A stretch of 64,000 bases of DNA from Centroberyx gerrardi (taxonomy: Eukaryota > Chordata > Actinopteri > Beryciformes > Berycidae): contig NC_136017.1 of the NCBI RefSeq assembly GCF_048128805.1, forward strand, positions 7,889,807-7,953,806. Reading direction: 5' to 3'. Numbering within the stretch: position 1 is the stretch's first letter; each line of letters begins with the position of its first letter. Shown here piece by piece: positions 1 to 64,000 of this stretch. The notes beneath the pieces are model-generated. The model saw nothing but the letters and a program-made list of their open reading frames with translations. It was not told the origin of the DNA and made no database searches. The position numbers and the translations under genes are program-made.

Positions 1-832
1 AATCGTGCAACCAACCAAGCTTCTGATCACCTTCAACAAGAAGACGCATTCCTTTACGCAGGCATCTGAAGCGAAATACTTCTATATGAGATCAAGCCAA
101 CGCTGGAATCCTAGATGCGCTCTCTGCCTATATGACTCGGGGCCGACTGTCATGCAGATGCAGACCTAGACTGAATTCCATTAATATTTGCACTCATGAG
201 AGACAATTCCAAAGGTATGTCCGCTTAACCATCTGGCTGTTCTGTTTGTCTGCTGGTTCAGTAGTATCTTTTTCCTTAGTATTATTATTATTATACTACT
301 ACAGAAATTATCTTCATTTGTTGTTGTTGTTGTTTATATATTTTTTTTTCTGAGGTGATATTGGACTACCCCAAAGACCGTCAATCTATACCAGCATAAT
401 GAGACACTCCAGTGTGGTCCTAAAGAAGTGCATTTTTTTTTCTTCTTTATTTCTTTATTTTTTATTTCATTATTTTCTGTTGGTATGAACAAAACAACTA
501 CCACTCCATTGCTGTGAACAATGATATTATTGATTGATCGAGTGACTGGTTGGGGGTGGTACCATCAGAGGGCTGATGGGTTAAGCTTTTCCATGCCACA
601 GCTTTGCAACGTGAAGCAGAGTAAGGGGAGTCAGAGAGGAGGGCATTTGTCATATGTTATTATGACAAATATTCCCCTTCTCTTGGGAAGCAGGGAACTG
701 AGGGGGGTATGGGAGGGTTTATGGCTGCAAATAAGAGTGAGGAGGAGGGTGGGCTCCAGGTGAACTGTTCAATTTAAAGAATTGGTTTCATGATAACTCA
801 AAGGTGCCATAGAGGTTGAAAAGCAAATAGTG
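1..832. other. Intergenic, no gene recognised
   Basis: No coding exon or RNA gene can be supported here. It contains short (TAT)n and (TTG)n tracts near 285-340 and AT-rich DNA. Around 645-672 there is a short inverted repeat (arms ATTTGTCATA and TATGACAAAT). The open frames at 132-353 and 521-763 resemble no family I know and have no splice context. Confidence 0.5.
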
Positions 833-1870
833 TCACCCTTTTCACTTAAAGACGTATTGTTCTCTGCCTTGTCTGACCATTATTGTTTCGAACATTTTGG
901 CCCGATTGTTGCTCATTCTATCTATATATGGAACTGTGTAGAAAAACTGGGCGCTTGGGGATTGGATTGGCACCTTGATACTCCAATATTCAGGAATAAC
1001 CTTTTGAATGTTGGGGGGAAACCAATCTACTTCCCACAGTGGCAAAATCAAGGGATTTATACTCTACCAGACATTATGAATGACGAAGGATTAAGGTCCT
1101 TCCAAGATCTGAAACATGATTTCAATTTGCCTTTTTTTTACGCACTGCTATGCGCACATATGGCGTGCCATGGAATCAGCCTCAAAATGCACCCAGTGGT
1201 GGAAATGATGAGAACTCTCCATCCAGGTGTGGGTTTTGTGTCATATGTGTACGAAAAGATGCAACAAAACACTCAAGGTTACATGGGAATTGTTAAAGTT
1301 TGGAATACCGATTTGAAAAAATATGGATTGACAATAGATTGGAAGAGTATGGAGGAACATTTCATTAACCTCCCGCAATTATAATAATCAGCTGTTGCAC
1401 AATAAAATGATTCATAGATTTGATCTATGGCCTAGAAAGTGTTGCCAACTACAGATAACCCCCAGCCCTATTTGCTCGCTATATTCACAAAGGTCAATCG
1501 GCACCTACATCCATATGTTTTAGGAATGTTCAGGCGTAAGATAATTTTGGGTACAGATTGCACAGGTCTTATTAGATATTATTGGCACTGAAATACCATG
1601 TTTACCTAATGTTTTATTGTTGAATGATGATTCCTCCTTCAATATATTAGACAAACACACAAAAAAAATTCTTCTCTGGTCTTACAGCAACAAAAAAGAT
1701 TTTAGTAATGAGATGGAAACCACCACACGTCCTTAAATTAGATCAGTGGATGTCTCTATTTTATAGTATACTTGTTCTAGAATCATTAATAGCAAGTGTA
1801 AATGGTGCAAAAAAGGAAACAGTTGGAGCACTTACAGATGCGGCCCAATTAGTCAAACGCTGTATATAAT
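833..1870 (+). mobile_element. L1/Tx1-like LINE ORF2 C-terminal relic
   Basis: The frame at 833-1384 reads like the region downstream of the reverse transcriptase in fish L1/Tx1 ORF2, with the recognisable blocks DTPIFRNN, GGKPIYFPQW, GIYTLPDIM and GLRSFQDLKHDFNLP. Beyond the stop at about 1384, frames with further stops continue through the cysteine/histidine-like end (HMFWECSG near 1517-1540) to about 1870. The copy is 5'-truncated, lacks endonuclease and RT, and has several stops, so it is dead. The family call comes from memory of typical fish L1 ORF2 ends. Confidence 0.75.
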
Positions 1871-2673
1871 ACTAGTGGGGTGTAAAGTATATCATACTGT
1901 ATTGTATTGCATGTATGTATGTATGTGTGCGTATATATGTGTATGTATATACATACTTAAATATATGTTTTATATTTATTTATTTATTTTGCCTTTATTA
2001 TTGTTGTACTTTACCGTGTTTCTGTCAATAAGTAATACCTAAGACGATCTCAATATGTTTCCGATATCTATTCCCATGGACTATGTACTACAGTTATACA
2101 TTTACTACTTAATTAACCCAGCCTAATTATGTAAATGTTTTCATTAACATACTATAGATGTTTTATAGATAACAGGCCAAACAATGTTGTACTATTGATA
2201 GCTTGACACTCACATACACAAAACTTGTACATCTAAATTATTTTTTTTATTTTTTTGAAGAAGCCTGAGAGGGGGAATGGGGAAGGGGAACGATAGCCAT
2301 GTATGAATGAATCAAAAAATTGGTCACAAAAAAAAAACGTTTCCACAGCAACGCGATGTGTGGCTACAATTTTTACTTTGAATCTTTGTTCCTGTTCCAC
2401 TAATACTGGTGTGTGTTTCAATCTATTTTCAAGACACCATCTGTCCTCGTCAGAAACTCTGAAAGCTTTACCTCCATTTGCACTGAAAGAACAGCTCCCT
2501 CCTTCCTGCTTTGTGCTGCACAGCAGTCCAACACATTATTCACACTATGTAAAATGTAGAGGACGGTAGAGGCTGCCAGTCTTCTCAGTGATGGTCTCAT
2601 TTGTTTAATGTAATAATGCTAATGTATCAAAATTAATGTGTTAATGATTTATTGATGATAATATGTTACATGT

Positions 2674-3587
2674 ACATATACAACAAGTAAAGAAAGCTAA
2701 GCTTCTGGGACTCTGGCTTGACGGCTCACTGTCTTGGTCTGATCACATCGACAAAATAGTCTCTAAGATGGGCAGAGCGGTTGCCACTACCAGAAAATGT
2801 GCACCATTTCTCCCTCATTGTTGCACCAAATTGTTGGTTCTTTGGTTCTCTGTCACGTATTATTGTATTGTATTATTGTCCGCTGCTTCATGCGGTCTCC
2901 TCAGAAAGTTACAAGTAGCACAAAACAAGGCTGGGCTGCTCCTCTAGGTGCAACTTAGCAGATATGCATTCACGTCTTACATGGCTTACTGTGGAGAAAA
3001 GACTATCTGCCAGCTTACTTATACATTTTCAAAGACTCATTCAAACTCAAATTTCTTTTTAACGATATAATTTACAGCTCTGATATTCATACCCATTCCA
3101 CTAGAGGGGCCAGTAGGGGGCAGATGACTCTACCCCGACCAAAATCCAATTACTTGAAAAAAACTGTCATATACAGGGCTATCATGTCATGGAACTGCCT
3201 TCCAAGTCATATACGTTCTATCAAAGGAAAGGCATGTTTTAAAAAGAAACTCAGATCCAACCTACACTTACATACACTATCCTGATGATTCCCTACATTT
3301 TCTTGTCCTCGATATCAGCTCTTTATTTTCTGTTTTAATTCAATGTCTTGCGCTGTCCAGATGTTAATTTTAAGGTCTATGTGTTGTGTGTAATGTTGTC
3401 TTGTCTTGGTTTTAGATTAATGTTTTAGTTTTTCTTGTTTCTTTTGTTTGTTAGGGTTTTCTGTATGTGTATCATGTAATGTTGTAATGTTGTCTTGGAC
3501 CCCAGGAAGACTAGCTGGTCGTCTAGGCGTCAGCTAATGGGGATCCTAATAATAAACAGATAAAAAAAATAAACAAATTAAACACGT
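2674..3587 (+). mobile_element. Non-LTR retroposon (CR1/L2-type LINE), 3' end, with visible empty site
   Basis: The sister duplicate reads straight through from the GTTACATGT-like block to AGCACCTTTAAAG (about 12725-12742), whereas here about 0.9 kb intervenes, so this is an insertion after the duplication. The frame at 2663-2947 has LINE RT C-terminal blocks (LLGLWLDGSLSWSDHIDKI, MGRAVATTRKCAPF). Later frames contain RPKSNYLKKT-like and SHLxS-like blocks. The 3' end is a short AATAAACAGATAAA-type tail. It is 5'-truncated and carries stops. The clade is inferred. Confidence 0.7.
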
Positions 3588-3671
3588 AGCACCTTTAAAG
3601 CAGAGGCCTGTCTGACTACATCCATGCATGATAGTTTTTTCAGGCTTGACTCTTTATATATCCTCCACCAG

Positions 3672-4930
3672 GTCGCACAGGGACCCTGAGAAGAAAAAGA
3701 CAACAGTCAAAGAAACTCAAGAGTAAGACACTTTCATACTACTGTTATTCACTCTCACATTTTTAGTTTTATTGCTTCTTTATGTATTTTTAAATTCTTT
3801 TTTCAATGTTTACTCTGTTGCACTTTGTCATGCTCATGCGAACATGCCAATTTTGTATATAGAAGTATCTCCTGACCATCTACCTACTTACAAACCTATC
3901 TGTTTACTTACCTACCCACCTACTTACCTAGCCAACTACCTAGCTACCTGCCCACCTATGTGCCTACTTACTTACCTACTGCATATTTATTATTCATGAA
4001 GCCAATCCTGGTGCATATCACATATACCCAGATTTTGCACCACTGTGTAATCATAGTTAGCACCTTTATTCACATAATTGCTATTCTGAGATGTGCACAA
4101 ATTAATTTTGTTATCGATATATGTATTTGAGAAAGTGTTAAGAGTGGAAATGTATTAACTGTTTTTCCTTTTTATCTCAAGGGCCCAAGCTCCTTTAGTC
4201 ACACAGGAGAACGAACAGATCAGGCAATGGAAAACTCCTCTGAAAAAAGAACAAACCAGTGACCAAACCAAACCAAGTGCACACAGATCTTTGATCTTTA
4301 ACAGGTAGGGGACTAAAGTTGTGTGTGTATGTGTGTGTTCTCTGTGTGTTTTCTGTCCACATTAACCGGGCAATGTACAGATTTACCATATTATACCATA
4401 CCATATAAGACGATGTTGCTAATTCGGGTTAACTTTTCTCTTTTGCTTTACTGAAGAAGATAAACATGGAAGTAATTTGAAAGTGATCTTTTTTTTTTCA
4501 AAGGCCTTTCACTAGTTCCACTTTCTGTCTTTGCCAGAAAGTCCATAAGCTTTACAGCAGCCTCTTCCTGTTTTGTGCAATAAAGCAACACAGCAGATTT
4601 CCTGCCAAATCTGACCTGGTGGCTCACAATGTAAAGTACAATATAGAGGCTGGTAAAGGCTGCCACATTTCTTGTTGATGTTTAATGTAAACATTTTAAT
4701 GTCTCAAAATAAGGCTAGTGATAATGCTTTTGTAATTTTGTTATAGATATATGTATGGGAGAATGTGTTAATAAGTGGAAATGTATTAACTGTTTCTCCT
4801 TTTTATCTCAAGGACCCAAACTCCACAGGAGAACGAACAGATCAGACAACGGAAAACTCCTCTGAAAAAAGAACAAACCAGTAACAAAACAAAACCAAAT
4901 GTATGCAAATCTTTGATCTTTAACAGGTAG
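3672..4930 (+). pseudogene. Orphan cytoplasmic-tail exons of a CD200-like gene
   Basis: Three tail exons match those of the CD200-like gene at 6464-13356. Exon 3672-3722 (CAG before, GTAAGA after) encodes SHRDPEKKKTTVKETQ. Exons starting at 4182 and 4813 both follow a TTTTTATCTCAAG acceptor and encode related tails (APLVTQENEQIRQWKTP and TPQENEQIRQRKTP), each ending in a TAG (4306-4308 and 4928-4930). The phases join correctly. The Ig and TM exons that should precede them are absent; only LINE relics and unrecognised sequence lie upstream. They could belong to a gene that begins left of the window, or be leftovers of the tandem duplication. The two alternative last exons are themselves a local duplication. 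Confidence 0.65.
3870..3992 (+). repeat. (ACCT/ACTT)n four-base tandem repeat
   Basis: Irregular runs of CTAC, CTTA and CCTA units lie in the intron between the tail exons. The same tract lies at the equivalent place in the duplicate (about 12985-13110). Open frames here (PTYPPTYLANYL-like) are repeat artefacts. Confidence 0.85.
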
Positions 4931-6463
4931 GGGACTATAGAATTGATTAGATTTAAAGTTGTATGTGTGTGTGTGTTTGTGTGTGTGAGGTGATGCAAAA
5001 ACCAACATACCATGACGTACAGTCAGTATGTGACTGAAAGACTGTCTGAGAGCCTTTCACTGCCATGATTACTGTTTTCTGTCCACATTATGCACAGATT
5101 TACCATATTTTCCTTGGGGAATATGTAGCCTACACTTACTGCTCCATGCAGCTGGTAAATGTGCACTTCAGTGTTTGGTGTTTTTATGCAGTATATGAAG
5201 AGTTTTGTACTTAAACCTGCAATAAGCAATATCAGACCTTATAACCAGTCCTGAAACTAATGTGTGCTATGTGGAGATTTCATTGAGACATAATGATAGA
5301 AACCAATATCCACACAGCAGCAGCTGTGCTGCTGTTTTTTACTGTTGCTTGTTGCTTGCCTGTCCTGGTCCATTCAGTAGCTTTTAATTTTTTAAAACCT
5401 ACATTGGCTCCTCCCTCGCTGTTTAAAAGCCTGAAAATGTTTTTCAGCCATTCCCTTAGCAATTAGCATTTACCACGGTGCTTTGCAATGTTTGTCATTT
5501 GTAAGTCTTTGTAGTCCAGTGGCTTTGCTGCTTATTTACAAATGTGTTGTGGTTTCTGTCGCCCTCTATTGGCTTATTGCAGCTTTAAATGAGATACCTG
5601 CTATTTTAAAAAAGCACTTTTTAAAAGTTTCTCAAGTCCTTGGTTGATAAAATCATAACACATTTATGGAGTGGATCCTGTATATTTTAGAGATGTTAAA
5701 TGATGAATGATGATGGATATTTTACAAATATTGGATGATTATCATGTATTTTATTTTGTATATTTTTAGTTGCTTTTTTAATGTATTTTTTAATGTCTAC
5801 TGTAGGAATCATGCACTACTGACTGTAACCCTTGTGTTTTTGAAAATACATGAAAACATGTAAATATTAATAAAAATAAATAATATTATGATTTCAGTCT
5901 GCTATGACTTTAACTGCTTAGCGACAGACCAGTCTACCCATTATCTCCTCATATAAATGAGCAGATTAGGATTACTCTAATGCCTGTTTGAAACCTGTGA
6001 AATTATATGCAGAGATCTAATTTAATGTTTGTATTTGTCATATTTTATTATCACTGGACTTCCTGCACTCTTGTTGCATCATGCACTTTGCAGTATGTTG
6101 TTGAACAGGTGCAATATATTTATAAATTAAACAAAATAAAACCTTGCTTTGACCACACCCCCATAATATGACATCGGCTAATTTACAAAACATGGCAGGA
6201 TAATTACCATAAGATAACATGTTAAATAAAGGTTAAATAAAATAAATAAATAAAAGAAAATAATGGGCGCATATTTTGTGGCTGATTGTGTTTTGTTTTT
6301 CCGACAAAATAGCACATGAATGCAACAATGTTTAGCAGCCGACCCTGAAGTCCCGGATGTCGGACCTTCCCACCAGCACTTTATGCACCAAGAGGCTCCG
6401 TCATGTAGGATAGGTCTAGGTTACACTTTAAAATGCGCTCTGTGTTTTTTGTTCATTTCCACA
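4931..6463. other. Non-coding, duplicated sequence
   Basis: Downstream remainder of duplication copy A up to about 6260, then about 200 bp leading to the next signal-peptide exon. No exon is seen. A block at 5620-5740 recurs at 13810-13925 and, more weakly, at 34540-34640 and 35400-35490, so it belongs to a dispersed repeat. The end near 6215-6255 is an AAATAAAGGTTAAATAAA-type retroposon tail. Confidence 0.5.
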
Positions 6464-6521
6464 ATGACGGCTCTTAACGCAACCGCTCTACTCTTATTCC
6501 TGCTGGGAGGCTTTTCAAAAG
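6464..6521 (+). CDS. Signal-peptide exon of CD200-like copy
   Basis: ATG at 6464 follows a CACA context. A hydrophobic Leu-rich core ends at FSK and the donor GTGAGA begins at 6522. Phase 1 matches the IgV exon at 10298. The 3.8 kb intron behind it holds a Harbinger relic, a possible LTR and a LINE relic. Confidence 0.75.
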
Positions 6522-7929
6522 GTGAGATGTTACACGATGTTACATAAATTTGCTTAAGTAAACTTAACCTGAACATTTCATTGTTTGTTCATAGCAGACT
6601 CAGATTGTCAGATTGTGGTCATATTAGTGTCCAGGTTCACCAGGACTATGTGCCATATTCTAATTTTTTTTTTTTTTTAAAAGTAGGCTACCATATGCTT
6701 GACTTGACTGAACAAATAATAATAATATTATTACCTATAATCATAATGGAATGGTGGTAGCCTAGCCTAAAAATTATCATGACAGTCCGAAATTCCAGCG
6801 TCACACACTAGGCTATGTTTGCAGCTTGATTACTGTATCAACACCAAATCAATTCACAGTTTTGTTAAGTGTGGCAGCCACAAAAAACGTAGCCTACTGT
6901 ATCAATCAACAAATGCTTTCCCATCTAGTTTTCAGCAAACCCAAAAATGAAAATGTGGTCATTGGGCTACAGTAGGCCTAGACAAGTCAACATTGTGACG
7001 CTTGTGACAAAGTCTCTTCCGCAAACGGATTTGATAGCTGAAAACTGACAGTGCGACAGTGACATCTACAGAAGTGTTTTGACATAGAACTTGTGCAGTT
7101 AAACTGTACAGTGTCCAACAGTGTTACAGTGTGTCTGACTTTGAGGGCCTGCCATGACTTTTCTTAAACAGCCTGGGCCTAAATGTTAGTGTGAAAGTAC
7201 AAGTCTGCAGGAGTGTTTTGACATAGAACTTATTCAGTTACAATGAAAGGTGACCTGTGCAGTGTTTAATCTGTGTAGCCTATGTAGTCCAGAAATGCCA
7301 AATCTCCTTTTAAATGTAGAGGGAAACTTTCATGATTACAATTCCTATCATAGAAAAACGTTGTACATATTGTATAGTTGCATTTTGTTACTTAATTATT
7401 TGTTTTTTTTGTGCAAAAATACATTTTTTAGTCAAAATTTGAGTGTTGTGGATTTGTAGAAATCATGCTTTTATTTTGAAAAAATCAGACTGGAAGTCTT
7501 ATTCTTATTCAGGCTGGCGGAACACAAGTGTCACCAGATGGACTCATTGCAACTTTTTTAGCATGAGATTTTAATGTTTATTAGGCTGTTTTTAAATTAT
7601 TTATTGTTATCTATTTATTTATTATAATTATTATTTATTTACTGTTACTATTTATTTATTTTCATCTTATATAGTTTATTTCTTTATTAGGCCTATATTT
7701 TTCCCCACTAATGATCTGTCTATTAAATGGAGTGATGTGTCCCGGCAGAGAGGAATGATGAATTATAATGATATTTTAAAAAAAAAAATCATTGGGTGCT
7801 GAGGGGACCGTGAAATAGGAGACAAAACACAAAATGGGTGGCGTCGGTGATTGATGCAACTGGAGTGGTGAGCTTCTGGAGAAGGGACAGGGGCAAGGGG
7901 AGCGATTTATTTTCAAAAGAAATGTTCAA
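6522..7929 (+). other. First part of CD200-like intron 1
   Basis: AT-rich intron sequence with ATTT/TTAT-rich tracts near 7580-7680. No exon is recognised. Confidence 0.5.
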
Positions 7930-8700
7930 TAACTTGTTTAGGTGCAGTGAAACCAGTCATGTATTGTGTATCCTTTGGCTGATGCACAACTGCCAATCTC
8001 TCGCCCTCCTCCTCCTCCTCCTCCTCCTCCTCCTCCTCCTCCTCCTCTTCCTCCTCCTCCTCTCTGGCACATAATGATGCCCTCCCCTGGACAGCGATGT
8101 TGTGCAGAATAGCTGTTACAACAATGACTGCACGGAGTGAAGTGTAGGCCAGCGCTAGACTTGTGCGCGCATCTGAAATGCAGCTTCCACCTCGCCATGG
8201 TGTGTGTTCCACAATGCTACTGGAAAGTGTGTGCATGGCCTTGTAAGGCAGCTCACTGTCAGTTGAGGGATTTGCCATTGAGGTGAAAAGGTATGACCAG
8301 AGTGGGTACTCACTGTCACCAAGGAAACGCCAGTCATCAGGGGGACCTCTCGCTGCCTCTCGGCCCAGGGATGAATTGACAAACACAAAGGAGTCATGTA
8401 TGCTGCCAGGCCACTATGTCAGTGATTAGGCCCCGATGATCACACACCACCTGACAATTTATAGCGGCATGACCGGCAGCTGGTGTCAGTAGTGGCATGA
8501 GGGTCCCATCGATCGGTCCAATGACCTGTGGGATTTTGTATTTGTCAAGAAAGGCCTGTTGTATATCCGTGATGACATTTCACCTTGCTGGAAATGCTAT
8601 GTAGTCAGGGGCATGTGGCAGAATAGCGCTGGTGACAGCATGAACGCTTGAGGAGACAGACGCCTTACTGAGGCCGCTGTATGGCAGCGATAGATTTTTC
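7930..8700 (-). mobile_element. PIF/Harbinger transposase (HARBI1-like) relic
   Basis: On the minus strand the DDE transposase pattern can be followed across frames. IGPIDGTLMPLLTP (about 8540-8470) holds the first Asp. Then come NCQVVCDHRGLITDIV (about 8450-8410), FVNSSLGREAARG, FLGDSEYPLWSYL with the second Asp (8330-8290), a degraded VEHTPW segment where EQTFG is usual, and VVTAILHNIAVQG near the C-terminus. Frameshifts and a poly-Glu run from a (CTC)n tract (8008-8063) show it is dead. It lies in intron 1 of the CD200-like copy. Confidence 0.8.
8005..8063 (+). repeat. (CTC)n microsatellite
   Basis: About 19 CTC units with one TTC interruption. On the minus strand it gives an artefactual poly-Glu/poly-Gly stretch inside the Harbinger relic. 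Confidence 0.95.
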
Positions 8701-9014
8701 AAGCCTTATAAGCTTTAGAATTTCCAAAAGCAAGGTGTTTCCAATTGACCTTGATGAGACTGCTTATGTATCGCCCACCACAGGACACATGCTATTAGAA
8801 ATTATTCGCATTACCTAATTAGTTCCATGGTAGCGTACAGATTCTAGAGCCATACCCTAATAGAGACCAATTTAAGTCTCAGACAGAGGAACTTTGCATG
8901 CATTAGTAGTTACTTGTGTACTTTGTTAAAAGACAGAAAAGAATAAAAGACAATATAAACCAATAAAAATAGTAATATAAAACTAAACAATATAGAAACA
9001 GAAAAAAAAGATAA

Positions 9015-9430
9015 TGTGGAAAATAAATAACATAAAAATAGATAACTTTAGGATAGAATAAGACTGTGTATATTTTAAAAAGTAAAAAAGAAGAAGAATA
9101 TGTGATATGTGCGTGCACAGTGTCTGAGTGGAAGTGGAATGGAAAATTACTGAGAGAGAAAGAGAAAATGACCCTGAAAATGAACTGTGTTTAACCGAGA
9201 AGAGACTGAAGAAAAACTCTCTCCTATGAGGCGAGTTGTCTCATAACCATAAAAGGAAAAGTATTACCATGATCTATAACACCTGCTCATGTCCTCAGAC
9301 TTGTGTGATTACACTGTATAAAAGAAGGCCCAAGATCCTCCTCCATGTACATGTAATAAAAGACTTGTATTCAGAGACATCTGATTCAGCGTATTAATCC
9401 AAGTATTGAGGAAAGCATTTTTCCCTGACA
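9015..9430 (+). mobile_element. Possible solo LTR
   Basis: The segment starts TG (9015) and ends CA (9430), with ATAA on both sides as a possible 4-bp target duplication. Near its 3' part are a TATAAAAGAAGG box (about 9318) and an AATAAA (about 9356), followed by a short U5-like stretch. No internal retroviral or Gypsy genes are nearby, so it would be a solo LTR. The start is uncertain; a later TG at about 9120 is possible. Confidence 0.35.
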
Positions 9431-9587
9431 ATAATCAAATACAGAATATAAGCATTGCACTGTAAGTATTTGCACTGTTTTGAATATTACACTATGATGG
9501 ATAAATAAATAAATACTAGTGAGTGGTAGTGTTGTGTGATAGTAATGGGGCGGGGGGAAGGTGCAGTGTATAGTGGTGATTATGCAT

Positions 9588-10060
9588 TTAGGAACATAAT
9601 TGCATGTGGGAACTTTTCCAAAATTCCCCTATGATCTCTACAGTCTTTAGGGCATTTAGCTCCAGGTTGTTTTGACTGCACCATGATGTCAACTGTTCAA
9701 TCTCCTGTCTGTATGCTGACTCATCATTGATGTAGAGAGAATAGGAGAAGAGAGAGGAGAGAGCACGCACCCCTGTGCACCCCTGTATTTTCCCATCCTG
9801 ACCTTCTGTGGCCTGTCTGTGAGAAAGCTAGTAATCCATCTACAGATGGGTTCAGACACGGACAGCTGGGAGAGCTTGGAGTGGAGAGGCTCCGGGACGA
9901 TTGTGTTAAAGGCGGAGCCAAAATCCACAAACGGGACCCTGGCATATGTCCCTGGACAGCCTAGATGGTGCAGCAGGAAGTGCAGGCCCATGTTGATGGC
10001 ATCATCTACAGATCTGTTTGCTCTGTGTTGCTGTTACTGCCACTTGGTGCCGAGTTCCAT
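9588..10060 (-). mobile_element. Non-LTR retroposon RT fragment
   Basis: Minus-strand frames contain fish LINE reverse-transcriptase blocks in order: NRSVDDAINMGLHFLLHHL, GTYARVPFVDFGSAFNTIVP, ICRWITSFLTDRPQKVRMGK, GCVLSPL and DESAYRQEIEQLTSWCSQNN. Shifts between frames and a deletion that joins LYIND directly to ESAYRQ (removing the FADD catalytic block) make it non-functional. It lies in intron 1 of the CD200-like copy. Confidence 0.8.
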
Positions 10061-10218
10061 TGGAACTGACAGACGGTTAGAAGGCTTACTTGACCACTAG
10101 ACCCAGGGGCTAATCAGTCAAGCCCACTTACGGCAGGGCAGGCTAAGGAAGTAGAGTCAGTAGAATTCCTCCAACGTATCAGAGCCCAGTGTAAGTGTAA
10201 TCTTACAACCCTAAATGG

Positions 10219-10246
10219 ACACACACACACACACACACACACACAC
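10219..10246 (+). repeat. (CA)n microsatellite
   Basis: About 14 CA units lie 50 bp upstream of the IgV exon acceptor. Confidence 0.9.
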
Positions 10247-10297
10247 CTCAACCCCTACTTCTCTGCATACTTTTATAACTGTCAATTCCTCCCCCAG

Positions 10298-10636
10298 GTC
10301 TAACAGAGATGATACGAACCCAGCAGACTGTGATGGCATCAGAAGGAGAGGATGTCCTTTTCAACTGTCAACTCACACTGTCTAAAGAAGTTCATCAAGT
10401 TACATGACGAAAGGTTTTACCAGAGGGGGACAAGAATATTGGCACCTACAATGAAGTCTTTGGCGCCAGGGTTAATTCTGACTTTCTAGGGAGAGTGGAG
10501 TTTCAAGATGCAGGACTGCAGAACTGCTCCATCGTTATCAGCAGTGTAACGAAGCAGGATGAAGGCTGCTATCGCTGTTTGTTTTACACCTATCCTGAAG
10601 GAGTCCTGGCCGGTAACACCTGCCTTAAAGTCTATG
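10298..10636 (+). CDS. IgV exon, CD200-type, with in-frame TGA
   Basis: The acceptor is CCTCCCCCAG and the donor follows TATG. It begins TEMIRTQQTV and ends TCLKVY. The framework cysteines (FNC and CYRC) and the extra CD200 cysteines are present. The strand-C Trp codon reads TGA at 10405-10407. Confidence 0.85.
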
Positions 10637-11353
10637 GTACGGTCTGGTCCTTTATATATGTGTGTGTTTGTGTGTTTGTGTGCATGTGGATATGTGTATA
10701 CAGTACGCATGTTCACAACTTCAGTGTGCAGTTAGTGTTAAAACACAGTTTCACGTTAACACAAAGGCTCGTTAACTTATAGGCCTGTATGTCTTTGCTG
10801 AGCTCTTCTTTTGTAGTCTGACAGCCTATTTCACTGCACTTACAGAGAAACATTATTTGCTGAACGTCAGTCTCCATTTTGCTATCTTCTTATTGAGATG
10901 ATTACATTTTACTGGTTTATTAATTTATCATCAATCAGATCATATCAGATTATACAAAAAGGAACTGCATGTTAAACAGAACGGCATCTCCTTTTAAAAT
11001 AAATAGTTTGGGTTTTTTATTGACAGCAGTCTCAATATTATTCCTTGAAGGAATATACTTTTAAGCTCTTTGAACAATGTATTGTTTTTTTTACAAGAAA
11101 ACACCTTTTTGTGTTCAATACTTAGTGCGTCACAATGCTAATATTAATGCGATTTTTTTTTTTTTACATCTACTAAGCATTGATTGCAAAAGCATTAGCA
11201 TACACTGTAACAAACTGGGCACACACAGGTACCATTTCAAGTAGATCAAAGAGCTTATTTTCCAAAAGCTGATGTTTTCCTTTTAGAAAATACTGTATGT
11301 AATTTGTAAAAACTTAATCCAGCGGATGTCTTTTTAATGTGTTTTCTCTACAG

Positions 11354-11668
11354 AGCATGAGCCCACACTGCACATCACTAAATCAAACTCTGGGCGGTCA
11401 CTTGTGTCCTGCTCAGCCACAAGCCGGCCTGCTCCCGCTGTAACGCTGATGGTTCCTGGACGTGACTTCAGCTCTTCAAACTACAGCACTGCCAGTGTCA
11501 CCAACGCCAACGGTACAGTCACTGTCACTGCCACCGCTGTACTGTCAGGTTTCCATGGTAACAGTACACAGGTCGGGTGTGAGGTGCGACTGTTCTCTGG
11601 CGCTTTGATGGAGGTGTTTACGACGATTTCTGAGACGATTCCTGAGGCCAGTCAGTCCTCAACTGTTG
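11354..11668 (+). CDS. IgC exon of CD200-like copy
   Basis: The acceptor CTCTACAG precedes EHEPTLHITK. The domain has SCSATSRPAPAV and a second cysteine in QVGCEV. Several N-glycosylation sequons (NYS, NGT, NST) are visible. The central tryptophan of the CD200 block (VFWKVP in human, from memory) is replaced in VTLMVP. The donor GTGAGA is phase 1. Confidence 0.85.
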
Positions 11669-12289
11669 GTGAGAAACACTTTCAATGCTACCATTTATAT
11701 ACAGATAGATTATATATTATATATAGATAGATAGATACTTGATTAATTACTTCATGATGCTGATGTTTAAAAGGTTTCTTTTTTCTTTTTTAAGGTTTGG
11801 ATAAGGAATCTGCAGTGGATGAGAGCGGTTTCAGTAAGTTTGTGTTCAAGTCGTCTCAACTTAATTTTCATATTTGATTTGTAGTTGCTTTCTTTATGAA
11901 TGTTGTGTGTGCCATATCAGCAACTGTCGTCTTTTTCTCGTAGGTGCCACTATGATCGGTATAGCGGCTGCTGTTGCTGTTGCTGGTGCTGTATTTATCA
12001 CTATGATAACAGTCGTCTCTGCCCTGATAATACAAAAGAGTAGGAACAGGTAACAGCTTCAACACAATCTTTGACTTACAGCTCTCTTACAGTTTAAACA
12101 TCAATATATTATTGTCAAATTAATAATGGAGACCATGTTTGAGCCGATCGGTAGCCTCTATCTCACATTGGTGTTATTGTTAGTGATAGAGATTATCAAA
12201 ATTAAGACCAAATTTCCCATAAACCCCATTGCTTCCTGTCGCAAAGACGATGTTGCTACTTAGGTGAACATTTTCTCTTTCGCTTTACT

Positions 12290-13465
12290 GAAAAGGATGA
12301 TTTTCCATCGGCCTCTCACTTGTTCCACCATCTGTCCTCTCAAAGTAAAACATTGTAGCTGCACTCCCATAGCTCTGATGCAGAATTCTTTATTGTCTTA
12401 AAAAAACAACGTTTCCACAGCAAGCACAGATGGGATGTGCGGCTACAATTTTTTACTTTGAATCTTTGTTTCTGTGGGCCAGCACCCCACTAATACTGGT
12501 GTGTGTTTCAATCCATTTTCAAGACACCATCTGTCCTCGTCAGAAACTCTGAAAGCTTGACCTCCATTTGCACTGGAAGAACAGCTCCCTCCTTCCTGCT
12601 TTGTGCCACACAGCAGTCCAACAGATTGTTCATACTATGTAAAATGTAGAGGCTGCCAGTCTTCTCAGTGATGGTCTCATAATGTCTCAAAATGAATGTG
12701 GTAATGATTTATTGATGTTAATATGTTACATGTAGCACCTTTAAAGCAGAGGCCTGGTCTGACTACGTCCACATGATAGTTTGTTCAGGCTTGACTCTAT
12801 AAATCCTCCACCAGGTCTCACAGGGACCCTGAGAAGGAAAAGACAACAGTCAAAGAAACTCAAGAGTAAGACACTTTCATACTACTGTTATTCACTCTCA
12901 TATTTTTATTGTGTCTTCTTTTCAATCTTTACTTCGTTGTACTTTGTCATGCTCATGCCAACAGCAGATTGTATAGTTTCTCCCTACCCATCTACCTACT
13001 TACACACACATCTATTTACCTACTTACCTACTTACCTAGCTAACTACCCTCCTATTTACTTACCTACTTACTCTACCTACCTACTCTTCCTACCTATCTA
13101 CCTAAGTAACTGACTTGTCTATTAGTCATAGATCCAAGTCCTGGTGCAAAGCACATATACTAGATTTTGCACCACTGTGTACTGATATTTAGCACCTTCA
13201 TCCACATAATTGTTATTCTGAGATGTGTACAAATTAATATTGTTATAGATACATGTATGAGAGAATGTGTTAATAAGAGTGGAAATGTTTTTCCTTTTTA
13301 TCTCAAGGGCCCAAGCTTCTTTAGTCACACAGGAGAACGAACAGATCAGGCAATGACCAACTCCTCTGAAAAAAGAACAAACCAAAGACCAAACCAAATC
13401 AAATGCACACAGATCTTTGAACTTTGACATTAGGGGAGTATAGAATTGATTGGATGGATTTAAAG

Positions 13466-13507
<42 letters not shown>

Positions 13508-14700
13508 ATGCACAATCAACATACCATAAATGTGTTTTCTGTCCACGTTAACCAGGTAATGTACAGATTTACCATATTTACCTTGGCAAATGTGTAGCCT
13601 ACACTTACTGCCCCATGCAGCTTGTAAATGTGCACTTCATTCAATGTTTAATGTTTTTATATGTGTATATATATGTGATTGTATGATATGATGTTTTTAT
13701 GTGGTACATAAAGAGTTTTGTTTTTAAATGAGATATCTACCGTTTCAAAAACATGACCCCAACTCTTTCTCACAAATTGATTCTCTATTCCTAATAGAAT
13801 TATGGAACTTTTTAAAAGTTGCTCAAGTCCTTCCCAACACATTTATAGAGTGGATCCTGTATATTTTAGAGATGCTGAATAATGATGAATGTACAATTTT
13901 ACAAATATTTGATGATATGTATTTTATGTTTTTATATTTTTATATGCTTTTTTGTATGTGTTTTTTTATATATACTGTATGTCTACTGTAGGACTCATGC
14001 ACCACTGACTATAACCCTTGTTTTTGAAAATACATGAAAAAAATGAAAATATATGTCTGATTCCAGTCTTCCCATTAACTCCTCATATAACTGAGCAGAT
14101 TAAAATTTGTGTCTACCATACCTGAACTCATGTAGGGCCACTCTAAAGTTTGAAACCTCTGAAATTATATACAGACATCTAATTTAATGTTTGTATTTGT
14201 ATTTATTATCATTTCCCTGCTGCTGCCCTCGTGTGACATCATGCACTTTGCAGTATATGTTGTTGAACATGTGCAATATATTTATAGATTAAACAAAATT
14301 ATGGCAAAGATGCAATTACAGGGGAACATCAATCAATTTAACAATTCATATATGTCATTCCTGTGTTAAAGGAAATTCCAACAAGTGGAGGGTTTGATGC
14401 AAAACCCTCTTGGCCAAATATGAAATGTACTGGGTGCCAGCATGGAGAACAGTTCTGTGTGTTTTCACAAAACAAAACTGAAAAGTGAAGGGGGTCAGCC
14501 AATTGACAAAACATGGCAGGGGAATTACCAGCTCATAAATGTGAGTACAACAGTTAACATAGTAGTAACTCACAGTTAAAGTTACTGTCTGTGCTATTTT
14601 CTAACTTGCATTAGCGGCAGCTTCAGGCTAGTGAGACTTAATGAGACTTAACTGGTTAAATAAAGGTTCAATAAAAATAAATAAATAAATAATGGGTGCA
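12290..14700 (+). repeat. Tandem duplication, copy B (pairs with 2290-6260)
   Basis: Same order of blocks as copy A but without the LINE and with one terminal tail exon. It contains the last two exons of the CD200-like gene at 12815 and 13308, a (GT)n tract at about 13465-13502, and a fragment at 13728-13925 whose frame (ELWNFLKVAQVLPNTFIEWI) vaguely recalls L1 reverse transcriptase. It ends with an AATAAATAAATAA tail near 14690. Confidence 0.8.
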
Positions 14701-15952
<1,252 letters not shown>

Positions 15953-16039
15953 TCAAACACACATGCATGTGGGGGTCTGGGAGAGGAAGTGTGTCCATCT
16001 GATGAATGGGCATGTGCCTGAACTCAATTTTATACACTA

Positions 16040-16265
16040 ATTGTAGTCTCCCATTCATTTCTAATGACCGGTCATTTTTGACCGGGAACACCACAGGTGT
16101 ACAAAAGTTAAATAAAACACCCCAAATTTAATGAAAATTATCAAAATGTATTTTGTGTGTTCAGATGCCCTGTGTGGACAAAGTCATGGAACCTTATGAC
16201 AATCAGATTAAATTAAAACTTGTAAATCGGTCAAATTCGACCGGAACACAACAGGAGGGTTAATT
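16040..16265. mobile_element. Small TTAA-ended element carrying GGTCAAA/GACCGG motifs
   Basis: The right end reads ACAGGAGGGTTAA, the form seen at ends of fish piggyBac-like short elements. The interior contains paired GACCGGTCATTTTTGACCGG and GGTCAAATTCGACCGG motifs. The left end is not resolved next to the GT tract. The family is inferred from memory of similar fish repeats. Confidence 0.45.
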
Positions 16266-16346
16266 TACAACCTAGTGCACTATGATGGATCAATGAGACA
16301 TCATCTTAAAAGAGTGATAATACAGCATTGACATCTGCTTCAAATA

Positions 16347-16395
16347 AACATAACATAACATAACATAACATAACATAACATAACATAACATAACA
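16347..16395 (+). repeat. (ATAAC)n microsatellite
   Basis: About nine to ten ATAAC units in a row, inside a longer segment (about 16400-16620) that looks like a dispersed non-coding repeat. Confidence 0.9.
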
Positions 16396-16619
16396 CTTGT
16401 GCTCAGTAGAACACATGTGTGACAATCACCTTTTGGTGATATGCCACGCCCAAAACCACGCCCCCTTTTGGCCAATCGACATGAAAAGTTAATCAGTTCT
16501 TCCTTGGCCCATAACCAACCCTCATACCAAGTTTTGTGCAAATCCGTGCCCGACTTTTTGATATATCCTGCTAACAGACGGACAAACACACAGACGCAGA
16601 TGCAGACATGAGCTCCATG

Positions 16620-17858
16620 GCGGAGGTAATGACAGCACTCAGCCAGTAGAGGTCAGTCTTGAGTTTTACTGAGGAAGAGTAGAGGCAGTTCAGTGGAGAT
16701 CAGGGAAGGCAGAGCTCAGCACAGTCTCTCGAAGCCTCCTGTATGAACCATGGATTATTCTGTTACAGTTTCACATTACCTGTAACACAGGCTGCACCAC
16801 AAATACTGAGAGCCAGCTTTGATTTGTACCAGCGGACTACTATCTGTCAACGGGTAAGTTGGATGGTGAAGTTTTCAATTCCTTGCTAAGTACTATTATG
16901 GCTTTGCAACAGCTTTTGAGATTACTGCATGGTTTTAATGGAGTTTTCAATTACTTTATGCTATTTTCATAGTCAGGGATGTAGTAGAGGGTAAACCCAC
17001 CTAAAATCAGTGATCATCAACCTTTTTAGGGTGACATAAATCTTAAGGATGTAAATTCATAGTATATCAGAGAATGTAAAAGAAACGGGTCTAATTATAT
17101 GAGAATCGGGTCTTTTAAGGGAAAACCTATGAATGAATACTTAACTCAGTACTTAAATGTAGCTGATTTTTGTTTATATCGGTGGCTGTTTGCCACATGA
17201 TTATCCGCGTCATCGTTTATCCACCTTTTTATTTACCACTGCATCACCGACCTATCTTCTTCGATCTTTTTTTTAAAAGTTCGATCTACTGTATAAATCA
17301 ATAATCTTACAGTGAAACTTTGAAGAAACAAGTTGAAGCTTCTTCCGCTCTTTGTTTTACATCCTTTCTTTTCAATATCTTAGTCATTGAAGAATACAAC
17401 TTTGACACAAAATGCTTTCCTTGTTGCACCTATTATACACGTCTTTCTAAACTGGACAGATATTTTTATTTATTTTTTTTGCATGCAGTGTTCCAGGCTA
17501 TTTAAAAACTATTCTTTAACACCTGTCTTTAGATTTATCACTGGATTTTATACCCCATGTATGCATAAAATGGTATTAGTGTGTCTCTTATGTGTCACTT
17601 TTTGTTATCAGCATTTCAGTATAATATTTTATCTATTGATTGTCATGATTATTTTTCCTGTAGTATGCCTGCCAACAGAAAGATTTACATCCACAGAAAT
17701 TGAACTGATGATCTGCAGCAGCGTTTCTGTTCTCAGTGATCTACATGTGTGAAAGATCAGTTTTGTGCTTTTTCTTTACAACTTCTGTGTATTTGCCCTT
17801 GAGCAAAGCGCTTTACCTACAAAATATCAACAAACAGCAGAAGACTGTGTTTGTGAAT
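16620..17858 (+). other. Intergenic; possible non-coding first exon near 16740-16855
   Basis: No coding exon is supported. A strong donor-like CAACGGGTAAGTTG lies at about 16850. The signal-peptide exon of the next gene is itself preceded by an acceptor-like TTGGTCTTTGCAG at about 19597-19609. An untranslated first exon here is therefore possible but unproven. Confidence 0.25.
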
Positions 17859-18229
17859 AAGGCTGCAGCTAACGATTATTTGCATTATCGGTGAATCTAT
17901 TGATTATTTCTTTGATTAATCATTTAGTCTATAAATTGTCAAATACAATAACAAATGCCCATCACAAGTTACCAGAGCCCAAATTGGTCTTTTTCTGGTC
18001 TTAAACTTGCTTACTTAGTCTGACAAGCAGCCAAAAAAAACAAAGTATTAATTTTATAATGATATGAAATGGAGAAAAGCAGCAAATCTTAGCATTTCTG
18101 AAGCTGTAACCAGCAAATGTTTGGTATTGGATAAATAACTAAAACGCTTAATTGATTATCAAAATTATAGTACATTTTCTGTCTAAGTGATTACTAATTG
18201 AGCAATTGATCGACTAATCATTCCAGCAC
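17859..18229. mobile_element. hAT-like MITE
   Basis: It starts AAGGCTGCAGCTAACGATTA and ends CGACTAATCATTCCAGCA, imperfect terminal repeats of the fish non-autonomous hAT family that begins CAGGGCTGCAACTAACGATT. The interior (GCTGTAACCAGCAAATGTTTGG, then TTGATTATCAAAAT) also fits that family. No transposase is present. Confidence 0.7.
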
Positions 18230-18771
18230 ATCCTTGAGTTGGTGAAGGCTGTGTTCCTCTGATTTAGAGTGAGTCAGCATCAGCTAACACCATACAGGCA
18301 GGGCAGATGTTTGGCTAAACCTGCTGGAGTTTCACTTCAAGTGTATAGTGCTGCTACAGCCATGATGATAACCTGCTGTCAGAGATCACTGCCATTTTTG
18401 TAGTGGGAAAAAGAGGAAAAGTGATTTAACCGTTGCCCAACAGAGGCAGGCGGCATGTTGGAAACCAGATGGTTGGCGCTGTAAAGCAGCAAATAAAACT
18501 CCCGCAAAGCTCTGAAGGCTGGACCCGGTCTGTCTTGCGGCTGATTCCGGTTTCTCTTTCCGATCAAAAGCCAGTTTATGTCTGACCCCTTGCTGTTTAC
18601 ACCTCTCCTGTCTGGGATTTGATGATGATCTGACCCTACTGGCATCTTATATCTCCTTCCTCTGCCTCTCCTAAACAAGTGCGTTTCCCGGCAAGGCAGA
18701 CACAGGAGCTTTGCCACAAATGTGATTTTTATAGCCACTCAACCACTGGGCTCGGCTGGTGTCTGCACTCT

Positions 18772-18806
<35 letters not shown>

Positions 18807-19654
18807 ATGCCTCCGTCAAACCCTTCCAGTGTCTTCGGATTGCATGTTGTGATCACTTTAATGACTAATATCCTCTCATCACATCTTGCATCATTATCTG
18901 GCCACTGTAATTTCTTTGCGGTCGGTACTCAGTAGTATTGATTTTGAAATCTCGGGGCCTGGCACTGTCTAGACATCAAAGTGGCTTGTATCGTTGCCAG
19001 ATGATTATGGGTTTACCGGGGCCGGGTGCATGCTGTGGATTAACATGAAAACCCCCATTAGACCCCATGCAGGTGAGGTCTCTTGAATCAGCAGCTATTG
19101 TTGTTGATGCTGACACATTATATCACCATGGCAATCGCTTTTAAAACAAACTAGCTCTGGTCTCAATAGAGCAATGGGAGCAAACAAGCAAATTTAGCTA
19201 TAGTTATTCATCATAAACAATTATTTTCAACCAGCCCTAAGCAGAGGGGTGTAATCTATTCTCTGGACTATAATGCTGAGATGATGCTGTCACTGCTCAT
19301 GTCATCCTCTGGCTCCGTGTTTCCCATTACAGCAGCCAGTGTTGCCAGTAAGATGAGGCTGCCACTGTACTGACCAACAGCAATTCAACAAGTCACAACA
19401 CTGGACAACTGACAGGGGTACGTCTGTGTTACGGCTTTGTGATCACACTTAATTCTTTGTCAATTCAGCATCTTATTCCAAGTGTTTACAGCCTTGAAGC
19501 CTGTGAGTCAAGTTACAGTCCACAAGTGCTTGGTGTGAGATTTCCCAATCAGATTTAAGATTTTAGTTTTTTTAGGGCTCGTGTTTCTGACAGTATTGGT
19601 CTTTGCAGCTGCAGCCTGGATGTGATACTGGGTGAGGGAGAGAGTCGGTCTGCG
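18230..19654. other. Upstream region of second CD200-like gene
   Basis: No coding exon is seen. It includes a (CA)n tract at about 18774-18804 and a pyrimidine-AG acceptor-like site at about 19597-19609 just before the start codon exon. Confidence 0.4.
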
Positions 19655-22600
19655 ATGTGTGGATCCGCCCTGCCCCTGTGTCTGCTGCTCTGGATAGTGG
19701 GACTGACTGTCTCCAGAACGCAAGGTGCCTTTATTATGCTTAGCATCCTTATCTTACTTCATTACATAAATGATTCATTGGCTCACTGATTATTTGATTG
19801 GTGTATTCTTTAAATTAAATCGACTGTAGCTCCATTTCAGGTGTTCTTAGTTGACTTTAAAGCTGCACTAGGTCATTTTGCACGGTGGCGGCCACAAATG
19901 GCAGCGAGAGGAAACTGTGTCAAGTAACATGACATCATCGTGACATCATGTTTACCAAGCCAGTCTGTGATGCTTTATACTGCAGGATAACAAACAGATG
20001 AGAGAGATGTAATGTTGGTGAGTCCAGCTTTCTCTGGACGGAGCGCTGCTCACTGCTGTTTAGAAGACAGTTTGGATTTCAGTTTTAAAATTCAATTTGT
20101 TGCTTCCTGTGGGTGGAGAAGTGACCGTACCAACACCAGAGTTTTATTTGGGCAAATAGAGCAAATCGACATTGTCTCAATTAGTAGAGATGGGATGCTC
20201 TTCTCTATTTCAGCCCCATGGGTGTGTTTTCACATAAAACATCTTGCCCAGTGCAGCTTTAAAACGTCAAGCTCTCCTCACTTCTTTGAAATTGATATGC
20301 AAACACGTAACCACATGACATGATGGATACCAATTACCGACTCTGCTGCCTGCGCATGTGTGTGCCAGGCGAGGTCATAGCTCCTGCCAGTCTGCGTGCC
20401 ACGGCGGGTCATCCCTTCACGCTCGGCTGTAACATCACCATGGGAACGCACGACACCGTCCGGCAGGTGCGCTGGCTCAACATGCGCGACCAGGTGCTGC
20501 TGGCGTATCAGCCGGGCGCGCCGGTCCGCATCACCGAGCGGCAGCCCGACGTGGAGCTCACCCCGTCCCACAACGACTCCAGCTCCATCACCATCAAGAG
20601 GGTGCGGCCGGACAACGAGGGCTGCTACCGCTGCGTCTTCGATGTTTACCCCAGCGGGACGCAAGAAGGACAGACCTGTCTCAGCATCACAGGTGAGCTC
20701 GGCTTTTCTGAATCTAGCAGCTGCTGAAGAGCAAGACACTTCCACTCCAGGAGTACTGTTCATATTATTATTTTCTTATTCTTATTATGAATTAGAGAAC
20801 CCCTAACAATAGAACAGTTTTGTGTCTGTTGTTAGTCCAGATGCTTTAATCCAGGCACTTCCAAACCCCAGCTTGTCTTCAGTAAGCTGTTTGAGTGCTG
20901 CAGCTCACGTGACATTTGAACTTTTGTTCTTTATTCATTGAAGACAAAGACTCCTACAAGTGTGTTTACATTTGGAAGCAAGCCATGTAGTTTCTAAGCA
21001 GCTCAGCTGTTTCTCCATCTCTGACCTGGCAACTTGTCATGAGCAGGGTCACAGAGAATGTTTGTGTGGCTCACCAGTCCCCAGAATGCCTTGTGAAACA
21101 GGAAGTAGTAGAGGCAAAGTCAAAGCTCGCCCACCCAGCCAGCCACGGTGCATCCTGTTGTTACCACTGAACACACACACGTGCACACACATTTGCACAC
21201 ACATTTGCACACACACACACTCCCCTTTGATTACTACCAGACCCCTCCTTGTTACCCGTGCTCCAACACATAATGAATAGTCCTGTAAAGTTTTTAATTG
21301 TATACATTTTGATGCGTTTGTACATTCCAAATTCTTGTCTGACGCCAGCACAAATGAATCCAATATCTGTACCTGCTGCTCACATACATGTAACATCCAA
21401 CCACGCTTTCACATACGGCCTTCTCTGTCTTTACAGTAGCTGTTGATATGGGCAGCACATCCAGCAGCAGTACAAAGAAAAATAGTGGTGGTATAATTAG
21501 GATTAGCTGTGAGCGCGAACGGTTCCTCTTATCTGGTTTTTCCGCCTCTGTCCCAGGGAAAGTGGGCACGGACGGCAACAAGACGGCGGTGAGCGGGAAG
21601 CCGGCCACCCTGTCCTGCTGGTACAGCCTGCCGGAGAGGGTGCGACAGGTGCTGTGGAGGAAGACGGCCGAGCAGGGCGACACGGCCAGCGTGGCGTCCT
21701 ACGCCGCGCGCGGCCAGCCCGCCGTGGAGGAGGCCTTCCGCGGCCGGGTGAGCCTGAGCCGCTCCCTGGGCGACACGCAGCTGACCGTCCAGCGGGTCAG
21801 CACCGAGGACGAGGCCTGCTACACCTGCGAGTTCCACACCTTCCCAGAAGGCACCAGGAGCGCCACCGCATGCCTCTCTGTGTATGGTGAGTCTGGTCTT
21901 CTTTCTGTCTTTCCTTTCTGTCTTTCCAAACTTTGTTTATTTTGAGTTTTCCACACATGAATCAACAATACAAGAGCACTCATACTTTTTCTTTCTTTCT
22001 TTCCTTCTTTCCTTCTTTCTTTCTTTCTTTCTTTCTTTCTTTCCTTCTTTCTTTCTTCCTTCCTCCCTCCCTTCCTCCCTTCCTTCCTAGGATCTCTTTA
22101 CGCCCAGGTAGACTAACCTTTCGAGAGAACACACTAATAAAAAAGTACAAATATACAAAAACAGCTTCCCTAGATGCTCCATGGACAAAATCATCATTCT
22201 ACAAAAACTGTGTAATACTAAATTTAAACCCAGTGATCACTGACCATAAGTTTTAGGTACCAAGTAGCTTTAGGAGGCACCAAGTAGCTTTAGGAGGCTT
22301 ACTCCATCAAGATGCCTCTCGATAAGAGGTTTGCTTGCCACATACATGTGTGAATCTTAGGATAACATTCTTTGAACTGCATGTATCCTTGAACAGGATG
22401 TTGAACATCCGACCTGCTCACTCATCGTAAGCCGCTCTGGATATGAGCCGAAGCTAAATGCCTTAAATGCAAACTAAATGTAATGGTGAGTGTATGGAGA
22501 CTGATGGTTCTTTGGAGAGGCGCTTACAGTAAATTGGGATCCTGTTGTTGTTTTGGATCAAGAATTTGTGGGTGATGAGATAGATTTGGCTCCATTTTTA

Positions 22601-23246
22601 TTTGTAATTTGCATCATGGTGAGACAATTTAAACACCTAAGAACAAAAATAAGTCTGTGAAGAGGAAAATCTGTCTTATGAACTTACAAAAGGTGAACAT
22701 AGAGATCTTTCTATTACCAGACTACATGCATTCTGTGTATTTTCTCCTCCCTGGGTCATTTAAGGGCCACGCGCTTTGACACTGTGGATCTTTTCTAATT
22801 ATTTTCCGGATGGTCTTGACACAAACTGGTGATATACTTGAGAGGCTGAGAGGAAATGTTGTGAGTCAATGAGGTGTGTGTTCCTGCCTGTGAGTGTGTG
22901 CGTGCACTCGTCCTACATTTAGCACAGGAAAGGGAAGCACCGCGTGTAAAGAAAGCGCTGGCGGCCCCGCGGTGAGAGTTACTGGAGTGGGTCATTAAAC
23001 GACCGTCCTGACCCGCTCTGGAGACTCACCGCTGCGCTTTACGTCCCTTCCCACTACTTAACCCCGTCCCCTTTTTCCCTCTCAGTGCCGCTACTGTGCT
23101 GCGGAGCTGCGAACCACAGTGTTTGCTCAATGTCGTTCATGCCGGTCCGACAAAAGCTTCACCTCCAAGTGATTTTTACTCAGTCTTACAAGTCCCAAGT
23201 GTGTGAAAAACGTCCCGAAAGTGTGACCGGCTGTTGATCTTCCTCT

Positions 23247-23293
<47 letters not shown>

Positions 23294-26204
23294 GGGAGTG
23301 ATAATGTTGGCAGAGGGAGGGGTGTCATTGAGGGGAAAGGGGTGATTAATTTGGGTGAAAGCCCGGGGGATGAGTGGCTCACTGTTTCCCTAGACACAAA
23401 GCTTCTGTGTGTGTGTGTGTGTGTGTGTGTGCGTGCGTGCGTATGCTTATGCATACTTCTCCTTGCCCTGCTAAACAAGCTTTGCTTTTGTCTACCCTGA
23501 CAGAACCAAAGATCCACACACACACACACACACACTCTCTCTCACACACACACACATACACACACAGAAAGTAAAAGCTGCTCTTCCTCTGTTCTCTGTC
23601 TATAGCAGAGTTTTGTTTCCAGGCCAGCCAGTCAGGGAAGGACATGTGTCTTTGTGTCCGAGGGACGGAGAGATTGACCGGCGGTGCGCTCTGTCTCTCC
23701 ATCTCTGTCATGCCGTCACGTCTGTTGTCTGCAGGCAGCGCGCTCGGACAGACTAAATGGACGACAGGATCAGAAAGGAAATGCAACAAAAGATCAATAT
23801 TAAAAATGACAGTTGAGAGAATAACAATACTCATTAGACACGTGCGGTGCCCAAAATTCGTAACTCATTGCAATTGGATTGAAAAGTTGAATTTATTTTT
23901 ATAGTTCCGCCAAATTCTAGACCAGATCTGATGCTGTAATTCAAGAAATATTCGTTTTTTACTGTATTGCTTTTATGCATAAATATGTTGGATGCCACTT
24001 GGTATATCACCTGTCGTATTGTTATTGTAATAATGATAATAAACTTAATAAACTTTATTTAGAGAGCACTTTAACCAAAGTTACAAAGTGCTTCACAACA
24101 AACTACAAGTGCAAGGAATAAAACATGTAGTGCAAATAAATACATAATGCACTGTAAAAACACATACACAAACAAATGACAATAAATAAACAAAAATACA
24201 TAAAAAAATTTAAATTCAATAATAAATGAGGCATCTTGGCTTAAAGCAGGATTAAAGGTAAGCTTTTCGCTAAAAGTACGTTTTAAGAGTGAAATGACAG
24301 GCTAGCTAAGTCGTATTGTTGTCCAGTATACTTCACAGCACCTGTACTAAAAATGAATGCACACCTGGAATTGCCACGCATAAAAGCAGTCATCAAATGT
24401 AAACACCGAAGTCTTTCCGTAACATTTGTTTCCCCTCCTACAGTTTTGCCCAAACCAGAGGTGACCTATGTGACCTTGTCCTCGGGCGTCATCGAGGCCA
24501 ACTGCAGCGCCCAGTCCCGTCCGGCGGCAGAGATCATGTGGAACGTGGGGGGGGACAACCGGACGCTGGGACCGCCCGTCACCTCCGCCTACGAGCAGGG
24601 GGACGGCACCACGCTGGTGACGAGCACGCTGCTCCTCCAATCAGGGCTGCTCAGTGAGCTGTCCGTCAAGTGCATCGTGCATCACCAGGGCCTGGAGAAA
24701 CCCGTCACCGTGTCCCTCAATACGAGTGGTGAGGAGCTCAGATGTGTGTTGTTCTAATGGGAGAAATGTCCGACCACAACCTAAAGTCTCTCAGCACTAA
24801 TGGTGTTGGGCTCTGCTATATGTTATATATGTTTATTACACCGCTTTGTTGAATTCTCAGTTCTGATTGGCTGTACCTGCATAACAGATATCTTATCGTA
24901 TCGTAAGTCCGTTTCCATTTTGTTGATTTCTAACCAAATCAGCTCGCTACACCCTGTGCCAAAAAAACGTTACTCCTCCATTTTTTTGCGGAAGGTTGTA
25001 AATTAGCTTGAAATAAAATTATTTTAAATCAATATTGCGTATCAAATGTCCAGGGTGCCGGTCATTATTCATAGTATTCTGTTACATAATCACACGGCCA
25101 TGTTGGTAGGAAAATAACAGGTGATTGTAATGAATTAACAGGTGATTATAATCAAATTACAGCCATTGAGTTGTGTGTATGGAAAAGCACCATACTGGTA
25201 GAAAATGCATGAGACACCATAGGAATAATATGAATATGAAAATTAGCCGCTTCATGGCGATCAAGACCCTGATCCACTTCCAGTTGCGGTCTTCAATCAG
25301 CGTGTCAGGGATTATTTTGCAGTAAGGACCGGCTCGGTAGATTAAACCTTACATATGTCAAAACCTTTACAGAGCCAGTGGGATGAAATTGTATGTATTG
25401 GTGTAACAGAATGATCTGAGACCATTTCTCCTCTATGAGACTAAAAACACTGGGTGTCTAGAGGTTAGAGAAGTGGGCTTGTGACCCTGAAAGTTGTCGG
25501 TTCAAATAACGTTCTCCCACGACCGGCGAGATGCCCCTTGACTAAAATACTCGACCCCCAGTTGCTCCAGTGAAGCTGCTCAGTGGCCAAAAGTAGAAGA
25601 TTCACTCAGCAGATCTCAGTGTGTTTATCTGTATGAATTTGTATTGCCTTCCCTGGAGAAATAAAACATTTAATTAAAAAAAGAAACGGCAATAAGCCAA
25701 GAAGAAGTGATAGTGATCTGCTGGTGATATCAGGGCCTGTCCTGTCTCGGGCCAAGCCTCTTCTTCCCAATATTACCTCTGTCAATCTGATGATGCATGG
25801 GTAACATCATGTGCCTGTCAGGAATGGAAGTAATACATGATAGGTCATCATTTTTGGCAAAACTACCCACCTGCATTGCCTCAAAATGTAGCCAAAATGA
25901 GTTTAATCAGTGTTACAGTTACACAGCAACGCCCATTCTCGTCCTTCTTCCATTTAGTGCTGAGGTGCAGTGAAATGAAGGGTTTTGTTTCCACACGTGT
26001 ATTCTCAGCTATTTTAGTCCGGGGTAATTATGGCTGCTTTGAAGGAGCACTAAATCCTGTCATGTTACAGTATACGGGAAAAGAGTACAGTTACTTACCT
26101 CATGAGAAAAGCCTTATTCTCAAACCACATCGCCTCACATGTTTTGTCCAGATGCCACACATTTCACAACATAGTTCTAGAACATATACAGTATTGTGAA
26201 CTGA

Positions 26205-26250
<46 letters not shown>

Positions 26251-29200
26251 GTGTGTGTGTGCTGCAGTGGGTCCAGCCATGATTGTCCTCATCTCCTTGT
26301 GCGGTGTGGCAGCAATCCTCCTGCTGTGCCTGTGTGTGTGTCTCTGCAAGTGCTTCATCTGTACCAGCGGTGAGTACCAAACTCTTCAGCTTCAGTTCCC
26401 TTTCTCAAATGTCTAATTCATTTAAAAATCCTCACTACTGTTCCTGTTCCCACTGGTTAAGGTGTTATTTCACTACACTTAAGGATTTAAGGTGTTTCGG
26501 TATACTAAGAGAAAAAATCCACCCTAAAACTTCACTTCAACACTGTTATAAAACAGCTATTAGTGATGTACCTTGCATTTCTGGGCCCATTTTGTTGTTT
26601 GATGGTTTTTTTTATTCCCGCAAATACCTCGCCAAATGTAGATGATGTGATGTCATGTCGGTACATTTCCAATACATTTCTTGCAGCCACAAGACAGGTT
26701 GCGTTTTGAGTAGGAGGCGTTACTCTCACTTCTTCTTGATTCGATCGGAAAAACTCTCACTCTCTTGTTGCTATCGCTATCGCTATGACTCTCTCCACCT
26801 ACACATAAAACCCACAGCTGAATACAACATCTGTCCTCTGGGGGTTGTTGAAAGGCATTCTGGGAAACGTAGGAAATCACTAACTGGAGTAGGTGTAGAC
26901 GAGGCAGGTTGAGGGAAAGTGGGCTCACCAAAAGGAATAAATTATAACACTTCTAATAATAACTCCTGGAATACACTGAAAATCACAGATTGATGATATC
27001 TAACGGTGTAAGAGGATCTGAGGGGGGGGGGGGATTTTCCTTTAAGGTCGCTGTTTCGAAGCCCCCCAGCCGGCTGGGAAAACGTGGGTGGGGAAAGTGA
27101 ATGAGAAACACTCTCTCATGCCTCAACAACCCCTGTTATGGTTTGAGGAAGCCCCTAACTGCTCCAGTGAAGCTGCTCAGCGTCCAACAGCAGAAGACCG
27201 TGGACTGAATGTGTGTGAAACTGTATGAATGTGAAGCAGAGCGTTGCTGAAGAAGCGCATGTGTGCTCAGTCGGCCTTCCCTGGATAAATAAAGGTTGAT
27301 TTCACTCTAAAAATGAGCAACAGCATCTGAAAAAACAGATTATGTAGTACTTCTCTGGGCGTTATGTGATCTGTGTTACAGGAAAAACACTCCTCAGCTG
27401 ATAATGCAGCAGCTATGTTGTGACCTATTGCGTTGGCCAAGTTTTGAGTGCCTCTTGTCATTGCTGTGATTGTGACCAACTGTTGCTGCTTCGCACGGTC
27501 TCTATGGAAACAGATTCCTTTAGTACATAATATGATCTTTTAGGATTTCGTTTTCGGAGAACATCCCACAGTGCTTTTAAGAATTTGTTAAGGGGAAATG
27601 GTTTTGGGAAATACAGACAAACTATTCCGAGAAAATCTCAGAGGAAGTGAGTAGAAGTAGATTTGTATGTCGGTGCCAAATGAGTGGTGTTGGTGAGAGT
27701 CACATCAAATCACGAAAAATCTCACATTTGTCTGAAAACTCGAACGGGCAACACAGCATCTTTCCACACAGAGGTGGGACTGACGCTCCACAGGAAGGTG
27801 TGTCAACATCACTCCCTTGACTCCCGTTAACACCTTTCCCACAATCCCTCTCTGATTTGCTGGAAGCGCCGTGGAAACAGTCTGGCATGTGGATAACTGC
27901 CCACTTCCCCTTTAAAATAAATTTTCTCCGTCCGTGTCGCCCACCAAGGAGACGCAGGGAAAACAAACCTGTCGCGCCGATGACAGCGGATTTGGCCAGC
28001 GCCGGTATTTCTGTTGGCCAAAGAAGAGTTGTGCCAGTCAGTAAAGGAAGAAAAACAAAGGTTGTAGCTTATGAGTCAAGGTCAGCACGGTCCCACGGGT
28101 GCTGGCTTTTTGGCAAGGGTGGCGTCCCGGCCTCACTGCATGTCACGTTCACAAGCATTAAGGTATCATGTAGGTTTAACACAGGTTTATTGTCTCCTGG
28201 TGTCACATGCACCGACAAAAATCAAACGAGAAGGTACTAACTGTAATGATAAGGGCTTGAATTGATTTGTCATACCTTTAATAAGGCTTATAAGGCTTTT
28301 GCATACAGTTCCAAACACTCATTGGTGCACTTATGGCTGGATGGGCTTACTTAAAAATCGGCATGCTCTGGTTATACATTGCATTTTTTGAGTTGATGAA
28401 AGCAGTGGACCTCAATCAGAAGCTCAAACCCACAGATGAATCAGAGTTTCCTTTTTACTTTTGCTCCTCCTTGTCTGTGTTTTCTTAGGCGATAAGAAAG
28501 TCAAGGGCAGATACACCCATCGTCCTGATGTCGTAAAAATGGAGATCCACTGGCGCTTCACTTCACAATGCAAACTTCTCCTTAATTCCTATTTTCCTCG
28601 TCACTCTATCACAAGTTCCAAAAGCAACATTCGCCCACATTGGTCACACACACACAAAGAAAGTCTTAATCATGCCGTTGATTTAAGAGTTTGTGTTTCT
28701 CACATCCCCTTAAAGACAAACTTATCTCATGGTACAGTCAGGGACACTCTTGACAGCTCAAGTACTATGTTTGCATGTCTGAATTATAGCATTGTGTTGG
28801 ACCCATACTTGCATAAGTGTCTGCCAAATGTCAGCGTGGGATAACTTGAATACTTTGCAGCTGTGTCACGGCAAACGACTGTGACAGATAGTCTGTATCA
28901 GAAATAGATTCGGAGCTACTGTGGGCTCGAGACCACTACTATTCTTTTGTCAAACAATGCTAGAATTTAACATTTTTGTCATTCTTCGTGATACATCTCC
29001 TTTCCCTCTCCTCTCTTGAGTCTCGCTACCTCCTCTCACCTCCTGAGTCTCCTCATTTCTCGACTCCTGTGGATCCTGAGCAGAATAACAAGTGGTTTTG
29101 CTGATTGTCTGGAGTTAGCACCCAGAAGAAAAGGCCCTGTCTCCCTGTTTAATCCTGCGGACTGCGGGGGGACGAGGGGGAACAGAGCCCGAAGCTGACA

Positions 29201-32200
29201 GCCTGCCCAGTAGATAACAACGCCCCTCTCACACTGTACTGTACACACACACACACTAACACACACACACACACATTTCCTAGCCTTGGCTGAGATGTGT
29301 CATTACCGGACTCATCAAGGGGTCAGAGGAGGAAGACAGGCTTTGACTGTGATGGGATTCAGATTGTGGTTTGGGGAGAGAGGGAGCTCTAGCTGTGATG
29401 CAATGTGTCTCAGGTCCTCTGTCCTTACATGCCCTGACATTGATTTCTGTATTTCATTTTGTACACCTAGTCTATATGTGTAGTTGGTGCAAAGGTTGTT
29501 AATGCTGGAAACACACTAGAGGACAGATTTCACAGATTTCTTTGTCTCTTAGTTGTAAATATGGTCACACTAGACGATCAGGCAAAGACGGGGCATCACA
29601 TACTTCGCGCTAAAATTGATATTATCCTGCTGGCACGTCAGGACCTCTAATCTCACAGGAACTCACACTGCATTAATGTAGACATCAATGCAACGTGCAG
29701 GAAAAAAAAAATCAAAGAAAACACAGAAGGAGAATTTTTCGGTAAAGTCGTGGCTGGAAAGACGCAGTCAGTGTGGGCTGTGTTGTGGCGAGAACTGGAA
29801 GTGCGTAGGCTTTATCAGAAAAAAGCAAGTTAGCTAGGCTGGTAATTTACATTCGCTGTAGGACAGGGTTTCACACAGTTTTTAATTTCAAGGGCCTTAA
29901 ATAGGTACACATTATGATCGTTCATTTAACTTTTTAATATAAGACTTCCACCTCACTGTAAACTCAGTTTTACTGGGCACTGATCCCTTCAAAGCACAAG
30001 ACTTGTTCAAGATCCTGCAGATGTGTTTGGTTGTAGATATCAAACATTTTTGACATTATCAGGGCGGCTCAGATCAGACTGCAAGTTGTTTCCGGTGGTT
30101 AGGACTGGATCTATCTCACACTACCAGATAATGTTTCCGGTCCCACCATCGGTTCCAAGTAAGCCGATCAGGATCTCCCCTCCGATTGTGAGGATGGGTA
30201 AATCTGGTGTAAATCTGCCTGAAAATCCTCTAGTGTGTAGCAGCCGCTGGAAGGCAAAACTCTATCACAACAAATGCTTGAATTTCATTTCGATGTTCGT
30301 CTGTCTGAGATGTTGAAATACAGACACCCAGCGTGGACGGGCTGAAGAGTTGTGATGTCTGCGGCCAGCGTGGGACCGCAAGTAGGCTTCTGTGGTTCCT
30401 CCTGAATCAGTGGGTGGACACGGCCTCTCCTCGCTTCAAACACAGCTGGGAAACAGGGCAGAGGTCTGAGGTTATTCCAGTAAAATGCTGCTGGTCTATT
30501 TGTGTCTCCACTGTGTATTTTGTATAATTTGTGGCGTGGTGGGGTGGAGATGTACAGGCTATAAGGTGCGGTGGCAGCTACAAGGCGTAGAGGCAGGAAG
30601 CTGACCACAGATAAGTACTCTTTCTTTTTTATGACAGAGAATGTTTTCTGGGGCACCTTTCAATCTGTAACACCACAGGAAACGAGGGGGAGTGACCGCA
30701 TCCGGTCCGGCACACAAACACGCTCGGCCCTAACCTCATTGTGACGGCAGTACGGAGACGCGACCTTGATTTTTACTAAGAGATTAGAAGAAAAAAGGGT
30801 TTGAGAAAGAAAGAGAACATTACAGACGTGCCATGATGATATCTTAAGAGTTGACCAGCCAACACACCAACTTGGCAACATGATGAAAGATCCTACGTCT
30901 GTGCTGTTAGGAGACACCTGCTGGTTGCTACACTGCAAAAATATCCATCTTAAAACGTCATTTAGTCTAGTATTTCACTTTTAAAATCCTTAAAACAAGT
31001 GAAAACAATATCTGCCAGTGGGGTAAGATTAATTTACAGGCAATGTCCCACTGGAGCTGTGACACAAAAAGTTCTGGGGGTTAACTGTCAACAACACAAC
31101 TGTCAACAACTAGTGATATCTCCACTTTTCAAAAACATTTTTGGAGACAGCAGTGTTGATTGATTTTCAGGTGCTGTGTCACAAGCTACCATAAGTCAAC
31201 GTGGCTCTCATTGGCTCAGGCTACCCGTTTACTGGTACAGACGTTTTTCGAGGGAACCACCACTAAATCACTCACATTGCTGCCACATGTACACTGAGGT
31301 GCGGTAGGCTCTTAATTATGGCTGTGGAATTCCTGCAATGTTTCATTATTTTGTGCATGTGGTCTTTTGGCTCTGAGTGGGTGTTTGGAGAGAGTGTGTG
31401 TGTGTGTGTTTGCATCTGCGTGTGCACAGACGTGTATGTGCATGTCATTCTGTGTGACTATACAATCCAGTGTGTAATATACAGTATATCAAGTAAACAC
31501 GACCCATTGCCATGGTGTTGCCTAGAGTAACCCTCAGTCTTGACTGGGCGTTCCTGTAGAGACAAACAGTTTCTGTATTTTGCCTTGATGATGAAGTTTT
31601 TTTTCAAACGGTATGCTCCATCAAGAGTGGGTTATAAAAACAAACTAATTTCAATTATTGAGGCAAATCAATACACCAACAAGCAAGGGAGCAGCGAGCT
31701 AACATTCCTAAGATTTATGAATAATTATAATTAAGGTTGGGAACATAAATAATAATAGAGATTTCTCTATTGATTTTTAATGTCAGATTTCCTTTTTTGT
31801 TTCTAAGATATAGAAACAACCTGAAAAATAAACCTGGCTCAGCTTTATTGAATTAATTATATTTCATTTTTGAAACATATGAATTTACAGGCCATACTAA
31901 AAACCACAAACAACTTTTTATTACTAAAAGATCCTTCTTCTTACTTTGGATCATGCAACGCAGTGTATGCTCAAGTGTTAGCATGGAGCACCGGAGTGAT
32001 CAATCTACCGGGGACACAAGGATGATTTTGATGTCTTCGCTCTCGTCACTTATATGTTGACCAGTGGACCAATTTCCCAAACCCTTGGTGTATTCCTTTA
32101 ACACACAAAGTGTTTGCCCTTGCACTGATGAAATCTCAAGGACGTCTGTCAGGAAAAGGGCGTCACTGCCTGGCAGGACATGCTAGCAAGGAAGGGCTGG

Positions 32201-32306
32201 ATGCATGTGATTGGCACAAAATGGGACATAAAATGCTGTGGAAACTTTCTAGTCATAAGTGGTGGTCTTGGAACAAAGCTGGGGTGTTATTGAGCAACTA
32301 ACTGAT

Positions 32307-32345
<39 letters not shown>

Positions 32346-32384
32346 CTCTGTTTCTCTCCCCCTCCCTCGGTCCAGACTAGCTGA
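19655..32384 (+). CDS. CD200-like membrane glycoprotein with V-V-C Ig domains
   Basis: Seven exons join in frame to about 387 residues: 19655-19724 (signal peptide, residues 1-23), 20369-20692 (IgV1, 25-131), 21557-21886 (IgV2, 132-241), 24444-24728 (IgC, 242-336), 26268-26369 (TM, 337-370), 28489-28532 and 32376-32384 (tail and stop). Both V exons have the CD200-type pattern: VRQVxW, then CYxC followed by F and a P-x-GT block, and a further cysteine (TCLSIT, ACLSVY). IgC has NCSAQSRPAAEIMW. The TM GPAMIVLISLCGVAAILLL runs into a Cys-rich juxtamembrane segment (CLCVCLCKCFIC), a likely palmitoylation site. Every exon up to the tail is phase 1, so V1 and V2 could both be used or be alternatives. 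The likely role, by family, is an inhibitory ligand of a CD200R-like receptor. Ig exons are much richer in G+C than the surrounding introns. The last two exons are less certain than the rest. Confidence 0.85.
19857..20262. mobile_element. TTAA-flanked MITE in intron 1
   Basis: The left end TTAAAGCTGCACTAGG and the right end CCCAGTGCAGCTTTAA are inverted repeats with TTAA at both termini, the target of piggyBac-type transposition. It ends only about 107 bp before the IgV1 exon. The end family also resembles the sequence that supplies the stop region of the BTLA genes. Confidence 0.65.
20369..20692 (+). CDS. IgV1 exon of CD200-like gene
   Basis: Acceptor TGTGCCAG, donor GTGAGC. Framework cysteines are in LGCNIT and GCYRC, strand-C Trp in VRWLN, and the extra cysteine in QTCLSIT. 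NIT and NDSS provide N-glycosylation sequons. 324 nt, phase 1 on both sides. Confidence 0.9.
21557..21886 (+). CDS. IgV2 exon of CD200-like gene
   Basis: Acceptor GTCCCAG, donor GTGAGT. Framework cysteines are in LSCWYS and ACYTC, strand-C Trp in VLWRK, and the extra cysteine in TACLSVY. 330 nt, phase 1 on both sides, so it can be included or skipped without changing frame. Confidence 0.9.
21982..22090 (+). repeat. (TTTC/TTCC)n microsatellite
   Basis: A long pyrimidine tetranucleotide tract starts about 95 bp after the IgV2 donor. Confidence 0.95.
22260..22480 (+). mobile_element. SINE/LINE 3' tail relic
   Basis: The 3' part, CGTAAGCCGCTCTGGATATG then GCTAAATGCCTTAAATGCAA, matches the widespread fish tail CGCTCTGGATAAGAGCGTCTGCTAAATG. 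The upstream boundary is uncertain. Confidence 0.55.
23250..23575 (+). repeat. Cluster of (GT)n and (CA)n tracts
   Basis: (GT)n at about 23250-23291 and 23406-23440 and (CA)n at about 23516-23570, all in the intron between the IgV2 and IgC exons. Confidence 0.9.
24030..24330. repeat. Dispersed fish repeat ending in TTTATTTAGAGAGCACTTT
   Basis: The block AATAAACTTTATTTAGAGAG followed by CACTTTAACCAAAGTTACAA and AGTGCTTCACAACAAA is a familiar dispersed fish repeat end. No coding capacity is seen. Confidence 0.5.
24444..24728 (+). CDS. IgC exon of CD200-like gene
   Basis: Acceptor CCTCCTACAG, donor GTGAGG. VLPKPEVTYV opens the domain, with cysteines in EANCSA and VKCIV and Trp in IMWNV. 285 nt, phase 1 on both sides. 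Confidence 0.9.
25451..25685 (+). mobile_element. tRNA-derived SINE
   Basis: A box-A-like TCTAGAGGTTAGAGAAGTGG and a box-B-like GTCGGTTCAAATAAC are followed by the body CCAGTTGCTCCAGTGAAGCT, GCTCAGTGGCC and a CCTGGAGAAATAAAAC end. A second member lies at 27005-27300. Confidence 0.7.
26208..26262 (+). repeat. (GT)n abutting a splice acceptor
   Basis: About 27 GT units with one C change run up to GCTGCAG at the start of the TM exon. Confidence 0.95.
26268..26369 (+). CDS. Transmembrane exon of CD200-like gene
   Basis: It encodes one TM helix and a Cys-rich juxtamembrane stretch ending FICTS, with donor GTGAGT. Its acceptor (GCTGCAG) directly follows a (GT)n tract instead of an ordinary pyrimidine tract. 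Confidence 0.85.
27005..27300 (+). mobile_element. tRNA-derived SINE, second copy
   Basis: It shares with the element at 25451 the order box-B-like CGCTGTTTCGAAG, CTAACTGCTCCAGTGAAGCT, GCTCAGCGTCC and a TTCCCTGGATAAATAAAGG end. A G10 run lies at its 5' part (about 27022-27033). Confidence 0.7.
28489..28532 (+). CDS. Cytoplasmic-tail exon of CD200-like gene
   Basis: Acceptor GTTTTCTTAG. Encodes GDKKVKGRYTHRPDV, with a plausible donor GTAAAA. The frame also stays open for about 310 nt beyond this donor to a stop near 28844, so an unspliced longer tail is possible. Confidence 0.5.
28533..32310 (+). other. Last intron of CD200-like gene, mostly unannotated
   Basis: Apart from the terminal-inverted-repeat element at 29504-30244 and short CA/GT tracts (about 29243-29275, 31396-31410), no exon or recognisable element is seen. 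Confidence 0.45.
29504..30244. mobile_element. MITE with ACACACTAGAGGA terminal repeats
   Basis: The left end GCTGGAAACACACTAGAGGA and the right end TCCTCTAGTGTGTAGCAGC are imperfect inverted repeats with 13 perfect bases, enclosing 0.74 kb without a transposase frame. The superfamily is not determined. Confidence 0.6.
32311..32341 (+). repeat. (TC)n microsatellite serving as pyrimidine tract
   Basis: About 15 TC units upstream of the putative last exon acceptor of the CD200-like gene. Confidence 0.9.
32376..32384 (+). CDS. Putative last coding codons of CD200-like gene
   Basis: A long CT-rich tract (32311-32370) ends in GGTCCAG, a very strong acceptor. Joined in phase 0 it reads Thr-Ser-stop (TGA 32382-32384), and the rest would be 3' UTR. 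No poly(A) site is clearly assigned. Confidence 0.4.
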   Translation, partial: TS

Positions 32385-32719
32385 TCCAGCCCGGCGGCCA
32401 TGCCTGCTTTGATGAGAGTCCAGCCGAGCTCTCAGCCTGACCTAGCTGCTCACCACCATGCCCTCTGGCTCACTGTAGACAGGCACAAAGGACGGGAACA
32501 GAGCGATTACAGTTGATCAAACATGGGTGGTTCTGCTTCCCAGAGCTGGGAAGACATGCTACTGTGGACACAAATCTCTCCGCCATTTATTACCATGTAA
32601 ACAGAACTAAAAACACGTTTTTTATTCACGCTAGATACGGCACATACAGTAGAAGTTGCTTTGAAGATGAATGAAGTCAGTGCGTGAGGAATATAGGCTT
32701 TGCAGTTACACTACAAGTC

Positions 32720-33312
32720 TCCTAGCAACCATGTCTGGTGACATCATGGAGGTCCAGTGGAGAAATAGCACAACAACCAGGCTAGAAAAGGAGAAACACC
32801 CAAAAACGATTGAGGTGTCAATTCAGTCATGTTATAAGTAAAAGTAAATAGTCTGATAAGATACTTTTTTTTTTTTTACTGTGACACTGTCTTGTGTTTA
32901 GCCCTAGTCTCTACTCAAAAATACTGACTCAGCTCAGTCAGCTCAGTTAACCCGAACAAACTTGGTTTTTGGCTAGCTAACTAGTTAGCAGGCCAATTTA
33001 GCAAAGCAACCAATGTAACATGCATGTACTACCACCACCAATAACACTAGCTTCTGGATATGTTAGCTAGTCCTCAAATCAGACGTTTACAACACAACAG
33101 TGTTGGTTATAGCTGCTACCTAACAATTATCTAAATACAAAATTGAGATGAATCAGTGAGGAAATAATCAGTTCCTTGTCAAAAACAGCAGAGAAAATAA
33201 CCATGTCTATTTAATTCTTTTAAGACGGCCAAGTTGTACGTTTAGGAACACAATCGATTCTCAGTCCAGGAGCAGAGGACCTCCAATATGGCCGCCAGAG
33301 GGTGTGTCACGT
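32720..33312. mobile_element. MITE family copy 1 (ends CCATNTTGGAGGT)
   Basis: It carries CTAGCAACCATGTCTGGTGA and CATGGAGGTCC at one end and GGACCTCCAATATGGCCGCC at the other. The same two ends occur, in reverse orientation, at 37743-38355, and the interior matches weakly (GTTAGCTAG and GGCCAAGTTGTACGTTTAGG blocks). The two ends are themselves inverted repeats. Confidence 0.55.
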
Positions 33313-36300
33313 CAACCTCACCGTTGCCAGTGAGACAAGCCTTAGAACTTCTTGTAAAATGTAAAATAGAGAATTATAATTAAAAGAGCAGCAAACAAGG
33401 AGAGATAGGCTGATTTAGGCTTATTTGAAGCTGCTGTGTTGGTGCTGTCCACCAGTAGCCTTCATATACCCAGTGGGTAACACTGCCCAGATGACTCCTT
33501 TGTGGATAAACCCTGCCTTGTGAATCACAGTTTGTGGATGTGTCTGTGCGTGTGTTTGTTCATGTATATGTTAGAGAGAAAGATGTGTATGTGCATATTG
33601 TGTGTGTGTGTGTGCGTGTGCGTGTGTGTGTGTGTGTGTTTGCTTGCTACGATGTAAAGTATTTCATTCTGACTGACAGCACTGAACTGTAGGGAGCACC
33701 AGTGTTAAAGTTTAACTTTCTTTTTGCAGACTTGGGAAAATATTAATATCATGTTATGTACCATGTACAGTATAGCTCCTTCTGTATAGCTCATTTATAA
33801 GAACAAATATTATGTTATTTTAATGATAATAAAACATAGCCGTCGGTAGTAGTGGATGGTTACAACACTACAGTAGTTCTCTGAGTGAAGAGACGATCAT
33901 TCGGAGACGATGTTCCAGTCAAGTCAGTTATCCGTATATCAAGACTGTTATAAGGTTTAAGTCTTGATAAATGCCTAAAATTTAAATGTAAACTCAGTGT
34001 TCACAGCCTAGATACTAAAGCAACTTCAAAACAAGAATGGAAAGTTACTCTGTTCCTTTATGATGTACACTATCAAATGTCATACTGTGTAACCTTCTGA
34101 CAGTTTTTTCTTTTCAGTTTAATAATCTCATCTCCAATATCAACAGTGTTACAGCAGTATTCACGTTTTTAGTGTCTAGAGGAGTTGATGAAGAGTTTCT
34201 AGTGTAGGCTACTAGTGCTGAGGAGATGAAGGGATCTGACATGAGTTAACGGTGAAGAGATCAATGTGGATTTACTGGGCTGTTGCACAAGCTGGAACAA
34301 ATAAAACCTGGGACTTTACCTGCAGCTGTTTCACTGTTTATTTATTGCTTGGATAGATAGAGATAGATAGATCATGGCTATAAAAAATCAGCAAATTATA
34401 CCAACTTGCATTCCTCCCTGGGGTTGAATGTGTAAGATATATTTACAGGCCTACACATATATTCACCATCCACACCTACTCTTACAAAATGATTGATGGC
34501 ACAAAATAAAACTTAATTATGTTACTTTTTAAAGGCTAGAAGGAAGCATAAGTCTTTGGTTGACAAATTGATAACACATTTACAGACAGGATCCTCTATA
34601 TTTTGGAGATATTGAGTAATGAATATCAGATGGGGTTTCTTTGTTGTTTTTTTCCAAAAATAGATAGACAATGACATTATTGAGTTAGATGCTGAAGATA
34701 TATGATGGCAGTGGGTGGTACAGTAAGCTAACCATAAAGTTACACAATAGGAAACTCACTTCTTCCACAGCCCACTCTGTTGTTGTCGGACCCTGTGAGT
34801 GGCATAACGGAGTTGGCGTGCGCGCTCTTAAATCATCTGTGACTAACATCCATCCCATTCTGTGATGCAAGCGTTCAGACATCCAAAATAGCTTCAAAAA
34901 AACACACACCCAGTTTCACAATTATTGTATCAGGTAGTACTTGTGTGAGTCAGTTACGAGTCACAGATAAATGACAGTTTCATGCCAAAAGATAATAAGA
35001 AAAACACTTCCTAAATGGTTGTTGGCATGAAAAGTAAGACTGTAGAATGTGACTGTGTTAAATGTTTCTTAAAAATATTTAAGAAATGAAATGTAATCAG
35101 CTGCTTCTTTGATTCTGCTGGTTTAAAATGAATAACTTCATTCAGTCACTGGAAAGTACTTTCAAAGTGCTTTCTGGATTGAACAAATCAGAGTGGAAAC
35201 AATTCATGATTTGGATAAAAAGTTACTTTACAATATTATAAATGAAACTGAGGTTCATCCTAGATATCTATGGACATAAGAAGAGCTTCATCCCAAAATA
35301 GGTTATGCAGGTTTTTGAAAAAAGTGACTAGTCTAGACTAGTCTAGTCTTACAAAAGGAGTGATAATATGAAATAGAAATTAATTATTATGGCACTTTTA
35401 AAAGATACAAAATTGTAGGTAACCAAAGTCCTTGCATGACAAATTGATAGACAATCTATATTTCAAAATTGTTGAATAATGGACTGATTAATATTAATGA
35501 TTTTTTTCCCCCCAAAATGCATTTTTACCATTTTGGAAAGGAACTCTACAATCTGAATTGGATCCTTCCTATGTGTTCTCTAAATGCTTTTGACAGCAAT
35601 AAACACATTTTTTGGCCTCAAGTTTTCAGAAAACCCACAAAGACAGGAAGGGAAAACTAGTTCCTTGGAGGCAGTGGGTGGCATTTAACAGACTTGTGAT
35701 TTTGATTGCTATCAATAACAATGATGTTATTAAAGCAAATAATTTGATTCATAATGAAACGCAGTGGCTTATCTAAAGGAAACTGACTGCTAACCTTGAA
35801 TGAACTTCACAATAAAGTCTCAAGTGGGTTTTGCTTTGGTCCCTCAATGGCCTTTAATATTTATTGAGTCACACGGCATCACACACAATTTATTTTTTTT
35901 AGATTAGGGGTTTTCAATGTCCCGTGGAAAAAGTAGTGTATGGAAAAAATCTATTTTTGACTTAATTTCTAACCATGAGAATAACAGTATCAGCTGGCTA
36001 ATTGCCTTCAACTGCTGAACGCTGAGTATTGCCTTTATTCCACTAGATGGCGATCTTGATCAATCTGCTTTAAAATGAGTGTCTGGAGAAGCTTTCCTCA
36101 AGTGGCTGTTTTACATGCTCTTCCCATCAAGACCTGAGCTTGCAACCTAGTGTCATGCTGACCACTGAGCACATTATACTCCATCCACGCTTTTATAAAC
36201 CACCACTGAAGTCTCTCCACTCATATTTATTCAAGAAACACCTTCCTCTGCTCAGTGCCACTCCAGGGAAGCAAAACAAGGTAAAGAGGAAACTTGTACG

Positions 36301-36487
36301 GCCCTAAAAGACTGGGACAGCTAAAACTATTGCTGAAAACATTTGTTTATGCACACACATGTTGACTTCACCAAAATCATTCTCGTCCTCTCTAAGGTGG
36401 CAAGCCGCACTGAAGTAAGTATAAACACATTCATCACTCTGGGTGGGTGCGACGTGTGAACTGAGCGTGAGTGCGTTGGTGTACGTG

Positions 36488-36522
<35 letters not shown>

Positions 36523-37742
36523 CAGAGTGTGCAGGCACTGCAGCGATTTAACTGCAGGTTTTAGCATGTTCAAACCACAGAGGTAAGACAGCCCACAGGC
36601 CACGCTGTCTGTCTGACCTCATGCAGCCCTGCATTGTATAACCAAAACCCCCCTTTTCATCGCTTGACTCTCTCTCGGTCAGCTGATTCAACAAGTCAGT
36701 TTTACATCAATGAATTTATGCTCATATCTAGGAATTTAGCTGCCAATCTGTTGCACTCAGTAGATAGTTATAGTCGCTAGTTACTGTCTTTCATAGATTT
36801 GACATAGAAGCTGCAAAGGCAAGACATGGGTCCCCTAAGCTGTCCAGTGATTATATATGTCTTGTGATTGACACATATTCATAACAAATGCATCAGCCGT
36901 TCAATGTGTCGCCAAACAATCACAGGTTGGATGCCCTCAGAAGCCAATATGTGTCTATTAGTGTGTCCAAGTGTCCTTTAGAAAAACGCAGAACTAGTCA
37001 CTCTAAGTCTCTCTGGATGGGAATGCCTAAAATGTAAAATCTAAATGCCGTGGTATTGCATGCTGTATTCCAAAGTCACCATCTCTGTGTGAAATCTGTG
37101 TGAAATATGAAATAAAAATCAATAGCTTCCTATGTTCTGAGTGCCTCTATTTGCATTGCAGCTCCATTTGAGTGACGCGTGAACATAAAATTAGGTGCAG
37201 TCTAAATTTTTTGTTGTTGCCAGCCTATGGAGTTGCTAAGCACCAACTTTCATTTACAATATATTTTAAAAGCATGACAAATCATCTCAGACCTTATCAG
37301 TTGAAGTTTTTTTCTAATTGCTTATGGTTTGGATGTGGATTTTGTTCCTCCACCAGTGGTTCCTACTGCAGAAGTAAGATGAGTCTGCTGAGTGCTGCTA
37401 AACATGATCTATTCTGCTTTTTTAAGAGTTGTGAACATCAGAATCACGAGAGCCGCAGACAAAAAAATTTGGTTTGGTTTTTTCATTCATGTAGGCTAGC
37501 TGGTTTCAGTCTGAACTGAAAGGTCTCATTTCCTGGGGTGGGATATCGAATGGGAGAAAGCTGGCCTTATGAGGAACTAAAATAGAACAATTGAAAGGTG
37601 TCCCTGTCTGGGCTGATTTTCTTGTCACACAATATCAAGACATGCAGGTTACTAACACTGAAATATGGCATGCATCATGTTGGGATTTACACTAATCCAT
37701 AAACGCACTGGATTGGGCAAACAAATGTGAATGAGGCCTTTA
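33313..37742. other. Intergenic, no gene recognised
   Basis: Between the CD200-like and BTLA clusters. It contains (GT)n tracts at about 33598-33640 and 36497-36521, a short ATAG run near 34360, and two weak copies (34540-34640, 35400-35490) of the dispersed block also seen at 5620 and 13810. The open frames at 34685-34909, 36304-36603 and 37172-37519 match no family I recognise. Confidence 0.45.
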
Positions 37743-38355
37743 AGGTGATGCAACACACCCTTTGGCAGCCATATTGGAGGTCCACAGCTTTTGGGCAAAT
37801 GTTGTGATTGTGTTTCTAAATGTACAACTTAGTCATCTCAACAGAATTCAACAGACATGGTTCATTTCTGTGCTGTTTTTTCACCACGGATAAATGGGAT
37901 CAATTTTGTGTTTAAGTAATGTCAGCTTGTCAGCTAGCTAACCATATTATTTGGTGAGCTAAACATTACTGTCTTGGTGTAAACACATTTGATTTGCACA
38001 CTAACTAACATATCAAATAGAAGCTAGGATATAGTGGCTTTGCTAAATTAGTCTGCTGATATTAGCAAGCTAACTTACCAAAGAACAACTGTTTAGTTGT
38101 TGTTGTAGTGCTTTGGAAAATGGAAAAGGGCTAAAAACAAAACAGGTTCCTGTCACAGCAACTGGAATCAAGTCTACCTCACCAGACTCTACTGACCTAC
38201 ACCACTACTACTCTTTTTTTTTTTTTACTCTTTATTTTTCTTTTTTTTTAAAGAAACCTCTCTTTTCTAGCCTGGATGTTATATATTTCGCTATTATTTG
38301 TGCATAAATAAAACCTCCAAGATGGCACCGGTCAAGGTTGCTAGGAGATTTGTGA
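37743..38355. mobile_element. MITE family copy 2, inverted relative to copy 1
   Basis: It begins ACACACCCTTTGGCAGCCAT followed by ATTGGAGGTCC and ends ACCTCCAAGATGGCACCGGT with AAGGTTGCTAGGAGA. These are the mirror image of the ends at 32720-33312. No coding frame is shared. Confidence 0.55.
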
Positions 38356-38851
38356 CACAACTACAAACTGTATTTTCAATCTGTTTCAGCTTCAGAGGTG
38401 ACTTTCGAAACTACAGGACTCTCTGGTGCTATGTGATTTTTTTTCACACCAAAGCACCAAAATCAGCGGCTCCGACAGTCGCAATAAGAAAGCAAAATCA
38501 GACCTTAGAGTCTGATGATGAGTGGAGTCTCAGGTTTCTGTTTTGTTTACCTTTTGCTAGAAAACAACTGTTATGTTTTCACATAGGCCAAGTTGATGTG
38601 ACTTGTGGTTAGTTCTGCTTCCTGCTAAATGTACATACAGTATATACATGTATATTTATATGTGAAATAAAAACAAACTAACTTAACATAAACAGAGCAC
38701 ATTGAAAAAAACACAGAATTGTGCTAGGACAAACACTTACACACACACTTACACACAAACACATACAGGTATCACTTCTGCACAGGATGTGTGACAGCAC
38801 AGGAAACTCCTGTTTCCATTCTGGTATTCAAATGCACGTATACACACGCAT

Positions 38852-38887
<36 letters not shown>

Positions 38888-39974
38888 GCGCACACACACA
38901 CACACAAACAAGTCCTTTTTACACCGTTAGTACATCTAAACCATGGGGAGTTTTCAAGTAATAATTTTCACTTTTATGGTATCACTGATTGATTTACAGG
39001 AAAAAGTACAAAAGGGAGTCAACAATGACAGCATTACAGTCATTCATAATACATATGATGTTATATACAGTAATCACACTTACAGATAAATTAACAATAG
39101 TGTTGTTTGATTGCACAAAATTATTATTGTCACATTCTTTATGAGTTATGGCTAAACAATTAATATATTCTCAAAGGTTATTACATTCAAATACAAAAGA
39201 AAATGATAATGAAGACTGGCATCAGCTGACTCATTTCTCACTCAAATCAGTCAAAAGGTGAATGAGTTAGAGATAGTATGGTACTGATTATGAGCTCCTG
39301 AAACAATTACTATAAAAAATATTGATATTGATCATAGGCTTTTATATATGAAGTAACTCAACAGAGTCAATTCAAGTCATGGGTGTCTCCTCCCTGCGGT
39401 TGCCAGAATGCTAAAAAAAAAAAAAGTACAGCTGAGCAAGGTGAAACATCAAGCAGACAAGGCTTGTGCCAAAAGGAGAGTGAATCTGGGCTTGTTTTTT
39501 CCCCTGTTGGCGAGTATTGAAGGAGAGGATGGGGTTAGTAAGTGCTGGTTATTTGTTACTGTTATATTGTTATTATTTGTTAATGCATTTATTTATTTAT
39601 TCATTCATTCATTCATTGATTTCTTAAAATGACAGTTCTGGTCCTCCATACTGGTTAGCTTAGCTATCAGCTTTTCTACTACAATGAAGCTACGCTAACA
39701 ACGGTAGCTAGCTGCCAGGTAACGACACACACTAGCTACCGCAGCCAGCGTGGCTTTTAGATATAAAATGATTCAGCAGTGGTTTTGGTTGCAGGTGGAC
39801 ACACCCACTGCCAAAAGGTTGACTCCCAGAAACGTCCCGAACATTCAGAAATAAGAAGGCAGGCTCTCTGCAGACACACACACTGTTACAGGCTACCAAT
39901 GGGCCATAAGTCATGATTGAAAATTATGTCAGTAAACTGCACACAACAAGCTCATGTTTAAAAACCGGCCCGTA

Positions 39975-39992
39975 TAGGGTTAGGGTTAGGGT
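39975..39992 (+). repeat. Three TTAGGG-type units
   Basis: TAGGGT repeated three times. This is very short and could arise by chance or repair. Confidence 0.8.
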
Positions 39993-40009
39993 TATTATAT
40001 TGTACTCTT

Positions 40010-40539
40010 AAACTGACTTTGGTAGAGTCCCCCCCCCCCCCCCCCACCGATTGTGATGTCAGTTCAAAATGGCCGGCATGGGAAGTAAGTGGAAGTCGTT
40101 ACTTTGTGCCATCTTGCCATAGATTAGCACCTCCACCATTTAATTGGAGTGTAGTCCAAAATCCCTATGGAAAATATGAATGGGCTTTTTGAAAAATGTC
40201 AAAATAAGGGCCATCTTGAATGGCTACCCAGGAGATATCCTATTATATTTTGTTCCATGGGTGAAAATACATCCATAGCATCAGCTTTGTGAATTTTGAT
40301 CGTTAGTTACTTTTAATATAGATTTTTGCTAACAAAATGATAGTGATCGGGGAAGGCGGACTACAATATTTTTCCAATTTCCCTTAATCACTTCTCGTCT
40401 CGTCCTGACTGTGTTGTATATTCAAATTATTATGATTTTCATAGCGTTGCATTGAATCCGGGGGAAAGGGGGGGGGGGGGGTCATTTTGTGATAAGAGGG
40501 GTGTATTTTTACATACAAATCTTGCCTAGTGCCACTTTA
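40010..40539. mobile_element. TTAA-type element forming the 3' end of btla-1
   Basis: It runs from CTTAAACTGACTTTGGTAGA to CTTGCCTAGTGCCACTTTAA, collinear with 47609-48136. The right end matches the MITE end family seen at 19857-20262. It includes a C17 run near 40029-40046 and a G run near 40467. The stop codon region of the BTLA tail lies at its inner edge. Confidence 0.45.
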
Positions 40540-40606
40540 AGACTTGCGGATAGCTGCATACTCTGAACTCTCCTCCTTCCGTCTCGGAGGATGAGTAGAA
40601 GCTTCT
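40537..40606 (-). pseudogene. Orphaned end of btla-1 tail exon (ITSM-like part)
   Basis: The minus strand still reads ESSEYAAIRKS and then TAA (stop 40537-40539), the counterpart of the last residues of btla-2. It is cut off from the rest of the exon by about 300 bp of foreign sequence (about 40607-40910) and by the hAT-like element at 40934-41521. Confidence 0.8.
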
Positions 40607-40933
40607 GCTGCTGTGTCTTTAAGGTTCATTAATCTTTAAGGTTCATTAATATTAATGACCCCTCTGTTCTGATTGGTCAACCGTTTCAAGAGTGAAACGT
40701 GAGACACCACAGACCCGGCAGAACAGGCAGTGACAGGTAGGGAAAACTCTCTGGTAATAAACAATGACAACCGCTCAACCACTTTGAAAATTCAGTTCAG
40801 TGTGTGACAGATTGGTTTCAGCCCTATCCATTTCGGGTCGCCTGTACCATGAGTGTGTTCAGGTTTGTTCAAATTTAGATTTGTGTTAGTGGCGGATCCG
40901 GTTAGTATCACAGTGGTTATTGTCTCCTGAGAC

Positions 40934-41521
40934 CAGAAGTGTGACCAAGTCATTTTTGCTCGAGTCCCAAGTCAGTCTCAAGTTGAGGCACATGTCTCAA
41001 GTCAAGTCTCAAGTCTAAATGTAGAACACCAAGTCAAGTCCATGTCATTAATGTCAAGTCTCAAGTCTAAATGTAGAGCACCAAGTCAAGTCAGAACAAT
41101 TCAAGAGTCTAGTATCAATTTAATATCTTAAAGAAAACTAAATCTATTGGACTTTTCAATGCAATATGGTTTTAATAGGATAAAAAATTGGTAAGAGCAT
41201 CATGAGTTTGATTTCTGTAATCAGTTTCAACTTCAATAAATTCAATCATTCCATACAAATTCAGAAAACAGAATTTAAGTTCAGTCATCTGGTCGAACAA
41301 ATCTCATCACTTTCAATCTAAGTCATTTACACAAACACAAGATCTTTTGTCAAGACTTTAGAAACCGTTTCAAGTCATCAAAGTACAAGTCAGAGTCAAG
41401 TCCCAAGTCACCAGAACTCCAATTGATGCATGAAGTTAAATTAAAATGACTAAAAAGTGACTCAAAAAGTGACTCAAGTCTGACTCAAGTCCAAGTCATG
41501 CGACTTGAGTCCCCACCTCTG
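40934..41521. mobile_element. hAT-like MITE inserted in btla-1 tail exon
   Basis: The ends are CAGAAGTGTG and CCCACCTCTG (terminal inverted repeats of the CAGAGGTGGG type). Flanking 8-bp direct repeats CCTGAGAC (40926-40933) and CCTGAGAT (41522-41529) are the size expected for hAT target duplications. The interior is full of CAAGTCAAGTCTCAAGTC repeats. The intact paralogue at 48345 shows the uninterrupted exon. Confidence 0.9.
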
Positions 41522-44279
41522 CCTGAGATTGATTGGGCTCCAAGCATGCTGTGTTTTTCCGGTCGGGCCACTGAGGCCACACGTTCTCATAGACACATTC
41601 AGGACCTCTGCTGGGCAGGGCATGATGGGAAGTGGGGCTTCCTCTTGGGGGAGAATGGAGGGTGGAGTACGGGGATTGTTGTTCGGTCATGTGAATTGAC
41701 ATGTACTGTAAACATACATAAAATATATACTGTACATACAAATATTTTACAGAAAAATGTTTAAAGGAATAAAAACTGGATGAAATGGCTAAGCAGGTTT
41801 GGACTGTATCTCTGTTTTACCTGATTTTCTGATTGCCTCTCTTTCTTGGATTCCCCTGATGGACAAATCGGATTATCATCAGGCAAAATCATTTAATGTT
41901 TTCAGAGTCATGGCCATAAATATATACTGCATGGCATACTTATTCTTATTAATATGTGGCATTTTATTTGGGAAAAGAGAATTTTCCCCTGGGGAATAAA
42001 AGAAATCAAAACACCTTACCTTTACACCGTCGCATTGATAGGACAGATATAATTATCACTATGATGACAAGCGGCATGATCCCAGCAGCGATGTACACAT
42101 ACGGCCACAGTGTCTCCATAAAGTCATGATCCTGACTTATCGTGCTGTCTGCAAGAGGAAGAGCATGTTTGACTCAACATGAATGCAAATGCAGGGCTGC
42201 TGAATTTAATGTTGTTGTGTTCATGTCCATGTTCTTGTCACTGTTTGCCCCGGCACCTATTGCACACTCAGCCGTCCCGGTGGGGGATCCCTCTTTGACT
42301 CGGCCCGCCCAAGGTTTCTTCCATTTTTTTTCCTAATAAGGTTTTCTTGGGAGTTTTTCCCCGTATGCTTCGAGGGTCTAAGGCTGGTGGTGCCGGGTAG
42401 GTTAGGCTATGTAGAATAGGCAGGCTGTTATGTCTTGCTAAAATCTGTGTGTCTTGTGCTTCGTTCTGCTTCCTTGTGTTTGTCCTATATCATTCTGTTC
42501 TATGGTTGATTGTTGATCAGTTAGATCTAGTTAGGCTCATTCTCTGTAAAGTCCTTTGAGACATGCTTGTGATAAAGGGCGATAGATAACGATAAAATGT
42601 AGGATTCATATAACACCTCTACTGCATGTGAGCAATACAGGGCATGAGGAACACCAATATCACTGTGAGAAAGTGTGTGAACTTTTCTTCCTTGTTTCAT
42701 TCTTCCATGTAACTGTGGTGAGCACAACACTATCTGAAAAATATTAAAATTGCTTATATAGCCTATCCTAAATCTGATTAGGTAAAAAATTGCACAAAAA
42801 TATCAGACTTTTTACACTTTCAAATGAAACCAGAATGAAGCATTGCATGTCATGATTCGCTAGCAGTTAGAAATGTCGGCTGTGCAATGTGAACAGGAAT
42901 TTCCTGGACCAGTACAGTACAGTGTAGGTGGATAAGTCCTGCTGTCATACTTACCAGAGACATAGACCTTGATAGCATGACTCACTTGCCCTCCACCATG
43001 ACACTGATATACACCAGAGTCGCTTGTGAGCATGTTTGTGAAAACCAGATACAATATCCCTTCCAAATTTCCTGAAATTTCCCACTCTGTTGTGATGTGA
43101 GTGGAACTGTTGAAATGGATGGGGGTACAACTTTGATCAAGTTTAGACCAGGAGATTGTTGGTGGTGAATTGTTGCAGAAAACAACTGGGCAGTGAATCC
43201 TGAGGTTTTCTCCAAGTGAAGCGTTGTAAACCGTGCCGCGGCGTACTTTAAGTTGCAGCTCACAGTCAGAATCTTGACCTGCATGAGGAAAAATGACAAC
43301 AAACACAGAGTATAAATGACTGGTCAATACATTCTCATTTGAAACCTTGATACCACAGCTAATGATGAGAGAATATGAAATTAGGGTTTGAAACAAGTGA
43401 ACAATGACATAATAACATCTTTAGAACTAGACTGTAAAACTCAGTAATACAAAAAGAGAGTTTGTTGTAGCGAAAGGTTGAAAGTAGTTGTTTGTTCGTT
43501 TCTTTAAACATCACATGATGCCAAAGCTTTTATTGAGAAAATCACACAAATATTCGAAGGATACATTTGAAGCCCAGTGCCTTCTTAACAACATCGTTCA
43601 AGTGACATGGGAAGGGGAAAGTTGTGTATGGGAGACGCCTGCTCTGTCCCTTTTAAAATGTTATGAACTTTTATGGCAATATACTTGCAGTTGTACACCC
43701 AGTCCAAATCATTTTGAGTGTGAATGGGTACACATCACCTGCAAGTGCACAACCTTTTCCCCTTGCAATATTGCAACACAGAGTATTTAGATACAGGGTT
43801 CCTGCACAGTTTCAATTACAAAATTCCAGACTTTTCCCAGACCTTAATTTGTTGATATAAAGATTTTAGTTGGTGTTCAGTCTGACTTTCGTCTTGCTCC
43901 AACTAACTCAGAATATAAATATCAGAATATGTCAGATGAGAGGGGTCTAAAACCACAAACTGTATCTGTATGTATATTGGGACAGTACAATCTTTTTTCC
44001 ATAATTTTCCAGACTTTTCAAGACCTGGAAATGACCAAATTATTTTACTCTACATTTCCAGACTTTCTAGACCTGTGTAACATTTCAAACATTTTTCAAC
44101 ATTTTTCACCATTCATCTGAAAAAAACAAACCTGACATGATTCTTTATCTGAAGGCTTAACCTCCTGTTTTATAAGACAAATTTGTAATTAACAATAACT
44201 TACTATCAGCGTCCAAGGTGAGAAGGAGCGCCGCTAAGACGGACACATGCAGGACGGTCCAGCAGCGGTTAGGCCTCAT
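41496..44279 (-). CDS. btla: B- and T-lymphocyte attenuator-like, tail truncated by TE (btla-1)
   Basis: Exons on the minus strand: 44204-44279 (signal peptide, MRPNRCWTVLHVSVLAALLL), 42955-43278 (Ig), 42020-42148 (stalk and TM), 41821-41855 and 41496-41705 (tail), giving 257 residues. The single Ig domain matches BTLA: DSDCELQLKV, IHCPVVFC, ISWSKL and SGVYQC. TM is IAAGIMPLVIIVIIISVL. The tail keeps PYSTL (Tyr 201) and CVYENV (Tyr 227), then runs into the inserted hAT-like element and stops at TGA 41496-41498 after QVA. The ITIM and ITSM present in the neighbour are lost. BTLA in mammals binds HVEM and recruits SHP phosphatases through those motifs. All splice sites are intact, so the gene may be expressed as a signalling-poor receptor. 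Confidence 0.85.
42228..42600. mobile_element. Dispersed repeat in btla-1 intron
   Basis: It contains CCGTCCCGGTGGGGGATCCC, CAAGGTTTCTTCCATTTTTT and a GTAAAGTCCTTTGAGACATG end, a familiar fish retroposon-type end. The corresponding intron of btla-2 (49620-49690) lacks it, so it inserted after the duplication or was lost there. Confidence 0.6.
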
Positions 44280-44740
44280 GGTGGAAGCGCTCTGAAAACC
44301 ACCGGTCATCTTCCTTCAGCGGATTACAGTAAATGTTCCTCAGACTGCATCATCCTGCCTGGAACACGAAATAGAGAAGTGCTGTCGTCTAGGAGGATGC
44401 TGCTCAATGACAACACGCTTCCTCTTTCTCTCTCTCTGCTTCTGTTTCTCTTGCTCGCTCTGCCTCTCTCACCTTGAAGTAGGTGCAGCAAATGAAGTGT
44501 GTAGGCTGATGGGTGGTATAGAGATGGAGGAGGTGAGGGGGGGATTCTGGGACGGCAAAATGTTACTCCTGTGCCTTATGGGCCTAATGCAGTGACTTGA
44601 TAACCCCAAAGTCTTTTCATCAGACAGCCAAGCCAAGTTTCAGGTGCTTATATCCCTGCTAAGATGAAGCTATAGCAAGATCCAAAGTGTTAGTAAAATT
44701 ATTTCTCTCTGTCTCACACACACACACACCTTCTCTCACT

Positions 44741-45943
44741 GTCTGTGAAGTTCTTTATGTTGCAAAACCCGAGAGCCTGTACACTCGATGTGAGAACTTG
44801 TAGAATAAACCAAAATGCATTGAAGTGGGGCTGCGGCCAACGAACTATAGAGACAGTGCATAAAAAAGGCCACGCCCATCGTGGTGGAAATCACTGCATC
44901 GCTCTCCATTCACTGTGAGTGACTTAATGTACATCATTGTCATTATTCCCCAAATTAAACATGCCTAAAAGCTGTTGAGTGGTGGGCTTCACAGCCAACA
45001 AACTTAAAAACCGTGAATTACAGTTTTTTGTGCTCCCAAGCAAAACAAGGAGCCGTTAAGAAGAAAAATGTGGATCCAGACCGTAAGGAGAGAGGCGCTG
45101 ACAGTGGTACATGGTAGAAGAGGGGGGGAAACTTTGGGACCCCGAGACTAAGTACACTTATAATGCGGCCAGCATTTTGTCACTGGTAAGTTACCAGTAA
45201 TTATCTAGTTATATGAGATAACCTGTATGTTAAAATGTGTTTAAAAGCTACCATCATGCTGTCCCAACAATAGGTTGCTACTAAGCTAACATTACTGAGC
45301 CAATTCCTCTCTATACAACAGGTGAGTTGTGTTCATGTGTTGGTCTCAGGATAGTCTGCTCTGTATTGACTGTCATTCCAGGGTGCAAAAGTAATGAGAA
45401 ATCTCACCCTGACTTGTTAGCTAACATAAGATTTAACTTAGCAACAATCCACTTTAATAACCAATGTCACGTCAACGTCGCTCAAACTTATAGTCTGAAA
45501 ATCATAGCTGTATTTAAAATCTTTCAATATGAAGTGAAATTATTCAAGGTCAACTTATTATCTTACCTGGTGATTAAATTAAGTAGTGGTAAATGCCTTA
45601 GTATTTCACTTCAGGCCACTGTGTGGGATCATTTATCCAGCTTTATTGGAGTAATGAAAAAGGACACTGATGGAGGCCTGTTCAGTTCATTTTTTCAATG
45701 TACCTTTCCCTCTCTGTTGGAGGCAGTGTGCCGAAATAATTCTTTGACACACTTGTCAAACAGGAAAACCTTGTCAGGCTGTCCGTATCTAAAAAGATTT
45801 CCTCCCGACCGCTGCTTTTGCAAAGTTTGTTGCGTGCGTACACACACCCGCCTTTTTTTAACATCTAAACCATGGGGGGTTTCAAGTAATAATTTTCACT
45901 TTTATGGTATCACTGATTGATTTACAGGAATCAACCCCCCCCC
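44741..45943. other. Spacer between the two BTLA units
   Basis: No gene is recognised. The frame at 45327-45920 has no family resemblance and its end runs into repeat sequence shared with 38938-38998. A block near 45865-45925 is repeated at 46393-46455. Confidence 0.45.
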
Positions 45944-46219
45944 ATAAGACAGCAAAATCAGACCTTGACTCTAGATGAGTGGAGTCTCAGGTTTTGTTTT
46001 GTTTACCTTTTGCTAGAAAAAAACTGCTATGTTTTCACATAGACTACGTTGATGTGCCTTGATGTTTAGTTCTGCTTCCTGTTCTTGGTAGTCTGAAGTG
46101 TCTGCTAAATGCACATACCGTATATACTATATATACATATATATGTGAAATAAAGCAAACTAACTCAACATAAACAGAGCACATTGAAAAAAACTAAATT
46201 GTGCAAGGACAAACACTTA

Positions 46220-46335
46220 CACACACACGCACACACACACACACACACTTACACACAAACACATACAGGTATCAGTTCTAAACAGGATGTGTGACACAAG
46301 GGTTTCAACCTGTGCAGCACAAATGTACGTACACG

Positions 46336-46379
<44 letters not shown>
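46220..46379 (+). repeat. (CA)n tracts
   Basis: Two CA runs (about 46220-46250 and 46337-46379), equivalent to those at 38740-38911 in unit 1. Confidence 0.9.
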
Positions 46380-46380
<1 letters not shown>

Positions 46381-46646
46381 TTTTTTAACATCTAAACCAT
46401 GGAGGGTTTCAAGTAATAATTTTCACTTTTATGGTATCACTGATTGATTTACAGGAAAAGGTACAAAAGGGAGTCAACAATGACAGCATTACATTCATAA
46501 TACATATGATCTTATATACAGTAATCACACTTACAGATAAATTAACAATAATGTTGTTTGATTGCACAAAATGATTATTGTCACATTTAATTCCCAGTTA
46601 TGGCTAAACAATCAATATATTCTCAAAGGTTATTACATTCAAATAC

Positions 46647-46726
46647 TACGGAGCCCCTCTGGGGTCACATGGTTGAAAAAAAAACTTGATATGTAAATCT
46701 GTGCTAACGGATTTGTAAACTCCGTA
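46647..46726. mobile_element. 80-bp mini-insertion with TIR and TSD
   Basis: It begins TACGGAG and ends CTCCGTA, with AAATAC directly on each side. Unit 1 at about 39186 has a single uninterrupted AAATACAAAAG. Too small to carry a gene. The superfamily is unknown. Confidence 0.7.
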
Positions 46727-47608
46727 AAATACAAAAGGAAATGATAATGAAGATTGGCATCAACTGACTCATTTCTCACTCAAATCAGTCAAAAGGTGAA
46801 TGAGTTAGAGATAGTATGGTACTGATTATGAGCTCCTGAAATAATTACTATAAAAAATAGTAGGCTACTGATATCGATCATAGGCTAATATAATATGATG
46901 GAACTCAACAGAGTCAATTCAAGTCATGGGTGTGCAACAGCACAAAGTCACAGTTTTAAGGTGAGTGCGTGTTTTTACTGGCCTACCTGACACAATAAAC
47001 ATTCAAATCAAGAGCTCAAAAAGAAATACAAATTGGTTCCTCAAACTTATTTGAGACAGTCAGAAGGTTGGGTGGAGACAGTGCTGGGAAGATGTCGGGT
47101 CTAGTGTGACTGTGAGACTTACTAACTAAATGGTTTTCCTGTTTAGGCAAAGTGACCTAATTTCCATGGTGGCCCTTTTGAACTTATATGTCACACAAGG
47201 GGTGGTGGGAACTCACTGAGTGGCATAAGCTATATAAAACTAGCGTCATTTCAACACATACATGAGGACTTCAGATAAGCCCGACAGTTATCAAATTAGC
47301 TAGCAATCTCAGGAACAACTGCTTGAATTTAGTAGGGAAGTTAGCTAGCTTACTAGCTAATTAGCTACTAGCTAGCTACTGGCTAGATTCCAGTAGCTTG
47401 GGCCAAACATAATTTTAAAAAGTGAACATATACTGTATCCCTCCAGATTCTTGAGATCTATTCATTTGTAATATGTTGTTCAGTGGGGAATTTGTAAAAT
47501 GATAAATGTTTGTCAGATTCCCGACGTTTGTATGACGTGCATCTTGGTACACAACAGTAGACTGGAGCTGTAATTGCTCATCTGGGTAGAGACAGTATTG
47601 TATTGGAC

Positions 47609-48136
47609 TCTTAAAGGGACTTTGGTAGAGTTTCCCCCAGATTGTGATGTAGTAAGTAATTGGAAGTCGTTATTTTTTACACAGTCTTGTATGCCATAGA
47701 TTAGCATCTCCACCATTTGTGTGTAGCCTAGTCCAAAATCCTTATGGAAAATATGAATGGGCTTTATGAAAAATGCTAAAATAAGGGCTGTCTTGAATGG
47801 ATACCCACAAGGTATGCTATATTTCATTCCATGGGTGACAATACATCCACTAGTATCAGCTTTGTGAATTTTGATCTTTTTGTTACTTTTAATATAGGCT
47901 AGATTTTTGCTAACGAAATGCTAATGATTGGGGAAAGTGGACTACAAAAGCAAAAAGGAAGTAATGAGCGACTTCCCTAAATTACTTCTCGTCTCGTCCT
48001 GACTGTGTTGTCTACATTCAAATTATTAAGATTTCCATAGCGTTGCACTGAATAGTTATTCGGGGGGGAATGGACGGGCACTTTGTGATAAGAGGGGTGT
48101 ATTTTTACATACAAATCTTGCCTAGCGCAGCTTTAA
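47609..48136. mobile_element. TTAA-type element forming the 3' end of btla-2
   Basis: It runs from CTTAAAGGGACTTTGGTAGA to CTTGCCTAGCGCAGCTTTAA. The right end reads into the coding exon: on the minus strand the BTLA stop codon TAA is part of TTAAAGCTGCGCTAGGCAAG, the same end motif as the MITE at 19857-20262. It was present before the unit duplicated. Confidence 0.45.
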
Positions 48137-51100
48137 GGCACGCGGATAGCTGCATACTCTGAACTCTCTTCCATCGGTCTCGGAGGCCGAGCAGAAGCCC
48201 CTGGTGGCATCTGGTGGTTGAGAGCAGCGTACACGACAGGACTCTCCTCTTCCTCCTCCGCCCCCTTTCTTCCTTTCTTCCTCTTTCTTTCTCCTTCCTG
48301 TTTCTTCTTGCCGTAGACGTGGTCATTGTCTCCCGAGACTGTCGTCTGATTGGGCTCCAAGCATGCTGTGTTTTTCCGGTCGGGTGGGCGAGGCGGCGTG
48401 TTGTCGTAGATACATTCAGGACCTCTGCTGGGCAGGGCATGATGGGAAGTGGAGCTTCCTCTTGGGGGAGGTTGGAGGCAGGGGTGTGCGGATGGTTGTT
48501 CGGTCATGGGAATTGCCATGTACTGTAAACATACATCAAAAATATGTTACAGAAAAATGTTTAAAGGAATAAAAACTGGATGAAATGGCTATGCAGGTTT
48601 GGACTGTATCTCTGTTTTACCTGATTTTCTGTTTGCCTCTCTTTCTTGGATTCCCCTGCAAGATGGACAAATCAGATTATCATCAGGCAAAATCAATTAC
48701 TGTTTTCAGGATCATGATCATGAATATGCACTGCATGGCATATTTATTCTTATTACTTTAAGGTAGGGTGACCAGATGTCCCCATTTTCCGGGACAGTCC
48801 CTGGATTTGGTGCTTTGTCCCCAGCTGGCACTGTCCCCGGAAATGTCCCCAGATTTCCCCCTCTGTGGACGGCATTACTATCTGCTGATTGTCATTTTTA
48901 CCTCAGGACCATGGGGATTTTATCCTGTCTGGCTGTCTGGATGGGATTAGCATTGCAGGACCACATTGGTAATGTAGTCTAGTACATTATGATTTCAGTG
49001 CAATCTGGACAAAACTCTAATAAAAACTTCTCCTATAAATTACTAAGGGGGTTCTCAGTTCGTTGAAAAACAGTAATTATTAACATTGATCCGCATGGGA
49101 TTGAAACCACTGATTCACTCCAGTTACCAGCCTGCTAGTAGCCTAATATTAATTGTCAGTGATTTTCTCCCGGCTATCCAGGTAAAATTTCTGGCTGAAA
49201 TTACCTACCTACTGTATTGTATGAGCGAACTCTGACGTCCTGGGGTCATTTTAATCCCATCTGGATTGACATTTGGTGTTTCACACAATTACTGACTACC
49301 AACAATTACCGCACTGCCATCTATATTACCAGAACCACAAATGTCCCCAAATTTGCTCCCTAAAACCTGGTCACCTTACTTTAAGGCATTTTATCTGGGA
49401 AAAGATAGTTTCCCCTAAGGAATCAAAGAAGTATGTAAAAAATCAAAACATCTCACCTTTACACCCTCGCATTGATAGGACAGATATAATTATCACTATG
49501 ATGACAAGCGCCATGATCCCAGCAGCGATGTACACATACGGCAGTGTCTCCATAAAGTCACGATCCTGACTTATCGTGCTGTCTGCAAGAGGAAGAGCAT
49601 GTTTGACTCAACATGAATGCAGGGTTGCTGTATTTAAATTTAAATACTGGGCTACAAAATTTGAAAAGAACAATAAAATAACACCTCTACTGCATGTGAG
49701 CAATACAGGGCATGTGGAACACCAATATCACTGTGAGAAAGTGTGTGAACTTTTCTTACTTGTTTCATTCTTCCATGTAACTGTAACTGTGGTGAGCTCA
49801 ACACTATCTGAAAAATATTAAATATTGCTTATATATCCTAGATCAGATTGGGTAAAACATGAGGGGAATTTAATATCACAGACTTTTTATACTTTGAAAT
49901 GAATCCAGAATGAAACACTGCATTTTGTCAGTTTGTCATTCACCAGCAGTTAGAAATGTCGGCTGTGCAATGTGAACAGGAATTTCCTGGACCAGTACAG
50001 TACAGTGTAGGTGGATAAGTCCTGCTGTCATACTTACCAGAGACATAGACGGTGACAGAATGACTCACTTGCCCTCCACCATGACACTGATATACACCAG
50101 AGTCGCTTGTGAGCATGTTTGTGAAAACCAGATACAATATCCCTTCCAAATTTCCTGAAATTTCCCACTCTGTTGTGATGTGAGTGGAACTGTTGAAATG
50201 GATGGGGGTAAAACTTTGATCAAGTTTAGACCAGGAGATTGTTGGTGGTGAATTGTTGCAGAAAACAACTGGGCAGTGAATCCTGAGGTTTTCTCCAAGT
50301 GAAGCGTTGTAAACCGTGCCGCGGCGTACTTTAAGTTGTAGCTCACAGTCAGAATCTTGACCTGCATGAGGAAAAATGACAACAAACACAGAGTATAAAT
50401 GACTGGTCAAAATATCCTCACCTGGTACCTACAGTATACAGCATAGCAAGTAAGTATGATACTAGCTAATGATGAGAGAATATGAAATTAGATTTTGAAA
50501 CCAATGAACAATAACATAACATCTTTAGAACTACACTGTTAGAAGAGGGAGTACGGAGACAGCAGTTATCAGGTTCTGAAACACCATAAGCAGTGCTATG
50601 TAGCCATTGAAACACTGGAATTGGTGTTTGGGGAGTGCTTGAGTTGAAACACTAATATCAGTGTTTGGGAGCACTTTAAACACAATATTTTGGTTTTGAA
50701 ACACAAAACATTGTAAATCAATACTAAAGTGAAGGTTTCGGAGCTATACCCAGTTTTAAGTGTTTCAATACACATGAGTTTGCAGACACACAAAGAGTGT
50801 TTTGAAAGTTTGAAAGTCAGTTTATACGAGACCTTTACTGTTTGTTGCTGGCCTGTGTGCCTAGTGGCCAATCATTTTTTATTTTCAACTGTTATTCAAA
50901 TGAATAACAGTTGAAAATAAGCCTTTCTGTTGTCTTTCAGAGTATCACCAATGGATATTGCAGCTCTGACACTTGTCTTCTTTTAAGAGTACATTTTTGC
51001 CTTTATTGGACAGATCCAAATTGAGTTAGACAGGAAAGACTGGGAAGACATGCAGCAAAGGTACTGGACCAGATTCAAACCCAGGACATTGCATTTACAT

Positions 51101-54100
51101 GGCACACGCTTTAGACCACTGAGCCACCAGGACATCCCTCATTTGCCTTCTTTGTCTGTGTGAATTGGAAAATGGATTATCTCAGGTGGGCGGAGCTAGC
51201 CTGAGGTGTGTTTATTTTTCTGGCACTGTTTTCTGATTCCTGTGTTGCTACAGAGGCTAAGTTTACCCACAGCTAACGTTGGATTGGACAACATGCTACA
51301 ATGGTATGTTGCTGGAGACTGTTTTATTACATTTTGTTTGTGACTAAGATATCCACCTTAGTTTGCTAGTTAGCTATTTATAGCTAGCCTAAAGCTAGCT
51401 AGCTGATATTTGCTAGCTAAGCTTGTTGACATCTTAAAACAGTTCTTAACCTTAGCTTTGTTCCATCACATTAGTGCTTTGCTAATAGCTAAATAGTACT
51501 TTGCCAATGTAGCCTCTGCTGGGTCTGTACATTAGGCTAATGCTACAATGGCTAGTTTCAGCAGCTAAATACATAGAACTTCAGTGTTTAAGCTTCTACT
51601 GTAATAGTTATCATGTATGTGCCTTTGCAGATTCAAGTAGGATATAAGTGGAATCATAACTAACTCTGGTGTGCATGTGTGTGTGTGAGTGAGTGAGTGT
51701 GAGTGAGTGTATCCATCATCTGTCCTACTCAGCCACAGACCTCGACCCTGTTGACTGAGGAGGTCAGAGCAGCATGATGCTCCACCAGGAGGAAACATCA
51801 ACCCCACAAGACACTTCAGTCGGCCCTATAACTCCCTATATTTCAACCACTGGTCCATACTTACAGCGCAAAGATTTTACATAGTAGCCACAAATAAAAC
51901 TGTATTGGCTGCGCACAACTTCTCTGATGCCCTCACTGCCCTTGCTACTTCATTTTGTGGTAGCAGTATCCCAAAATGTATACAGATACAACTACTGAAT
52001 AATCCTAACTCCTAACTAATATAACAGGTAATATATGGATGCTATGGATCAGTCCCTGTCCGTTCATCCGTCTGTCCGTCCATCTGTTGGTCCATCATAA
52101 ACAACATTTTGGATGCCACTGAACCAATGTTTATTCATTATTGTGTAATTGTCTATAGTACAGTATACAATATAATTGTCACACAATATCTTTGACTTTA
52201 CTTATTAATTTTTACGAAACTAAGGGACATATGATGTATCTCATTGCTTCATGTGGGCATGGATGGCCTTACAATACAATATCTTGTATGCTGCTGATTG
52301 TTTATTGATAGAACTAAGATTTGTTTGTGACTGCATGCATTTTAATGAAGCATAAATCGAAATGCCTGAAAAAGCTATCTTTTTCTGTCCTCATTTGTAG
52401 TAAAGATATTTAAATTCATTGAACAATATTTGACAAAAAGGTAAAATAGTTGGTTGATACACCATATGAGGGTGTGTCGATATGAAACTATATGAAACAA
52501 TGATAAACACTATAGTGGTTTTTGGAGTGGTAAATAATACCATAGTGGTGTCTGGAGTGCCATAAAGTATAAGCAATCAAAACACCATAATGGTGTTTGG
52601 ATTCCCTGACAGTCAGCTATTGAAACACCATAGTGGTGTTTTCAGTCCATGAAAGTAAGGCATCAAAACACCTAGGCCTAAGTGGTGTTTAGAGTTGAGG
52701 AAAATAAGCTCTCAGAACACCTTACTAGGGTTTAGAGTTCCAGGTTTTACAGACCTCGAAACACCATGAAGTTTTTTGAATCTCTGAAATGTGTTTCAAA
52801 ACACTTATCTCATTGGTGTTTCCATGCTCCATATCAGGTTTGAAAACTGTGTGACCTGAGTGCTTCAAAGCCATTTTCGGATCTCAAAACAGTCACAAGA
52901 GTGTGTTTTGTAACACTAAATGTTGTCTTGAAACGCCAGTGTAAACAGGGTTTTAACTCCACTATAATGGTGGCAGCAGAGTTGCCACCACTTTTTGGGT
53001 TTCAAAACACTTTCTTCTAACAGTGTACACTGTAAAACTTGGTAATGATACAAAAAGAGAATTTGTAGGAGCGAAAGGTTGAAGGAGTTGTTTGTTAGTT
53101 TCTTTAAATGTCACATGATACCAACACTTTTATTGAGAAAATCACACAAATATTTGAAGGATACATTTAGGATACACATGAAGCCCAGTGCCTTCTTAAC
53201 ACTGTACAAGTCACATGGGAAGGGAAAAGTACCGTGATATGCAAATATGCAAGACTGAGAGACAAGTAAACAGCAAGTCACATTTTCCCTGATCTTCAGC
53301 AAAAGTGATACAGTATGTAAATGAATAACAAAAAAAATAAGATTGATTACACACATTGAGAAAAATCCCTAATTTGGTGACATTTCACTTTGTGATGTGT
53401 GGGAACACAATTTGCATAATACCCAGAGGCTAAAGGAACTGATATTCAACCCCACCTAAAATGTATTGTCTCAAGAGAGAAACGCTTGGCTGAAGAATTT
53501 CAATTTAAAATGATCCTCATAGATAGTAAAAAACAAAAAAAAACAAATGCAGCTGTGGCACATTGAGTCACCATTAATTGTTACCCATTTTACCCTCAGA
53601 CCACACAAAGAAACATACAAGGAAACCACAGTGCAGTCTCTCAGACCTTACCAGATAAATATATGAATGACACTGTGGTTAATGTCAGGGGGTTAAAATC
53701 ACCCACACCATTAATCAAATAAGAGGTGGAGCGTGTGTGTCACTCGCCTTGTTTTGGAAATATTTTTGAAAAATGGATTACATTTGGCTATTGAAATTTA
53801 GGGGGTATTTATGGTGAAAAAAGCTATTTTTTATGTGAGAAATGTACCAATAAGTATCAATGAAATCTACCTTGCCCAGTCTTTGTAATTGTGTTTTACC
53901 AGTACAAGGAAAAAGAAGTGGAAAAGCAGAAGGAAAACGAAGTAGACAGACCATTGATAAGGCTAATGAGTGATTTACCCAGAACAAACGGATTTTCCTA
54001 TGCCTCGCTTTTAGACTTACTTCTGCCTCTTTTATGTTTTTAGAAAACATATCTCTAATCGTTTCCATCGAGCTCCCACACACACACACACTCTCTGAAA

Positions 54101-55142
54101 ACATCCTCCTTTTGTGGAAGAAATGAACAGAAATTTGCATTCTTAGCGTCTTTTGGTTTCGCCAGTTTAACAGCCATGCATGATAGACCTTCCTTCGTTT
54201 TAAAGCCAAGTAAGGCTGTACATTATTATATGGTATGCTGTGACATCAGGCTTGACCAAGTCTGATTGTTTTTCCTGCCTGATACACCTTGAGTATAGGA
54301 ATCAAATGCAGAATCACACTTCAAGCTTACTCACTTTCAACCTAATGTATTTCTGTTATGACTTTTAATGCTGTGTGACACTGGTACTTGATCAGCAAGT
54401 AAATACGCCAGACTGAGCCAGTGGTTGTGTATGGGAGACGACTGTGCGCCTGCTCTGTCCCATTTAAGACTTTATGAACTGCCAACATACTTGCAGTTGT
54501 ACACTCAGTCCAAATCACATCAACTGAAAGCACACAACTTTTTCAGAAATTAGGTCTACAACCATTGCAATATTGCAACACAGAGTATTTAGATACAGGG
54601 TTCCTGCACAGTTTCAATTACAAAATATCAGACTTTTTCCAGACCTTAATTTGTTAAGATTACGATTTTGGCAGTCTGACAGTCGTCTTGCTCCGACTAA
54701 CTCTGCCATATCACTCTACAGATAATATCAGAATATGTCAGATGAGAGGGATCTAAAACCACAAACTGTATCCGTATGTATATTGGGACAGTACAATATT
54801 TTTCCATAATTTTCCAAACTTTTTTGTGTAATTTCTAGACTTTTCAAGACCTGGAAATTACCAAATTATTTTACTATAAATTTACAGACTTTCCAGACCT
54901 GTGTAGAAAACCTGTAGATAACATTTCAAAGCATCATTCATCTGAAAACTGAAACAACCTGACACTATTCTTTATCTGAGGGCTTCAGTCAATTCATTAT
55001 TGACCTACAAAGTCTACTACAGAGCGCCTGTAGTATAAGAGAAATTTGTGATAAACAATAACTTACTATCAGCGTCCAGGGTGAGAAGGAGAGCCGCTAA
55101 GACGGACACATGCAGGACGGTCCAGCAGCAGTTAGGCCTCAT
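48133..55142 (-). CDS. btla: B- and T-lymphocyte attenuator-like, complete (btla-2)
   Basis: Exons on the minus strand: 55067-55142 (signal peptide), 50038-50361 (Ig, residues 26-133), 49457-49582 (stalk and TM, to 175), 48621-48655 (GESKKERQTENQ) and 48133-48522 (tail), giving 316 residues. The Ig domain has DSDCELQLKV, IHCPVVFC, ISWSKL and SGVYQC, as in BTLA. The tail carries four tyrosine sites in the BTLA order: CIYDNT (Tyr 226, Grb2-type YxN), HVYGKK (Tyr 257), VVYAALNH (Tyr 285, ITIM) and SEYAAI (Tyr 310, ITSM-like with Ser for Thr). A Lys/Arg-rich and a Glu-rich stretch separate the second and third. By family it is an inhibitory receptor of lymphocytes for HVEM acting through SHP-1/SHP-2. 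Intron 1 is swollen to 4.7 kb by a CACTA-like element. Confidence 0.92.
48764..49378. mobile_element. hAT-like MITE with perfect 8-bp TSD
   Basis: The ends TAGGGTGACCAG and CTGGTCACCTTA are inverted repeats, flanked on both sides by CTTTAAGG (48756-48763 and 49379-49386). The equivalent intron of btla-1 (about 41940-41965) lacks it. No transposase frame. Confidence 0.85.
50879..50920. repeat. 42-bp near-perfect palindrome
   Basis: Two 20-bp arms (left arm TTATTTTCAACTGTTATTCA) with a 2-bp AA centre lie inside the CACTA-like element. Confidence 0.95.
50990..51137 (-). mobile_element. tRNA-derived SINE
   Basis: On the minus strand: GTCCTGGTGGCTCAGTGGTC (box A region), GGGTTTGAATCTGG (box B), then GCATGTCTTCCCAGTCTTTC and a GTCCAATAAAGGCAAAAA end. 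Confidence 0.75.
52480..52990. repeat. Subterminal AAACACCAT-ATGGTGTTT repeats
   Basis: Spaced about 30-60 bp apart are variants such as AAACACTATAGTGGTTTTTG, AAACACCATAATGGTGTTTG and AAACACCATAGTGGTGTTTT, each a small palindrome. They probably mark transposase binding regions of the surrounding element. Confidence 0.75.
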
Positions 55143-55670
55143 GGTGGAAGCGCTCTGAAAACCACCGGTCATCTTCTTTCAGCGGATGATGACAACGCAC
55201 ATCAGCCAGCCAAACACAGACAAACCAAGCAGTAAATGTTCTTCAGACTGCATCATTCTGCCTGGAACACGAAATAGAGAAGTGCTGTCGTCTAGGATGA
55301 TGCTGCTCAATGACAACACGCTTCCTCTTTCTCTCTCTCTGCTTCTGTTTCTCTTGCTCGCTCTGCCCCTCTCTCTCCTTAAAGTAGGTGCAGCAAATGC
55401 AGTGTGTAGGCTGATGGGTGGTATAGAGATGGAGGAGGTAAAGGGTTCTGGGATGGCAAAATGTTACCGCTGTGCCTTGTGGGCCTAATGCAACGACACG
55501 TCCCACATCCCTAAAGTCACCGCATCTTTTCCTCTAACAGCCAAGCCAAGTTTCAAGTGCTTATACCCTGCTAAGATGCAGCTATAGCAAGATCCAAAGT
55601 GTTAGTAAATCTCTTTCTCTCTCTCTCTTTCTCTCTCTCACAGACACACCTTCTCTCACTCTCTTCCTCG

Positions 55671-56199
55671 CTGCCACACTCTGTACCAAAGTCTGCATCA
55701 TGTCCTTGTCACTTCTTGGCAGTGTTTGTGGTTCACCGTCTTCAGTCGACTTCCTTTCTCCTCATTCTTTCTTCCTTTCATCTTAACCATCTCTATCTTC
55801 TGCAAGTTTGTGTGGCTTTCTGCACAGTAGAGGACTTAGGTACAGTATGCTGAAGTGGAGGTGGGTATGCTGTCAACCCACCGTCCAATAATCAACAGAA
55901 CTGATAAGTCACTTAACTGTATAAGGGACTGTATTAATAAGTATGCCGGAGAGAGGGGTGGCTGTCTGTCACCTGCACTGTGTGTTTTGTCTGCTTATAG
56001 CCCACTCATGACTCCACCAGTATCTCTGTGGTTGTTATCAGTGAACACCATCAGACTGTGGGATGTTTATCTTTCTCTGATCTCAGGAGAGGAGAGAGGA
56101 AGTGAGGAGAGGAGAGGAGAGGAGAGGAGGAGGCGAAGGGAGGGGAGAGGAGATTAAGCTGCTAGCCTCAAGTAAATGCAAATAAATTCAGAACTACAG
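55671..56199. other. Spacer before u2af1, with GGAGA repeat
   Basis: No gene. A GAGGA/GGAGA-rich tract occupies about 56087-56155. Confidence 0.6.
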
Positions 56200-56445
56200 T
56201 GACATCTTGCGGCCATTCGAGCTAGGAGACAAGTAGATGAAAGAACGTGCTGGAAATCAACATAACTCGGGGATGAAAAAGCAACCGATGAACCCCGAGA
56301 CTAGAGAAACAGCGCACTTATGCGGAGTTCAGCAACAGTGCAAATAGTCGGGCTATGACGTCACAGGTCAAACATTAACATTCTGCGCAACCTCCGTCGC
56401 TTTACGTATGACGTACACCACAACGTCCCCCCCGACGAGCCGAAA
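56200..56445 (+). promoter_or_regulatory. u2af1: u2af1 promoter/5' UTR with CRE
   Basis: CG-containing sequence directly upstream of the start codon. It has a perfect cAMP-response element TGACGTCA at 56356-56363 and a second half-site ATGACGTA at about 56407-56414. No TATA box is evident, as expected for a housekeeping gene. The transcription start is not determined. Confidence 0.55.
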
Positions 56446-59400
56446 ATGGCGGAATACCTGGCGTCCATTTTCGGTACAGAGAAAGACAAGTAAGTTTAAT
56501 TTTAGTGTTTTATTTCTGTGTTCATGTAAACGGTGCGTTGGGTACAAAGTGTGCACGTGGTAGTGCGGCTTTGCTGCCAGCCGTGGCTTCTCTGAGGCTT
56601 TGTTTGTAGTTGTAGCAGCCTTGAATGTCCCAGTCAAGCTAGCGAGAGATAGCTAACGCATTGAATGAAATCCAGGAAGGCATCCAGCTAACCCGCTGCT
56701 ACAATGTGGAGTCAGTTTGCGCCTAACCAACTATCGAGTGGTTTTTATTTAAGTAGTCCTCCAATCTGTGTGTACAAACTTAAAATCTGGCTACATGCTG
56801 CTCTTTACCATTCATAAATCAGTCACGTAACTCTTAAGTTTGTTAATTAGCTTGTTAGCAAACTGGCTAGCGGCGCCTAGGCAGGCGGTTTGTTTTGTTT
56901 CCAGTGGCCGCCGGAGTGCAGCAGAAGGCATCCTGTATATTTTCAGCTCATTAGACAGTGAACTAGTGCTCACAGCACCTGGGCCAATGTGTTAAATAAA
57001 TGCAAACTTTGTTGTCATCTTCACACATTGATCTTATACGTTTCTTTCAGGGTCAATTGTTCATTCTATTTCAAAATTGGAGCGTGTCGACATGGGGACC
57101 GCTGCTCTAGATTGCACAACAAGCCCACCTTCAGCCAGGTGAGTATCCCACCAATGTTATTCTTTTCAATGAGAGTGTTTCTCTATGGGAACTATGTCAA
57201 AACGTTTAAAATTATATCACTGTTGATGAAATGTTTTGACCACCAGCCACATTATCACATTTCATGTAGTTGATCTAACCAGTATACTTGTTATGAACAC
57301 TTTATATAGAGATGCTCTATTTTAGAAGGATATGCCCTATTGACCTAATTGTTACATTTCTCAAAGATGTATTTAAACAAGATAAAAAAATATTATTTAT
57401 CATATTTCATCTCTCAGAGATATCCAAATTTCATTTGGCATAAGAGCTAGCAGTCAATGAGTCTGATATTTTCCTCTAAGCGATAAGTGGAGTACTTTTA
57501 TGTTTTGTGAAACTCACTTAAAATTCACATAATAGAAAGTTTCACAGAGGGAAGAATCTAGTATTGAAATTTGCAATTTAAATTAAAACAAAAGATTAGA
57601 ATTATATAATGAATATAGGCTATAAAGTACAACAAAAATCAATCAAAAGGTTTGTCTCAACGTTGGAGTGTTTATCTGCACTGAGATGTTCTTTAAAAGT
57701 TTGTTATATTCAATTTTAGGACAGAATGTGAAGTCAATCGGTAACCTTTACTGAATGCAGCTTTATTTGTGTTGAATGTAAAGAATATGATTGTGTTCAT
57801 TTATGCAAAGTCAGGCCAAATCTTAGTGCGGTCTGTACATGATTCTTATGCTCTCATTGCTCCAAGCCCATGTGAATTGTTTGGTTAACATGTCACTAAT
57901 TACTTGTGAAAAGACCCATACTCTGTCAGTCCTTTTCTAATTTGCATTGTCATCTTCTAATGCTAGTAGTTGTATTTCAGGTCCCACGTTTTGCAGTTAT
58001 GAACTCCCTTAATTTTGTGTTTTGTTCTTTTTCAGCAAAGTCACACTTTTAAGCAGCCTGCGAAGAGGGGCGGGGGTGGTTTACTGCACATTTTAGTTGT
58101 TGAAAGTCTGAAAGTTTTTCTGAAAAAGAATGTTCAAGTGGTTAAAAATGTGGCACATCCTACCATCTATAAACGCACGCTAATGCAGACTTCCTGGAAC
58201 CCATTTCACAGGCCAATATAACTCGACTTTGGTTTTAAGAGAATGTCAGGGTGTGAGGCTGAGCTTAACCCCTAGGTGGACCACAAGTAACCAGAGACCC
58301 CTGGATCTTCACTCTCTTTTGTTCCTCTTATTTGCAAACAGCGTCTATAGATCTTGCACTATTTTAAGATCTAAAGAAGCTAGTTGAGTGTAGAGCACAG
58401 CCAAATTTACATCAGAACAAGTACAGAATTAGGCATTCATCAAACAATCCTCTCTGACCATGTATCTTTTTATTTTTCCCTCTGCAGACCATCTTGATTC
58501 AAAACATCTACCGTAATCCCCAAAACAGTGCACAGACGGCCGACGCCTCTCGCTGTAAGTCCAAAGATTTGTTAGCCTCTGAGGTGCAGAAGTCCCTCCT
58601 TTCTCCCTCCCCGGTTCCTAAAAAAAATAGCCCACATTACAGCAGGCTGGGTGTGAGGGACTGCCTCAGCCCTGTTAGCGGGAGACCCAACTTTGCTTCT
58701 ACACAACATGACCCCATTATCGTCCAAATATCCCAAAGCAAATATGCTCGGTCAGTTATGGCTAGTTGTAGTTGTCTACTTCAGGGTTTATTTCTCTGGC
58801 CTCACGCACCTCTTCGGTCGCTTACTACCAACAAAAAGCATAGACAAAACAAACGCTTGACCGCTAATCCTTGCTCTATCTGTTTTTCCACCTAAATTTG
58901 CATTAGAAGAGCAGAAGTTTAGGACGGTTTAGCTGAGCGCTCACATGATTTAGGTTGTAGGCTACTTAGACCCGTGTGTCGTAGGCGTGAACAGTAACGA
59001 TGTTGAGCCCAGTCTAGCAGAGCTGACGCACAGCCTCTCGTACAGGTAGGTGTGTGTGTGTGTGTGATGGGTTATGGAGCCTTCGGTCCGACTCACTGAC
59101 TGTGGCACTGTTCTGCTCTGTTGTGCTGACATTTGATTTCTGTTTCCAAACAGGGATTTTAGAATTGGCCAGGCTGTTTCCCTTTGGGGCCTGTATTTAT
59201 TAAACTATGTGTCCATTGGATTTGAAAGGATTGGATTCATCATACCATTGTCTTGTATATTAAGGCTCTTGGGAAATGAGTGTTGGTGGAGGATTTCATC
59301 CGACCGGTGAGAACTGGTCAGATGTCCTTTATCAGCACCCTCACTCTGAGAGGCTTGATTTAAAAAAGACATAGGTATCAAATTCAGTTATTGTGAAATT

Positions 59401-62400
59401 CAGCAAACATCCATGAACTCCTTAATGAATTATTTTGTGAATTCATCTCCCCAAAGATAAAAAAAATGGCTGGTTCTGAGATCCTTGTGTTTGCAGCTTC
59501 ATCCGATGCCCTGGCAGAATTCACCTGAAAGAAATTCCCTTCTCTTTCAGCGGTTGTGCACGTCTTGATTTTTCAAGCACCCAACACACAATTAGCTGTC
59601 CCCCCAGGAGCTGTAGTGACTAAGGACCGCAAAAGAACTGACTTAAAATATCTAATCACAACTTTTTCCCTCCCCATCTCCATATTTTGCTTGATTTGTG
59701 TCACAAAAGTGTACGTTTTGTATTTCAGACCATTGCCCTCTTGAACATTTACCGTAACCCTCAAAACTCTGCCCAGTCTGCTGATGGTTTACACTGTAAG
59801 TTCTCCCTTCATATGCAGGACCCTGCGGCACTGACTGCACTTAATTTACTACATCACACCTCCCCACATTGAAAAAGGCTAATTTGGCCCAGTGTAGGAA
59901 CATGTACTCTAGGCTCCTCTGACTCATCCCATCTTTTCCTGTATATAAAACAACTAAATCTTTGATATTTTCCCCCCTCCAAAAAACTTTTGTCTTTATT
60001 TAGCCTAAATGTTAACTGGCCACATGCTGTTTTGCGTGTTTTGCTGGCCTAACTCAAAGTACTTGAGTAAATGTGATACAATAATGTGCACAGCTTTGGC
60101 TTAGACCCTTCATTCCTTGAGTTTTGCTGATGTGAAACAGATGTGATAGACTTAAAAGCTTTAATTTACTTACTCTTGGCGTGTTATTTTGCTTTACACT
60201 TACCAGTTACTGCTTCACATTAAAGTACACAGTTTTTGCTTTCAATTCAGTGAGGCCAGGTTTCTACTAGGGCTGTCCCCAACTTAGGAAATTCTCAGTC
60301 ATCCAATAGTCAATAATTTAATGAACTAGTTGTATAGTCAACTTAATCGTTATCTTCCCACTGCAAATACATGCAATTACAGTTTTTTATCACAGAACAC
60401 CGATATACAGTATATATTTGTAAACCTTGTTCTGAACTTGTTATACTAACAAGTCTTAGTTGAGGAAAACCCTACGAACCAAACGGATGACTAAGAGGGG
60501 ACAGCTCTAGCTTTTATATTGCATCTGTGAAATAAGTTGAATAGACTGAGAAAGGCATGGGAGGGGGAAGATGTTCATTGTAGCATCTAGTAATATACAC
60601 ATACACGATTGGAAACATGATACTCATTTGTTTATGCATGCTGAGTAAATTCTATAATCTCTAACTTTAGCAGTTACAGCGACGCATCATGCTAAGCTGC
60701 TACATGTAGTTTTGTCTCTTAAAAGTTAAAGTGTAACACAGCAGATTTGAAGACTTTTCCTTTTCCAGCGCTGCTCGTCTAGCTGTGCCTTGACTAGTTT
60801 TGTTGAAATTTTGTAGGTGCCGTCAGCGATGTGGAGATGCAGGAGCATTATGACGAGTTCTTTGAGGTGAGCGACATTTTGTGCTTCTGACGTGGCTTAA
60901 TTCTACATAATTCTACGCAACGTGCCCACTCACAAGTTTGTCAGCTGTTTTTGTAATGTCCTGCTACCCCGGGGACCAAACGGGAACAAAATGACACTGA
61001 CTCAGTATTGACCCATGTTTCACTGATGTAAGAATCATGTATTAGTTTAAGAGCAAATATTTACACAGCAGGAAAAAACCACAGGCTGTCCGCATGGAAA
61101 GCAGGGGCTAAATTTCAGAGTTTAAACAAAATTGGCCTAGGTGAGAAGATGTAGCAATTTTCTTGCTTTTATTCCCTCTTAACTCTATTGTGATCTTGTC
61201 AATAGGCCTTGAATAAGAGGCTAAGATCAGTAATAATCTTAGTTTCTCAATATTTTTTTGAACTCATTTTATATAGAGAGGCTGAACACTTCCCAGCTGC
61301 TTTTGAAATGTGGTTATGCTAGAAAGGAATGCATTGAATCACGAGGCAAACTTTGGATACTCAGCCCACGTAAACATAACCTCTAATCCGATGAATAATG
61401 GAAACCTCAGAGCCAGTGAAAGACTTTATAACTTTATAGCTAAGTAGGCTCAACCTAATTCAGTATTGTTTTTTGATCTTTGCCCACAGGAAGTGTTCAC
61501 AGAGATGGAGGAGAAGTATGGAGAGGTGGAGGAGATGAACGTATGTGACAATTTGGGCGACCACCTTGTGGGCAACGTCTACGTCAAGGTTGGTGACGGA
61601 TCTGAACGTAGCTATGGGGGGCAGAAGTAAAAAAAAGGAAAGGATAAAAATGGATATGATGAAAAAATCCATGTGAATGGAATGATAAATTGTCAGGTGG
61701 TTGATGATGATTGATCAGAGGTTTCATCATGTGTGTCAGTCAGAAACCACAATCAGTGACTTTTCTGCTGTGTAGATCTATCAAATCACATTACAATTTA
61801 TCACTCAGTTTTTCAATTTGCATGGATTTTCATCTCGTTTTTTAATTTTTTATCATGTGAATGTGTTGCTACCACCACCAGTAGTTGCTGAAGTATGTGC
61901 TTCCTGTGTGTAGTTTCGTCGTGAGGAGGACGCAGAGAAAGCAGTCATGGACCTGAACAACCGCTGGTTCAACGGCCAGCCAATCCACGCAGAGCTCTCC
62001 CCCGTCACCGACTTCAGGGAAGCCTGCTGCCGCCAGTACGAAATGGGGTGAGTATCATTTGGTCTAAGGCCTCATCTGGTAGATCTGGTAGTGCCGTTAA
62101 CAACTGATAACATGGTAACTACTGGATATTGTAATAAGTTGTCGAAATGTGATATAATGTTCCTTTAAACAAGTTGAAAATGTAATAAACCCTTAATGCA
62201 ATAGATTCCTGCATAGTGTAATAACGTCACATTATTATGTTCCCATTTCTAGGGACATTTAATTACATTTTGACAAGTTGTTCCATTATCCAGCAGATAT
62301 TACATTATTACATTATCAGTTGCTACAACCCCAAGAACAACCAGTGTGTCCATCAGCAGCCATGTGTCCTGTACACATGGCTGCTGTTTTTTCTCTATAA

Positions 62401-63741
62401 TGCACCGGTGGCCAATTCCAGACACACTCTTTGATGCGGTTTCTAGTCTTTTAGGCCATTTTTTGAAGAGTTTCCTGGTGAAAGGCAAGTGGCGTGAAAT
62501 GATAAATATTTGAGAAGCTAAAATAATTTTAAAAAATCATAATCAAAGTGTGTGTGTGTGTGCGGATTTGCCGAAGGGGGTCTGGAGTTGGCATGTTGGT
62601 ATATTACTCATAAGTCATTTTTGGTAAGGGAAAAGGCAGCAGGGTGGTGTAGTGAGTAGGAAGACTTCAACCAGGGGGTCAGAGTTCAAACCCTACTTTT
62701 GGCAAGCATCCAGCCTGCTGAAGTGTCCTTGAGCAAGACACTGAATCCCTACCAGCTGTAGGGATGCTGTATAAACTATGACATTATTATTATTGTTAAA
62801 ATGCAAAGGTAAAATTTATAAACGTGTAAGGTAAACGTATGATCCTCTCCAGCATGAATCCCTCAGTGGTTTTCCATTAGACTGGGTGTTGTTTGCTTTG
62901 TCAGCGGTTGGACTAACTTTGTCCAAAGGGAGATAATGTTCAGATGTTCGTCAGCCGTGAAGGCCGGCGTGCTGGCATGCTTATCGGCATGTGAAAGTGG
63001 CTACAAGTGAACTTTTTCTCATGATGTTGATCTACAAACACAAGCCCGGCTAGTTTTTAACCCTTCGTGTCCCATTCGCCCCACAGAGAGTGCACCCGAG
63101 GAGGCTTCTGCAACTTCATGCACCTGAAACCTATATCCCGGGAACTGCGTAGGGAGCTGTATGGCCGCCGCAGGAAAAGGTACGAAAATCCAGAAAGTGA
63201 AGGATTTGTGTTTGTATTTGTATTTCAAGATCTCCCTGTACCCAGCAGTCCATGATTTGAGATTCAATGGAATTATGCAGTGACCAAAAAAGTGTTAAAC
63301 AAATCAAAACTATCTTATATTTTTGATTATTTAAAGTAGCCGCCCTTTGCCTTGATGGAAAGACAAAGGCTTTGGAAAGAAATTCATACATAGGCATCAA
63401 CTTCACTATTTATATTTCTATATATGTCTAAAAAAAAACAAATTTCAAGCATTTAAGCATAAGCCTTTAGATCAAAATGGCTTTAAGATAATGAAAAACA
63501 GTACATTCAATCAGGTGTGTCCAAACTTTTTTTTTAAAAAACTGCCCTGTCTAGAAATGTTCCCTCTCCTCCTCCTCCCTCCAGGCACCGCTCTCGCTCG
63601 CGTTCCCGGGAACGGCGCTCTCGCTCCAGGGATCGTGGACGTGGAGGCGGAGGCGGAGGTGGAGGTGGAGGTGGAGGCGGAGGTGGGCGGGACCGCGAGA
63701 GGCGGAGGTCAAGGGACCGGGAACGCTCTGGAAGATTCTAA
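56446..63741 (+). CDS. u2af1: U2 snRNP auxiliary factor small subunit (U2AF35)
   Basis: Exons: 56446-56489, 57051-57138, then one of 58488-58554 or 59729-59795, 60817-60866, 61490-61588, 61914-62047, 63087-63179, 63585-63741, giving 243 residues. Zinc finger 1 uses Cys18, Cys27, Cys33 and His37. The UHM domain spans roughly residues 45-147 and includes Trp134, the residue that docks on U2AF65. Zinc finger 2 uses Cys155, Cys163, Cys169 and His173. An RS region with about 15 glycines ends in RSGRF. Ser34 and Gln157, the human leukaemia hot spots, are conserved. The protein recognises the AG of 3' splice sites in the nucleus together with U2AF65. Human U2AF1 is 240 residues, so this copy is full length. 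Confidence 0.98.
58488..58554 (+). CDS. u2af1: u2af1 alternative exon (TILIQ form, Ab-type)
   Basis: 67 nt, acceptor CCCTCTGCAG, donor GTAAGT. Encodes [20 protein letters not shown] then SRC. It is mutually exclusive with the exon at 59729. It matches the human U2AF35b-type exon from memory. Confidence 0.92.
59729..59795 (+). CDS. u2af1: u2af1 alternative exon (TIALL form, U2AF35a-type)
   Basis: 67 nt, acceptor TTGTATTTCAG, donor GTAAGT. Encodes [20 protein letters not shown] then LHC. If joined after the first alternative exon the frame shifts and reaches TAA at 59755-59757, so double inclusion gives a prematurely terminated transcript. Confidence 0.95.
60268..60509. mobile_element. hAT-like MITE in u2af1 intron
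   Basis: The ends TAGGGCTGTCCCC and GGGGACAGCTCTA are inverted repeats. The flanking octamers GTTTCTAC and GCTTTTAT differ only by transitions, consistent with an old 8-bp target duplication. Confidence 0.75.
62636..62810 (+). mobile_element. tRNA-derived SINE in u2af1 intron
   Basis: A box-A-like GGTGTAGTGAGTAGGAAGAC and a box-B-like CAGAGTTCAAACCC are followed by GTGTCCTTGAGCAAGACACT and an ATTATTATTATTG end. Confidence 0.65.
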
Positions 63742-63950
63742 ATGCAGCCAAGACTGATCCAATGTCCTACCAAAACCCCCCTCCCCTCCCCTCCCCTCCC
63801 CTCCCCTCGTGCCCCTACCAGTCATCATGATGTTTTTTTCTGTTTTTTGGTGAATTGTTGGAAGTGTTTAATTTGTTTTCTTTTATTCCCTTTTTTTAAG
63901 ACAAGCTTGTGTCGCTTTCGCAATAAAACAAATTTGTTACTCTGTACTGG
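63742..63950 (+). terminator. u2af1: u2af1 3' UTR and poly(A) signal
   Basis: AATAAA lies at 63922-63927 with GT-rich sequence beyond. The UTR holds a CCCCT tandem run (about 63776-63808) and T-rich tracts. Confidence 0.8.
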
Positions 63951-64000
63951 GTCCACTTGCATATGTCAACGTCAAGTCTTTTCTTCTGTAGTACTTGTTT

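What the first reader, a model, noticed from the sequence alone, without database searches (positions are those of the whole stretch)
40537..41705. A BTLA paralogue has lost its inhibitory motifs to transposable-element insertion
The tail exon of btla-1 is split by a 588-bp hAT-like element (CAGAAGTGTG/CCCACCTCTG ends, 8-bp CCTGAGAC/T repeats), and a further foreign stretch of about 300 bp replaces the ITIM segment. The reading frame enters the element and stops at 41496-41498. The neighbouring btla-2 keeps YDN, ITIM and ITSM-like motifs. The predicted btla-1 product has an intact ligand-binding domain and TM but no ITIM/ITSM, which would make it a decoy or altered-signalling receptor if expressed.
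Basis: partly seen in the sequence, partly recalled or inferred. Interest (0 to 1): 0.8.

Follow-up and report, generated by a model that had tools for sequence, protein, structure and literature searches.

The report
Immune receptor duplicate cut by transposon
In a fish genome, one of two neighbouring copies of the immune brake gene BTLA lost its inhibitory tail when repeats landed in its last exon, while its outer binding part was later copied to or from the intact neighbour; it could be a decoy receptor or a decaying gene, and RNA data would be needed to tell which.

Summary
Two tandem btla genes lie on the minus strand. In btla-1 a 588-bp non-autonomous hAT element (40934-41521, 8-bp target repeats matching 7/8) splits the tail exon, and the frame stops at 41496-41498 (257 aa; btla-2 316 aa). 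The element belongs to a high-copy family in this genome.

Corrections: the roughly 310-bp foreign stretch is a mosaic of two repeat fragments that replaced only the first ITIM (VVYAAL). DNA for the distal motif (SEYAAIRKS, stop) survives at 40537-40566, outside the open frame. The btla-1 tail has one ITIM-consensus match (SPYSTL) and YEN. The element carries a strong predicted splice donor and completes an acceptor at its target repeat; the best-scoring product still lacks both old motifs, and a weak acceptor could rejoin the distal one.

The copy is 5.2% from its family consensus; introns of the two genes differ by 10.2%, so the insertion is about as old as the duplication. The Ig exon and intron edges are nearly identical (much younger gene conversion), so an intact ectodomain does not by itself prove selection.

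A membrane decoy is plausible but not shown; a pseudogene re-seeded by conversion is about equally likely.

The parts
44204..44279 (-). btla-1 exon 1 (signal peptide, ATG 44277-44279)
   Evidence: donor ATA|GTAAGT as in btla-2
42955..43278 (-). btla-1 exon 2, Ig domain
   Evidence: PDB BTLA matches
42020..42148 (-). btla-1 exon 3, transmembrane segment
   Evidence: TM called by eye from the hydrophobic run
41821..41855 (-). btla-1 exon 4, 35-nt exon restoring phase 0
   Evidence: acceptor scores 5.9 versus 10.6 in btla-2
41522..41705 (-). btla-1 exon 5 before the insert: YMSI, SPYSTL (41658-41675), YEN (41583-41591)
41496..41498 (-). stop codon inside the hAT element
40934..41521 (.). 588-bp non-autonomous hAT element
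41522..41529 (.). target-site duplication copy CCTGAGAT
40926..40933 (.). target-site duplication copy CCTGAGAC
40927..41516 (-). possible new intron: donor GAG|GTGGGG in the terminal repeat (9.0), acceptor TCTGGTCTCAG|GAG at the target repeat (7.3)
   Evidence: prediction only
40795..40912 (.). fragment of a low-copy repeat (74-84% to four other places), part of the foreign stretch
40603..40794 (.). fragment of a high-copy repeat (91-95% in 39 of 40 other matches, 75% in one), part of the foreign stretch
40537..40602 (-). surviving end of the old tail exon: ...EESSEYAAIRKS stop (SEYAAI 40549-40566)
42862..43327 (.). gene-conversion tract shared with btla-2 (Ig exon and both intron edges)
55067..55142 (-). 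btla-2 exon 1
50038..50361 (-). btla-2 exon 2, Ig domain
49457..49582 (-). btla-2 exon 3, transmembrane
48621..48655 (-). btla-2 exon 4
48133..48522 (-). btla-2 exon 5: YDN (48400-48408), VVYAAL (48220-48237), SEYAAI (48145-48162)

Best explanation
btla-1 and btla-2 are young tandem duplicates. Soon after duplication the last exon of btla-1 was broken by a hAT insertion; a 7-bp length change and the replacement of 120 bp by a repeat mosaic also hit that exon, in an order not known. The unspliced transcript would end its frame in the element and give a 257-aa type I membrane protein with a BTLA ectodomain, TM and a short tail carrying YMSI, SPYSTL and YEN but not the two motifs that together recruit SHP1/SHP2 in human BTLA. 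Because the stop lies in the last modelled exon, nonsense-mediated decay is not expected (established knowledge). If made, it would bind the BTLA ligand without passing on the full inhibitory signal, i.e. compete with btla-2 as a membrane decoy. Shown: the structure, the element, its approximate age, the later conversion of the Ig exon. Inferred: expression, surface display, ligand binding, decoy effect.
For: Frame intact from the ATG through five exons with GT-AG introns. Human BTLA needs both ITIM and ITSM tyrosines to bind SHP1 and SHP2 (passages of PMC8631942). Soluble BTLA ectodomain can disrupt BTLA-HVEM (passages of PMC8438243). In the 747 coding nt before the insert about 5.9 disabling changes are expected without constraint at 5.2% divergence; there is none before 41530 and one 7-bp length difference at 41529/41530: P 0.003 if that is not counted, 0.019 if it is. 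Amino-acid-changing differences in exons 1-4 are fewer than intron differences (9/434 versus 108/1061). Insertion age 25/484 versus intron divergence 108/1061.
Against: The Ig exon and its intron edges were converted recently (about 1.5 changes at 188 silent sites, 19 expected), so intactness there need not mean selection. Outside the converted patches the lack of lesions is not significant: P 0.10 at 5.2%, 0.07 at 6%, 0.26 at 3% divergence, and 0.33 at 5.2% if the 7-bp difference is counted. The tail before the insert shows no sign of constraint (dN 0.177, dS 0.098). The exon 4 acceptor is weaker than in btla-2. No RNA evidence. By eye, five cysteines in the mature ectodomain against four in btla-2, so one may be unpaired.
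Confidence: 0.4

Rival explanations
1. btla-1 is a decaying pseudogene. Its good-looking ectodomain is the by-product of gene conversion from btla-2 and says nothing about use.
For: Conversion tract 43327-42862 with a 142-nt identical noncoding run when the exon between the two edges is left out (largest of 5000 shuffles 112); TM exon patch, 0 changes at about 68 silent sites (P 0.0007; 0.015 for the 39 intron sites alone); unconstrained tail; three changes in one exon; weaker exon 4 acceptor.
Against: Start, splice and frame features of exons 1-4 are intact. btla-1 has a tryptophan just before the TM and a cysteine in the Ig domain, absent from btla-2, that have near-counterparts (one or two residues off) in other BTLA copies; this is weak evidence.
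Confidence: 0.42
2. The hAT element is spliced as an intron (41516 to 40927), giving a 295-aa receptor with a new tail encoded by the foreign stretch, or, with a weak acceptor at 40575, a tail that regains SEYAAIRKS.
For: Donor 9.0 is in the top 1% of 3832 GT sites and acceptor 7.3 in the top 5% of 4190 AG sites on that strand of the window; by its weaker site this is the best of 5381 scored paths. Removal is frame-neutral (+6 nt, my reading).
Against: The score matrix was written from memory; no branch-point or RNA test. Only 46 of 5381 paths regain SEYAAIRKS, the best with an acceptor of 2.45, below all 8 modelled acceptors.
Confidence: 0.13
3. Assembly error in the tail exon.
For: Two repeats lie side by side in the exon.
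Against: No N in the window; the element has matching target repeats and family-consistent ends; the foreign fragments match genuine repeats elsewhere. Reads were not available.
Confidence: 0.03

Closest known systems
BTLA (CD272), human and mouse, and the multiple BTLA genes of teleosts
   Same: Ig domain matches BTLA first; btla-2 has YDN, an ITIM and a distal SEYAAI in the BTLA order; multiple teleost BTLAs are reported (passage in PMC5413580; Bernard 2007 seen only as a citation).
   Different: btla-1 lacks both old motifs in its open frame; neither copy has a strict TxYxx[VI] ITSM.
Paired receptors with homogenised ectodomains (CEACAM1 and its paralogues)
   Same: Ligand-binding exons kept alike by gene conversion while cytoplasmic parts differ (passages of PMC7042247).
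   Different: By eye btla-1 has no ITAM-like tail or charged TM residue; no activating partner was looked for.
Soluble or truncated BTLA forms made by alternative splicing
   Same: Ligand binding without inhibitory signalling (passages of PMC8438243).
   Different: Here the truncation is in the DNA of one paralogue and the TM is kept.
Introners (DNA transposons acting as introns)
   Same: Terminal repeat supplies a donor and the duplicated target completes an acceptor (prediction).
   Different: One copy only, splicing unproven; [quoted passage not shown]

Membership tests
BTLA | Ig ectodomain nearest to BTLA | tested here: met
   Top five of 19 PDB matches are BTLA chains, E 2.9e-10 to 1.6e-8
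BTLA | Type I TM and YxN motif in the tail | tested here: met
   TM exon by eye; YEN in btla-1, YDN in btla-2
BTLA | ITIM followed by ITSM | tested here: not met
   btla-1 open frame has neither old motif; btla-2 has VVYAAL and SEYAAI, both ITIM-pattern, no TxYxx[VI]
BTLA | Binds HVEM | not testable with these tools
   needs a binding assay
hAT superfamily, non-autonomous | 8-bp target-site duplications | tested here: met
   7 of 8 at the window copy; 13 of 29 other copies match at 7-8 positions, the other 16 at 0-5
hAT superfamily, non-autonomous | Terminal inverted repeats of CAGxGGTG type and many copies | tested here: met
   Left end exactly CAGAGGTG in 24 of 29 other copies, right end exactly CCACCTCTG in 14 of 29 (several copies are cut or rearranged at the right end); 2217 first-look candidates
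hAT superfamily, non-autonomous | Mobilised by a hAT transposase | not tested
   no autonomous partner was searched for
Paired or decoy receptor | Ectodomain homogenised with the inhibitory copy | tested here: met
Paired or decoy receptor | Expressed, with the tail signalling differently | not testable with these tools
   no RNA or protein data

The most novel reading that the evidence does not exclude
btla-1 and btla-2 form a paired-receptor system for the BTLA ligand: gene conversion keeps the two ectodomains alike, while a hAT element, spliced as an intron or ending the reading frame, removed the SHP1/SHP2 docking pair from one copy and left a tail with YEN and a new SPYSTL motif. This would be a transposon-made decoy of an immune checkpoint in a vertebrate genome.
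Probability: 0.15. Interest if true: 0.7.

Novelty: new variant of a known kind. Interest (0 to 1): 0.42.

Why it matters
If expressed, it would be a natural experiment in which a checkpoint receptor lost its inhibitory tail but kept its ligand-binding face, next to the intact copy, with conversion having acted between the two after the loss. It makes a decoy hypothesis directly testable by RNA-seq and a binding assay. If not expressed, it is a clear warning that an intact ectodomain in a broken paralogue can come from gene conversion rather than selection.

Tried and rejected
Rejected: chance origin of the element signature (it is a high-copy family). Rejected: the idea that the ~300 bp is one insertion of one known repeat (its two parts match different repeats). 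Rejected: strong splicing that restores the distal motif. Kept open: pseudogene versus decoy. An activating paired receptor was considered and dropped: I saw no charged TM residue or ITAM pattern in the translation (by eye). dN/dS alone was not used as proof of selection because conversion depresses both rates. Of the two further BTLA-like loci in the genome, that on C10 has an intact tail; the end of that on C12 could not be resolved, so it was not used as a second tail-less case. The 11 weaker rows (E 0.1 to 5) were not followed. Aligning the three tails worked poorly outside the distal motifs and could not show whether SPYSTL is derived. Paper searches (25 of 28 listed; 13 of 13; 26 of 26; 8 of 15; 10 of 12) showed, by title and start of abstract, no report of a transposon-truncated fish BTLA; the library lacks most subscription papers, and Bernard 2007 and Hu 2023 were seen only as citations. 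Passages on BTLA in PMC11599192, PMC12151841 and PMC10499179 added nothing decisive. (introners; hAT exonisation) listed no matching fish case. No structure was predicted.

Full report
Gene models. Two btla genes lie in tandem on the minus strand. Exon edges were found from the sequence and checked by translation: btla-1 44204-44279, 42955-43278, 42020-42148, 41821-41855 and 41705 downward; btla-2 55067-55142, 50038-50361, 49457-49582, 48621-48655 and 48522-48133. The products are 257 and 316 aa. With btla-1 as query, the five best of 19 PDB matches are BTLA chains (E 2.9e-10 to 1.6e-8). Pfam gives only Ig models below their cut-offs, and weaker unrelated rows, for both.

The insert. The element is 40934-41521, 588 bp. 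In the window's own genome a DNA search scored 40 of 2217 first-look candidates; apart from the window itself and three short pieces its rows are 86-94% identical. Flanking 8-mers match at 7-8 positions in 13 of 29 other copies fetched and at 0-5 in the other 16; they match at 7 of 8 at the window copy. The frame enters the element and stops at 41496-41498.

The foreign stretch. The search with 40600-40925 gave 41 matches, one of them the window itself; nearly all of the others cover about 40633-40790, at 91-95% in 39 of 40 and 75% in one. Alignment of the 11 loci fetched shows the shared part begins near 40603 and ends near 40794. The rest, 40795-40912, matches four other places at 74-84%; the three fetched share further sequence with each other and none with the 11 loci of the first part at E 1e-10. 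In btla-2 the corresponding 120 bp (48199-48318) encode the first ITIM. The old distal end...SEYAAIRKS and stop, is still present at 40537-40602. A 7-bp length difference beside the target repeat is a third change; whether it is a loss in btla-1, and whether it came before or after the insert, is unknown.

Motifs. By the consensus quoted in PMC8631942 (passages), btla-2 has two ITIM-pattern matches and no strict ITSM; btla-1 has one ITIM-pattern match, SPYSTL, and YEN. Shuffled btla-1 tails contain such a match in 5.6% of 20,000 trials, so it may be chance. That paper reports that loss of either tyrosine of the human pair abolishes SHP1 and SHP2 binding.

Splicing. With a recalled score matrix, the eight modelled donors score 6.1-11.2 and the eight acceptors 5.9-11.8. 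The element's terminal repeat contains a donor of 9.0 (41516) and its far target repeat completes an acceptor of 7.3 (40926). Among 5381 paths with all site scores above zero, this is the best by its weaker site and gives 295 aa without the old motifs. Forty-six of 5381 regain SEYAAIRKS, the best using an acceptor of 2.45.

Timing. The window copy of the element differs from a majority consensus at 25 of 484 sites (5.2%, 95% range 3.4-7.5%); the 29 others differ at 0.6-3.1%, median 1.7%. The 29 were the nearest to the query, so their low values are biased. Introns of the two genes differ at 108 of 1061 sites (10.2%), about 5.1% per lineage (4.2-6.1%). The insertion is therefore about as old as the duplication; it is absent from btla-2. 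If parts of the introns were also converted, the duplication is older than this suggests.

Gene conversion. Across 43312-42873 the copies differ at 6 of 440 sites, with 10 of 40 and 8 of 40 just outside. Silent sites of the Ig exon with its intron edges show about 1.5 changes in 188 where 19 are expected (P 4e-7 for at most 2), and the TM exon with its edge 0 of about 68 (P 0.0007). The edges were chosen after looking. A run test on noncoding columns, the exon between the two edges left out, gives a 142-nt identical run against a maximum of 112 in 5000 shuffles. The homogenisation is therefore much younger than the insertion. Its direction is not known.

Selection. Without constraint, about 5.9 disabling changes would be expected in the 747 coding nt before the insert at 5.2% divergence. 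None lies before 41530; the 7-bp difference lies at 41529/41530. P is 0.003 leaving it out and 0.019 counting it. Restricted to exons outside the converted patches 2.3 are expected (P 0.10, or 0.33 counting it; 0.26 at 3% divergence leaving it out). The tail before the insert shows dN 0.177 and dS 0.098; its amino-acid-changing rate is not significantly different from introns (P 0.07) or from its own silent rate (P 0.60). These results neither prove nor exclude function.

Other BTLA copies. A six-frame search of the genome with btla-2 found 21 matches at E up to 10: eight in the window, one on C12 (47% over the Ig exon), one on C10 (32%) and 11 weaker ones not followed. The C12 and C10 Ig sequences also match PDB BTLA first. 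The C10 gene has YDN, LVYATL and SDYAAI in order, so a second gene of this genome has the three-motif tail; its signal exon was not sought. The C12 tail is unresolved. Both have the extra cysteine pair after the Ig tryptophan; btla-1 has a cysteine near the second of these and btla-2 neither (by eye).

Conclusion. The DNA structure is clear; the function is open between membrane decoy and pseudogene. A precedent for conversion acting on ectodomains only is CEACAM1 and its paralogues (passages of PMC7042247). Multiple teleost BTLA genes are already reported (passage of PMC5413580).

Noticed in passing
L067 5714-6052 (G000 C12, about 3748713-3749051, minus): A further BTLA-like Ig exon, closer to human BTLA (E about 1e-13) than the window copies. 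A candidate next exon runs to a stop without a clear TM or ITIM; its true end is unresolved.
   Followed up: partly
L068 about 3991-5285 (G000 C10): A third btla gene with Ig exon, TM exon and a tail with YDN, LVYATL and SDYAAI; signal exon not sought.
   Followed up: partly
window 42862-43327 and 42020-42187: Gene-conversion patches between btla-1 and btla-2.
   Followed up: yes
window 10408-11727 and 20311-24754: Several Ig-like exons. Two V-type ones match nectins best; CD200 (OX-2) is among the matches of both (E 0.011, 6.5e-8), but not among the 60 rows shown for the C2-type one. Perhaps CD200-like genes, which neighbour BTLA in mammals (recalled).
   Followed up: partly
window 56446-62054: Exons with a CCCH zinc finger (E 4e-9) and a below-cut-off RRM end, probably U2AF1 (name recalled), on the plus strand next to btla-2.
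   Followed up: partly
window 7916-8413 and 9692-10033: Remains of a DDE_Tnp_4 transposase and of a reverse transcriptase.
   Followed up: no
window 48756-49436: btla-2 intron 3 holds about 630 bp more than btla-1 here, probably another insertion.
   Followed up: no
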